64,000 bases of DNA. Origin: Buxus sempervirens (Eukaryota; Streptophyta; Magnoliopsida; Buxales; Buxaceae). Of the stretch, positions 1 to 64,000 are shown one piece after another. The translations under genes and the position numbers were made by a program. Positions within the stretch are counted from its first letter, which is position 1; every line of letters begins with the position of its first letter. The notes under the pieces are model-generated. The model had not been told where the DNA came from. It was given only the letters and a program-made list of their open reading frames with translations, and did not search any database. The DNA lies in NCBI GenBank assembly GCA_947561395.2, contig OX387187.1:34329829-34393828 (forward strand). Direction: 5' to 3'.

Positions 1-64
1 AGGCGCTCAAGGAAAATTCAATTCCAAGTTTTGGTCACTCGAGATAATGCTCGAGCCACATCCC
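1..64. other. flank of the older LTR
   Basis: Short stretch left of the LTR end at 65. It contains a small CTCGAG...CTCGAG inverted repeat but no primer-binding site. That fits this LTR being the 3' LTR of a minus-strand element, with this stretch as target DNA. Nothing else is recognisable. Confidence 0.4.
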
Positions 65-1713
65 TGTGAGACATGGGGAAAAAATCAATTCAATGACTTT
101 CATATATCATCACACGGGCTCATTCAAAATCAAAGAGTTGCCACCATTCAATTTTAGGGTGAGAATGGACACAAAAAAAATCAAATAAAATAGATAATAA
201 AAAACAAAATTAGAGTAAAAATAATTCTAAATAAAAAAAACCAGAGATGGGTAAGGAAATTAGGTTATGAATAGGGAAAGGTGTTAGGCACCCCTATTCA
301 TCCACACAATGTGGTTGCCAACTGTTGTTCATGTTTTGAAAAGACTTGATAATAAAAATCAGATCAAAAGTAAAAGAAAAGGCATAAAAATGTATGGTTT
401 TTTTTTCCATGTGAATGATCCAATTAATTCTGGATCCTTCTTATGAAAAAAAGCCATTTCTAGGATTTCATGATTGAGTAAAATCAAAATAAAGAAAACA
501 AATCTAAAGTAAGAATTTAAAAAATCTAGCTCGAAGTTAAATCCTCGAAATCTAGGAAAAAAAATTTTCTGAACAATCCAGGGCACAGATCTGGACCAGA
601 TTTCTCATTAATTAAGAAATCTAATATCAAATACACCTATATTGATGAAAAAGCACCAAAATGGGAGAGTTTAGACAGTAGGGTCTTCTCTCAAAATTGA
701 AAATAATTCAAAAAAAAACCTAATGAAACCCTAGACATTACTTAAAGGCTTCTGATTTCAAATCTCCCATATTGACCATGGCAGATCCAAGATCCCAGCC
801 TAGTGATTAAAAACATGAAAAAAACATAAAAAGGAAGAAAACAATGTGAAAAATCAAAATCTAGAAAGAAAAGGAGATCTAATGCTGTGAACAGTGTAGA
901 TCCATGGTATTCCTCCATATTTCATCAATAAGCAATCATACAATCTAAACAAAACATTAAAACTACACAGTTCTAAGATTACAATATATGGAGGTCTGCC
1001 TTACGGATCCACCTGTCTCCCTTTCCCCTAGCTCTCTCTTCACGTTTTACGGCTAGAGAGTAGTCTTGAGGTACTTGGAAGTAGGTTTGGGTAACAATCA
1101 CACACATAAGCCTTATTCTATAGAAGAAAGGAGAAGACAGAATAATCCTAGAATTTAAGAAAAGAAGAGAAGAGACGTACCTGGATTTCTGAAAGTAGAG
1201 AGACAGGGGTTCCCTTCTTCACTTGGAGCTCTTCAATCTCCACATTCTCGCCATTTGCTTGAAAGGAGGCCCTCTATTTATAGGCAAGAGTTAGGGCAAA
1301 CTCAAGGGAAATGAAGCCCTAATGGTAGACGAAAAAATGTGTCTAGAACCCTCCAACTTAACCCTAAAGTATGAACTTGGAAGAATATGGTTAATCTCGG
1401 AGGTTAAATTTGAGAATCCCCACTTCACAGACAGAGGTAAAACTGTAAAAAAGTGAAAACTCTCGGGATTTTCCAATTTGCAACAAAACATTAATATCTG
1501 ACAAAACAGGTCGGATTCAAACAAAACCCTTTGTATCCAAAACAATATTTCGGATACAAATAAGCAAGTGTGTGTCAGAAATCTATTTTCGGATACACAA
1601 AGATTAACTTTTATTCAAAATTTGATTTCGGTCACAAAAGAAAGACTATATTTTTTTTAATGCTATTGGCCAATTATTCATCATTTTTCACAGTGCAATT
1701 TGGGGTGTCTACA
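65..1713 (-). repeat. 3' LTR of older minus-strand Tat-type element (family A)
   Basis: Read on the minus strand, the LTR starts TGTAGACACCCC at 1713 and ends CATGTCTCACA at 65. The same ends are found in the LTR at 2491-4962 and the solo LTR at 44716-46520. A TATA box (TATAAATAG, minus) lies at 1274-1282. The conserved block with CTAGCCGTAAAACGTGA lies near 1040, and the conserved U5 part (the GGTGTTAGGCACCCCTATTCA region) near 270-300. Degenerate dyads of the TATCC...GGATA kind lie at about 1525-1605. A polypurine tract lies just outside at 1714-1727 and no primer site follows position 65, so this is a 3' LTR. Confidence 0.9.
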
Positions 1714-2490
1714 ACTGCCCCTCTTTGTTGGAATTGCAAAACAATGAACATAAAAAAATTAGACAAACCCAAATTGCATTCCCTTGACCATGATTTGCCT
1801 TGTTCAATTTAATTTTGCAAAAAAATTTTGAGTGAAGATTTGCCAAAAAGCCCTAACTTTAAGGGGGGCATTTCTCCAAGCTGTCTTAAATTCCACTGAG
1901 CTCTCGTGGCTATGAGGTGGATTTTAAGACCAAAATATAAGATTTTTGAAGAAACTGATTTTGCAGCAAACCATCAAAATTGAGTGAATATTCCCTTTGA
2001 CCAACAATATATGTATATACTTACTTTTTTCTTTTTTTTTCCTCTTTCATTTTTCCTTTCTTTTTCTTTTTTTTTCTTTTCTCTCTCTTTTTCATTTTTT
2101 CCATTTTTTTTCTTTTCCTTTTTTTTTTCCTTTTTTCTCTTTTTTCTCTGTATCCAAAATAGATGTTCGGATATGCAAACCTCTATTTGTATCTGACATG
2201 AATTGTTGGATACACCAGGCTATATTACTTGCGCGCTCGACCACAACCTGCACTTTGTTTTCTTCTTCTCCGAACGACAAGGGCGGACACAGATTTCTCC
2301 TCCTCCAGCGGTGACACTCGAACTCTTTCTTCTCTGGTGCTTCCTTTAGCTCCGGTGGCCTCCTTTGACTCCGGCGACTCACCTCAACTTCAGTGTTTGT
2401 TTATTGCCAAGCCCTAGTTCGGTTTTCCTCGAACCCTTGTTTTCCTTAACTCCAGAAGTTCTCTGATTTCCGGTAATCCAACCACCCGGC
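1714..2490 (-). mobile_element. older Tat-type element, 3' internal part (left of insertion)
   Basis: Minus-strand internal sequence just before the 3' LTR. It holds the polypurine tract (1714-1727), a CT-rich tract (about 2030-2150), TATCC/GGATA dyads (about 2150-2215) and a TATA-like TATATTA at 2221. This order mirrors 22430-23352 of the younger element, read in the opposite direction. In the younger element the same sequence is the promoter and 5' leader of the antisense PMD-like gene; here that gene would run on the + strand. The sequence stops at CCGGC (2486-2490) and resumes at 26565. Confidence 0.85.
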
Positions 2491-2590
2491 TGTAGACACC
2501 CTCAAATTGCACAGTAAAAATGATGAATAATTGGCAAAAATCATTCTTTCCTTTGAGACTAGCACAAAATTTGAGAAATAGGCATTTTTT

Positions 2591-2738
2591 CTTGTATCCG
2601 ACAACTCAGGTCAGATACAAGCATATTCTTTCATATCCGACAGAAGTTGTCGGATATAAGCAGATGTTAATGTATCTGATGACATATGTCGGATACATAT
2701 ATGTGCTCTTGTATTCGACCTGATATGTCGGATACAAG
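2591..2738. promoter_or_regulatory. four dyad repeats in U3 of the 5' LTR
   Basis: Four imperfect inverted repeats at 2591-2621, 2633-2657, 2670-2698 and 2708-2738. The core is TATCCGAC, 7 bases, GTCGGATA. Arms reach 9 to 12 bases and outer bases pair differently in each unit (CTTG with CAAG, ATG with CAT). Units are spaced about 37-42 bp. They lie about 160 bp upstream of the TATA box, where a paired binding site for a dimeric factor would sit. The same arrays recur at 6866-7001, 18309-18455, 22762-22827, 23450-23605 and 26315-26465. Confidence 0.75.
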
Positions 2739-2900
2739 CCTTTTGCTCAAAATTAGGGTTTTTCGAGAGTTTTCACTTTTTACCATCATATCCTTCATTA
2801 AAGGAATGGAAATCTCGGAAATGGCCTTAGGGTTAAGGTTGGTGGGCTCTAGACATTATTTTGTGTCTACCGTCATGCAAACCCTAACCCTAGCCTTTGC

Positions 2901-2909
2901 CTATAAATA
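2901..2909 (+). promoter_or_regulatory. TATA box of the 5' LTR
   Basis: CTATAAATAG in a GC-richer setting. It is conserved in place in the other family A LTRs (minus 1274-1282, + 23762, minus 26147, + 45122, + 63321). Transcription of the genomic RNA would start about 30 bp downstream. Confidence 0.75.
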
Positions 2910-4964
2910 GGAGGCTCCTCCTTAAGCAAATGGCCAATAAGTTGGAGATTGAAGAGCTCCGAGTGAAGAAGAGAACCACTGCTGCACTGCTTCCAGAACC
3001 CAGGTAAGCCTAAACCCCTTTTTATTTTTCTGTCTTTACATTCTAGAGTTAGTTCTTTTCTTCTACCCTTCTGTAGAATAAGGCCTATTCTGTGTATATG
3101 CAAATCCTTCCTCTACTCAAAGTACCTCAAAACTCCCTCTAGCCGTAAAACACGAAGGCGGGATCTAGGGGAAACGAGACTGAGGATTGATCCTTAGTGC
3201 TAGAACCTTGTTGAATAGCCCTTTGATTCTATGAAAACCGTTTCATATTTAAAATACCCCAAGATTATTTCGAAGAACCGTTAAACGAGAGAGAGAACTA
3301 AGGGAAACGAGAATGGAAGGGAACCCTAGGTTGTTTTAGAACCCCATTTGATTGATATGAATGTATGCTATATGTCGTTATGTTATTGAAGAAATGATTT
3401 TTACACATACACACATAGCACTTGCTTTTGTCGGAATCGGCTTATATTTTGGATTTATTGCATTCATTGTGATAGATCTGGAATAAATAGCCCCAAAAAA
3501 TTCTGGGATATTTCTTAATGGTTTTCAACATGATTTCAAACAAGTATTGAAGACCTCTAGGTCTAACCTCTCGGTTTCGGGCATTTTGGCTCAATTCTGG
3601 GGTTTTTTGGCATATTCTTTCCAATCGGAGGGAATGGTGTGCCAAGCTTGTGCCCTATTTTTTCCTAGAGGTTCTTAAACTTTGTTTAAATGATTTTGAT
3701 TCATGTTGCACAGATCACACACACCTTATCACTGTTTTGAGTTGATTTTCTTTAAAAAGGCTGAAACTGGACAGCAACTGTGCCCCCAACTTCGGACACT
3801 TGTAACTTCATCGTCCGGATGAATTTTGGAGTGATTCTAGAGCCATGGGAAAGGTGAGGCTGTCTAGTTTATATCTGTAAAATTTCATTAATTTTTATCA
3901 AGTGGATTTTTTACACCTCTCAGTCGAAGTTGATAGGTCAGTTCAAGTCTGATTGTAGAACTTGTCACTTCAACTGAGCGCCATGTGTTTGTTTTAAGTT
4001 CGATTCGAGTGATTCTTGTTTCTGAGTTTTCCTTTGGAAGTCTAATTTCAAACCTAGTGGTTTCATAATTTTTTGACTCCATTTGTATCATTGGTATCAG
4101 ATTTACTCAGAACTGTTCAACAGAACTTTTCTGGGTAAATCTGTGATCTTCGGGGCCTGTTCGTGAGGTCACCCAAGGCACATCCGAATGAATTTTTGTA
4201 TGAGGCTAGTTTCATTTGAAATATGGCCATACATACTTCATTCACACCAAATTTCATGGATTTATATGGAGCCGATTTTTCTAAATGATTTTCCAAACTT
4301 GTCCACTTGTCACTTTTAACTATCTCCAGCAGCATATTTCAAAGGAGAATAACTCCTAGGATTTTAACCAGAATTAATTGAAAATTTGCATGAGTCTTCG
4401 ATTTATCATAATTTTTCAAATGGATTTGGGTGGATTCAATTTAAATTAGATTGGAATGATTTCAAGACAAATGGTTCTTGCTTTTACCGAATTTTCCAGA
4501 TTTGACTCAACTTGGTTTTGTGCAATTTTTGCTTTGATTTCCATCTATTGGTGATATTTCAGATGTAATATTGACATAAAAGAGGATCTGGAATTTATTT
4601 GGACTTCTCATGTGAAGGTATCACACATTTGTTTAATCATTTCTCAAGGTTTTTGATTATTTTAGCAAGCTTTATCATTTTTTTAGCATGAACAACACTT
4701 GGCAACCACCTTGTGTGGGTGAATGGGGGTTCCTAACACCTTCCCCCGTTCATAATCTAATCCCCTTACCCATCTCTGGATTTGATTTTCAAGTAGAGTT
4801 ATTTTCACTCTAGTATTTGCCTTTTAGCTCTTTTTGCTCATTTTGAATCTTTTGGTGTCCATTCACACCCCAAAAAAATTGAATGGTGGCGACTCTCCCG
4901 TTTTCGTTGAGCCCGTGTGACGATGGAGGGGGATCATCCCGGTGATTTTTCCATGTCTCACAAC

Positions 4965-4983
4965 TGGCGACTCTGCTGGGGAC
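4965..4983 (+). promoter_or_regulatory. primer-binding site (tRNA-Arg type)
   Basis: TGGCGACTCTGCTGGGGAC, two bases after the LTR end. It begins with TGG, the complement of tRNA CCA. From memory of the family, this sequence pairs with a plant tRNA-Arg 3' end, as in Ogre/Tat elements. Comparison with a tRNA set would settle the tRNA identity. Confidence 0.8.
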
Positions 4984-5234
4984 TTGTCGATTTAAGTAGT
5001 ATTTTGTGTTTTTTCATGTTTTATTCTAATCTTGAAAGCTTGCTGTTTTGCCTATTTTATTTGTGCATATTGTTGTATTTCAAATCTGATTAGGATGCTT
5101 TGAAATTTACATGGATAAAGGCATGTATGTATTGCTTGATGTTGTCTAGAAATTTATCTAGAAGAAACCTATCTTGAAATATTATTTTGATGCATTTTGT
5201 GATAACATGCTCTAATTTGAGTTTTTATGCCATG

Positions 5235-5990
5235 AGTTGAACATAAAATTTAAAAGCATGAAGTCTAGGAGTTTAAGGGGTGTTTTTGGTGCCTTCAAGT
5301 ATGTTTTCCCTAAATTAAAACTTTTTTTTTATACCATGGGTTTAGTTGCTGTATTCTTAGGCTTTAATTTGGGTTTCAATACCATGTTGATCAAGAAAAA
5401 TTGTGAGTATGAAATCTGGAAAATCAGTAGCTATGTTGGGGGCTTTCAAGCATGTTTCCCCAACCAAACACTTCTTGTACCATATTTTTAGTTTCTGAAT
5501 TCTTAGGCTTCAATTTGGGGGTATAAATGATGCCTTGAACATAAAATGGAGAGCATTGAAACCCAGAAATTCAGTGGGAATGTGGGAATTGTCAAGCATG
5601 TTTTACCTAATCAAAACCGTTCTTGTATCATGACAAGTAGTTGCTAGGTTTTTGGGCCTTGATTTGGGGTATAAATAATGCACTTTGAGCATGAAAATGA
5701 GAACCATAAAACCCAGAATTCAACAAATATTTTGAGGAGTTTTCAAGCATGTTTTCCCCGGTTAAAAGTTTCTTGTTCAATGCCTAGTTGCTGTATCTTT
5801 TAAGCTTCAATTTGGGTAGGAATAATGCACTTTGAGCATGAGGAAAAAAAGCATGAAATCTAGAAATTTAGATAATGCTTTTGGGGTTTCAAGCATGCTT
5901 TCCATGTTTTAATTGTTGTTTGTACAATGTGATAGCATGTTTTGGGTGCTACTTTTGTATATGATGGTCATAAGCATGTTTGGGTGTTTA
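5235..5990 (+). repeat. degenerate tandem repeat of about 148 bp, five units
   Basis: The phrase TTCAAGCATGTTTTCCCC recurs, diverged, at 5294, 5445, 5591, 5742 and 5888 (spacings 151, 146, 151, 146). Each unit also carries a run about a colour-of-phrase TTAGGCTTCAATTTGGG and a GAGCATGAAA-type segment. Frames are not preserved, so this is a non-coding repeat in the leader. Confidence 0.75.
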
Positions 5991-6865
5991 TTATCTTGTG
6001 CTTGTGTTTTCAATTCCAATATGATTGTCATATTTGCCTTGGCTTGAAATTGTATGCATGGCTACGAAAAGAGTGGCAAGGGGCTGGGAATTTTATGAAT
6101 GCACCTCAATTTTAAATGCACTTGAGCACTTTAAACACTTTGCACAGCCTACCCATTACATATAGGAAGTTGAACCCGAATGTGTGTAGCTTCACGCACC
6201 GAGGTCTTTACTTCGGAAAGCGAAAGTGAAAACATTTACCTTAGAATTTGAGTCATTGATGTGATGACAATGGGATCTGTGATTCGATTCTGGGCATCAC
6301 TAGACTTGAGTTCTAAGTTGCTAATTAAGCCAAAACCCAAGAACTATACGCTTGAAGGTGGAGAAACACGTTTTCAGCTAATGTACACAATTGCGTTTGG
6401 GGAATTGGGTGTAAATGTGGGAAGGCCGTTTGCATGTTTCATAGGCCAAGGTATAATATGAATACCATATTGAAGGTAACACAAGGTGGCAAGGTAAAAC
6501 CATGTTTCTTTAATGTCATGTAAATTAAAAGCCATGGTGTCCATATGCTTGGGACGAAATTTTTCCCAAAAGTGTCTATAGCCTAAGGTTGGTGTAACCT
6601 ATAGGATGAGTTTCCAACTCAATTTAAAAGTCATCCTACCCAAAGTCCATGTAGGAGGCAACCAAGTGTACAAAATCCAACAATTGATGTATAACTTTGG
6701 AGGGTACGAGTACCCTCATGAATTTGTGAATTTTAGCAAGTATGATGTCAAAGCCCAATTTGGGGCAGGGTTTAAAGGCCAAGTTAAGGTGAACATCAAG
6801 TGGGAATGAAAATAACATGATCTGGTAAAAAAATGAGTCAAAAAGGGCCATTTCGGCATTAACCG

Positions 6866-7019
6866 ACAACTCAGGTCAGTTAAACATCATGCTATTCTTA
6901 TCTGACATAAATCATCGGCAAAAAGGATATATACATGTATCCAATCATTTATATCGGATACAATAAGACATAGCCTTAGCAGACAGGTTATGTCGGATAC
7001 ATTCAGAAAATGTATAAAT
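6866..7019. promoter_or_regulatory. dyad array plus TATA-like box inside the leader
   Basis: Four degenerate dyads at about 6866-6890, 6899-6925, 6934-6963 and 6973-7001. In the first, TTAACCGAC pairs loosely with GTCAGTTAA, a different outer sequence that still keeps symmetry. A TATA-like TGTATAAATT follows at 7011-7020. The order, dyads then TATA, is the same as at the antisense-gene promoters, but points towards gag. It may be an internal promoter or a relic. Confidence 0.5.
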
Positions 7020-7298
7020 TGGTTTTTCATCCCAAAATTTAAGAATAAAATGCCTAAAACACTTTAGATAATCCTTAGGCACCCCAAAGAGAATATAAAA
7101 ATGTTTCAAAAAAAGAATAAATAAAAATAAATAAAAATTTTTTTTTAGGATTTAACCTAATTTTGAAACTCAAATCTACCCTTTCCACAAGCTTAAGGAA
7201 GATACATAAAAAGGGAACCAAGGTGTTATATTTCTTGATACCAACTCACCTCAAACATGTTTCAATCAAACTTTTGAACTTGAAAACTGAGAAAATTC

Positions 7299-8020
7299 AG
7301 CAAATATTCCAAGAAACATTTGGTTGGTTCTTTTTTCCAATCAAATCAAAACATTTGTGGGACACTTGGAAGCCCTAGAATATTCCAAGAAACCTTTGGT
7401 TGGTTATTTTTTCCAATCAAATCAAAATCTTGTGGGACATTTGGAAGCCCCAGAATATTCCAAAAAAAAAACCTTTGTTTAATCACGAGAACCAATCAAC
7501 TCAAAATTTGTTGGACATTTGGAAGCCCCAGAATATTCCAAAAAAAACCTTTGTTTGGTCACGAGAACCAATCAAATAAAAAATCTTGTGGGATATTTGG
7601 AAGCCCCAGAATATTCCAAAAAAAAAAACCTTTGTTTGGTCACGAGAATCAATCAAATCAAAAATCTTGTGGGACATTTGGAAGCCCTAGAATATTCCCA
7701 AAAAAAAAAAAACCTTTGTTTGGTCACGAGAACCAATCAACTCAAAATCTTGTGGGACATTTGGAAGCCCCAGAATATTCGAAAAAAAAAAACCTTTGTT
7801 TGGTCACGAGAATCAATCAAATCAAAAATCTTGTAGGACATTTGGAAGCCCTAGAATATTCCAAAAAAAAAAAACCTTTGTTTGGTCACGAGAACCAATC
7901 AACTCAAAATTTGATGGACACTTGGAAGCCCTAGAATATTCCAAGAAAACTTTGTTTGGTCACGATAACCAATCAAATCAAAATCTTGTGGGACCTTTGG
8001 AAGCCCTAAAATATTCCAAC
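7299..8020 (+). repeat. minisatellite of about 79 bp upstream of gag
   Basis: About nine to ten units. The landmark GGAAGCCC (AGCC) falls at 7371, 7446, 7524, 7602, 7683, 7766, 7847, 7927 and 8002, spacing 75-83 bp. Each unit has GGAAGCCCYAGAATATTCC, an A-run of variable length, CCTTTGTTTGGTCACGAGA and ATCAATCAAATCAAAATCTT. Most length change is in the A-run. An open frame crosses much of it (7320-7934), but the units fall in shifting frames. Confidence 0.85.
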
Positions 8021-8126
8021 AACAAAAAAAATAAAAAACAAAAAAAATATGAAAAAAAAACAAATAAATCCAGACTTGTGTTCACCTAACTCACTTATCT
8101 ACATTAATAGGTGTGACTAGGATTAA

Positions 8127-9860
8127 ATGGGAGCTGACACGTTTCTTTGTGTTTTACTTACCCAGGTACACTTACTTACAATCATTGCTCCCGTAACCAG
8201 ATCGAAAGCCCGCACCATGAATACTGAAGAAAATCAAGCTCAAGCCACCGTACCTGCTCAGGACTTTGCTCAGATGCAAGAGCAAGTGGCCGGATTGGCC
8301 AAAATGCTAGGAGACCTACTGGCGGCTCAGGCCCAAAACCAAGCCTCAACTTCTAATCAAGCACCACCACCTCAAGCCTACGTTCCACCTCCAGCTCAAC
8401 CCATACCTGAGCCCATTTCTGAACCTGTCCCTGAACCAATCCTGATTAGAGAAAATACTATGGAGTATGAGAAAGAGATGGAGAAGGAAAAAGCAATGGA
8501 GGAGATGGAAAGGAAACTCCTGCATAAAATAGAGAGGATTCAGGAAGAACTTAAAGAGGTGAAGGGGGAAACAACTACAGAAGTACCACCTTCGATGACT
8601 TATGCATATACCCGGATGCATGCCTACTGGCCAAGTTCAAGTGCCCAGACTTCGACAGATATGATGGCATGGGTTGCCCAATGATCCATTTGAAATTATA
8701 CTGTGGGGCTTTGTGCCAATTTGGCCGAGATGACGGCATACTGATCCAACTCTTTCAGAGGAGTTTGACAGGGTCAGCTCTAAGGTGGTTTGCCACTGTG
8801 AACCATGGCAGGATCAGAAGATGGAAGGATTTGGCCAACGCCTTCTTGGATTAGTATAAATTTAACTCGGAGATCGTGCCAGACCGGTACGATATGATGA
8901 GAATGAGCAAGGGAAAAGAGGAGTCTGTAAGGCAGTATGCCAAGAGGTGGAGAGAGGCCACCTTCCAGGTTAGGCCGCCGATGTTGGAGCCTGAGATGAT
9001 CTCAACTTTTGTAAGCACACTGGGCCAGCCCTTCTATAATCATCTGGTGGGTCAGATTACCACCAATTTTGCAGCCCTGGTGCAGGTGGCAGACCGGATC
9101 GAGGAAGGGGTTAAGTCAGGAAAACTTATTGACTACTCTACTTTGACCGGGCAATCTGATTCATCCGCTTTCCTAGCACAGAAGAAGGGGACTGGGTTTA
9201 AGAAAAATGGGGCCAGAAAAGAAGGGGAAGTGAACCTGGTACAAGCTCCTCCTTCCAAGAAACCGCTCCATGTCAACATCTTTGCACCTCAACAAGCCCA
9301 GCAGGCCCAGCAGTTGTACTAGACCCCTCTCAATGTCAATTTCTCCCCCTCTGTGCCTGAGAATCAGAGGAGGGCTTTCACTAAGGAAGAGAAGGATGCC
9401 TGGATGGCAGCAAGGAGGAGCAGAGTTTTTACTCCCCTTCCCGCGTCTCTCTCCCAACTATTACTGACCCTACTGAAAGGAGAGTATGTGACCCCTGAAG
9501 GAGCCCAACCCAAATTCCTCAAAAGGGAGGAATTTTGATCCAGTAGTCACTTATGACTATCACATGGGTGCACCGGGGCACTCTACTGACACTTGTTGGA
9601 TGCTGAAGCATGCGGTCCAGGATTTGCTGGATCAGAAGGCCCTGGTTTTTAATACTGCTACACCCGCCCCGTCGGGAAATGATATCGGGCAAAACCCTCT
9701 ACCTTGCAACAATGGGGCAGGCCCGTCCAACTCCATCACTGCCATATCTACCAGGAGAAGGGCCTATGACCCATCTCAACTTATAGCACCCGTGGGGACC
9801 TCGGTCAAGGTCCATTTCTTCCAAGAGAAAGAAGAAGAGGAGGTCAATATTATCTCCTAG
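8127..9860 (+). pseudogene. gag (capsid/nucleocapsid), decayed
   Basis: Gag would form the virus-like particle that packages the RNA. The N-terminal part (8127-8684) has a Pro/Gln-rich stretch and a Glu/Lys-rich coiled coil. The retrotransposon gag domain (about 8670-9100) has GSALRWFATV, YKFNSEIVPDRYD and RQYAKRWREAT. A zinc-knuckle-like part (about 9555-9620) reads YDYHMGAPGHSTDTCW, the form used in Tat-type gag, with Tyr at the first Cys position. Breaks: a frameshift near 8670, a stop TAG at 8852, a stop TAG at 9320, a frameshift near 9530 and a stop TAG at 9858. The start is set at the first Met in frame with the N-terminal part; a later Met near 8217 is also possible. Not functional. 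Confidence 0.85.
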
Positions 9861-10565
9861 AAAAATGATCATACTGCTGAGGATATTAGCTCCTCCTTGA
9901 ACCGGGTCTCCTCCCTCATGGCCCAGATAAACATTACAAGGCCTCATTTGGTCTTCAATTGCAGTCCACCCACCTGTTCTCTAGCCAAGACATCAAAAGC
10001 TCCACTGGTCATCAACCTTGACCCCACCACTGCATCCATCTCCTCTTCTATTCCATCAGCCACATCCGGAGCCAAGCTCCAAATCTTGGTTGTAAACGTT
10101 CCTTCATCCTATAACGTCCTTAAACCGGCCCATACATCCCGGTCCAAACTCCAGCCGTTGGTGGTTAATGTCCCTAAACTGGCCTATTCTGAGGCAGTTG
10201 TACCATGGAATTACAGCGAGGGGATCACGGCTATGGTGCCAGTAGTCAGGAACCAGAACCAGGAGGAGATGAACCTCATGATGAGGTCGGGGAAATGTGT
10301 GGAAGGAGTAGAGATAGAAAAAGAGACAAAGGTGGAGAAAGAGAAAAAAGAAACAGAAGAAAAAAGAAAATTGAAAGGAAAAACAAAAGTGGGAGAAGAC
10401 ACCCCCCAGGGTGCAGAAAATGAGGCATTAGACCTCATAAAAATAATTAAAAAAAACGAATTCAATCTTATGGATCAGCTAAACAAAGTCCCGGCCCAGA
10501 TTTCAATACTGGGTCTTTTGCTGAATTCTGAAAAGCACAGGGACGCATTGTTAAGGGTGCTATAG
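9861..10565 (+). pseudogene. gag-pro linker region
   Basis: Continues the frame of the last gag part. The first third is Ser/Pro-rich, followed by a strongly charged Lys/Glu stretch (about 10310-10400) and LLNSEKHRDALLRVL just before a TAG at 10563. The LLRVL phrase comes shortly before the protease in Tat-type polyproteins. The frame continues across the TAG into the protease, so this was one reading frame. No catalytic function is seen. Confidence 0.65.
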
Positions 10566-11531
10566 AGTGCACATGTATCCCAGACTATCGATCCGGACCA
10601 ACTAGGCAAAATGGTTGGTCAAATCTTATCACACAACGTGATAAGTTTCTCCGAACGTGAGATAAGTCCAGGTGGGTGTTATCATGTTGACCCTTTGCAC
10701 ATCACAGTGCTCTGTAAGGGCAGCATGATCGCACGGGTTTTAATTGACAATGGGTCAGCATTAAATGTCTGCCCATTAATCACTTTTGTCAAACTTGGTC
10801 TGGATCAGTCTAAGATCAAACAAAATGGGAGGATAGTGAGGGCTTTTGATAGCTCTAAGACACACTCCCTAGGGGAGATTGAACTGCCGATCACAATTGG
10901 ACCGAATATTTTCAACATCACATTTGAAATGATGGATATTCCAGTAGCCTTCAATCTGCTCCTAGGAAGGCCGTGGATACATTCGACTAGGGCAATACCA
11001 TCCACGCTCCACCAAAGGGTGAAATACATAAAAGGGCAAATGGTGATAACTGTCCTAGCTGAGAACTTGGTGCCTCACATTGTGTCACTTGATGTACCCT
11101 TGATAAATGTGGATTTAACTGTCGACAAGATTGCGTTCCACTCATTTCAATTTGAAACGGTCAATTTCATACCTGTGGGGTGTGAGAAAAAAGAAGAGAA
11201 AGGGACTACTGCAGAGAAGATGGTAAGGAAAGTGATGGAAAAATACCACTTTCACCCGGGGAAAGGCCTAGGAATAAATTTGCAGGGAATTGTGGAGCCA
11301 ATCAGGGCCAAGAAGCTGATCCCTAAAGTAGGGTTGGAATTTAAACCCGGAGGATGGAGAAGGATGAAGCACGAAGAAGGAAAGAAAAGAAGTAAAGGAA
11401 AATTCCCCCACTTAAGGGAAAATTTTCCTAAACCCTCATATATAATCCAACTGTTTTCTCCTATGGACCAATCCAAACCTCCCTACCGCAACATCAACTC
11501 ATTCCAAAAGCCTTTTATTTCGGCTCTGTAA
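10566..11531 (+). pseudogene. aspartic protease with G-patch
   Basis: The retroelement protease, which cuts the polyprotein. The active-site phrase is VLIDNGSALNVCP (about 10735-10775), where most proteases have DSG or DTG; DNGSAL is the usual form in this lineage. NLLLGRPWIH (about 10955) is the conserved second motif of the fold. Towards the end, FHPGKGLGINLQGI (about 11250-11290) with flanking glycines is a G-patch, a nucleic-acid-binding motif found after the protease in several retroelements. The frame is open from about 10566 to a stop at 11529. Confidence 0.85.
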
Positions 11532-12216
11532 CCATACAACCCATCTCCTACACTTGAAACAGTGGGTGGGCCTGGGCCATAGCCAAAGCAGCAGGCGGAC
11601 TTCTCCGAAGAGGTTGGGGCTTTCTTCGCCATGACTGAGGGCGATAAGACAGAAGTGGACATGGACCTGCCTTTCATTGATTGGGCGGCAGTAAAAATTC
11701 CAGATGAGGTCATATCTGGACTGGGCCCCGTAGCAGAAAAGGGCAATACCCACCCGATGATGATGGCATCGGATTCTGGGTTTGAGGAGCAGGCTTGCAC
11801 AATTTCCCCTGCTCCCAAAAATTGTGTATTAAACAATTGGGAGGAAACTACCCTTACCTTTGAAGCAGCGTTTGTTTGGCAAACTGACGTGGCTTCCAAA
11901 AAAAAAAACTCCAATAGTGGAATGCCATTTCCCTGAAGGTCCTAATGAGCCTTTGTCTTCAGGGGAATTATGTTTAGAAGGCTCACAAAAAACCCAAAAA
12001 GATTTTTCTATTTTTTATAGAAAATTTAATTTTTTCAAAAAGGTCCAAACCACTTATGAACCATATAAACGAACCGAATTGGACAAGGTTGAATATGACT
12101 TCGACCTTGAGCTCGACTTTGACCTCATGGGGATCGAAGAAGAGACCGAGGTCAAAGAAGAAGACGTTCCAAAAGAAATTGAATATCAATTAGAACATCA
12201 TGAAAAGAGGGTCTAA
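11532..12216 (+). pseudogene. protease-RT spacer
   Basis: Low-conservation linker between protease and RT. It carries on the protease frame to about 11900, where a run of ten A (11899-11908) marks a shift to the RT frame. The second half is very acidic (ELDKVEYDFDLELDFDL, then a Glu/Lys run). A TAA at 12214 interrupts the frame just before RT. No domain recognised. Confidence 0.55.
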
Positions 12217-13460
12217 CCTAATATTGAGGAGACCATTTCAATAAATCTTGGGACCAAAGATGACCCAAAAATAGTGAAAATCGGGGCATGCCTATCTGAT
12301 GTGCAGCGTGGTGAAATGACACGGTTCTTGGCAGATTATAAGGATTTGTTCGCTTGGTCGTATCGGGACATGCCGGGGTTGGACATTGACATAGTGGGGC
12401 ATAAGTTGCCAATTTTGCTAGGGGTTAAGCCAATTAAGCAGAAGCTGAGAAGATTGAAACCTGAATGGACCTTGAAGGTCAAGGACGAAGTGGTCAAACA
12501 ATTTCAAGCAGGATTTTTAGCAGTCTGCACGTACCCCGAGTGGCTCGTAAACATAGTGCTGGTACCAAAGAAGGACAGGAAAGTCAGAATGTGTGTGGAC
12601 TACAGGGATCTGAACAAGGCAAACCCAAAAGATTATTTTCTGCTCCCACACATCGACATCTTGGTAGACAACACTGCTGTACATAGCCTGTTCTCATTTA
12701 TGGACGGCTTCTTAGGGTACAATCAGATCAAGATGGCTAAAGAAGATCAAGAGAAAATAGCGTTCATCACACCTTGGGGCACCTTCCATTATACTGTCAT
12801 ACCATTTGGGCTTAAGAACGTTGGGGCAACCTATCAGCGGGCCATGACAGCACTATTCCATGACATGATCCATAAGGAGATGGAGGTCTATGTGGACGAT
12901 ATGATTGTCAAATCATGCAAATAAGAGGACCACTTGATCAATCTGAAGAAAGTGTTTAATCGACTCAGGAAGTACAGTTTACGGCTTAACCCGGCTAAAT
13001 GCGTCTTTGGGGCCACATCAGGGAAGTTATTGGGGTTCATTATAAGCAGAAAAGGGATTGAAATTGACCCTACTAAAGCAAAGGCAATTATTGAAATGCC
13101 ATCACCCAGAACAGAGAAGGAGGTTCGTGGTTTTTTTGGAAGGATTCAATACATAAGCCGGTTCATAGCACAGCTCATTGCTATCTGTGAACCTATTTTC
13201 AAGCTTCTGAGAAAGGATAACCCGACGGTTTGGAATGATGATTGCCAACAGGCCTTTGACAAAATTAAGAAGTATTTACTGAATCCACCTGTGCTAGTGC
13301 CACCGACTCCAGGAAGACCACTAATTCTGTACTTGTCAGTGTTGGAAACATCGATGGGATGTGTCTTAGGGCAGCATGATGAGACTGGTAGAAAAGAAAG
13401 GGCAATTTACTATCTGAGTAAAAAATTCATAGAATATGAAGCCAAGTACTTACCGTTGTG
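12217..13460 (+). pseudogene. reverse transcriptase and first RNase H
   Basis: Copies element RNA to DNA. RT motifs in order: LVPKKDRKVRMCVDYRDLN (about 12560-12615), FSFMDGFLGYNQIKM, FITPWGTFHYTVIPFGLKN and the catalytic YVDDMIVKS (about 12888-12915). A TAA follows at 12922-12924, right after the catalytic motif and in the same frame as the downstream thumb (LRLNPAKCVFG, GKLLGFIISRKGIE). The first RNase H (about 13290-13450) has LILYLSVLETSMGCVLGQHD, a form without the usual Asp pair, as is normal for Tat elements, where this domain is degenerate. A small deletion near 13455 shifts the frame. Confidence 0.9.
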
Positions 13461-14150
13461 CTCTAGTGTGGGCAACTCAGAGGCTAAGTCATTACTTCCT
13501 TAGTCACTCCACATTATTGATATCCCGGATGGACCCTTTGAAGTATTTGTTTGAGAAACCGGCACTAACTGGCAGAACAACAAAGTGGCAGTTGTTACTT
13601 TCCGAGTTTGACCTCACATATATCACTCAGAAGGCGATTAAGGGTCAAGCCATTGTTGATCACCTGGCTGCGCATCCTTTGCTAGAATACCAACAGTTGA
13701 AGACTAACTTTCCCGATGAGGCAATTTTGTTTACTGAGGAAGAGGAAAGTGAAAGCTCTTGGCAGAAGTTCTTCAATGGGGCCGCCAACATGAATGGAAA
13801 TGGAATATGGGCAGTCTTGGTCAAACCAGATGGTTCACACATCCCAATCGCAATGAAGCTGAGATTCCAGTGCACCAATAATATTGTAGAGTATGAAGCA
13901 TGCATAATTGGGTTGCAAGCCGCCATGGACCATGAAGTGGAGGAACTTGACGTATACGGAGATTCGAGTCTTATCATCTTCCAAACGACTGGTGAATGGA
14001 AAACCAAGGATCACAAACTGATCCCCTATCACGAGTATTTGGAAGAAATAAGCACAAATTTTACTCGAATTCCCTTCAACTATATGCCAAGGGCCAAGAA
14101 TCAGTTCGCGGATGCTCTAGCAACGTTGGCTTCAATGCTCAACACGCCAG
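13461..14150 (+). pseudogene. second (archaeal-type) RNase H
   Basis: Continues pol after a frameshift. WQLLLSEFDLTY precedes an archaeal-type RNase H from about 13755. Its motifs are KFFNGAANMNG, NNIVEYEACI, VYGDSSLIIFQ and RAKNQFADALATLAS. The first catalytic Asp (the D of the FDGA phrase in active relatives) is Asn here, while the Glu and the second Asp remain. This extra domain defines the Tat lineage. Loss of the first Asp would be expected to abolish activity. Confidence 0.85.
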
Positions 14151-15490
14151 AAGGGGTAGACATCAAACCACTGGAAATTGAGGTCAGAGATGAGCCGGTT
14201 TATTGTCTCGTTCTAGAGGGAGCACCTGAAGAGGAAACACCGTGGTTTCAAGATATCAAAAATTTCTTGAATGATCGAAGTTTGCCAGAAAATGCCAATT
14301 CTAATGAGAAAAGGACAATACAGAGATTAGCTGGTCAATTCCTACTAAGTGGGGGACATTTGTACAAGAGATCACATAATGACATTCTGCTCAAATGTGT
14401 TGTTAAGGTTGAGTCAGAAAGGTTGATTGAGACTGTACATAAAGGAGTTTGTAGACCCCATATGAACGGACACATGCTTGCAAAGAAGATTCTGAGGTTG
14501 GGATACTATTGGACAACGATGGAGCACGATTGCTGTATATATGTCAAGAGGTGTCATCAATGTCAGATATATGCGGATAATAAGCATGCACCCCCAAGTG
14601 AGCCGCATAACATGACCTCACCATGACCCTTCTCTATGTGGGGCATAGATGTCATTGGCATGATTTCCCCTAAGGTGTCGAATGGGCATAGATTTATCCT
14701 GGTGGCAATCGACTATTTCACCAAGTGGGTAGAGGCGGCCTTATATGCAAATATTACAAGCAACCATGTTATTAAATTTTTGAAGCACAATATTATTTGT
14801 TGCTATGGACTGCCAAGTGCCATAGTATCAGACAATGCTTCAAATATTAAAAGCAAGGACATGAAGAAGATATGTGAGCAGTTTCAGATCACCCACCACA
14901 AGTCAGCTCCATACAGGCCAAAGATGAATGGGGTAATAGAAGCAGCAAACAAAAACATAAAGAAAATCATTCAGAAAATGGTAGTGAGTTACAAGGATTG
15001 GTATGAAATGCTACCACTTGCTCTACATGCCTACAGAACCTCAATCTGGACTTCAACTGGGGCAACCCTGTATTCCCTAGTCTATGGGATGGAAGCAGTT
15101 TGGCCAGTGGAAGTAGAAATCCCATCACTTAGAGTGCTCATGGAAGCTAAATTAGAAGAAGCTGAATGGATACAGTCAAGACATGATCAACTCAATCTGA
15201 TAGAAGAAAAGCGTTTGAAGGTGCTTTGTCATGGCCAATTGTACTAGAAGAGAATGGCCCGAGCCTACAATAAGAAGGTGAAGCCCAGAACTTTCCAGGA
15301 ATGGAATTTGGTTCTAAAGAAAATTCTACCATTTTTGGAAGACCATCATGGTAAATTCAAGCCAAATTAGGAAGGGCCTTTTGTTGTCAAGAAGGTCCTG
15401 TCAGGGGGTGCATCATCTTAACAGAAATGGATGGGACAGATTTTCCTGAGCCAATTAACTCTGATGCAGTAAGAAGGTATTTTCCTTGAT
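14151..15490 (+). pseudogene. integrase, decayed
   Basis: Integrase inserts the cDNA into the chromosome. The zinc-binding part has the two His (TVHKGVCRPHMNGHM) and two Cys (RCHQCQIY) at about 14435-14570. A TGA at 14624 then interrupts the frame. The core holds all three acidic residues: D in WGIDVIG, D in IVSDNASNI (about 14828) and E in NGVIEAANKN (about 14940). Stops follow at 15245 (QLY then KRMARAY), about 15367 and further on, so the C-terminal domain is broken. No chromodomain is seen, as expected for Tat. Confidence 0.88.
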
Positions 15491-16525
15491 TGAATATTAC
15501 TAGGAAATGATCCGAGGCCATATTTCTTTATTTCCCTCAAATTTTAATCCCTAGTCTAGCCAAGTCGAGTCGGTTCATTTCTTTGTTAAACCTAAACCGG
15601 ACTTATAGTCTTATACTAGGGCAAAACAAATTGGGGCAAGGCCAATTGGGGCAAGGCCAATTGGGGCAAAAATAAAAATAAAAAAAGGAAAAAGAGCGAA
15701 AAATCAAAGAAAAATGGCAAATGAAAGCCAAGTGTGAAAAGAAATGAAAATGATACATTTTGGGGAAATGGGGCAAAATTCATCATGTCTGTAAGTCCGG
15801 TCGACCTATCTCCACATTTGAAAATTTTTGAGCCTTTAAATACCTTTTCTTTCATAAACCGAGCCTAGCCTTTGTTTCGTCCTATTTCTAAGCCCTCGGC
15901 GATCTTAATTTGTTCATTCAAATTTCAGAGTAAGATTGGTGATGAAGGAATGCAGAAGCCGGCCCTAGTGAAAACCGTAACTGGCACTAGGGGGCAATAT
16001 TGGCAAGAAGAAAAGAAAAAAAGAAAAGAAAATGAAATGAAAAAAAATAAAAGGTTGAGTTGATCATGTGATCCAAGCTTGAAGAGAAATCAGCACGAGT
16101 ACTGAAACAGAGCAGATTGGGAATAACGGGGTCGAAAATGGAGGAAAACCCATTTGGGGATGATTCTAAAAGTCCTAATATAGATAGATTTGATCCCTTC
16201 TTATTCTTTGGATTACCCTTTTTCATTATTTAACCTATTTTTAATTCTTTTAATTATGGGTGATTAAGTATATGGACCAAATTTCAAAAAAATATATATA
16301 TATATATAAAATTAATAAAAAGAAAAAATATACTTTGGCCAGTGATGAGAAATCAAATACTTTTCATAAAACCTTTGTTTTTACAAGCATCTGAGCATTC
16401 TGAGGCCAATAATATAAAAACTTATTTTTGAAGAAAATCCTTTGTCTTTCCACTATTGGAGGTTGCTTTGATACAAAGGTATGAAAAAAAAAAGAAAAAA
16501 AAAACCAAATGTGCAAGAAAGAAGG
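15491..16525. other. post-pol spacer
   Basis: Non-coding stretch between the end of pol and the end of the antisense DUF7745-like gene. It contains three copies of the short phrase TTGGGGCAAGGCCAA (about 15629-15670), A/G-rich runs and a short AT repeat near 16295. It probably holds the shared 3' ends of the convergent sense and antisense transcripts. Confidence 0.6.
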
Positions 16526-18183
16526 CTAGGCTCTGTCCCTTAGTCGCTCCTCAAGCTCCCGAATCCGAGCTGCCTGAGCTGCGATAACCCCAGAAGCCCC
16601 CTCTGCAGCGGGATCACTCAAGAAGGAAATGACCTCATCTGAAAGAGTCTGTTTAATCCTCATGCCTCTAAGGTTGGCTAAAGCATCCTGGTGCTTCTGC
16701 CGTAGCACTCGGACTTCAAAGCGGCGAGCCTGCCTCTGCTCCTCAAGTTGCTTTTCCATAGCAAGACGGCGGGACCCCTGCTCTTTAGGTTGCCTCTCCA
16801 AATCAAGGCCTCGTATCCTAAGTTCTTGGGCCTCTCGTACCCATATTTGCTGAAGTCGCTTGTGAGAGGCTCTCTCAGTCTCCAGGAGGTCCTCATAAGT
16901 GGGATCCAAAACTGCAATAGGATCCTCAGGTACTGGGGCCTGAATCTGAATCTACTCCTTGATCCAAAAGAGGTAGTCCTTCACATGGGACTCTGAGAAG
17001 ACTGGACTCCGCATGAAACGAATATAGGACCACTCCCTCGTCAACCAAGCATTCAGCTTCATGGTGGTTGGTGAAAGTGGCCCCAGATGATCCTCGTATC
17101 CACTTGGGATTATAATCCCCTGGATCGCTCTGAACTGCCTAAGAACCCGCAAGGGGAGATAAAGCATAGCACGACTCAAGCCAGCCAGAACCAAAAAGTT
17201 CCTGTCTCTGAAACTGATCACTGTCTCCGCATTGGGTTGATAAGTGCCAGGCCACCTCACTTGATCGTCCTGAAAGTAGCCAAAAAAGCAAACCAACCCT
17301 ATCTGCCTCCTAGCCGGTTGCTCATCAAGATTGGAACCTTCAAGCTTGGAAAGAAGTGTCGATTGATCTCCTCAATTTGACTCAAGTGGTCAAGTAACCA
17401 GAGCTGCAGAAGAGGAGTGATATTTCAATGTATTGTGAAAAAAAAAACGAAAAGAAAAGAGAGAGGAATTTTACCTGCAGGATAGGGGCACATGACAGGA
17501 AGCACTTTCTTCTTCCTGTAATAACAATTTGTCAAAGCCTGGTACATCCCTGCCAAAATCATAGGGGCCAATCTCTCCCGCTCCCTAACCTGGCATATAA
17601 CTGGGATAAGGGCCAAGTCGACTTCATCATCATCCCACAGAAAACGTAGTTGGTTGACCACTATTAGGGTCAGGGCATTGAACCTATCTTCCTTATTTTC
17701 CCCCTTCAAGAGCCTCTCAATCAAAAAAGACTTGGATAAAGTCAAAAGGGTGTCAGAATCCCCCAAATCCTTTTTCCCTATGCCCAGAAAAGTAGAAGCC
17801 TCTTTCTTATAGCTAGGCTTAGGGGATGGGGTCACTACCTTCTCTGCAAACCTCAAGCTCAGGATGGTTTCAACCTCCTCAATGGTTGGAGTCATCTCAT
17901 TGTCTCCAAAACGAAAAAGGTTCAACTCAGAAACCCAATGCCCAACCATGGCATCAATAATTTCCCACTTGAACGGGATGGAAGGGATGAGCAAGGTGTG
18001 GCCTAGATGAATAGAATCCCACCTAATCTCTTCATCAATGGTCATAGAGTTGACCCACCTAGTGTAGAAGGAATCTACAGGGTTGTACTTAGTGAGATTA
18101 GGGGGTTTTGCTCTAAAATGTTGTTTTGCAGGGGAGACTACGTGGACAGACAATATTGGGGCAGAAGATGATCCAAAATCCAT
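16526..18183 (-). pseudogene. antisense DUF7745-like (plant-mobile-domain-related) gene
   Basis: Runs against the retrotransposon. Exon 1 (18183-17475) starts with Met 108 nt below a TATA box; an in-frame Met at 18288 lies only 3 nt from the TATA box and is unlikely. Residues after the start include WVNSMTIDEEIRWDSI, FRFGDNEMTPTIEEVETIL and LLKGENKEDRFNALTLIV. These resemble the PTVEEY region of DUF7745 proteins, a group related to the plant mobile domain. A donor CAG/GTAAAA lies at 17474 and an acceptor CTGCAG at 17404; the phase does not fit exactly, so an indel is likely. The second part (17296-16526) has LPLRVLRQF and a long charged coiled coil ending IRELEERLRDRA. A frameshift lies near 17300 and a TAG near 16952. 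The function of such genes in retrotransposons is unknown. Confidence 0.7.
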
Positions 18184-18290
18184 TGGAGATGATGGGAGCG
18201 TGCTAAGAATCAATGGGAGGAGGAAAAAGGAGAAAAAGGGGTTTTCTAAACTCAAAAACTCGTCAAAATGACTCAAATCCCGAGGCAATT

Positions 18291-18500
18291 GATTTTATAG
18301 TATGTTTTAATGTATCCGACATATCAGGTCGGATACAAAAGGCTTTATTCTTATCTGACGAGAAATGTCAGATACAAAAGAAACTGTTTGTATCCGACAT
18401 ATCATGTTGGATACAAAAAGAGTTTAATGTATTCGATCTAATATATCGGATACATAGAAAAAAGGCAACAAAAAAAAAAACAGAGAGAAAAGGGAGAAAA
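18291..18500 (-). promoter_or_regulatory. promoter module of the antisense DUF7745-like gene
   Basis: Read on the minus strand: a purine/A-rich stretch (18500-18457 on the + strand), four dyads (about 18427-18455, 18388-18416, 18351-18376, 18309-18337) of the TATCCGAC...GTCGGATA type, then a TATA box CTATAAAATC (18291-18300). The first ATG of the gene is 108 nt further. The order matches the module at 22748-22952 and points to a common origin of the two promoters. Confidence 0.7.
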
Positions 18501-18666
18501 ATCCGAATTTTTTACCTGTTTCACCTGTGTAGAAGTTGTAATTGCATAAAAATAAGAAGGAAAAGAGGGCAAGACAAGAGAGAATGAATAAAAAAGTTTT
18601 TTTCATATATAAGCAAGTCTCTTTGTACAAAGGATGATGTAAATACATAAAAATCCTAATCTAATG

Positions 18667-21472
18667 CTACTGTGCAGGATCATCCCCGCGTCCTCGGCCA
18701 CGTCCTCCTCTGCGGCCTCTACCTTGAGATGGTCGATGACTAAAGACATGGGAAATGATACGCGCGGTAGCATGGCGAGGCATCTGACCCACAATGGACT
18801 GAATCTGATACTCCAAGCAGTAGTCCGAAATGTCCAGAGGCGGGTCAGGAGCAGAATCTGGTGAGGAAGCCTCAGGCTCAGTAGGAACAGGCTCAACTGG
18901 ACCCTCATCCACAGCGGTCTCCACTCCCGCAGCTCCAGAAGGCCCGGCAGTAGTAGAAGAAGGGCCAGGAACATAAATATCTGGGTCAATGGGAATAAAG
19001 TCAGAAATTGAAGCGTCAAAATAAACCAAAGAGGGGAAATTAAAGAAAACTTACCAGGGATGTTTGTAGCAGGAACTGGGGGATCCGGCTCAATCAGGTC
19101 AGCAGCAGGGATGTCCTCTGGCTCAAGAACCATCACTGGAGATGAAGGACCCACAGGATCCGTAGGAACAACGGGCACAGGATGAACAACCAGATCAGCA
19201 GCTAGGGTGTCATCAGGATTAGCAGCCCGAACCGGAGATGGGCCCGGAATAGGAAGGTCCGGCCCAACTGAGATGTCATAATCTGGAACTGGATCCTGCA
19301 AAAGTCAAACAGTTCATATCAGGGCAGCAGAGAAATATGGAAATAAAAGAGATGAAGAAGTGGAAAACTATATACCTGTCTGGCCCGAAGCTCAGCAACC
19401 AAAGTCTCCAGCTCCCTAATCCGGGCATCTCGCTGGGCCACGACAGCATCATGCTCAGCAATCAGATCATTGATGGCGGCCCGCTGACTCTGGAACCGAT
19501 CCCGAAGAGCATTCAACTCCTCTACCTGCCAATGAGAAAGGGATTAGAGTCACAAGTACAGAATTGAGGGAAGTGAGATAAAAAATGAGGAAAATGAAAC
19601 TTACAGTGTCATCATGGACCCGGATGTAAATCCCACCAATTTCTATCACCCTGGCACGAGTGGGTCGATCCATCAGGCACCCAATGAACACCCTTATGAT
19701 CCACTCATCGTAATCCATAGCTACTGCAAGCCCCTCCGCATCCTGATACTAATCGAACTGGCCAATGTCAAAACCAGGCAGGAGTGTGTCGGGACCGACT
19801 GGAGGAGGGGGAACTGGGATATGAAGTACGCCTGTGTGCTGATAGTACAGGCACTCTCCTAAGTACATCATCCTACCAAGCCTCCCAAGGAAGCACTGGT
19901 AGGGCTGGCGTCGGAGATCTCGGTCAAAAGCATCCTGTACTATCATCTCACGGGCCACCCCCAATATCCACATCATCGAAGCGTGCCAGGAGGAGCTACA
20001 AAGAAGAAAAAGATGGTCAGATACAAGCAAGGTACAGGAAAAGAAATAAAAGAGAAAGGGGTGAAGAATTTACATCAGATCGTCAGGCACGGTCCAAGTG
20101 AACCCCCAGCAGTACGGGCTGACTCCTATCTGCAACTTGGACCTGGGCCGACCACCGTAAGGCAACAGGGAACTCCGCAACACCAGGCACGGGGGACGGG
20201 CGGAAGTAGGTCATGTAAGTATACATGAATACTTGGAAAAAGAGAAGTCAATCAAGGATAAAGAAGATAAAGCCTAGGGAATAAGACAAGGCAGATGAGT
20301 TCAGTACCTGCAGGATTTGCCAGAAGAACCGGCAACTAACTATATCACCCCTCGAAGCAGCCAAGCCTCGAACTACTCGGCATAATCCGGCCAAGATAGT
20401 CCCATATATAAGCCGACCCCATGCTAACTGTCGGGTCTGGTGGAGATCTCTCAAAGCATCCAAAAAGAGAGGACTAACACTGGTTGTGTCCTCCTAGGAG
20501 AAGCAACTCCCAAGCATCAGCAAGAACACATGCCTGAAGATGGGAGCAAAAGCTGCATCCTCCCCAACAATGGTCGCATGTCTCCCCTCAAAATGTCGGG
20601 TAAGGCTCTCTTGCAGCCAGCTGATGGAGATACGACCGCTCCGCCCATCCCAGGCAGCGTTAGGCAAGTCCTGGTATCCCTAGAGAAGGCCGATGTCTAC
20701 CGCTGAAGGTCGATCCAACACCGATAGTCCGCCCCATTAGAGGAATGCCGGTGATCATCACAAAATCGGAGGGACGAATCCCCAGCTCCACGTCCGGCAG
20801 ATGAAAGGATTGAGTCTCTGGAAAATACCGCTCCATCATGGCAAAGATAAGGGGACGGTTGGCTCGGAACGAAGGGATACGAAGAAAGTAGTCAAGATGG
20901 CACCGACCAAACTCATGCCTGAGTGCCGGGGAAAGCGTCAGAACCAACTCACTGAATCTCCCCCAACTGCCTCGCAGATAGGAAGGAGGATACGGAAGAG
21001 GAACATCGGCCCGGATGCACATGGAGGGGTGGCTATCCAAACCACTAAGGAGCTCTGTATCATGGACAGACGCTCTCAGCTCCGTAGAGATCCCTAGGCG
21101 GAAAGCTAAAGCAACACCCTCCTGACCTGAAGCACCGACCCGGCCTCAGCCCCTCTCTCTGACTCGGCCTCGGCCCATCTCACCAACTCTACCTCCGCCT
21201 CTCTCTTGGCCTCTGCCCCGACCTCGAGCAGGAGCAACAACGGGCTAAAATTCAAAAGAAAAATGTGAAGGTCTGTGTAGAAAGAGAATAGAAGGAGGGA
21301 AAAGAAGAATTTGAATCCCTACCTCGGCAAAACCCTCTCCAGAACTATCTTTGGAATCACCCAGTGGATCAGAAAGGGTGGCACTCTGATCGGAATCAAT
21401 CCAAGCTCGGGAGGAAGAGGGCTGATCAGCTGGATCAACCTCCTCTCGCACACGAGAGTGACTCCTAGCCAT
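18667..21472 (-). pseudogene. antisense plant-mobile-domain-like gene, seven coding exons
   Basis: Runs against the retrotransposon. Coding exons by GT-AG borders: 21472-21323, 21244-20308, 20231-20074, 19995-19605, 19525-19376, 19295-19055, 18980-18667. Borders around exons 4 to 7 fit in phase (codons split across introns give Ile at the exon 3/4 and Asp at the exon 6/7 joins). Exon 2 has an Arg/Gly-rich start and a PMD-like part (FAMMERYFPETQSFHLP, then FVMITGIPLMGRT; later WGRLIYGTILAGLCR). Exon 5 is a 50-residue coiled coil (RIRELETLVAELRARQ). Exons 6-7 are Pro/Glu-rich and end in an RGG-like tail (GRGRRGGRGRGRG). Breaks: TGA at 21146, a frameshift near 20730, TAG near 20690 and TAG at 19749. 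PMD genes occur both as host genes and as extra genes of transposons; the function is unknown. Confidence 0.78.
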
Positions 21473-22376
21473 CTACACAGGGAAGTGTTTTATGAATTTC
21501 AGTTCAAATTTATCAGAAATTTTACCTTGCTTTTGGTCTAGGTTTCAGTTCACATTCATTAGGAATCTTACATGATTTCTTTCAAAGTTATCATGAATTA
21601 TGTCTTGAAGGAATTTTATCTTACTCTTGTTCTCTATTTCAGTTCAAAACTCTTTGGCGAGTGAAGGATTCAAGTCAAAGCACGGTTCAAGTCAAAAGGC
21701 ATAGCTGGATTCAGGAATCATCAAAAACTACCGAGATGCCCAAAATGCACAAAATAACAATACAAAACAGCAAAGGCAGTGCAATGGGGTCATCAAAATT
21801 CAGTCAAACCAAATGCTTGCAGGCAAGAGATATCACCAGTGAACAACAGATAGCACGGTATTGGGAAATGATCAGTGGAAGCTTCCCTTCACCATGGCAA
21901 TTCAGTGTGAGCTATATCAGAAGCATACTAACTAAAAAGCAGGCAAGCAGCAATTTAAGTTGGAAATCATCACCAACAGACAATCTTAAGGAATGGCAAA
22001 ATTTGGCAAGGCAGATTTGGGAAGTCAAAGCAGAAAAAAAAAAAAAAAAAACATAGCAACAACAGCATCACCGTATAATATGTGAGGAAGTGAAAACAAA
22101 TTGAGGCATAGAGTGCATTTGAAAATTTTCACCATCGGCAATCCAGTTCGAAGTGAGCAGAAGCATTGGAGAAAGACAAATAAGAATCATGCAATTTGGT
22201 GCTGTCAAGGCATCACCAAAGCCATAGGCCGCATGTGATCAATATGCAATCAACATTGATGGAGTTGGCACGGCAAAATGTGTCTAAGGTATTCAGGATT
22301 TAACACAACAAGAAAAAAAAGATGTATGCTCGCAGGAATTTAGCACAGCTAAGAGAAGAAAATTTTTTCCACTCAC
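21473..22376 (-). other. 5' leader intron of the antisense PMD-like gene
   Basis: Donor GTGAGT at 22376 (after GGATTG) and acceptor TGTGTAG at 21473, directly before the ATG. The older element keeps the same borders on the + strand: GGATTG/GTGAGC near 26688 and CTTGTAG directly before ATG at 27528. Preservation in two copies whose intervening sequence has diverged supports a real intron of about 0.9 kb. Confidence 0.65.
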
Positions 22377-22730
22377 CAATCCTGTTTGCTCAGCGAGAAC
22401 AGTGGGGAAATGGGCGACCAGTTGCAAATATCAAATCCAATCAATAAGGAACAAGGAACATAACCTAAAAATTGGATGAACTAACCAGCGTATGGGCAAT
22501 AGCGTCGAGTTGTGGTGGAGAAAAACTGGAAAAACCAAGCTAGGGCTCGGCCACTGCCGTGGATGGGCGTTCACCAGAAAATCGCCGGAGTTAAGGGCGG
22601 TCGTCGGTGTCAATAGGAGTCACTGGAATCCGGAGAAGTTGCCGGAGAAGAACGGAATCAAATGCTGTGGTCGGAGAAGGAGAGATGTGTCTGGGGTTTG
22701 CAATCAGAGAAGAAGAAAAGAAGAGGAAGA
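22377..22730 (-). other. non-coding first exon of the antisense PMD-like gene
   Basis: Lies between the TATA box at 22748-22757 and the leader intron. It is rich in GGAG/CCGG-type runs. The older copy has the same stretch on the + strand, split by the insertion (about 2250-2490 and 26570-26687). No long open frame is credible here. Confidence 0.5.
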
Positions 22731-22747
22731 GTTGTGGTTGCGCGCGA

Positions 22748-22952
22748 CTTTTATAAACTAAGGTATCCGACAGATCATGTCGGATACAAATGAAGGCCTT
22801 CTTATCCGACGAGCTACGTCAGATACAAAAGAAAAACAGAAAAAAAAGAGAAAAAAAAAGAGAGAAAAAGAAAAGAAAGAAGAGAAAAAGGAGAAAAAGA
22901 AAAGAAAAAGGAAAAAAGAAAAGAAAAAAAAAGAGAAAAAGAAAAAAAAAAG
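22748..22952 (-). promoter_or_regulatory. promoter module of the antisense PMD-like gene
   Basis: On the minus strand: a purine-rich tract (GAAAAAGA-type, 22838-22952 on the + strand), two dyads (22801-22827 and 22762-22790, TATCCGAC...GTCGGATA), then the TATA box TTTATAAAAG (22748-22757) only 4 bp beyond the last dyad. The older element has the homologous module at about 2030-2227 in the opposite orientation. Confidence 0.72.
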
Positions 22953-23340
22953 GTGCTACAAAGTCTGCTATTTTCACAAAAAAACCCTATTTTGGCTTAA
23001 AATCCACTTCACAGCCACGAGAGCTCAGGGGAATTTAGGACAACTTGGGGAAATGTGTTGGCCAAAAGGAAAATATTCATTCAATTTTTAATTTGGTTTG
23101 ATAAAAAAATCAGTTTTCAAAAAAATCTTATTTTGGGCTTAAAATCCACTTCATAGCCACGAGAGCTCAGTGGAATTTAAGATATCTTAGAGAGATGCCC
23201 CCCTTAAAGTTAGGCCTTTTTGGTAAATCTTCACCCAAAAATTATTTTGCAAAATTGAATTGAACCAAGCAAATCATGGTTAAGGGAGTGCAATTTGGGC
23301 TTGTCTAATCTTTGCAGCTCATTGCTTTGCAACTCTCGCA
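22953..23340. other. region before the polypurine tract
   Basis: Contains two diverged copies of a phrase with TTAAAATCCACTTCA.AGCCACGAGAGCTCAG (near 22998 and 23138). A related copy lies in reverse at about 1890-1930 in the older element. No gene seen. Confidence 0.5.
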
Positions 23341-23352
23341 AAGAGGGGCAGT
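23341..23352 (+). promoter_or_regulatory. polypurine tract
   Basis: AAGAGGGGCAGT immediately before the 3' LTR. It is the site where plus-strand DNA synthesis starts and it defines the U3 end. The older element has the same tract on the minus strand at 1714-1727. Confidence 0.85.
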
Positions 23353-25048
23353 TGTAGACACCCCCAAATTGCACAGTAAAAATGATGAAAAATTGGCAAA
23401 AATCATTTTTTCCTTTGAAACCAGCACAAATTTTGAGAAATAGGCACTTTTTCTTGTATCCGACAACTCAGGTCGGATACAAGCATATTCTTTCATATCT
23501 GACAGAAGTTGTTGGATATAAGCAGATGTTAATGTATCCAACGACATATGTCGGATACATATATGTGCTCTTGTATCCGACCTGATATGTCCGATACAAG
23601 CTTTTTGCTCAAAATTAGGGTTTTTCGAGAGTTTTCACTTTTTACCATCATATCCTTCATTAAAGGAGTGGAAATCTCGAAAATAGCCTTAGGGTTAAGA
23701 TTGGTGGGCTCTAGACATTATTTTGTGTCTACCATCATGCGAATCCTAACCCTAGCCTTAGCCTATAAATAGGAGGCTCCTCCTTAAGCAAATGGCCAAT
23801 AAGTTTGAGATTGAAGAGCTCCAAGTGAAGAAGGAAACCGCTGCCGCACTGCTTCCAGAACCCAGGTAAGCCTAAACCCCTCTTTATTTTTCTGTCTTTA
23901 CATTCTAGAGTTAGTTCTTTTCTTCTACCCTTTTGTAGAATAAGGCCTATTCTGTGTGTATGCAAACCCTTCCTCTACTCAAAGTACCTCAAGACTCCCC
24001 CTAGCCGTAAAACATGAAGGCGGGATCTAGGGGAAACGAGACTGAGGATTGATCCTTAGTGCTAGAACCTTGTTGAATAGCCCTTTGATTCTATGGAAAC
24101 CGTTTCATATTCAAAGTACTCCAAGATTATCTCAAAGAACCGTTAAACGGGGAGAGAGAACTAAGGGAAACGAGAATGGAACGGAACCCTAGGTTGTTTT
24201 AGAACCCCATTTGATTGATATGAATGCATGCTATATGTCGTTATGTTATTGAAGAAATGATTTTTACACATACACACATAGCACTTGCTTTTGTCGGAAT
24301 CGGCTTATATTTCGGATTTATTGCATTCATTGTGATAGATCTGGAATAAATAGCCCCTAACAATTCTGGGATATTTCTTAATGGTTTTCAACATGATTTC
24401 AAACAAGTATTGAAGACCTCTAGGTCTAACCTCTCGGTTTCGGGCATTTTGGCTCAATTCTAGGGTTTTTTGGCATATTCTTTCCAATAAGAGGGAATGG
24501 TGAGCCAAGCTTGTGCCCTATTTCTTCCTAGAGGTTCTTCAACTTTGTTTAAATGATTTTGATTCATGTTGCACGGATCACACATACCTTATCACTGTTT
24601 TGAGTTGATTTTCTTTAAAAATGCTGAAACTGGACTGCAGCTGTGCCCCCTACTTCGGACACTCGTAACTTCATCGTCCGGATGAATTTTGGAGTGATTT
24701 CAGAGCCATGGGAAAGGTGAGGCTATCTAGTTTATACTTGTAAAATTTCATTAATTTTTATCAAGTGGATTTTTGACACCTCTCAGTTGAAGTTGATAGG
24801 TCAGTTCAAGTCTGATTGTAGAACCTGTCACTTCAACTGAGCACCATGTGTTCGTTTTAAGTCCGATTCAAGTGATTCTTGTTTTTGAGTTTTCCTTTGG
24901 AAGTCTAATTTCAAACCCAGTTGGTTTCATAATTTTTTGACTCCATTTGTGTCATTGGTATCAGATTTACTCAGAACTATTCAAGAGCACTTTTCTGGGT
25001 AAATCTGTGATCTTCGGGGCCTGTTCGTGAGGTCACCCAAGGCACATC
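23353..25048 (+). repeat. 3' LTR, truncated
   Basis: Matches the 5' LTR from its first base (TGTAGACACCCC) for about 1.7 kb, to the position equivalent to about 4185. It includes the dyads, the TATA box (23762) and the conserved block near 24002. The last 0.8 kb of the LTR, including the U5 end, is missing. At 25049-25053 (CGAAT) it joins an inverted LTR copy. Confidence 0.93.
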
Positions 25049-26564
25049 CGAATCGAACTTAAAACGAACACATGGCGCTCAGTCAAAGTGACAGGTTCCG
25101 CAATCTGGCCTGAATTGACCTATCAACTTCGACTGAGATGTGTCAAAAATCCACTTGATAAAAATTAATGAAATTTTACAAGTATAAACTAGACAGCCTC
25201 ACCTTTCCCATGGCTCTGAAATCACTCCAAAATTCATCCGGACGATGAAGTCACGAGTGTCCGAAGTTGGGGGCACAGCTGCAGTCCAGTTTCAGCATTT
25301 TTAAAGAAAATCAACTCAAAACAGTGATAAGGTGTGTGTGATCCGTGCAACATGAATCAAAATCATTTAAACAAAGTTGAAGAACCTCTAGGAAGAAATA
25401 AGGCACAAGCTTGGCTCACCATTCCCTCTTATTGGAAAGAATATGCCAAAAAACCCCAGAATTGAGCCAAAATGCCCGAAACCGAGAGGTTAGACCTAGA
25501 GGTTTTCAATACTTGTTTGAAATCATGTTGAAAACCATTAAGAAATATCCCAGAATTGTTTGGGGCTATTTATTCCAAATCTATCACAATGAATGCAATA
25601 AATCTGAAATATAATCCGATTCGACAAAAGCAAGTGCTATGTGTGTATGTGTAAAAATCATTTCTTCAATAATGTAACGACATATAGCATGCATTCATAT
25701 CAATCAAATGGGGTTCTAAAACAACCTAGGGTTCCCTTCCATTCTCGTTTCCCTTATTTCTCTCTCCCCGTTTAACGGTTCTTTGAGATAATCTTGGAGT
25801 ACTTTGAATATGAAACGGTTTCCATAGAATCAAAGGGCTATTCAACAAGGTTCTAGCACTAAGGATCAATCCTCAGTCTTGTTTCCCCTAGATCCCGCCT
25901 TCATGTTTTACGGCTAGGGGAAGTCTTGAGGTACTTTGAGTAGAGGAAGGATTTGCATACACACAGAATAGGCCTTATTCTACAGAAGGGTAGAAGAAAA
26001 GAACTAACTCTAGAATGTAAATACAGAAAAATAAAGAGGGATTTAGGCTTACCTGGGTTCTGGAAGTAGTGCGGCAGTGGTTCCCTTCTTCACTCGGAGC
26101 TCTTCAATCTCCAACTTATTGGCCATTTGCTTAAGGAGGAGCCTCCTATTTATAGGCAAAGGCTAGGGTTAGAGTTTGCATGATGGTAGACAAAAAATAA
26201 TGTCTAGAGCCCACCAACCTTAACCCTAAGGCCATTTCCGAGATTTCCACTCCTTTGATGAAGTATGATGGTAAAAAGTGAAAACTCTCAGAAAACCCTA
26301 ATTTTGAGCAAAAAGCTTGTATCCGACATATCAGGTCGGATACAAGAGCACATATATGTATCCGACATATGTCGTTGGATACATTAACATCTGCTTATAT
26401 CCGACAACTTCTGTCGGATATGAAAGAATATGCTTGTATCCCACCTGAGTTGTCGGATATAAGAAAAAAATGCCTATTTCTCAAATTTTGTGCTGGTTTC
26501 AAAGGAAAGAATGAATTTTGCCAATTATTCATCATTTTTACTGTGCAATTTGGGGGTGTCTACA
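25049..26564 (-). repeat. inverted copy of the first 1.5 kb of the LTR
   Basis: Reverse complement of 23353-24869, ending TGTCTACA at 26564, exactly at the element's right edge and next to the CCGGC duplication. It forms a near-palindrome of about 1.5-kb arms with a loop of about 180 bp (24870-25048). Its readable frame (25411-25614) is closer to the 3' LTR (24305-24508) than to the 5' LTR (3442-3645): three of 67 codons differ in meaning against about five. Near the junction (25060-25130) the arms are more diverged. It carries its own TATA box (minus, 26147-26156). Confidence 0.93.
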
Positions 26565-27572
26565 CCGGCGCCATCGTGGTAACCTTCGGTGGTACTCCAT
26601 CTATGTTTCGGCGGCTTAGGCAACACTCCCTTCACGCTTGCAATCGGTTGCTCATCTCTCCACTGTGCTTGCCAATCAAACAGGATTGGTGAGCAGATAT
26701 GAGACTTTTTTTCTTTTTCTTTTTTGCTGTGTTGAATCTCTCAATACTTGATTGACTGCATATCACGGGTTCCACTTTAGAAATCTTGATTAGATAAAGC
26801 TTGTAGGTTTGGTAATGTCCTCAAATTGACAGTAACTAAGAACATCGAATTGTCTGTCGGTGATGATTTCCAACTGAATTGCTTACTTCAAATTGAATTG
26901 CATGATGTTCAGATTGTACAATTCAAATGCTTCTGATCATTTTAGTATATTTCAAACTGAATTGCCGGTGGTAAAAAAATTTGCTCATTTTCATATTTGA
27001 TCCAAATACCATGCTGTGATCTGTTATTTTTTTTTCTTTTTTTCCGCAATCTGCCTTGACTTTCCAATCCAATTTTAGTATACTTCTGCTCATGGTGGTG
27101 CTTCAACTGCCAGGATCTTTCCATGATTTGCCTTATGGATTCCATGATTAATTCACATACCAATCTTTCCAAGATTGGTATGTGAATCAATCTTGGTAGT
27201 CTTTAAAGTATCCTTACAATTCCTGATTTGTATTCTGAAATTCTTTGAGACTGATTTTATGAAATTCCTGCTTTGATCACCGATCAACTAGGACCTTTTT
27301 ATGCAATATTGATCTTTTCACTTTGCTTTTGAGTTGCATATCTGTTCTACTTTCCTGAGTACATCCGGTAATCCTAAAATCACAACAAATTAAGAGAGAT
27401 TAAGTCGTGTAGAGATCTTCAGGATCAGTGGGAATACTTAGGGGATAAAATAAAAATTCCTGATAAAACAATTAAGCAAAAATTTGTAGTTAAATAGAAA
27501 TATAAAACACTTCCCTGTTACTTGTAGATGGCTAGAGGTCGTTCCCGTGTGCGAGAGGAGGTTGATCCATCG
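26565..27572 (-). mobile_element. older Tat-type element, continuation right of the insertion
   Basis: Starts with the second copy of CCGGC and carries on the sequence of 2490. On the + strand it holds the rest of the PMD-like gene leader, the leader intron (about 26688-27527) and the first codons of that gene (ATG 27528, MARGRSRVREEVDPS), which match the younger copy at 21472. Homology stops abruptly at 27572, so the rest of the older element is lost. Confidence 0.85.
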
Positions 27573-27947
27573 TATGCTTCGTGATTGTTCAACGACAAAC
27601 TATTAGTATCCCTCGATTAATAGAATTGTATCCCACACGAATATACATTGTATCTACTGATTCATAGGATTATATCCCATGACAGATTAATCGAAATTTA
27701 AAGCCTCGATGAACATTTCAATTTCAATAAAATTCATCGATTAATCGGAAATATTAACAATCAACGGTCCATATTTCATCGAAAATTGTGCCACTAGGTG
27801 AGTCAAAGGATGAAAGTGCAATTAATCAAATTCCTTGTGATTAACGGGGATGTATGCGATTAATCGAAAGTTGTTGATACCAGTACACAAGTGATACCGG
27901 TATCACCTGAAAAGTTGCATTGTCAATAAGGTTACTAAACTGACTTT
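27573..27947. other. AT-rich stretch without a gene
   Basis: Contains several copies of a short phrase ATTAATCG/CGATTAAT (about 27615-27870), in both directions. No gene is seen; it may be the end of an unidentified mobile element. Confidence 0.35.
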
Positions 27948-28345
27948 TTAGAATTTTTTAACTTTTCTACTTTGAAAAGTTATACCAAACAGCGTCTTAG
28001 AAAAAACAAATGCTTTAGCAGTTTGCTTTGGCATAATCACATCTCCACTTACGTACAATGGTGCTCGTAACAGGAGAGTCCGCATGCTTGGTAGATTTTT
28101 TATAACTTCTGTACTTCTTAGGAGGGAACCTTCTAATTGTAGTGATAAGTATCTCAAGTGGATTAAGCTGACCAATTGCTTGAGACTGTTTGTTGCAATC
28201 CAAAAGTTGTTGAAATTTGAAGTCCACCAAAATCGTTTCCAATTTGAGTACTAGATATGTCCCACCTGATCTAGAAAAGTATGGAAGAGACTTGGTGTGT
28301 GGATTCACATTGCCCCAATGCCACAGTCAAACTTTTCGCTTGCAT
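27948..28345 (-). pseudogene. NLR (NB-LRR) leucine-rich repeat remnant
   Basis: On the minus strand, VNPHTKSLPYFSRSG precedes YLVLKLETILVDFKF. After a frameshift comes MVSLIHLRYLSLQLEG, then VIKNLPSMRTLLLRAP. The phrase L..LIHLRYLSL followed by LP and L..L..L is the typical start of the LRR part of plant NLR immune receptors. No NB-ARC domain is present. Short, frameshifted and isolated, so it is a remnant. Moderate confidence, as only LRR-like phrases support it. Confidence 0.5.
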
Positions 28346-28976
28346 AAAAACGACCATGCAGCGCTATAAATGTCACCTAGCTATAGCCAGCCTTACAAGT
28401 TCATAATGCAGCTTTTCACAAAAGCCCTTACACAAAAAATCCATATTCATTAATAAAAAGGATAAAATAGTCAAAAATTCCCTCAAATCTTTTAAAATCT
28501 AACAATCAGTTTTACAAGTTGCAACTGTTCCCTCCCACTACATGCAACCCTGCTAGTAAGAATAAAATAAAGATACATCGACCTAGTATTATGTCAAGTC
28601 TCACCTATTTAGTTTTTTGAGCATTTCCATCTTTTTTGTCCTTGTTCTTATTCCGATTCTGCAAGATCATGGGTAGTGGGCTGATTGCATTGATCTTAAA
28701 AATCTGAATTTTGGAAGATCGATATTCATTTAATTTGGACATATGTGATTGGTATTGCCTTGCAAGATCATATTGGATCTTACAAGTTTTAAAGACAAAA
28801 GCAACGTGATATACCTCAAATAATTAAATACCACAGAATACATAAAGCTTATTTTGTAAATTGATAGAATGTCTTAATACCCAAATCCTATGCCAACCAT
28901 ATTATCAGAAAACAAATTAAGTAGAAATGAAACATTATTTATCCGTTGCAGAAGAACAAATATATGTAGTTCATCA
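28346..28976. other. intergenic, 3' flank of lectin A1
   Basis: AT-rich. The part from about 28850 is the 3' untranslated region of lectin A1, with the phrase AGAACAAATATATGTAGTTC (28953-28972) that recurs next to lectin A2 (52818) and in the ghost copy (50461). Nothing else recognised. Confidence 0.5.
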
Positions 28977-29399
28977 TCACAGCAAGCGCCTCCTACTCTG
29001 AACTGTGTTTGTTGCCCACACAGCTGCACCATAGATCACCACGTTGCCGTCCGTCTGAACGATCAAGCGGTAGTTGTTCGGACCACGGGCAGTATTGCTT
29101 GTCCACAAGGTGTTGGTGCCAGAGAGGATGACGAGGTTCCCGTTGTTCAGTAAGGTGACCCTGCAGGATGTGCCTCTGCCATTAGTGCGAGAAGACCATA
29201 GAGCTCTGTTCTGGTTCACATACAACACGAGGTTACAGTCTGCCTGCATTATGAACTTGTAAGGGCCGTTCTCGAGGAACTCGCCGGAGTTCAGGTTCTC
29301 TCCGTTGAAGAGCATGTCTTCGGCCATTGCACCATTAAAGAGCAAGACAGCAACAACAGCCAATCCAATGAATGATACCTTGTTGACAGCCTGCGCCAT
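28977..29399 (-). CDS. GNA-type mannose-binding lectin A1
   Basis: A secreted single-domain lectin of 140 residues. The start is set at MAQAVNKV (29399): it opens a signal peptide (about residues 1-27, ending NGAMA), whereas the longer open frame to 29546 would place a Ser-rich stretch in front and overlap the TATA box. The domain follows the beta-prism II plan with three QxDxNxVxY-type sites. The first (QADCNLVLY) and third (QTDGNVVIY) are complete; the middle one (NNGNLVILS) is degenerate. Two Cys (QADCN, GTSCR) are placed for the family's disulfide. The tail NTVQSRRRLL looks like a short C-terminal propeptide. Single exon, like most of the family. Such lectins bind mannose glycans and often serve in storage or defence; that role is inferred. 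Intact. Confidence 0.9.
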   Translation of the reverse strand: MAQAVNKVSFIGLAVVAVLLFNGAMAEDMLFNGENLNSGEFLENGPYKFIMQADCNLVLYVNQNRALWSSRTNGRGTSCRVTLLNNGNLVILSGTNTLWTSNTARGPNNYRLIVQTDGNVVIYGAAVWATNTVQSRRRLL

Positions 29400-29513
29400 T
29401 ATGGAGCCATATAGTAGTAGATTCAGGCAAGGAAGTGATGAAGAAGAAGATGGTGATGATGACGATAAGGCTGATGAATGAAAGACGAGATGAGATGGGA
29501 GGCGAGTAGATTT

Positions 29514-29521
29514 CTTATATA
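29514..29521 (-). promoter_or_regulatory. TATA box of lectin A1
   Basis: TATATAAG on the minus strand, about 115 bp before the start codon. The same box lies before lectin A2 (53335-53342), lectin B2 (49143-49150) and the displaced promoter of B1 (38017-38024). Confidence 0.7.
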
Positions 29522-29546
29522 GACAAAATAAGGAGGAAAATATCAA

Positions 29547-31630
29547 GATTTATTTCATGATGTTAGACAAAGTCCTTACAAGTTGCTATATACATAGCTG
29601 TGTGATTGACCGTTGAAAGAAGGAGAAGAAAATGTCTTAAATTAGTTTTAAGTGATAATTTTTCAACATAATTGAGATTCAGTTGTACAATTCTTCGTAA
29701 ATGGAAATTAGTGATACTTGAAAAATGTCGCCAAAAGACCTGCAAGCAAATCTTCCTTGTAACTTAAATGATACTGGTTTTCAATTATTTTTAAAAAGTA
29801 ACACTAATTCACAATTACCAAGATTCTTGTGACTGAATCTGAATTATTTGGAAAAATATCACATAAAATAAATTCTCCCATCTTATACAGAAGAAATAAT
29901 AATGATGATAATAAACAAATAATAAAATAATGAGAAGAAATAATAAGAAGCAGAAAAGTCAATGATTTAGTATTAATTTGACCACCACCCAGAGCCAGAG
30001 GACAAGGTGAATCTTAATTCGTTGTCACTTGGGCCGAAAGAATTTTGTTTTGCATTACAAGGACCATCAGAAACACTGCCGGTGGGCCGGCCCGACGTGA
30101 CCCCACTATTCTAGCCGCTTGAGCCTAATCGCTCTCCCATCTTTTAAACTAAAATGTTAAAGGCTTGTGGGTGAGAATCAAACCAGAAATCTGTGCTACT
30201 AAAGCCAACTCTAGTGAATATTTCCCACGAATACTCTCTTCCTTTTCCTTCCAATAAATCCCTCCACAACATATAAAAACTCCAAATAAAATCACAATCC
30301 TAATCCACTTTCTAACTTAAACCACGTACTTTGATGCTGTGCATTTATCACCAATAAATACAATTATTTGCAAACAAAACTACCTAAAGAGGTATATCGA
30401 CGTGCCTCCACTAGTTCATTAAATGGATTCATATTATAACCAACCGGGTGCACGTTGCACGTATGAAGAAAGGGAGGAACAGTTTAGCAATTTATTATTC
30501 TATTTCTTAAAATTGAGAGAATTTTGACTATTGTACCCTTTTGCTAATAAATTTTGACAACAATACGTATGGATATATTGTTTTGGAAACTTGCACATTT
30601 TAGTTGGCGTGATTCCCAAGGAGGCGCCTCACGTTTTATATAGTATAGATAATGGTGTATTATATAACTATATTGTTTCATGTATATATGTTAATTATAT
30701 ACATACTAAATTATATTAAGTATAACAAAAATACATTGTTATTTAAGTAATAACTTCCGTCAAGCTATAACTTATTATATATGCACTTATATATAAGTGT
30801 ATATATATTAATGCTTTAAGTTATTAAGTAACTATGTATATGTTTTGATATATAATAAGACCGAGTATACACACACGTATATATACATGCATGATATACT
30901 TAATAAAAATAAATTGAATAACTGTATTTTAAGTAGATAAGTATACTTTAAGTATATATATACTAAGTATGTGTTAGAACAAATAACATCCCTAAACACT
31001 GGATATCAAAACAAGGCTGATGAAGTAGCTTCGTAACCCGAAATGTGGACTATACAGCCTCTATCTACATTTTTGTTTACAACATTCAAGGAGTGCCGTT
31101 CAATGTGAGTCCTACTCAAAAAATAAAAACTAAAAAAATGGATGAACAATAAGTGAATGGCATCTTATACATGCTGCAAATAACATTGTAGATAGAGGCT
31201 GCACAGTCCCTCATCCGTCTGCAAACACAGTTGGGTTTGGTTTTTCGGATTTTGGATTCGCCATTACCTATTGAGTTTTACTAGTCACCCGTTTTGGTCT
31301 GTGGTCTCTCCAAGTACCAACTAAGTGACTCAGTTATTATATATAATCATTCAAACTGCAAAGCTTTCAAGAAACTAAATTAATATATATCAAAGCATTA
31401 GGGATGTGGGAAACATTCTTCCTGAACAAGAAATTAAACCAACAAACAAGTGACCAAGTACATTTCACATTTTCAATTACTCGCTCTGTTTATTGTACAA
31501 AAAGAGTTCAAGACCTTAAACAAGAGATCCAAGTATGGAGCATTGCTTATTTTCACTCTCAACCTGAAAGACTTTTAAACCAAAACACACAATCCCCATG
31601 AGAAGCAACACATATAGAACATCACATCTT
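29547..31630. other. upstream flank of lectin A1 (duplicated block)
   Basis: No gene seen. It resembles 53343-54945, the upstream flank of lectin A2: shared phrases include CACTGCCGGTGG/CATTGCCGGTGG (30080/53977), GTGCACGTTGCACGTA against GTGCACGTGCAG (30448/54320), and GGATATCAAAACAAGGC against GGATATCGAAACAAGGC (31001/54907). The middle (30650-30960) is AT-rich with TATATA runs. From about 31380 the sequence resembles the 3' flank of lectin B2 (48350 onwards). Confidence 0.65.
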
Positions 31631-31632
31631 AT

Positions 31633-32059
31633 TTAAAACAGTCTTCTCTTGCTTTGCCTCTGAATTGTGTTTGTAGCCCAAAGAGCAGCACCATATATAA
31701 CAACATTTCCATCTTTCTGAACGATCAGACGGTAATTGTTGGGACCGCGGGGGGTGTTACTAGCTCGTCCACATGATGTCGGAGCCGGAAAAGATGACAA
31801 GGTTGCCGTTGTTTTGTAGGGTAACCCTACAAGCCGAGCCTCTGCCGTTGGTGCGAGAAGACCAGAGTGCATGGTTCTGGTTCACTTACAACACAAGGTT
31901 GTAATCTGATTGCATTATAAACTTGTAAGGCCCATTTTCGAAGAATTCGTTTGTGTTCAGGCTCTCGCCATTGAAGAGCATGTCCTCTGCAATTGCACCA
32001 TTGATGAGTAAGACTGATAGGACTACAAGATATGATATGGGGTTGAGTATCTTTGTCAT
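31633..32059 (-). pseudogene. GNA-type lectin B1, broken
   Basis: The copy starts MTKILNPISY at 32059 with a signal peptide like that of B2. The first sugar site has a stop (TAA, about 31888) at the Tyr of the QxDxNxVxY motif. Near 31760, after WTS, a 4-base gain (TAGC-like) shifts the frame and gives immediate stops. The rest (GPNNYRLIVQKDGNVVIYG, then NTIQRQSKRRLF) is readable in another frame. Only 15 bp upstream of its ATG lies the end of a CACTA element, which cuts it off from its promoter (TATA at 38017). Closest to lectin B2 in signal peptide and flanks. Non-functional. Confidence 0.9.
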
Positions 32060-32991
32060 TGAAGTCTCTTAATTCACTACAAAAAAAGTAGGCTTTAGTG
32101 ACGTTTTATAAATGTCACTAATGCTTCACAAAACGTCACTAAAACATCAGTGACGTTTACATTAAACGTCAATGATAATGGCGTCACTAATTGTTTTAGT
32201 GACGCTCTTGTAAAACGTCATTAAATTTTCTAACTATAGTGACATTTATTTAGATTTTAAGTGACGTTTATATATGTCACAAATTCATTTACATAATTAT
32301 TAATAATGATTATTAATTATTTATTAATGACGTTTACCACATAAGTTAGTGACGTTTATTAGAATATTTAATGACATTTATATACATCACAAATGCATTA
32401 TAGTGACACTTAAAAACGTCATTAATGACATTTATATACATTGCCAATTCAATTTAATTGACATTTAGAAAACGTCACTAAACACTTGAAAAAACGTCAT
32501 TAATTTACTATATTTTAATGTCAATTTGATCCAAATTTTGTGACGGTTTAGACATGCCACAAATGCTTCTTTTTTGTTTAAAGCCATTTTATGATTTATG
32601 GTAGTTTTAAAAGTCAGGCTATTTGCTTCAAAATTGGAAATCTTTACGTACATAAATCATATAAATTCAAAATGCCATTTAATCAACATCATCTACATAA
32701 AGAGTTATCAAATAAAAATTACAAGTCTCCATTTCCAAAAAATAATAATAATAATCCATTTACATTAAAAATAGAAATTCCTTCTATATAAGTCACTTCA
32801 TTCCTATAATCCAAACAACGATATACAGTAGAAAGAAAAGCTACATCAGTGAAATAATTAACTAGATGGTCTTCTCGTTGATTAAATTGGAATCCTTGTT
32901 CAATTAAGAAAAAACGAAATCATTAATACCCAAAAAAGAATTTGCAAGAAACAAGGAATCCAGATTGGAAATAATTATATTTCTGTACTGC

Positions 32992-35274
32992 CTAAATGTG
33001 ATTTATGGTAGGAATCTTCAAAGACGCTTCAAGGGCATCGAAGCGTCTTTGAAGATCTGCCTTATCGTGAGTAAGTTTTTCATTAATATTCTTTTGTTCT
33101 TCTAGAGCAACTTTTTGTTCTTCAAGAGCACCTTCTAAACTTGATATTTTAACAGCATCACTAGAGATATTTTTATTGCTGCAGCTTCTTTTCATGTAGG
33201 TAGAAGGTGTAGGACCCATTCCCACACCACGAATCCGACCATGTCTCTCAGGAGGGAAAATTTCAGCATAAACTCTTTCTCGTGCTATAATGTCTTCTGA
33301 GTTCTCTTCTAACTGTTCCAGACGTTCGGTTATTTGCTCCTAAAAATACAGGTTCAAATCAGAATTTATAATATATTCCTAAAAATATTTATAAAAGTTT
33401 ATAAATTACCATAATAGCTGCTGATGCATCATCAACAGGAGTGCCATCTTTTTTCTTATGAGTGATGCAGAATAAATCGGTACGGCTAATCTCATCAATC
33501 CCTTTTTGTTTTTTCTATTTTCAAGCAAAATATAAATGATAAGTAAACATTTAAAGAACTATAAAGATAAAGGCAAATAAATTAATATAAACCCTTTACA
33601 AGTGTTATGTATTTACCTCAATTTCCACAACTCTAGCGTAGCTTCTGGTTCCACAAGTGTGACTTTTTTGGAGTTGGCTACGACACTTCTTGTTTATTTC
33701 ACTTCTCATCTGGAAATTTAATAATATGTCAAAAGGTGTTATTCTAAAAATTTAAAACTAGAACCTAATATATTTTTTTCATGGAAAAAAAGAAAACATA
33801 TTAGATTTCAAAAGGCAAAAAATGCATGTGATAAATCCAACATACTAATTCCTACTTGTGAGATTCAACAAAACTGATCCATCGCAAATTAAAACGAAAT
33901 CTGAATATAACACCTGAAAATTTACGGAGAACCACCAGTCTTCTTATGCCAGAGTTCTTGTGGATGAAATATTTGAAGAATAAATATAAGCCCATCCCAA
34001 CATAGTCATAAACTAATTCACTGCTTAGGGGAAACAGTAAATGGAATGAGCAACTTCAGAGCATTCCAACTGATTCACTGCTCATACATTAAGCTAATAC
34101 AGTAAGTGGAAGGAGGCACTTCAGAGCATTCAGCTGATAAGAATTTTGTAAAATCTCTTGTGACATTAATTAAATAATATATATATAACATAATGATTTA
34201 TTTCATATTATCTGCTGATTCCATAGGTTCCCTGAAACCCAAGGTGCTATTGGATCTTTGCTCTTCATATATCTTTGGATCTTTTGCTTATTTTATTTTC
34301 CTTTTCAAGGCTACAAAGAATTGTTGTAGCCCAAAAAAAGCATGTGACGACCAATGGTTACTGGTTCATTACTAGTTGTAGGTTCTGTTCAATGTTAGGC
34401 ATTTAAAATTTCTAGTTTTAAATGCATCATCTAACTCAAAATAGCATGTGATGGAGTTTTTCAAAACACAAAAAATAAAGAAAAGAGTGAGCAATTCAGA
34501 GCGTGCAGAGCTGAATCACTAATAATGGGGTCATGACAGAATTCGATTAAATGATAGTTTAAAAGTAATACGGTTTCTAAAACCCAAGAATACACATAAT
34601 ATCTGCATTGAAAGTAATAGATCAATATCTAAATTTATATGCAGTTTCCAATATGAATTTTAATAAAACCCATTAACCATAAGATGGACAAATCTAAGTT
34701 AATATGCAATTTCCAATATGAATTTTAAATACATACCTTGCCTTTTTCACCATTCCAAAAGCGCAAAAGGATCCAAAACTGTGCAGGATGAACTCTTGGA
34801 TCTTTATTTTTTATGCGATCCTCATCAGTTTAATAAGGATCATAACACTTCCTCTTTAAACTGTACTTCCAGTTCCTCCATAGCGACCCTACTTTCTTAA
34901 GAACATAAGATTTGATTTATCATCAAGTATAAAATGTTCCTACATACAAAGAGTTACAATAATGAGTAAAATGTTACATGATGTATAAAGATATTGTTCA
35001 AAATGGTATCAACCAAAAATAAAGCTTTAATAGCTTAACGTATGACCTTTAACATGCTCCATATATCGTCCTTATTTCCATCAGGAACAGATCTCCAATC
35101 GTCATAAGTTAGTGGACATAGCTGCGCATCTCGAGCAATAGTCCCCATGACTGACGAAAGTGTTTGTGATCCATCATTGCATGGTTGATCCATCTCATTT
35201 GTTTCAATTGCAATCTTTTGATTTGACTTGAAGACAGATAGGCACATAGTCGGTCCTCGTCCTTTTCGAGGCAT
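32992..35274 (-). pseudogene. CACTA second gene (TnpA-like / plant transposase family 24)
   Basis: Exon-like pieces on the minus strand. 35274-35035 reads MPRKGRGPTMCLSVF and later PLTYDDWRSVPDGNKDDIW, which resembles the RGPT...NW..VP...K..IW order of plant CACTA second-protein (transposase family 24) genes. The end at 33225-32992 has MGMGPTPSTYMKR and a coiled coil (EGALEEQKVALEEQK). Middle pieces with PxGT-like stretches lie at about 33300-33720 between AT-rich introns. Whether it can be spliced into an open frame cannot be judged by eye. Confidence 0.6.
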
Positions 35275-35540
35275 TTATGATGATCTTGCAATACTAATAG
35301 AAGAATCCATCTAAAATAAATACATTCAAGAATATAAAAGATCCTTATTTTATACAAACTACATGTCATAAAGCCAACCCATGAACTTATTTAGTTTGAA
35401 AAAAAAACACTAACAATGATTTCAAATATATAAATTGACTAATATAGAAACAATTTCTATTCAAGTAACACTTTAGAATGAAAAAACTAAATTAATTCAA
35501 AAGAATCCAACATTAAAAGAAAATATAATATAACAAACTT

Positions 35541-35819
35541 TCATTCATTTTCATCAACATTTGCTTCAACATGAGGTGCATCAACTATTGTACCAACCAT
35601 GTCATTCCTAACCCAATTTACACTATTTTCATCCCCTTCAACATGGCCTCCCAAGTTTTGATAACTGAATGGTTCATTCTCCCAATAATTGTCATTAGCC
35701 ACACCCACTTGCTCACTCATATCATAGAAGTCTCTCGGTTTTGTCTCCACCACAACATGCCAATCTGGTTCACTAGGGTCTTGGACATAAAATGCTTGTT
35801 GTACTTGACATGCTAGCAC
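35541..35819 (-). pseudogene. CACTA transposase (Tnp2) C-terminal remnant
   Basis: Reads MLACQVQQAFYVQDPSEPDW and then VVVETKPRDFYDM, the QVFYV.DP.DP.W..V...KPR phrase of the DUF4216 part at the end of plant Tnp2-type transposases. The tail is acidic. The rest of the transposase, which should lie upstream at higher coordinates, is missing. Confidence 0.7.
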
Positions 35820-36689
35820 AAATGGGGCTGATGGGATAATTGCATTATTGAATTTACAAGTATCAAATAAATAAATTAGTGGATCATTAATAGAAAATTA
35901 TTAAGTGGATTATTAATAGAAAATTTAGTACTTAATAATACCATATCAAAATATGCCACCCACTATTCTTCTGAAAACATTCAGCTAAATATGAATTTGC
36001 AAGAGGACCACTTGCTAAAAAGGCATTCCTTTCTTAGCTAATTTTTTAATTCAAATTTTTTTACATTGTTGAATGTGTATTACTTGTAGTAATTTGTCCA
36101 ACAACAAAACGGTTGTACAGAGATCAATCTAGATGGTCGGCTATTAGACTGATGACATGGATTAACCAGATCACCCCTCACCACTAAATGAGTCTAGAAC
36201 AAGGAGTCTTGGGTGACAAGTGAACCATAGAAAACACTATTTGCCTCACTGTAATTATTAGTAGCATCCCTGTACAAGATCATAAACCACTCATGGAATA
36301 CACACAATACAAAAAAAAGTCAAAAAAAAAAGCAAGAGAACTCAAAGCTACGACAATCACTAACCAAATAAATAGTGATCTCAGAACTAAAGAGTGCTAT
36401 TGTGAATTTGTAATGCCCAATTTCACTACAATCGTCTTCGATTAAGTAATTGCAATAGATATCGTGATGCATGATCACAGATTGAAATTAAGAAGAACTA
36501 CTACAATACAAAAGAGCTGTCCATGTCGATCTATGCAGAAAGAACTAGTAGAATAACTTAAATTTAAAACAAATTACCAACAAAAAAAAGGACTTTGAAA
36601 TGAAGAATCATTCAAGGTTGAATGTTACTCACCTTGCAGCACCTTCAATTGGAGCATATTGCTCATGATTTTGCATTCAGGACACGGGT

Positions 36690-37260
36690 ATTTGATTTGA
36701 ACTCAATGAAGTAAAATAAAATAAAAATGAAAACAACAAGGACTTACGAATTTTTTTGAAAGAGATTAGCCGAAGAATGGAATGCCTGAATCCGTCGTAG
36801 ATCAACATCACTAGGAATGCCAGAAACCACTAAATTGATTGCTGTTGCCAGTTGTTCGTAGGATTAAGCGTTGAACTCAAAGATGCGCCAAAAACTGAGA
36901 AGAACCTCTGTTCGTACCTAGATTTTCAGAAGAGAGAGAGCACGAGGATTTCAACACCCTTCAATCCCAATCTAGAGCCTTCAAACCCTTCTTAAGCCTT
37001 CAAGATATTCGAACTCAATGAAATAAAATAAAATAAAAATTAAAACAAGGACTTACGAATTTTTGCTAAAGAGATTAGCTGGAGAAATGCCTGAATCCAC
37101 GGGCGAAGGTTCGTCGGAGATCAATGTCACCAGGAATGCCTGAAACCATTGAATCGATTGGTGTTGCCAGTCGTTCGTAGGATTAAACGCTGAACTCAAA
37201 GATGCAAAAAACGAAGAGTAACCTCTGTTCGTACCTAGATTTTCGGAAGAGAGAGTCCTC
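36690..37260 (-). repeat. direct duplication within the CACTA element
   Basis: About 250 bp are present twice (about 36700-36940 and 37015-37250). Landmarks are ACAAGGACTTACGAATTTTT (36738 and 37046), GTTCGTAGGATTAA (36853 and 37172) and CCTCTGTTCGTACCTAGATTTTC (36905, 37221). The copies differ by several substitutions and small indels. This is near the 5' end of the element, probably the leader of its transposase gene. Confidence 0.75.
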
Positions 37261-37940
37261 TTCGCCCTCTCGCAGACAGTCCTCAATCTCCTCAAAGCCC
37301 TAGAGTTACCGCTTATATCCTTCGATCGTCAGCAATGACACATCGAACGTTCCACCACCAAGATCGAAGATGAGAATGTTCAAGCCTTCAAACCCTTCTT
37401 AAGCCTTCAAGATTTTCATTCGTTCTCTCCCCTGAATCCCTAATCTTCTATCTTTCTTCCCCAATCCTCTTCCTCTGTACTCCTTATTAGGGTCTCTCTA
37501 TCTTTTACCTCTTTTAGTCTTTTATCTTAACCCATAAATGGTTGCTGAGAGCTGGTCATCGTGGACAATTCGCGAAATCGACTACCAACAGGTTACCCGG
37601 GAATAGCAGACTAAGGCGGGGGTAAAAAAATAAAAATAAAAAGGGCGGGAAGTTTGTTAAAATATTTTTTAATAATATTTTAATCTAAAATTTTATTTTT
37701 TCTTAATTACAATATTTATTGAATTTGATAATATGTGACGTTTTGTTAATAAACGTCACTCTATTAAATATAATATAATGAAATTTGGGATATATAATGA
37801 CGTTTTTTATATAAGTGTCATTAAAATATTATATTGGTGACACATATGGATAAACGTCACCAAAAAATAATTTTTGTGACATTTTCCTCAAATGTCTCTA
37901 ATTAACCATCACTAAAGCCTACTTTTTTTTTGTAGTGATT

Positions 37941-38100
37941 TGAAGAAGAAGAAAGATAAGAGAGAGATCAAGAAGAAGAAAAAGGAGAGATTGAGTGGTA
38001 GGTTGATTCTAAGCTTCTTATATACAATGATTGGAGGCTAAGTCTAGAGCTTTATTAATAAAAAATCCACAAGGAAGGAAAGTCTTGCGTCGACTATATT
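37941..38100 (-). promoter_or_regulatory. displaced promoter and 5' UTR of lectin B1
   Basis: Matches the region upstream of lectin B2 (49035-49170): GGTTGATTCTAAGCTTCTTA against GATTCTAAAAGCTTCTTA, with the TATA box TATATAAG at 38017-38024. It continues the B1 leader across the CACTA target duplication. Original TATA-to-ATG distance would have been about 100 bp. Confidence 0.75.
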
Positions 38101-38830
38101 GACCTGTGCAAACAAGGATAAGGCCGACTTGCTTTAGAACATGAGGGTCTTGGGAAGTTGAAACGAAGCTAGCATTAATTGGTCAAACAAGATTGAATTC
38201 CGGACCAAATCCAAAACCGTTTTTGTCTGATTGGCTCAATTTGCGCTCAAATTCACTGCACGTACAAATTAATTAGAACAGATTTATTTATTTAATTCCC
38301 GCCAAATCTATGAAATTTGTTAGTCGAATACTTACAAAATTAGATTCAAGATCCAAAGAGAGGAGTCACTGTTTTATCCGAAAGGGACTGTAACCCGATT
38401 TAGGTCCCCTCTCTTACATGACCTTACTTTTTCCACTTGCCTTTTTCCTGCTGATTTTCTTTGATCCAGTCAGTAAGTTATAGGCTGATGAGACAGAATA
38501 GCTTCCACCGTAAGTTCCTTTCAATTCTATACAATTTTGTCTTTAGTGGTACATTTGTTAATAGGGGTAAACTTTATATATTTATATTTCTATCACTCCC
38601 TTCACTTATGGATCGGACTCAAATCCATTTTACGGGGGTACTACATGTGTGAATTTTTTTTAACGGGTGAAATGGAAGTATAAACCAAGGACCTTGGCGT
38701 TAGCCTAAGGCTTTGATATCATATAGAACACCAATCCTACTAAAAGCTTAAGCTAATAATATGTGAACTTTATACATTTATATCCCTAACAGTCTACCAA
38801 ATGCACAGGCTATATATATTTCATTGAGAA
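38101..38830. other. intergenic, repeat-like
   Basis: No gene. The phrase ACTTTATA..TTTATAT occurs twice (38571 and 38768). Around 38690-38760 lies a short segment of the common plant repeat type with ACCAATCCTACTAAAAGCTT. Confidence 0.4.
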
Positions 38831-38849
38831 CTCTCATATTTCAACATTT

Positions 38850-39200
38850 TGCTTTGGCAACTTTACAGATGTTTTTATTTCTGTTACAAAGTTGTTTGTC
38901 ATGAATTTTAGCCTGCCGGAGCCAGAGTTTATCTCCAATATTTATCGAGTCTCTCTTAGCTATTTCCACCCTTTTCCCAAACTTATGGTGTCTCTAGCTG
39001 TACATTTTTGCTTCCACAACCAAGATGAGTTACACTTAACATGCACATCAAAGAAATCTTGGCTGTGGAAGTATTTTTCTTTAAAGAGCTAACTCCAAAT
39101 TCTTTCGTCTTTAGCAGCTAGATTCCAAGCTATTTTTGAGAACATGGCTTCATTAAAATTTCCACTATCTTTCATGTTGAGGCCTCCTTTTGGTTTGCAC
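38850..39200 (-). pseudogene. L1-type LINE, C-terminal fragment
   Basis: On the minus strand: GGLNMKDSGNFNEAMFSKIAW, then DERIWS, LFKEKYFHSQDF, SSWLWKQKCTARDTISLGKGW. This is the region after the RT of plant L1 LINEs (GGLG...N.A...K.AW, KYF..., W..I...R..I..G..W.IG). Stops interrupt it. It is the most 3' piece of a LINE whose upstream parts lie at 40250-40427, 43684-43951 and 47173-47760. Confidence 0.8.
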
Positions 39201-39303
39201 CTTTTTTCTAGCATATAGTGTATAAGGAAAAAAAATTTTTTTATCAACAATGAGAAAATTATATAAAGAGAAAGAGAGAAAAATATAATACATTGGATCG
39301 CCC

Positions 39304-39954
39304 TGTTGAGATGTGATATAAAATCACTTCTCTTTATATTTTTTTGTTCTCTTGGGACTTGTTACTTTATATAAGGGTATTCATGTAAATGGTAGTAATA
39401 AAGTTTATATACCATTAGTGTGGTACATGAGAAGGGCTCTCTCATGTGGGTTATAAGGCACTAGATGGGGTTCTATTAAGAGGAGAGAGTGAGAAGAAGA
39501 GGAGAGAGAAAGAGAAGAGACAAGGGTTTTCTCTACAAGGGTTTTCACCATCCCATCTCTTGCAAGGTTTGTTCCAAGTTATTTGGGGGTTCTTTCATAA
39601 TTGTTTGGGGTTACAAACATATTGTGGAAGGTTGCATATTGGGGGATTGGGTGAATGTTTTATGTCTCAAGCTTGTAGAGAGGTAAGTCTTCTAAATCCT
39701 CTCTTGTTGTAATCTTTTGCATTGATAGTGGAGTTCCATCTTGTCGGATTGCCCGTGGACGTAGGCCTTAGTGCCGAACCACGTTAAATCTCGTCTCTTG
39801 TTTGTGATTGTGCTTCTATTTCATTTTCTTACACACTTAGTGGCTAGTTTACACTTTGTTTGTGTGTTTGGTGTATTACCATTACTTTGTTGGGTTGTTT
39901 GAACTTCAAAGTATTAGGTAAATCATTCACTAGTGGTGGGACTTCACCACAACA
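39304..39954 (+). repeat. solo Ty1/copia-type LTR
   Basis: 651 bp with ends TGTTG...CAACA and the perfect target duplication CGCCC (39299-39303 and 39955-39959). It contains the phrase TGCCCGTGGACGTAGGC.TTAGTGCCGAACCACGT, which is typical of the R/U5 part of plant copia LTRs. A second LTR and internal parts are absent, so it is a solo LTR left by recombination. Strand is given from the position of this phrase. Confidence 0.9.
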
Positions 39955-39959
39955 CGCCC

Positions 39960-40249
39960 TTACGGGCGTATCCAAGTTCCACCACAAGGCATCTACATAG
40001 CCCCATAGCAGTAGCTATACCACAGTACTATATGGTCCTAGCAACCCACCATCCAACATAAAAGTGGCCCAGACGGAAATCCCATGAACATGATAGAACA
40101 AGATGTTCTTCTCATATAGCATAGGGTCTCGCATCCATGAAAGATATGGCACTCATGAATAGGAATTAACCACCACAAGCAGACTAACAAGCCACCAACC
40201 CAACAATAACATCAAACTCTTAAAAGTAAAAAGACATCCAACATCATCT
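39960..40249. other. unassigned part of the LINE region
   Basis: Between the copia LTR and the recognised LINE fragment. No clear protein phrase; probably decayed LINE sequence. Confidence 0.35.
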
Positions 40250-40427
40250 TATATCGTCGGTAACCTTAGAATGACGGAATCAAGACAGCCTAGGAAAGAT
40301 ATGGTACTCATAAGGATTTTTCTTCCTCTGGATATTTCTTTCTTAGGTTTGAACCCAATAAAACCTTTGGACATCTTTATCTACATCCTATGAAGTATTG
40401 AGAGGTACCCATAGTGGCAAAGGTATG
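40250..40427 (-). pseudogene. L1-type LINE fragment
   Basis: On the minus strand: LWVPLNTS, DVDKDVQRFYW and later FRHSKVTDD. This is the stretch that follows the RT in plant L1 LINEs (the I.K..R.F.WG region). It joins the fragment at 43684 when the LTR at 40428-43683 and one copy of its target duplication GTATG are removed. Confidence 0.65.
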
Positions 40428-41518
40428 TGTGCGCGCCTGATTTCGGCCGCACAACGAGGCGCACACAAAACGAAGCGTGCCTCTGGATTTGTTTGGAGTC
40501 GCCACTGCCTGATGGGGTGCAGGCAGATACCTGGGTGCCTAAGTTTTTGTCTATTAAAGCTTGGTCTGCGGCTTGAGATTCTAAGCAAGTTCTCGGTTAC
40601 GGTCCGGGAAAGTCCATAGACACCCCGGTCCGCCCCGTCAAAAGACGGGTCCCATGGTTTCCCTGGTTTGAGTCAACTCAGTTGGTTTCACCCGATTCCT
40701 ATTCCAATATGCACAGTTTTGGTTAAGTCTGGCGGGACCGCCAAGGTGGTGTGGGTCCCTTTACTTGGTTTTATCTTCTTTAGTTAGAATGATCTGGGTC
40801 TGGTGGGGTGGGCCCCGTTGGAAGGCCCACGGTATCCCTTGGTGGGCCAAGTGTGGCCCACATGTTCCTTGGTGGGCCAAGTGTGGCCCTTTGGACTTTG
40901 GTTTAATTTGAACTGATTTTATTTAAAAGTTCAAGTTTGATTATTTAATGATTTTCATGCAAAGTGGGTCGGATTGCTTTGTGGACCCCTGGGTGGGCCC
41001 CACAGTTGCAGCCAAGTGATTCATTGGGTGTATCTTGATTGGTTTCCAAAATGGGCCAGACCTTGGGCTTGGGGCCCTTTACCTGGGCTTGGGCTTGAAA
41101 GCCCAAGACTTCCTGGGTTAGGGTTTTGAAACCCTAACCTTGCTTGGTGCAATGGGCTTGGTGGGCCCGACAGGCCCCGCCCGTGGTCTCGGCCAAACCA
41201 CAACCTAATTTAAGCATGTATGCCCCACCTAGGGCTTGGGTGGGCCTCAAATGGTCCGGCCCACTCAAATCTTTTAATTATTTTATTTTAGCACAATTCA
41301 ATGGTTCAGGCTGGGATGGGCCCCGTTGGAAGGCCCACTAGAAATCAAGTTAGACCGGGTGGTCTGAGTCTCATGTTGGGTTTTCCGGGTGACCCGGAAA
41401 ACCCTATTGGCTCATTTGGTTCGGTTTGAGAACTCCATCAACACCCAGCAAAATTTACAGAAAAATATACAAGGTTGACACTTATTAAGGAGAGACTGGC
41501 TCATTATGTTGGGTCCAA

Positions 41519-41582
41519 GGGGAGGTACCCGGGGCCCCTGTGGGCGGAGCGAAGCGGAGCCCACGGGGTGGGGTACCTCCCC
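41519..41582. repeat. GC-rich hairpin in family B LTR
   Basis: GGGGAGGTACCC at left pairs with GGGTACCTCCCC at right, and an inner GTGGGC pairs with GCCCAC around GGAGCGAAGCGGA. The same hairpin lies in the LTR at 59287 (61857-61920, reverse orientation) and is shortened at 57664-57690. Confidence 0.7.
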
Positions 41583-41717
41583 GTACCAAGGAACAAGTTG
41601 GACGCGCGGCAAACAACGGGGTTGGGGGGTGCGGTAAAGGGCATTTTCGGGATTTTTCAAAAATATGGCAATTCGGCCCTTTTTAGGGGTATCCGCCGAC
41701 CTCAGACACTAGGCGCA

Positions 41718-42015
41718 AGGTCGGCGAGGTGGGCGGACCGAAAAAAACCAAAAAAACCATCCGCGGGCGAAGTGGGCGCACCCAAAAGTGAAGTGGGCGC
41801 GAGCTCGGCGCCAAGTGGGCGCGAGCTCAGCTCACCAAAAAGAAGTGGGCGCAAGCTCAGCGCCATGTGGGCGCGAGCTCAGTGCCAAGTGAGCGTGAGC
41901 TCGGCGCGAAGTGGGCGGACCCAAAACTAAGCGAGCGCGAGCTCAGCGCAAGGTGAGCGCGAGCTCGGCGCGAAGTGGGCGGACCCAAAATAAGTGAGCC
42001 CGAGCTCAGCGCATA
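41718..42015. repeat. GC-rich short dyad array (LTR-B copy 1)
   Basis: Runs of GTGGGCGCGAGCTCAGCGCC-like units, each a near-palindrome with GAGCTC at the centre and GCGC or GGCGC arms. Unit length varies from 20 to 35 bp. Equivalent arrays lie at 57775-58072 and 61495-61755. Confidence 0.75.
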
Positions 42016-43039
42016 CCCTGATTCTCTGCTTTTTCTTTCCAAGCTCCATTTCCGACTGGTTTTTAGGGTTTTTAACCTCTGTAATCACTCTCTGGGATCC
42101 TTAGAACCCCATAAGACCTCTAAACACCATTGGAAATTAATCTAACCTAAGTTGTGACGATCAAACCTCCTTGCAAACCTACAAATCCGAACACCCAAAC
42201 ACTAACAGAACATACAAGGAAGGGAACTGGGGGCTTTATCGGGATACAACAGAGAGGGAGAACTCATGGGGGAACATGCTCCCCCTTCGAATCAATCAAG
42301 AAATGATAAGCAAGATTCTAGAGATGCATGGGAAACCTGAGTTATATATATATTAAACAAAAGAAAATGGAGAGCTCACCTTGGTTCCAGGTCTTTGTAG
42401 AGTAGGCCGGAGGGTTCCCTGGAGCTCACGAGCTGCTGCCGAAGCCTCCTTCTTCTCACACCAATAGCACGAGCTCCTTCGGGTTCGTTGAGGAAGGAGA
42501 GGAAGGGAGAGGCCAAGGGTGTCTGGCTTTTTTTCTTTGGGGAAGATGGTGGTCAAGACCACCTTAAAAATCCGAACCTTCAAAAATCCCAAAACCAGAA
42601 AATGCCCAACCCAAGAAAACTGCCGACCTTAACAAAAAATCCCAACCAAAAAAATGTCGAACCCCCAAAACAGCCAACCAAAATTTTTCGAGCCCCCCCA
42701 AATGAAGGCTACCGCGGCTTTTTATAGACGAAGACAGGGGGTATCCGCCGAGTTTGGCGCCCAGCTCAAGCTGAGCGCATACTGTTTGCCACGTTCGCAC
42801 GAGCGACCAAATGATTAAAAATCAATTAATGCGGCCGCTTGTTTGGTCGGAAAATCCGAATTTTAGGATATAGTCCCTGGTTATTTTCAATTTAATCCGA
42901 TATTCTTTGATTTTTACAGATTTAGTCCCTGGGATATTTTGAATGTTTGGATATTTATGGATTTGATCCCCGAGATATTTTCCTGCGCCACTTGCCACGT
43001 GTGCAGTTTGCCGGTTTTGCTGCTTGGGAATTTTGTCAA

Positions 43040-43570
43040 CTCATATTTTCTTCATCCGGGCTCCGATCTGGGCAAACTCAGTTGCGTTAGAATTGTCTGG
43101 GAGCCCTCTATCCCATGACCTAGGGGTAGGCCTCTGGATCGGATTTTAGCAGAAAGTCAACCTCTAGCTCCGCTCAATTTTGACCGCCCGCAGAACCTTC
43201 ATCCAGACCACGATTCCTGCAAACTCAGTTGCGTTGGAATCGTGTCGAGATTCTCTATCCAATGATATAAAGCAAGGTATCTGGATCGGATTTTAGCAGA
43301 AAGTCAACTTTTGGCTCCGCCCAAGTTTGACCGCCCGCAGAACCTTCATCTGGACCCCGATTCCTGCAAACTCAGTTGCGTTGGAATCGTGTCGAGATTC
43401 TCTATCCAATGATATAAAGCAAAGTATCTGGATCGGATTTTAGCAGAAAGTCAACTTTTGGCTCCACCCAAGTTTGACCGCCCGCAGAACCTTCATCCGG
43501 ACTCCGATTCCTGCAAACTCAGTTGCGTTGGAACCGTGTCGGGATTTTCTATCCAATGACATAGAGCAAG
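43040..43570 (-). repeat. tandem repeat of 147 bp in LTR-B copy 1
   Basis: The phrase CTATCCAATGA recurs at 43255, 43402 and 43549, spacing 147 bp. A diverged unit lies before it (CTATCCCATGAC near 43108). Confidence 0.75.
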
Positions 43571-43683
43571 GCGGCCAATTTTCACTTGATCAAAAGGTCA
43601 ACTTTTTGTCCCCTCGGGGTTTGACTTTCTACCAGGGTTTTCATTTCCAGCACTTCCAGGGGTGCAAAAATAAGGTGCTTACA

Positions 43684-43951
43684 GTATGGATAATGGCAGA
43701 GTTTAATAGAGTAACTCTCCTAACTTGGGTAAGCCGTTTGCCTTTCCAACCCATGTGTTTTTGTTTTTTAATCCAATTTTTTTCCATCAACTCCTTTAAT
43801 TGGCGAGCTTTGGATCTGGTTAAGAACGTAGGAATACTCAAAAATTTACTAGGATTTATGGTTGATTTAATTCCAAAAATCCTAGCCATTCTCCATCTTT
43901 CCTTCTCTTTAACACTTGGAATCAGCTGGTAAGGTTCAGATTTGTCAAGGT
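43684..43951 (-). pseudogene. L1-type LINE fragment
   Basis: On the minus strand: MARIFGIKSTINPSKFLSIP, then KNWIKKQKHMGWKGKRLT and VRRVTLLNSAIIHT. This matches the YLG.P.....K...F..L..K....L..WK...LS..GR..L..S....I region after the RT of plant L1 LINEs. It is split from the next parts by family B LTR on the left and by the PIF-like element on the right. Confidence 0.8.
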
Positions 43952-44204
43952 TAAGGCTGCGTTTTTTAACGCTTTTGCTTTTATGCTTCTAAAAGCAAGA
44001 AAGCAATTTTATGCTTTTCGAAAGATCTTTTGTTGAAGCAAATGCGTTTGGTAAACTTTTGCTTTGCTTCTAAGAAGTAAAAAAGCATTTTTGGTAATTG
44101 CAGTAACATAGAAATTACTTTTTGCTTCCATAAAAGTATTGTACACAATTTATGCATTGTACTTAGAAATATACCCAAGAATCATGGTTTTTGACATCTG
44201 CATA

Positions 44205-44715
44205 GCAAGTTTCGGAGTTTCTTCCAAAGATCACGCCATTACAAACATCACCCACATACTTGAGCTTACTCTCGAGTTTAGGACCAACACCAAGACCAAG
44301 AATATCCACAGACTTAAGAGCTAGCTTCTTTGACTCCAACTTAAATCTATTATCTTCATAAATCCCCAGAATAGTTCCTGCAACAATCAAACCATATCAA
44401 AAGCTCAACTGAAAATTTTGCATTAGAAATAGCATTAAACTCAATATTTAAGTTCGAAATTTCATCAAGCAAATACTAGATGCTATCGCTGAAGCAGTAT
44501 TAAGCCTCGAATCTGCAAGAAGCCCCTCAGAAGAAGAAGCAAGAACAATGGCCACATTAATCGCTTGAGCAGTCCTTGCTGCTGTTGCAACAGCCTCACC
44601 GAAACCCCAGTAAGCAGATATAGCAGACGAATTTATGCATTGACCTAGCTCAATCAAGCCGATCCTTTTAGATCCCAGTCCCGAAAGCCGATGCAGCGTG
44701 GATTGCCCGGCTTTC
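44205..44715 (-). pseudogene. leucine aminopeptidase (M17) fragment, second part
   Basis: On the minus strand: LSGLGSKRIGLIELGQC, GEAVATAARTAQAINVAIVL, LADSRLNTASAIAS, then a 99-bp stretch (44476-44378) bounded by GT and TTGCAG, then GTILGIYEDNRF, VDILGLGVGP and GVIFGR. The order and spacing match the N-terminal domain of plant M17 leucine aminopeptidases. The intron is still present, so it was copied from genomic DNA and not from mRNA. The last base of the exon before the intron appears changed to A. The catalytic metal-binding domain is absent. Confidence 0.82.
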
Positions 44716-46520
44716 TGTAAACACCCCAAATTGCACTACAAAATGAGAAAATAATGAAAACATTAAATGGAATTTAAAAACAGGCCAAAAAGGCATGAAA
44801 ATCAATAATTAGGGCCTGGACCGTATTACCATTACGGGCTAAGCATGCCCGAGTTCTAAATACGGGCACGCAGCGCCCGTAGTAAATATACGGACATCGT
44901 GGGACCGTGAATCATTTACGGGCATTTTAGACTCGTGCGAGTTCTGTTCTTCTCTCGATTTCTGAGCCTTATCTTTAGTCCAATATCTTTCTAAATGAGC
45001 GAATTATATATTTTATTCGTGCGAAATATCTTTGTGGATAAAGGATGGGGATTATCTTGTGTTTAACTCAAACTGAAACTCTATCTTGCCAAACCTTGGA
45101 CCAACCTTGCCCCTGGGTTTGCCTATAAATAGAGGGCCTTTCCTCAAGCAAAAGGCCATGAAATTTTGAATAATAAAAAGCTCCAAGAGAAGAAGAGGAA
45201 CCCCTGCTGCTCTGCTTGCTCAATCCAGGTAAGTCCCTTTTCCCTTTTATTTTATATCTTCAATTCTAGATGTAATAGGATCATCTCTATTGCTGTAGAA
45301 TAAGGCCATCTTTTGTATCTAGTATTCCTAAACTTGTCTCCAAGTACCTCAAGAGTCTCTCTAGCCGTAAAACGTGAAGAGAGAGCTAGGGGAAAGGAGA
45401 ACAGGCGGATCCCTAGAATAGAACCCCATATCTATTTTTCTCCTTTTTTTTTTGTAGAATAAAGCCTGTGATTGTTTTTGTATAACCAAACCTATCTCCA
45501 AGTACCTCAAAAATCCTCTCTAGTCGTAAAACGTGAAGAGAGAGCTAGGGGAAAAGAGAACATGTGGATTCGTAGGATAGACCCCCATGTGCTCTAATCT
45601 GTGAGATGTGGCTGCTTTGAATATCCTGATCATGTTTTAATGGTTTTTATGATGAATCTGAATGAATCTATGATGTTCATGATGTTGATAGCATGAGATC
45701 CCCACTATCTTCCAAAATTTGGATATTTGCCACTTTTGCACCTACAGCACTGTTTTCGTGATTTTTGTGATTTTAGGCTAAGATCTTGGATTTATCACGA
45801 TCAATATGGTAGATCTGGATCCAGAAGCCTGAAAATAAATTCTAGGGTTTCATGATATGGTTTTTAAATCGTTTTTCATTATTGAGAGAAGACCCTACAG
45901 TCTAAGTTCTCCGATTTTGATGTTCTTCATCAACGTGGGTATTTTTGGTTTTATTTCTGGATTTAATGTGAAATTTGGGCTTTATCTATGTCCTGGACTA
46001 TTCAAGTTCAATTTTGAAATATTTTATAAAAATCATATTTTTCTAGATTTCTAGAATTTGACTTGAAGCCAGATTTTTCGATTTTTCACTTTAAATTGAT
46101 TTTATTTGATTTTATCTCAATTTTATTTTAATCACGAAACCCTAGGAATGGTATGATCATATTTGAAAGTTTTGGATCAATCAGACTATTCATATGAAAA
46201 ACCATACAATTTTTGTCTTTTCATGGATTTTATAGCATGCCTTTTTTCTTTGTAAAACATGAACAATACCTGACAACCACCTTGTGTGGATGAATAGGGG
46301 TGCCTAACACCTTCCCCTGTTCATAACCTAATCCCCTTACCTATCTCTGGTTGTTTTTTTTAGGAGGGTTATTTTTACCCTAAAATTGCCTTTTGTGCTT
46401 ATTTAATATTTTGGTGTCCATTTACACCTAAATTGAATGGTGGCGACTCTTTGTTTTATTCGATCCCGTGTGATGATTGAGGAAGTCAAGAGGATTTTTG
46501 ATTTTTTCCCATGTCTCACA
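44716..46520 (+). repeat. solo LTR, family A (subtype 2)
   Basis: 1805 bp, TGTAAACACCCC...ATGTCTCACA, with the perfect target duplication CTTTC (44711-44715, 46521-46525). It has a TATA box at 45122 and dyads at 44830-44940 built on TACGGGC/GCCCGTA, unlike the TATCCGAC core of other copies. A 160-bp segment with GTAGAATAA.GCC and CTCTAG.CGTAAAACGTGAAG is present twice (about 45285-45445 and 45445-45600). It interrupts the captured aminopeptidase fragment. Confidence 0.93.
44830..44940. promoter_or_regulatory. dyad array, subtype 2
   Basis: Inverted repeats in the same place in U3 as in 2591-2738 but with another core: CGGGCTAAGCATGCCCG, TACGGGCACGCAGCGCCCGTA and TACGGACATCGTGGGACCGTG. Arms pair within each unit although they differ from the TATCCGAC core. 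Confidence 0.65.
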
Positions 46521-46738
46521 CTTTCCCTGTAAAATCCTCCTCGACGACGCTTCAGGTAACAAACCCCCCAAATGGGTATCAAGCTTTCTCAAAATGGGAT
46601 TCTCGAACTTCAAGTTCTCATCCTTCGACATGTCTTTCTCCATAACACCGACAGCAAGTATGTCTCCTTTCCATTCCACCAAGTCGATCTCTTTCGCAGA
46701 AATGCCAATCTTTGGGGCACCGGAGAACTTTAAGCAAT
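46521..46738 (-). pseudogene. leucine aminopeptidase (M17) fragment, first part
   Basis: On the minus strand: LKFSGAPKIGISAKEIDL, VEWKGDILAVGVMEKDM, LDTHLGGLLPEASS. This is the N-terminal region of plant M17 aminopeptidases (the WKGDILA.GV..KD phrase). The frame changes near the junction with the solo LTR and picks up again at 44715 after the LTR is removed. No transit peptide or upstream exon is recognised. Confidence 0.8.
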
Positions 46739-47169
46739 AAAGATAACTAATAGATCGAATGAAACAGAGAAAGAAAAAGAGAAAAAAGACCTTGGGGATA
46801 CCGAGGAGTCACCGGAGAAGACAACACGTCGAGTCACCGGAGAAGAAGGTCAGAGGCCGGAGAAGAAGATTATCTCTTGGTTGAAGGCAGCCGACTTTCA
46901 CGAAGAAGATGAGCCGGAGATACCGAGGAGTCCGTTAGAGAAAAAGATGACCATGATAGTATCGAGGGATTTTGAAAGCAATAAATCAATTTGTCAAAAA
47001 ATTGAGAAGCAACGTTTTGTTGCTTCCGGCGAAAAGCAATAAAATTGCTCCTTCACTTTTAATAAATTGCTTCTTGTGTGTGAAACCAAACGGTACTTTT
47101 GCTTTTCAAAGCAATTTTTTGCTTTCAAAAGCAAAAAAGTACTTCCGAAAAGCGTTACCAAACGCAGCC
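46739..47169. other. filler part of the PIF-like element
   Basis: Contains a stretch with repeated ACCGGAGAAGA phrases (about 46810-46880) and the AAAAGCAA-rich subterminal region. No protein is recognised. Confidence 0.5.
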
Positions 47170-47172
47170 TAA

Positions 47173-47760
47173 TTGTGTGGCCCGACATATCACAAAAAAT
47201 ATTCACAGTAATATTGAATTTTTGACTAACAATTTTAGACACCTTTCCAAGGATAAAGTCATCAGCATAAAGAGGGTGATTGATATGTTCAGCAAATCTA
47301 TTACCTTTTATCCATAAATAAATTCTTTTTGTTGGCAAATGACAAAATCTATTGAGTCAAATTGAAAATATATGGGGACAGAGGGTCCCCTTGTCTAATG
47401 CCGTGGGTGGGTTGGATAAAACCACGTGGTTTGTCATTTATCAGTATATTGTATGAAACATAAGATATATAGAACATAATTAGTCTCATTGACTCTTAGT
47501 CCCAAAAACATGAAATTTTTTTTATCATATCAATGAAGACCCAATCCAATCAATCATAAGCTTTTGTGAGAGCAAGTTTGGTAGAAGAGAAAGCCCTTGT
47601 CTACTATTTTGTTTTTTTTTATTTTCTTTTTTTTTTTGGCGCTTTTAGTGGTGTGGTACAGCTCGGGAGCCATTAGAATATTTTCATAAATATCACAATC
47701 AAGAACAAAAGGCACTTCGGTGAGGGTATATGAGTTTAGTCATGAGAGGTCTCAATCTAT
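47173..47760 (-). pseudogene. L1-type LINE RT fragment
   Basis: On the minus strand: RPLMTKLIYPHRSAFC (47745), then LALTKAYDWIG (about 47570) and THGIRQGDPLSPYIFNL (about 47410-47360). These are RT domains of plant L1 LINEs (SAFV.GR, D..KAYD, G.RQGDPLSP). Stops and an A/T-rich stretch (47610-47640) interrupt it. It is the most 5' piece of the LINE; the catalytic YADD-type motif (YADD at about 47265, LYADDFILG) follows. Confidence 0.85.
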
Positions 47761-47780
47761 CCGCAATATATAATTCTAGA

Positions 47781-48280
47781 CAGTGGCATAGCCAAGATTA
47801 ATTTCATTTATGGTGGGCAAAGTAAATATTTGAACTAAAATGATAATAATCAAAATATATAAGTATAGTTTTCCTTTGATTGGTCAGAGTAAATGGTTGA
47901 TATAACTAAAAGTAGAAAAGGAAAAAATACACACACACAAAACAAGTGCACCGAGTATTCTTCGTTCTCAAACCCAGAGCATCTGTCTATTCTTCTAATA
48001 TCCTTTTTATGACTATTGAATAGATATGGAGAAACAAAGAATTCTTGGGCTAGGATCGGACGGCAAACAACACCCATCAAACTCCTATAATCTTGTTGTT
48101 TGATGAGAAAACCAACACTAAGAAATAGCTTAAATAGACCAGTTGTTAGAATTGAGATAGTGGATGGCAATTTAAAAATTTTAGAGGGCGCAAAATATAT
48201 TTATATTAATAGACTTGTGAAGTTTTCTTAGTTTTTGGGTGAGCAACCGCCCACATAAGCACTATGTAGTTTCGCCCCTG
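47781..48280. mobile_element. hAT-like short element
   Basis: Ends CAGTGGCATAGCCA at left and TTTCGCCCCTG at right (complement CAGGGGCGAAA), of the type known from plant hAT-like non-autonomous elements. Flanks ATTCTAGA (47773-47780) and AATTTCTAGA (48281-48290) are a near-match to an 8-bp duplication with one extra base. No protein inside. Confidence 0.5.
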
Positions 48281-48627
48281 AATTTCTAGAGATGATTTAT
48301 AACAAAAATTACATTGACTAATTGATCTATACTCATTCCAATCTCTGTTCAGATTTAAGGATGAGAACAACGAATGAAATTCATTCTTCTAAACAAGAAA
48401 CTAACGAACAAGAGATTTAATACGCTTCACATTTGCAATTACCGGCTTTGTTTATTGTGCAAACAAGAGTTCAAGACCTAGAAGAGATCTAATTAAGTCT
48501 GGAACATTTCTTATTTCCACTCTCAACCGGACCTGAACCAGCAAAAAAACTGAACTTAAAAATCAAAACACACATAGCCCATGAGAAGCCACACTTATTA
48601 AAGATCACATCTTATTTAAAACACTCT
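48281..48627. other. 3' flank of lectin B2
   Basis: Matches the 3' flank of lectin B1 (31380-31632) in several phrases, such as AAACAAGAAACTAACGAACAAG against AACAAGAAATTAAACCAAC. No gene seen. Confidence 0.6.
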
Positions 48628-49029
48628 TTACTGAACAGTGTTTGTAGCCCAAAGAGCACCACCATATATGACCACGTTGCCGTCAGTCTGAACGATTAGA
48701 ACGTAATTGTTGGGACCACGGGCCGTGTTACTCGTCCACACGATGAGGGAGCCGGAGAAGATGACAAGGTTGCCGCTGTTTTGTAGGGTAACCCTGCACG
48801 CCGAGCCTCTGCCGTTGGTCTGAGAGGACCAGAGTGAACGGTTCTGGTTCACGTACAACACAAGGTTGCAGTCGGATTGCATTATGAACTTGTAGGGCCC
48901 ATTTTCGAGGAATTCGTTTGTGTTCAGACTCTCCCTGCTGAAGAGCACGTCCTTTGCAATTGCGCCATTGATGAGTAAGACAGCTATGATGACTACCAGA
49001 CATGATATGGGGTTGAAGATCTTTGCCAT
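48628..49029 (-). CDS. GNA-type mannose-binding lectin B2
   Basis: 133 residues; start at MAKIFNPIS (49029), which opens a signal peptide (about 1-25, ending NGAIA); a longer frame to 49059 adds ten residues before it. One beta-prism II domain with sugar sites QSDCNLVLY (complete), NSGNLVIFS (degenerate) and QTDGNVVIY (complete), and the two disulfide Cys (QSDCN, GSACR). It ends at NTVQ, directly after the domain; A1, A2 and B1 have 6 to 8 more residues ending RRLL or RRLF. Comparison with B1 suggests a small deletion that removed the tail. Differs from A1/A2 in ALFSRESLNTNEF-type positions (VLFSRESLNTNEF against MLFNGENLNSGEF). Intact otherwise; secreted glycan-binding role inferred. Confidence 0.9.
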   Translation of the reverse strand: MAKIFNPISCLVVIIAVLLINGAIAKDVLFSRESLNTNEFLENGPYKFIMQSDCNLVLYVNQNRSLWSSQTNGRGSACRVTLQNSGNLVIFSGSLIVWTSNTARGPNNYVLIVQTDGNVVIYGGALWATNTVQ

Positions 49030-49142
49030 TGCAATCTCTTTGGAGAAGAGAAAAGACAAGAGACCAAGAGAAAGTTAGTAGTACAAGAACAAGGAGAGGT
49101 TAACTGCTGGGTTGATTTGCAAAGGAATGATTCTAAAAGCTT

Positions 49143-49150
49143 CTTATATA
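49143..49150 (-). promoter_or_regulatory. TATA box of lectin B2
   Basis: TATATAAG on the minus strand, about 115 bp before the start codon. Confidence 0.7.
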
Positions 49151-49179
49151 CAATGATTTGAGGCCGGAGTCCTTAAAGG

Positions 49180-49292
49180 CTTCAGAGCATTTCCTCTAGC
49201 CTTTAAGAGCATTTCCTCTTGCCTTAAAAGGCTTCAGAGCATTTCCTCTGGCCTTTAAGGCCACTGGAATTTGGCTCCAGAGGAAATGCTCT
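49180..49292. repeat. short repeats and hairpin upstream of lectin B2
   Basis: Three direct copies of AGAGCATTTCCTCT lie at about 49187, 49207 and 49236. The last, AGAGCATTTCCTCTGG (49236-49251), pairs perfectly with CCAGAGGAAATGCTCT (49277-49292) around a 25-base loop. It marks the border between the lectin B2 promoter and the duplicated flank that follows. Confidence 0.7.
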
Positions 49293-50488
49293 TTTGCCGG
49301 CCTTTTCATTGCCTCTGCAAACCTCGTGGGAGAACAAGGGCTTACAGAAACATCAACGACTAAACTTCTCTATGATAGTTAATAAATAGTACTTCTCTAG
49401 TGGTTTGTTGTCTCATTAAAATAAAATAAAGATGCACCAATTTTGGTTAATGAGTTTTATTTTTCTTGTGCTTTGGTGTCTTATAATAAAGGTACATCAA
49501 CCTTACTAATAATAACTATCAATATAAAGATAAATAAATGCAAACTCAATGCGGCATCAGTACAATAGGATAATATATTCAATCTTTGATTCATAATCCT
49601 GCAGTGGGCTGATTGCATTGATCTAACAAATCTGAACTTTGGAAGATATTCACAGAATACATAAAGCTTATTTTGTAAATTGACAGTATGTCTTAAGAGA
49701 AATAAGAATAGACAATCTGGGTGAAAGGAAATAGCCGAATGCATGGAGAAAGGTTATATGCCACCACCTTTCCACCCATAGGCTTTACTTTGGGCCTTAC
49801 ATGAATGGACTGGTGGGCCTTCCAATAAGCCCATCCAAACAGACTCACATAACAGGGATTATTCCAGCAAAATGAATTAAGGGCTAAACCCCAAGTAGCT
49901 AGCCCCAAAATAGCCTAAAATAAAGTGATTAAAGTGAGTAGATCGAGTTGAGTCAATTAATCTAGACCAGATAACCAAGGGAACCTATCATAAGACATGG
50001 TGAACCAGGGTGTATACGAACTTCCGAAAGACCCTCCGATTCTTTCTAATTTTAACCACCACGAGTCATAACTAAATGTCCCACATTATTTTGCTTTGCG
50101 CATAGCACGTGCATTCCCCTAGTTTAGTATAAAGGTAAGGTTGCTTGGAAATTATTTGATAATTGATAGTGCTAATTAATAGCTTCCATTTGGTTTGGAG
50201 TTTGACTAATGATAAGATTTGTAAATGATGCATCGGCATTTAATTGTTGTTCTTGGGTCTAGTTTAACTGCTATTCTTGGACTAGTAGAATATTAAATAA
50301 ACACAAACCCTTCTTATCATATTTCTTCTCATTGCAAACCATACAATTCTCTTCCATGGAACATAAAAGAAAAAAACACACAAATTAACCTCCCAAATCC
50401 TATGCCACCCATATTATCAGAAAACAAATTAGAAATGGAACATTACTTATTTGTTGCAGAAGAACAAATATATGTAGTTCATATATTT
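49258..50488. repeat. duplicated block: 3' flank of a lost lectin A copy
   Basis: Closely related to 51867-52835, the 3' flank of lectin A2. Shared landmarks: TTTTGCCGGCC (49291/51900), GTGCTTTGGTG (49469/52076), CCATCCAAACAGACTCACATA (49832/52188), AGAACAAATATATGTAGTTCAT (50461/52818). In A2 the lectin stop follows this last phrase; here it is cut and LTR-A sequence follows at 50489. The lectin coding part is gone. Confidence 0.8.
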
Positions 50489-50727
50489 GTGTGGATGAAT
50501 AGGGGTGCCCAACACCTTCTCCTATTCATAATCTAATCCCCTTACCCATCTCTGGATTTTTTATTTTAAAGTAGAATTATTTTTTAATCTAGATTTGCTT
50601 TTATGCTTATTTTGATGATTTTGGTGTCCATTCACACCTAAAATTGAATGGTGGCGACTCCTCCGTTTTATGAATCCCGTATGATGATAGGAAAGTCACT
50701 AGATTGATTTTTTCTATGTCTCACAGA
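50489..50727 (+). repeat. LTR family A fragment (U5 end)
   Basis: About 240 bp equal to the end of family A LTRs: GTGTGGATGAATAGGGGTGCC, TTACCCATCTCTGG, TTGAATGGTGGCGACTC and TATGTCTCACA at the right end (50727). Only the U5 part is present and no target duplication is seen. It replaces the coding part of a lectin A copy. Confidence 0.85.
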
Positions 50728-51866
50728 AGGTTTGTCTATTTTTTTCTTTTTATTTTGGTTTTGAGTGTTGGAAGTTCATCTAGTTTGGCAGTTAGGTTAC
50801 ATATTTCACTTTTAAGGGATTAGGTGGCAAATTGAAGGACCCCCTACTGATCGAGCAATCACCTAAGTAAGAATTTGAGCTCTAACAAAATGTAGTGCTT
50901 GATGGCTTTGGAAGCCAATATGGTTTTTTTCTTTTGCCTATCTTCTCTAGATTTATCAGTATCACTAATTGTATAGATTAAATTTGTGTTGACTTACATA
51001 ACACTTGTCATTAGTTATTTCCATGAATTGCTTAATACTTATAATGATTTTGTGTAAATATATGCAAACAACGGAGCAAGGAGGTGTAGAGATACATTCT
51101 TCTCATATGCAACTGTGAGATAAATGAGCAATGGTGGAAAGTTGAAGATAGACTATTCTTAGTTCTTTTTCTCTTTTTTACAAGAACAAAATGAACTTTT
51201 TGTATGAAATTTTCCTTTGCAACATGTAAATAATTTTGGAAGTCAAAATATAACATTTCATTTGTGCTTTATATTTTTATCAGAAGTATCATAAATTTTT
51301 GTTATATTACATTTGTTGATAGGTACAAAATTATATGAATGTTTGTGTATGTTCTTTGAATTATTTTATAAATTAATTACATGTCAAGAAGGTGAACAAT
51401 GGTGTCTTTTGTGGGAGTTTTTGTTCAGCGGAGTTTTTTCAAAATGCCATTAGAAAAATGATATCCAAAAACTAAAATTTTAACGGGCCACTAAAACTTA
51501 TAAAACACCAACAAATCCTCTCCTACTTGCTCGGTGGTGGACACTTTTTAACGACAATCATTGCCTACCGCTAAAAGAGTACTTTTTTTTTAATGTAATT
51601 GGAAGGTTATGGTTCATTTTATAAAAAGCTATAAATTATGTTCTTTTAACATCAATTGCAAAATCAAAAAGTCAAAATAATTGTTTGATTTTCTTTGTAA
51701 ACAACCAAACAGCAGAAAGTGATTTCTTAAAAAAATTCTTCTTTCTTTTCTCTAGCAAACCAAACAATAGAAATTACCTTCTTTTCATTTCTTTTCCTTT
51801 CATTTATTTTCCTTTTGGGATTTCTTTTCTTTTCTCTCCAAATCCAAGGCTCCAAACGCATCCTTA
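50728..51866. other. unassigned sequence
   Basis: AT-rich, no gene recognised. The right end CCAAACGCATCC (51852-51863) followed by TTA looks like the terminus of a short inverted-repeat element, but no left end was found. Confidence 0.35.
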
Positions 51867-52841
51867 AGGCCACTGGAATTTGGCTTCAGAGGAAATGCTC
51901 TTTTGCCGGCCATTTCATTGCTTTTGCAAAGCTCGTGGGAGAACAAGGGCTTACAGAATCATCAACGACTAACTTCTCCGTGATAGTTAATAAGTAGTAC
52001 TTCTCTAGTGGTTTGGTGTCTCATAAAAATAAAATAAAGATGCACCAATTTTGGTTAATGAGTTTTATTTTTCTTGTGCTTTGGTGCCTTATAATAAAGG
52101 TACATCAACCTTACAAATAATAAATATCAATATAAAGATAAATAAATGCAAACGCAATGCTCCATCAGTACAATAGGAGAATAAGCCCATCCAAACAGAC
52201 TCACATAACAGGGATTAATCCAAAATGAATGAAGGGCTGAATCCCAAGTAGCCCCAAAATAGTCTAAAATAAAGTGATTAAAGTGAGCAGAGTTGAGTCA
52301 ATTAGTCTCTAGACCAAACCTGTCTTAAGACATGGTGAACCTGGGTGTAGACTAACTTCCAAAAGACCCTCCGATTCTTTCCAATTTTAACCGCCACGTA
52401 CGTGTCATAACTAAATGCCCCACATAAGGCCTCTTTGTTTGTAATTCTTTTGCTTTGCGCATAGCGTGTACATTCCCTACTTTAGTATAATGGTAATAAG
52501 GTTGCTCGGAAATGACTTGATAGTTGATAGTGCTAATGAATAGCTTCCATTTGTTTCGGAATTTGACTAATGAGATTTGTTGAATGATGCATTGGTACTA
52601 TTTAATTGTTATTCTTGGTACTAGTTTAATTGTTATTCTTGGACTAGTAGAATATTAAATAAACGCAAACCCTTCTTATCATATTTCTTCTCATTGGAAA
52701 GCAAACAATTCTCTTCCATGGAATATAAAAGAAAAACCACACAAACCTCCCAAATCCTATGCAAACCATACTATCAGAAAACAAAGTAGAAATGGAACAT
52801 TATTTATTCGTTGCGGAAGAACAAATATATGTAGTTCATCA
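51867..52841. repeat. duplicated block: 3' flank of lectin A2
   Basis: The partner of 49258-50488. No gene; holds the 3' untranslated region of lectin A2 from about 52800. Confidence 0.75.
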
Positions 52842-53255
52842 TCACAGCAAGCGCCTCGTACTCTGAACTGTGTTTGTAGCCCACACAGCAGCACCATAGA
52901 TCACAACGTTGCCGTCCGTCTGAACGATCAGGCGGTAGTTGTTCGGACCGCGGGCAGTATTGCTTGTCCACACGGAGTCGGTGCCGGAGAAGATGACGAG
53001 GTTCCCATTGTTCTGCAAGGTGACCCTGCAGGATGTGCCTCTGCCATTAGTGCGAGAAGACCATAGAGCTCTGTTCTGGTTCACATACAACACAAGGTTA
53101 CAGTCTGCCTGCATTATGAACTTGTAAGGGCCGTTCTCGAGGAACTCGCCGGAGTTCAGGTTCTCTCCGTTGAAGAGCATGTCTTCGGCCATTGCACCAT
53201 TAAAGAGCAAGATAGCAACAACAGCCAATCCAATGAATGATACGGTCTGAGCCAT
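52842..53255 (-). CDS. GNA-type mannose-binding lectin A2
   Basis: 137 residues, start MAQTVSFIG (53255) with a signal peptide (about 1-23, ending NGAMA). Sugar sites QADCNLVLY and QTDGNVVIY are complete; the middle NNGNLVIFS is degenerate. Two conserved Cys. The tail NTVQSTRRLL matches A1. Compared with A1 it lacks three residues in the signal peptide (near AVNK) and differs in the third quarter (QNNGNLVIFSGTDSVWTS against LNNGNLVILSGTNTLWTS). Close relation in coding and flanks shows A1 and A2 come from one block duplication. A TATA box lies at 53335-53342. Intact and single exon. Confidence 0.92.
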   Translation of the reverse strand: MAQTVSFIGLAVVAILLFNGAMAEDMLFNGENLNSGEFLENGPYKFIMQADCNLVLYVNQNRALWSSRTNGRGTSCRVTLQNNGNLVIFSGTDSVWTSNTARGPNNYRLIVQTDGNVVIYGAAVWATNTVQSTRRLL

Positions 53256-53334
53256 ATTTTTTCAGGCAAGGAAGTGATGAAGAAGAAGAAGAAGATGATG
53301 ATGATGATGAGGCTGATGGGATGCGAGTAGATTC

Positions 53335-53342
53335 CTTATATA
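53335..53342 (-). promoter_or_regulatory. TATA box of lectin A2
   Basis: TATATAAG on the minus strand in the context CTTATATAGACAAAATAAGG, identical to the surroundings of the lectin A1 box (29514). Confidence 0.7.
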
Positions 53343-54945
53343 GACAAAATAAGGAGGAAAATATCAACTTTTATGATCGATGTTAGACAAAGTCCTTATA
53401 AGCTGCTATATACATTGCGTGTGATTGACTGTTGAAGCAAGGAGAAGAAACACTCTTAAATTGGTTTTAAGTGATAAGTTTTCAAAATAATTCAGAATCA
53501 GTCATAAAATGCTTCGTAAATGAAAATTAGTGATACTTGAAAAATGTCGGAAAATGTCCTTAAAAGATTTGCAACAGTGAAATGAAACTGATTCTAAATT
53601 ATTTTTAAAAAGCAACACGAGTCCACCATTACCAAGCAATTTTGTGATTGATTCTGAATTATTTAGAAAAATATCACTTAAAACCAATTTCCCTACCTTA
53701 TACAGAAGAAATGATGATAATAAACACATAAGGAGAATAATAAGAAGCGAAAAAGGTCAACGATTCCCATAAAAAAAAAGTCAACGATTTAAGTATTAAT
53801 TTGACCACCACCCACAGCCTGAACTTACACAGTTGACAAGGTGAAAACGCTTACTATTTCAAATTTTCAACATATAAAATGTCGTCCCTCATTTCTCTCT
53901 TTTTGAATATTTCAGCTTCATTCGTTGTCTTCTTCCAAAATAATTTTTTTTGCATTACAAGGACCTTCAGAGACATTGCCGGTGGACCGGCCCCACGCGG
54001 TCCGATCTAGATGTACCTCACTGTTCTCAGCCGCTTCAGCCTACCCGCTCTCCTATCTCCTTTTATACTAAAATGTTAAAGCTTTGGGGTAAGAATCAAA
54101 CCACAAAATCTATATTATTAAAGCCACTTCTCAGTAATATTCTCAGGGATCCGATTTGAATCCGAATATAAACGGATCCGATTTTCAGATTCGAATCCGA
54201 CCCAATGGATATTTAGTAGGTAAAAAATCCGATTAAATCAGATTATTTAATTAGAAACGGACGGTAAACATGTCCACTAGTACCATTATATATATGGATC
54301 CATATTATACTTAACCAACCGAGTGCACGTGCAGTATTGCACGTACGTACAAAGAAAGGGGAGGAACAGTTTTGCAATTTATTATTCAATTTTTTTTTAA
54401 AATTGAGGCAGTTTTGACTATTATACCCTTTTGCTAATGAATCTTCACAACGATGTGTAAGGATTGTTTTGAAAACTTACACATTTTAGTTGGCGTCTCG
54501 CATTATATATAGCATAGATAATGGTGTATTATATAACCATATTGCCTTATATATATTAGTGTATGTTAATTATATACATAATAATTATATTAAGTATAAC
54601 AAAAATACATTGTTATTTAATAGTAATAACTTCCATCAAGCTATAACTTATTATATATGCATTTATAAATTTGTATATATATACTTAATTAAATATGTAT
54701 TCTTATATATATATATAAGTGTATATGTGATAATTCTTTAAGTAATTAAGAAAATATGTATATGTTTTAATATATAATAAGACCGAATATATGTTTTAAC
54801 TTATTATATATGCATTTATAAATTTGTATATATATATTTAATGGGTTGTGTCGAAGCACAATATGAGCTCTAGCACAGCACGGCACGATTAACATCCCTA
54901 TAGCTGGATATCGAAACAAGGCAGATGAAGTAGCTTGAGCTAAAA
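53343..54945. repeat. duplicated block: upstream flank of lectin A2
   Basis: The partner of 29522-31045 (upstream flank of A1). It includes the AT-rich section (54520-54840) that is longer here. No gene seen. Confidence 0.7.
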
Positions 54946-55448
54946 GCGAAGATGATGTTTATGGAGTCGTCGTCGTTCTCTCCTCTCCTCTCCTATGCGA
55001 AAAACCCTGGGTTCGACGAACGAACGCCGACGAAGAACGAACGCCGACTCCTTTCTTTGCCGGCGAACGAGGGTTGTTTCCCGAGCAACTTTGCTTCATC
55101 TCCAAGGCCGATGAACCCCCACGAACCCCGACACATCGTCATCTTCTTCTCCAAAAAACCGAAACCCTCTCCTTCCCCCATTCCTCTCTTCGCCGGCGAA
55201 TGCGGGTGGTTTCCCCACTCAGATTTTCGTCTTCTTCAAGGCCGACGAACGCCGACTAACTTCCCCCACTCTCCTTCCCCATTGATCTCTTCTTCTCCAA
55301 AAACCCCTTCGCTACCTGGACGAAACCCTCTCCTCCTCCATTTGTTTCGGGCAATGTTTCCCTCTCCATCATTCATTAACCCTCTATAATCGAAAACCCT
55401 TTGTCTGTTTGCACACATTGAGGCATTGGTCGTTGGAGAGCCACTGCG
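54946..55448. other. CT-rich, coding status unclear
   Basis: An open frame (54952-55389, + strand, 145 residues) is rich in Ser/Pro/Arg and carries no known domain; frames on the other strand are open too. A phrase CGACGAACGAACGCCGAC recurs, diverged, near 55012, 55030 and 55240. It could be a 5' leader or first exon of an undetected gene. I do not call a gene. Confidence 0.3.
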
Positions 55449-55615
55449 GTTGAAGTTTGTCGCCGTGGGAGTGTTGCCGTTGACGACCCTGTTGTTTCAT
55501 CGAAGTTGGTTTTCGTTGCGGTGTGGAGTGTTGCCGCGGGCAACCTTGCTGTCTCATCGAACTTGCTATTCGTCGCTGTAGGGAGTGCTGCCGTTGGCAA
55601 CCAGGCAGCTGCCGA
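55449..55615. repeat. tandem repeat of 57 bp
   Basis: Units start at 55471 (GTGTTGCCGTTGACGACC), 55528 (GTGTTGCCGCGGGCAACC) and 55585 (GTGCTGCCGTTGGCAACC), spacing 57 bp exactly, with a partial unit before. The length is a multiple of three and frames stay open on both strands (minus strand 55376-55687 in two frames). Confidence 0.75.
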
Positions 55616-56785
55616 GTGCCTCCCTTGAATTTGATTTTCCCCCAAACATTTGCATATGTAATTGAATTTGAATTTGCACATTTGCATATTTCCACCTATT
55701 TAAATGGTAATCTTGTTGCAAAAAAGGCTTGAATTTGAATATGGGTTGTTTGCCTTAGCGAAATGGGGTTCTTCGAATTTGAATATGAGTTTATGGCATG
55801 TTTTTCGAATATTGGCTGTAAATGTTCAGACCATGGTTGTCGATGATTTTTGCTGTCCAGAGAAATATTTGAATGATAAATATTTTTGGTTGTTGATTCT
55901 GGTTGAACTTTCTTGACTAGCTAATTGGTTTTCTGTTGGTATTGTTTATTTGGGATTTTTTGTAGTGCTCTTTTTCTAGCATTGTCTAACTATTATTTAA
56001 TTGACTTTCCTTAACTTTCATTTACTTTAATGTTGATAACATTCCTTAATTGCTTTGAGGTTCCTAAGCTGTCTTGGGCGCAATGCTTCTGATGGTCTTG
56101 ATGCAAAGTTACACTTCTACAGCGGATGATGTTCATGATGTTTATACTGCATTTTGCAAAATGTGCAAGCATTTAATTTCCTTACCATGTTACAATGGCC
56201 CTCTTGTCGACCATTAAATCTGTCTTCAAGTTTGCATGCATTGGAAAAGCAACTTTTAGTAGGCTTGAATAAGGAGCTAAATATGTAGCAATTTGGCATT
56301 TTAATATAAAAAACAACCATGATAACAGTAAGAAATGCCTTATCCCAACTAGTTAGGCTAGTAAATATAAGTCCTAGTCCTCCATCTCAGTTTGTCAAAT
56401 ATCATACCTTTAGTCAACTTATAAACATTCAAATTCTTTCATATTCACTCTATCTAGGTTTATTTGTCTTTATCTCAACCACTTATATCCTTCAATATAA
56501 TTTCACAGATGCTCAAATTTATCTTCGAATTCTTCACTTTACACTTCCAAACCATCTTACACATTGATCTCATTGTCCTCATTTTAGCAAAATTCACCAT
56601 ATAATGCCCACTATTCTAACCCATATATCATAGTAAACATAATAGCTATCCTGTAAAAAAAATTTGTTTTTCAGTTGAAGTGGCCAATGGTTCAGTCAAC
56701 TAAAAATTGCCATGGAGTTGAGATCAAGAATAAATTTCATATTTTAATTTTCAAAGAAAATATCACAATGTAGACATAAATAGGG
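55616..56785. other. AT-rich intergenic
   Basis: No gene or repeat recognised. Confidence 0.4.
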
Positions 56786-59257
56786 TCTTGGTTGTGGTCC
56801 TGGTTTGAGTCAGCTTTACTTTGGTCTCACCCGATTCCTAATCCGATATGCAGTTTGGTTAAGTCTGGCGGGACCACCCGAGTGGTGTGGGTCCCTTTAA
56901 TTGCTTTTATCTTGATTAATTAGGTAATCTGAGTCTGGTTGGGTGGGCCCCGTTGGAAGGCCCACGGTGTCCTTGGTGGGCTTAGTCAAGCCCGTGTGCC
57001 CTTGTGGGCCTCGGCCTATCCTAGGAGGCCCTTGGGCTTTGGTTAAGTGTTTTGATTTTACTTTAGGTTTAGATTTAAAGTTTAAGTGTTTTCCATGAAA
57101 AGGTGGGCCGGATTGGTTTGTGAGCCCCTAAGGTGGGCCCACATGGTGGCCAAGTATTTTTATTGGATTTATCTTTTTAATTTGCCAAAGTGAGTTGGAC
57201 ACTGGGCTTGGGGCCCGTAGTCCAAATCTGGGCTTGAAAGCTCAAGTTACGGGAATTTAGGGTTTGCTCCCTTCCTTGGTTCGGTTGGCGGGCTTTGGCG
57301 GGCCCGATAGGCCCTTTGCCCTTGGTCTCGGCCAAACCACGCATTTCATGCATCAATTCACTAATAGGTCCGGGTGGGCCGCATTAGGTTTGGCCCACCC
57401 GGTTTAATCGGTTAATTTCACTTACCTTGATTAAGTTACATGCATTCATTTCATTGTGTTTATTGGGCTTGGTGGGCCCCGTTGGAAGGCCCACTGGAAA
57501 TCAAGTTGGACCGGGGGTCCAAGTCCCATGTTGGGTTTCCGGGTGAACCGGAAACCCTATTGGTTTATCCGGTTCGGTTCGGAAATGGCACTCACATCCA
57601 GCAATAATCACAGAAAAATATACAAGGTTGACACTTATTAAGGAGAGACTGGCTCATTATGCTGGGGGCGAAGCCCCCCGTGGTACGGTAAAGGGCATTT
57701 TCAGGATTTTTCAAAAATATAGCAATTCGGCATTTTTTAGGGGTATGCGCCGACCTCAGGCACTAGGCGCAAGGTCAGCGAGGTGGGCGGACCGAAAAAC
57801 CGAGAAAAAAGATTCACGGGCGAAGTGGGCGCGAGCTGAGCGCATCCAAAACTAAGTGAGCACGAGCTGAGTGCATCCAAAACTAAGTGAGCGCGAGCTG
57901 AGCGCATCCAAAACTAAGTGAGCACGAGCTGAGTGCATCCAAAACTAAGTGAGCGCGAGCTGAGCGCATCCAAAACTAAGTGAGCGCAAGCTGAGCGCAT
58001 CCAAAACTAAGAAGTGGATGCGAGCTCAGCGCACCCAAAACGGAAGTGGGCGCGAGCTCAACGCATACCCCGATTCCCTGTTTTTTTTTTCAACTCCATT
58101 TTTAACTGGTTTTTAGGATCTGTAATCACTCTCTGGGGATCCTTAGAACCCCAGAAGACCTCTAAACACAATTTGAAATTAATCTAACCTAAGTTGTAAG
58201 GATCAAATGTCTTTGCAAACCTACAAATCCGAACACAAAACACTAACAGAACATGAAGAAAGGAACAGGGGGGTTTTATCGGGTTACAATAACAGAGATG
58301 GAGAAATCATGGGGGAACATGGTCCCCTTTCGAATCAAACAAACAAGTAATATCAGTGAAGAACAAAAATGCTAGAAAACAAGATATCGCAATGAACTTA
58401 TTTATTTTGGACAAGAGTTCGTTGGGAACATTACCTGGGTGTTTTAACACCCCGGCAGGATGTGTTGGACCTTGGAGCTCGAGTGACTGTCGGAGCAGCA
58501 CCTCTCCATGCCCACAGCAAGATCTCCTTCGGGTTTGATGAGGAAGAAGAGGAAGAGAGGAGCAGGGTCTTCAAAAGCTGAACAGAAAAATGCCGAACCC
58601 AAAAATCCCCCAACCTTAAAAATCCCAACCCCCAACCTTCGAGTCCCAAAAAAAATGCCGAACCCTTTGCAATGGGGCTTCCGCGGCTTTTATAGGAGAG
58701 AAAAGAAAGGGTAGCCGCTAAGCGCAAGCTTAGCGCATACCGCTTGCCACGTTCGCGCGAGCGGCCAAATGATTAAAAACATTTAATGCGGCCGCTCGTT
58801 TGTTTTAAAAATCCGAAAATTAAGATATAGTCCCTGGGATATTTGGATTTAATATTATTTTATTCAGATATTTTCAGATTGGTCCCTGGGATCTTTTGAA
58901 TGTTTGGATATTTACGGATTTGATCCCCGAGATATTTTCCTGCGCAACTCGCCACGTGTGCAGCTTTTTGCCACGTGTGCAGTTTAACGGTTTTGCTGCT
59001 CGGAAACTTTGTCAGCTCATATTTTCTTCATCCGGGCTCTGATCTGGGCAAACTCAGTTGTGTTAGAATCGTATCAGAGCCCTCCATCCCATGACCTAGG
59101 GGTAGGCCTCTGGATTGGATTTTAGCAGAAAGTCAACTTTTGGCTCTGCTCAAGTTTGACCGCCCGCAGAACCTTCATCCGAACTCCGATTCCTGCAAAC
59201 TCAGTTGCGTTGGAACCATGTCGAGATTCTCTATCCAATAACCTAGGGGTAGGCATC
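56786..59257 (-). repeat. LTR family B, copy 2 (interrupted)
   Basis: Minus-strand family B LTR. Its left end is eroded (CGGTTTGAG-type sequence near 56806, with about 75 bp missing relative to 62782-62862). It has a TATA box (minus, about 58690), a GC-rich dyad array (57775-58072) and the start of the 147-bp repeat zone. At 59257 it is cut by a family A LTR; the rest should lie beyond the window. Confidence 0.85.
57815..58040 (+). repeat. 31-bp tandem repeat with alternating arms
   Basis: The phrase GCATCCAAAACTAAG recurs with exact 31-bp spacing (CATCC at 57843, 57874, 57905, 57936, 57967, 57998). Units alternate between GCGCGAGCTGAGCGC and GCACGAGCTGAGTGC. Both forms keep the outer four bases complementary (GCGC/GCGC and GCAC/GTGC). 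Confidence 0.8.
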
Positions 59258-59399
59258 TGTAGACACCCCAAATTGCACAAACAATCTGTAAGCACCTCAT
59301 TTTTGCGCTCCAAGAAAAACCAAAAATGCAAACCCTGGACAGAAATTCAAACCCTAAGGGGTGAAAAGTTGACTTTTTGATCAAGTGAAAATTGGCCAC

Positions 59400-60010
59400 C
59401 TCGCTTTATGCCATTGGATAGAGAATCTCGACACGGTTCCAACGCAACTGAGTTTGCAGGAATCGGGGTCCGGACGAAGGTTCGGCGGGCGGTCAAACTT
59501 AAGGAAAAGCCAGGAGTTGACTTTTCCTCGAATTCCGTGCCAAGTACCTTGCTTTATATCATTGGATAGAGAATCTCGACACGATCCCAACGCAACTGAG
59601 TTTGCAGGAATCGGGGTCCGGACGAAGGTTCGGCGGGCGGTCAAACTTAAGGAAAAGCCAGGAGTTGACTTTTCCTCGAATTCCGTGCCAAGTACCTTGC
59701 TTTATATCATTGGATAGAGAATCTCGACACGATCCCAACGCAACTGAGTTTGCAGGAATCGGGGTCCGGATGAAGGTTCTGCGGGCGGTCAAACTTAAGG
59801 AAAAGCCAGGAGTTGACTTTTCCTCGAATTCCGTGCCAAGTACCTTGCTTTATATCATTGGATAGAGAATCTCGACACGATTCCAACGCAACTGAGTTTA
59901 CAGGAATCGGGGTCCGGATGAAGGTTCTGCGAGCGGTCAAACTTGAGCAGAGCCAAAAGTTGACTTTCTGCTAAAATCCGATCCGGAGGCCTACCCCTAG
60001 GTCATGGGAT
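59400..60010 (+). repeat. tandem repeat of 148 bp in LTR-B copy 3
   Basis: ATTGGATAGAGAATCTCGAC recurs at 59413, 59561, 59709 and 59857 with exact 148-bp spacing; a diverged fifth unit starts near 60004 (ATGGGATGGAGGG). Units 2 and 3 are almost identical. Confidence 0.9.
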
Positions 60011-61494
60011 GGAGGGCTCCGATACGATTCTAATAAAACTAAGTTTGCCCAAATCGGAGTCCGGATGAAGAAAATATAAGCTGATGAAATTTCCGAGCAG
60101 CAAAACCGGCAATCTGCGCACATGGCAAAAAGCTGCACACGTGGCGAGTTGCGCAGGAAAATATCTCGGGGATCAAATCCGTAAATATCCGAACATTCGA
60201 AATATCCCAGGGACTAAATCTGTAAAAATCCGAGAATATCGGATTTTACCAAAAATTGTCAGGGACTAAATCTGAATTTTAAAGATTTTTACGTCCGGCG
60301 AGCGGCAGCATTAAATGATTTTCATCATTATGCCGCTCGCGCGGACGTGGCGAGCGGGCTTGCGCCCACCTTGAGCTGGGCGCCAAGGTGGGCGGCACCT
60401 TTTTTTCTTGGTCTATATAACCCGCGCGACTTTTCGCGCAGGGGGTTGGAAGATTTTTGGAAAAAGAAACTAAGTGTTCGGAGTGTTGGAGGGTTCGAAG
60501 GGTTTTTTTTTTTTTTTTGTTTGATTTTCTTCTTCCTTCACCCGAAGCCCCTCTCTTCACCCCTGCTTGCTTCCCAAAAAACCCCAAGCGCATCCCCCCC
60601 TTTGGTTCTTCTCCATTTCCACCCAAGCAAGTGGAAGCTTGCTACTGTTGGTGCGGTAAAGAGGAGGCTCCAGCCGCTGTCCGACTTCGTGGAGGCTCCC
60701 CCACTCAGCTAAAGAACTCAAGAACCACCAGGTAAACATCCCTGTTACTTTGGGTTATACATATATGAGTATGTGATGTTTTTTTCGTAAGCCGGTCTTA
60801 TTCGGTGGTATGAGGCCACAGCCATGAAACCATGTTTTTTTTGTTCACTTCCATCTGATGAAGACCACCAAGTAAGGAAGAGGAAGATGCACGTGTTGTT
60901 CGCGCCGAAAAGGGAGCATGTTCCCAAGTTCCCTACATCCATTGTACCCCTGTAAACCCCCCTCCTCATTCCCTTCTTCGGATGTTAGGGTGCATGCTTG
61001 AAGGTCTAGTCGTGGGTGGGAGTACATGCAATGTTTGCATGTGGTTCCTTTTGTTTTTTTACATTACTGGGTTTGCTAACATGTTGCTTGTGCACCCTTG
61101 AGCATGCTCCCATCACCCCCCCTCCTTTAAGATATTAATGCATCTGTACCAGTTTTTTATCGGGTCTGTTTTCTTTTAAGAGATTTTGGGATGAAGCATG
61201 AAGCATGAAGCATGTTTAGATTAGTTTGAATACATGTTTAAGTGGCTTCTGGGGAGTGGTCGAAGCCCGGGGAAGTGTCCTGGGCATATTATTCGTGAAG
61301 TATTTTGAATGCATGTTTGTACTGTGAGTTTTCTGGGTTTTCAAAACTTGAAATAAAATGTGTTTAGATTAAATCCAAAATTAGTTGGGAGGTGTTCTGG
61401 GCATGTTGGGAGGCTAGTGGAACAGTTACAGACCTAAAAAATCGGCCAGAGTTGGAGATCTCAAAAAAACAGAGAGTTGAAAATCACAGTGACC

Positions 61495-61755
61495 TGCCGC
61501 CCACCTGGCGCCCACCTGGCGCTCACCTAGGAGGTGGGCGCCCCTTTCAGCCCACTTCCCGCCGAGCTGGCGCCCACCTGGCGCTCAGCTCGCGCCCACC
61601 TAAAACCAAGTGAAATTCTCGCGCCCATCTCGCGCTCACCTCCCGCCCAGCTCGCGCTCACATGGTATCGGGTGAGCGCCAGGTCAAATTTTCGCCCGGT
61701 TCTGGCGCCCATCTGGCGCCCACCTGGCGCTCACCTCAGGAGGTGAGCGCCAGGT
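61495..61755. repeat. GC-rich short dyad array (LTR-B copy 3)
   Basis: Repeats of GGCGCCCACCTGGCGCTCACC-like units with palindromic cores (GGCGCC, GAGGTGAGCGCC with GGCGCTCACCT). It corresponds in place to 41718-42015 and 57775-58072, but the central hexamer is changed. Confidence 0.7.
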
Positions 61756-63064
61756 CCAAAACAGGCCGAATTGTTATTTTTTTTTGAAAATTCCAAAAAT
61801 ACGCCCGCACCCCCCACCCCTTGGTTCGCTGCGCATCCAACTCGTACCTTGGTACGGGGAGGTACCCCACCCCGTGGGCTCCGCTTTGCTTCGCCCACAG
61901 GGCCCCCGGGTACCTCCCCTTGGACCCAGCACAATGAGCCGGTTTTTTTTTTCTGACAGAGTGTCTATCTTGTGTCTTTTTGTGTGATTATTGCTAGATG
62001 TGAATGATATTTCTGAACCGAACCGGATAAACCAATAGGGTTTCTGGGTCACCCGGAAACCCGACATGGGACTTGGACTCCCGGTCCAACTTGACTTCCA
62101 GTGAGCCTTCCAACGGGGCCCACCAAGCCCAATAAACACCAAAAGCATGCCATTAGAATAACTTAAGTAAAATGAACAATTTGAACCGGGCGGGCCAAAC
62201 CCAATGCGGCCCACCCGAGCCTTGTTATGTGAAATTGATGCATGAATTGCGTGGTTTGGCCGAGACCAAGGGCAAGGGCCTATCGGGCCCGCCAAAGCCC
62301 ACCAACCGAACCAAGGAAGGGTGCAAACCCTAACTTCCGGTAACTGGGGCTTACAAGCCCAGATTTGGACTGCGGGCCCCAAGCCCAGTGTCCGAATCAC
62401 TTTGGCAAAATTAAAAAGATAAGTCCAATAAAAAAAATACTTGGCCACCATGTGGGCCCACCTAAGGGGCCCACCAACCAGTCCGGCCCACTTGTGCATA
62501 AAAAACACTTAACCTTCAAATCTGAATCTAAAGTAAAATCAATGCACCAACCAAAGCCCAAAGGGCCTCCTAGGATAGGCCAAGGCCCACAAGGGCACAC
62601 GGGCTTGACTAAGCCCACCAAGGATACCGTGGGCCTTCCAACGGGGCCCACCCAACCAGACTCAGATCACCTAAGTAATCAAGATAAAAGCAACTAAAGG
62701 GACCCACACCACTCAGGTGGTCCCGCCAGACTTAACCAAATTGCATATCGGATTATGAAACAGGTGAGACCAATGTAAGTTGACTCAAACCAGGGAACCC
62801 ACGGGACCCGTCATCCGACGGGGTGGACCGGGGTGTCTACGGACTTCCCCGAACCACAACCGAGAACAGACTTAGAATCTCAAGCCGCAGACCAAAAAGC
62901 CCTAATAGGCAAAATTATGCACCCAGGTGTCCGCCTGCACCCCATCAGGCGGTGGCGACTCCGAATTACCCCGTCCCGCGTTTCCCACGCGCGCACACAA
63001 TCATCAAAAATCATTATCTCCTGGAAAGCCAGCACAGAATTTGAAGAAAATAGACTTTTACCTG

Positions 63065-63175
63065 TATCCGGATACTCATACCGGATACATGTGAGCCTTA
63101 GTGTATCCGGTACCATGTACCGGATACCTTAAGGCCCTTTTTTATCCGGCCTGATATACCGGATACCTTAAGTTT
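63065..63175. promoter_or_regulatory. dyad array, subtype 3
   Basis: Three inverted repeats in U3: GTATCCGG...CCGGATAC at 63065-63089, GTATCCGGTACCATGTACCG with ATAC at 63105-63128, and TTATCCGG...CCGGATAC at 63142-63167. The core TATCCGG differs from TATCCGAC, with matching change in the other arm. Confidence 0.7.
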
Positions 63176-64000
63176 GCTCAAAATTAGGGTTTTCCGAGAG
63201 CTTTTCACTTTTACCATCATGTCCCTCATTAAATGAGGGGAAATCGCGGAAATAACCTTAGGGTTTAGGTTGGAGGGGTTCTAGACATTAAGTTGTGTCT
63301 ACCAATGACCTTAGCCTTTGCCTATAAATAGGAGCCTCCTCCTTGAGCAAATGGCACTCAACTCTTGTTTTGAATTCTCGCAAAGAAGAACTCCAAGAGA
63401 AGAAGAAAACCGCTGTGGAATCGCCTCCAGAACTCAGGTAAGCCTCAACTTTTCTTTTTATTTTCTGTCTTTACATTCCTAGATCTAGATCTCTTCTTCT
63501 ACCTTTCTATAGTGTAAAGCCTTGTTTGTATGTGTGGAAATCCTTCCCCGGCTCAAAGTATCTCAAGACTCCCTTAGCCGTAAAACGTGAAGGCGGATCT
63601 AGGAGAAACGAGACTGGGGATTGACCCTAGTGCTAGAACCTATGTAGCATAAGGCCTTTTTGATTGATTGTAAACCGTTCCATATTCAAAGTACCCTTGA
63701 TTATCTTAAAGAGAACAGAGGGAAACGATAATGGAACGGAACCCTAGGCTATGCTAGAACCTATTTTGTTGAATCTATATGCATGTGTATGGATCTTGCT
63801 TGGTTTTTCACTTTTGCACACATATTACACCTTTTTGGTGAATAGGCTCACATTTGGGGATTTATTGCATTCATTGTGATAAATCTCAAATAAATGGCCT
63901 GAATCAATTCTGGAATGCCTTTCGGATGATTTTAAAGTATTTGTGTTCATCTTGCACGAATCCCATATTTTTTTATCAATTTTCGGACTTGGATTTCTTC

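Follow-up and report, generated by a model that had tools for sequence, protein, structure and literature searches.

A gypsy-type LTR retrotransposon of Buxus sempervirens was found to represent one insertion that has a U3 terminus at either end and a single 5-bp duplication as made by integrase. The right end of the element is an inverted LTR piece (here called the arm), joined to a truncated 3' LTR via a 5-bp microhomology. We infer that the arm derives from a second sister molecule of slightly different sequence rather than from a 3' LTR strand that folded back on itself. The element occupies positions 2491-26564 of the window, by which we mean the whole 64,000-nt stretch of DNA analysed; the window sits on contig C9 of the 676.5-Mb genome and contains zero N. 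Its LTR length is 2472 bp, and its features in window coordinates are the following:

2486 to 2490, plus strand: left copy of the target-site duplication, CCGGC (direct sequence; empty site in paralogues)
2491 to 4962, plus strand: complete 5' LTR of 2472 bp, TGTAGACACC...ATGTCTCACA, its end set by the 3' LTRs of other copies
4963 to 4984, plus strand: presumed primer-binding site region, ACTGGCGACTCTGCTGGGGA..., placed by its position immediately 3' of the LTR
8127 to 15247, plus strand: broken coding region, its RT, RNase H and integrase domains distributed over separate open pieces (ORF list, Pfam)
17425 to 18294, minus strand: antisense ORF with similarity to DUF7745 / plant mobile domain (Pfam)
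23338 to 23352, plus strand: polypurine stretch GCAAAGAGGGGCAGT, which precedes the 3' LTR (direct sequence)
23353 to 25053, plus strand: 3' LTR, truncated at +1701 of 2472 (95.1% identity to the 5' LTR; alignment)
25049 to 25053, unstranded: CGAAT, the 5-bp microhomology at the fold-back junction, common to both sides
25049 to 26564, minus strand: inverted LTR arm, running from +1517 to +1 and stopping at the U3 terminus (identity, tree, site patterns)
26565 to 26569, plus strand: right copy of the target-site duplication, CCGGC (direct sequence; empty site in paralogues)

The coding region carries the Pfam domains G-patch, RVT_1, RT_RNaseH, RVT_3, Integrase_H2C2 and rve, the last five in the order of Ty3/gypsy elements, and the ORF pieces at 8127 and 8855 matched no Pfam family. 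From the integrase wording, the large size and the antisense ORF, the element may belong to the Tat lineage of Ty3/gypsy. The antisense ORF matched PF24924 (6.9e-10) and PF10536 (9e-07, under the curated cut-off). Several repeats lie within the element. A tandem array of ∼81 bp in 8.8 copies (window 7337-8030) adjoins its first long ORFs upstream, U3 contains a short inverted motif (GTATCCGACA...TGTCGGATAC) repeated at 39-bp spacing (23452-23599 and 26315-26462), and 18306-18454 holds another 39-bp array of this kind.

Elsewhere in the window, a B_lectin-like (mannose-binding lectin) ORF at 28977-29549 on the minus strand scored slightly below the Pfam cut-off. Similar, diverged DNA is present at 31436-32070, 48398-49040 and 52749-53819, and together these look like a local lectin gene cluster. 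Two related tandem arrays of 147-148 bp, at 43050-43571 and 59398-60070, match each other mostly in opposite orientations.

The extent of the LTR was fixed by other members of the family, since the end ...TCTCACA recurs in the 3' LTRs of four other copies (L030-L033), and the element's own 5' LTR likewise finishes with ...TCTCACA at 4962. Because the family LTR is 2472 bp long, the 3' LTR, cut at +1701, has lost 771 bp. The motif TTGGTATCAGA within the 3' LTR (∼24958) was first read as a primer-binding site, so that the right part would have been a 5' leader; this reading was dropped because other copies show the LTR continuing to +2472.

On the left, CCGGC directly abuts TGTAGACACC, and on the right it directly abuts GGTGTCTACA, as claimed in an earlier note on this DNA, which had described two U3 ends against the same CCGGC (2486-2490 and 26565-26569). 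The arm terminates at 26564 with TGTCTACA, so that an inverted U3 terminus takes the place of the usual U3-left/U5-right arrangement. While the polypurine stretch stands before the 3' LTR, the arm is without one and passes directly into CCGGC, ending exactly at the U3 terminus. To examine the target itself, we removed the element, joined the flanks with one CCGGC kept (567 bases) and searched the genome for the empty site. Two paralogues of the host element covered all 567 bases, at 86% (C9:23919944-23920494) and 83% (C9:23919021-23919609), and neither shows a gap or a duplication at the insertion site in these alignments; two further, more distant host-element copies align across the site too. 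The older host element outside is thus continuous, as had been suggested, and with CCGGC on both sides and paralogues continuous through the site we conclude that this is one insertion with a 5-bp duplication of the integrase type, which bears out the suggested use of two U3 termini.

Alignment of 23353-24869 with the reverse complement of 25050-26564 gave 95.9% identity over 1518 columns, and the 5' LTR is 95.1% identical to the 3' LTR and 94.6% identical to the arm. The junction reads CCGAAT followed directly by CGAAC, with no interior sequence between the two LTR pieces, so that the claimed stop of the 3' LTR and its connection through CGAAT to an inverted copy were both recovered. A 26-base pattern spanning the junction (≤3 mismatches) matched the genome once, at the present locus, and a reversed control pattern gave 0 matches.

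The arm was placed in a tree whose 22 rows were the 5' LTR, the 3' LTR, the arm itself and 19 LTR rows from elsewhere, of which two represent the same genomic LTR and some others are 5'/3' pairs of one element. The element's three LTR sequences formed one clade with support 99/95, a result that fits one insertion and opposes an unrelated LTR as the origin of the arm; the tree named in the earlier note as evidence against its own proposal, with the arm nearer an unrelated LTR, was thus not obtained. Within this clade the 3' LTR and the arm were sisters (94/92, slightly below the tool's strong-support mark). Site by site, with the majority of 18 other rows as reference, the substitutions setting each sequence apart numbered 45 for the 5' LTR, 28 for the 3' LTR and 31 for the arm, and the odd one out carried the family majority state at 10, 5 and 7 substitutions, respectively. 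The 3' LTR and the arm share ten non-majority substitutions (one a tie) against the 5' LTR, located from +188 to +1385. Five non-majority states shared by the 5' LTR and the arm are absent from the 3' LTR and conflict with the other groupings; they are perhaps parallel or back changes. Over +1-1439 the nearest relative of the arm is the 3' LTR (49 differences), followed by the 5' LTR (66) and other copies (91 or more, with 99 for copy L022).

The picture is reversed beside the junction. Between +1440 and +1509, 9 positions separate the arm from the 3' LTR, and 1 separates it from L022 (C4:26534600), its nearest copy there. At eight variable positions from +1451 to +1482 the arm reads AGCACGTG, a pattern that many other family members nearly share, whereas the 5' LTR and 3' LTR both read GATTTACA. 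Six of the seven arm-only majority-state substitutions fall at +1456 to +1482, within 27 bp beside the junction, a clustering reproduced by 0 of 200,000 uniform random placements. At +1458, 1460, 1466 and 1467, the TTTA of the 5' and 3' LTRs occurs in 5 of 18 distinct other LTRs and the CACG of the arm in 8, with a further 5 one base off CACG. The arm's excess of distance to the trio over other copies reached 9 in +1440-1509, the top value among 70-bp windows of the three sequences; the same excess in other 70-bp windows was ≤5 for the 5' and 3' LTRs. From these base patterns, which cover ∼70 bp and six to eight sites, we read the first ∼70 bp of the arm as another family haplotype than that of the 3' LTR. 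As the sequences stand today, two family haplotypes adjoin the junction, and their simplest reading would be that the arm piece came from a sister molecule. Later gene conversion from another copy could mimic the arm haplotype, and the changes shared by the 3' LTR and the arm could likewise derive from later conversion between the palindrome arms.

We favor a join between two sister molecules during the copying of two genomic RNAs, followed by integration through two U3 ends, and assign this reading a probability of roughly 50%. One particle would have copied two different genomic RNAs, and plus-strand strong-stop DNA of one RNA would have joined the LTR of the other through CGAAT. Strong-stop DNA is a natural candidate because its 5' end, which would have been set by the polypurine cut, is the U3 terminus, where the arm stops. 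It may have primed minus-strand synthesis at CGAAT on the other RNA, in which case the minus strand would have continued through U3 and the polypurine tract to the interior without flaps or ligation; alternatively, it may have served as a template, with the nascent plus strand jumping onto it. The finished cDNA would have carried U3 at both ends, both of which integrase would have joined at the usual CA. The 5' LTR would have been provided by another strong-stop DNA, and the ten changes shared by the 3' LTR and the arm are expected if it was. The 3' LTR may itself be mosaic, with a switch somewhere from +1385 to +1451 of the kind that the first strand transfer can yield, unless the arm and the 3' LTR are so alike over +1-1385 because the palindrome arms later exchanged sequence. 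The divergence of the 5' LTR from the 3' LTR beyond +1440 (4/76) is not lower than before it (69/1440), with no clear difference between them, and therefore lends no extra support to a mosaic 3' LTR. In its most specific form, strong-stop DNA of one packaged genome would have joined the LTR of its sister, for example by priming in place of the tRNA, and the plant integrase would have accepted the resulting U3-U3 cDNA, making the insertion a fossil of a heterozygous particle; we advance this tentatively, at somewhat short of even odds. A pathway to defective retroviral DNA by aberrant priming was reportedly described by Olsen and Swanstrom in 1985.

The main rival, which accounts for the same facts, is that two cDNAs underwent end joining before they integrated. 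Both cDNAs, finished or partly finished, would have been joined tail to tail by nuclear microhomology end joining, or a larger dimer would later have lost its centre, with the outer U3 ends being integrated. Such a course agrees with the 5-bp microhomology and the 771-bp loss of the LTR end, and with the haplotype, in that a sister molecule is the source of the arm; unusual strand exchange is not required. However, the second molecule must then have been a mere 1.5-kb LTR piece, or have shed its remainder then or later, and we consider end joining possible but rather unlikely. We are more doubtful of the mechanism put forward in the earlier note, in which the nascent plus strand snapped back via CGAAT and then served as its own template up to its 5' end. 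Part of what that proposal contained is supported, namely the insertion by two U3 ends, the arm ending at U3 and the place of the arm in the element's clade; the self-copying strand is not supported. The microhomology exists, the arm stops at the U3 terminus, and the arm and 3' LTR are sisters overall and nearest each other over +1-1439, all of which speak for snapping back. Nevertheless, a self-copied strand would bear the haplotype of the 3' LTR, and the arm does not, differing precisely where copying would have begun (+1451-1482). The pairing site in the 3' LTR, moreover, is now ATTCA rather than ATTCG, which may be a later change. Snapping back is thus strained and needs an extra event, for example that the 5' LTR converted the 3' LTR or that another copy converted the arm.

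Two further explanations appear very improbable. Deletions at microhomology are common in plants, and the same structure could follow from two separate insertions at one 5-bp site, the later of them inverted, and a subsequent deletion through CGAAT. Yet the same five bases would hardly be struck twice, the host is unbroken apart from this element, and in the tree with 19 other rows the arm falls into the clade of the 5' and 3' LTRs (99/95), in a family that has 1479 U3 termini (≤3 mismatches). Least probable of all is an assembly or library fold-back artefact. Palindromes do arise from chimeric reads, but the two arms of this one are 4% apart, which argues against a folded read, the inverted arm has its own haplotype, and the palindrome stops exactly at a U3 terminus with a matching duplication.

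We also looked for comparable right ends in other copies of the family, as the earlier note had suggested. A pattern of the polypurine tract plus U3 matched the genome 1347 times, and 500 bp around the expected LTR end were inspected in 98 of the best 100 matches (95 exact and 5 with one mismatch), a sample that is not random because the list favours copies nearest the pattern. Normal LTR ends were seen in 73 of the 98, no LTR match at the expected end in 15, other LTR matches in 8 and an inverted U3-containing piece in 2. None of these 98 3' LTRs, from the best 100 of 1347 matches, showed an inverted arm ending at U3. Both inverted pieces continue past U3 into an inverted polypurine tract, and the present element is the sole case of this form found. 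Shorter fold-backs could be hidden among the 23 copies with neither a normal end nor an inverted piece.

The two inverted pieces differ from each other in structure. In L077 (C4:49383100-49386600; match at C4:49383217), positions 133-3035 form a palindromic LTR tail with arms 97.5-99% alike, of which the plus arm is internally deleted and the inverted arm is longer, continuing into the inverted polypurine tract. Two stretches searched for its outer ends contained, to the left, further inverted pieces of the family and, to the right, a single short match. In L123 (C9:4148700-4152050; match at C9:4151928), with arms 87% alike, the 3' LTR is cut at ∼+852, where an inverted LTR follows, beginning at the U5 end and continuing into the inverted polypurine tract. 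A different arrangement is seen in L015 (C3:8331000-8337500), where at ∼3255-3276 two family LTRs stand head to head, with an inverted U3 terminus abutting ∼+21 of the plus-strand LTR; this is probably a nested insertion.

The distance between the 5' LTR and the 3' LTR of the element under study is 0.050 (K2P), which at an assumed substitution rate of 1.3e-8 per site per year gives an insertion age of about 1.9 million years.

No plant U3-U3 insertion, and no genomic insertion whose right end is an inverted U3, appeared in the titles and abstract beginnings of the open-access matches listed. The nearest parallels come from other systems. In HIV-1, 26 of 88 proviruses are described as having unequal LTRs, mostly an intact 5' LTR and a damaged 3' LTR as in the present element, and strong-stop DNA from a sister genome was proposed to complete the other molecule, much as in the reading we favor (PMC9278108). 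These proviruses differ in carrying 3' LTR deletions; inversions are mentioned for a few of them in the available portion of that report, with an inverted U3 right end not among these. Complex LTR retrotransposon insertions in the Triticeae, attributed to template switching, resemble ours in combining an aberrant structure with a single target-site duplication and hence a pre-integration origin, but the elements in the accessible part of that account carry an additional LTR internally, as a third one separating two core sequences, and no inverted end (Sabot and Schulman 2007, PMC1950507). For Rous sarcoma virus integrase, concerted integration with U3-type ends is, according to an extract of the source, a standard in vitro assay (PMC10209032); the donor there is of the U3 type only, but the assay concerns a retrovirus and uses oligonucleotide ends in vitro rather than a genomic insertion.

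The insertion described here is evidence from nature that two U3 ends can serve to insert an LTR retrotransposon of a plant and still give a normal 5-bp duplication. The mosaic arms of the element suggest that one particle copied two different genomes. It also supplies a signature that can be searched for, consisting of an inverted U3 right end, a truncated 3' LTR and one duplication. To our knowledge, standard LTR finders expect direct LTRs, and such insertions would be overlooked by them.
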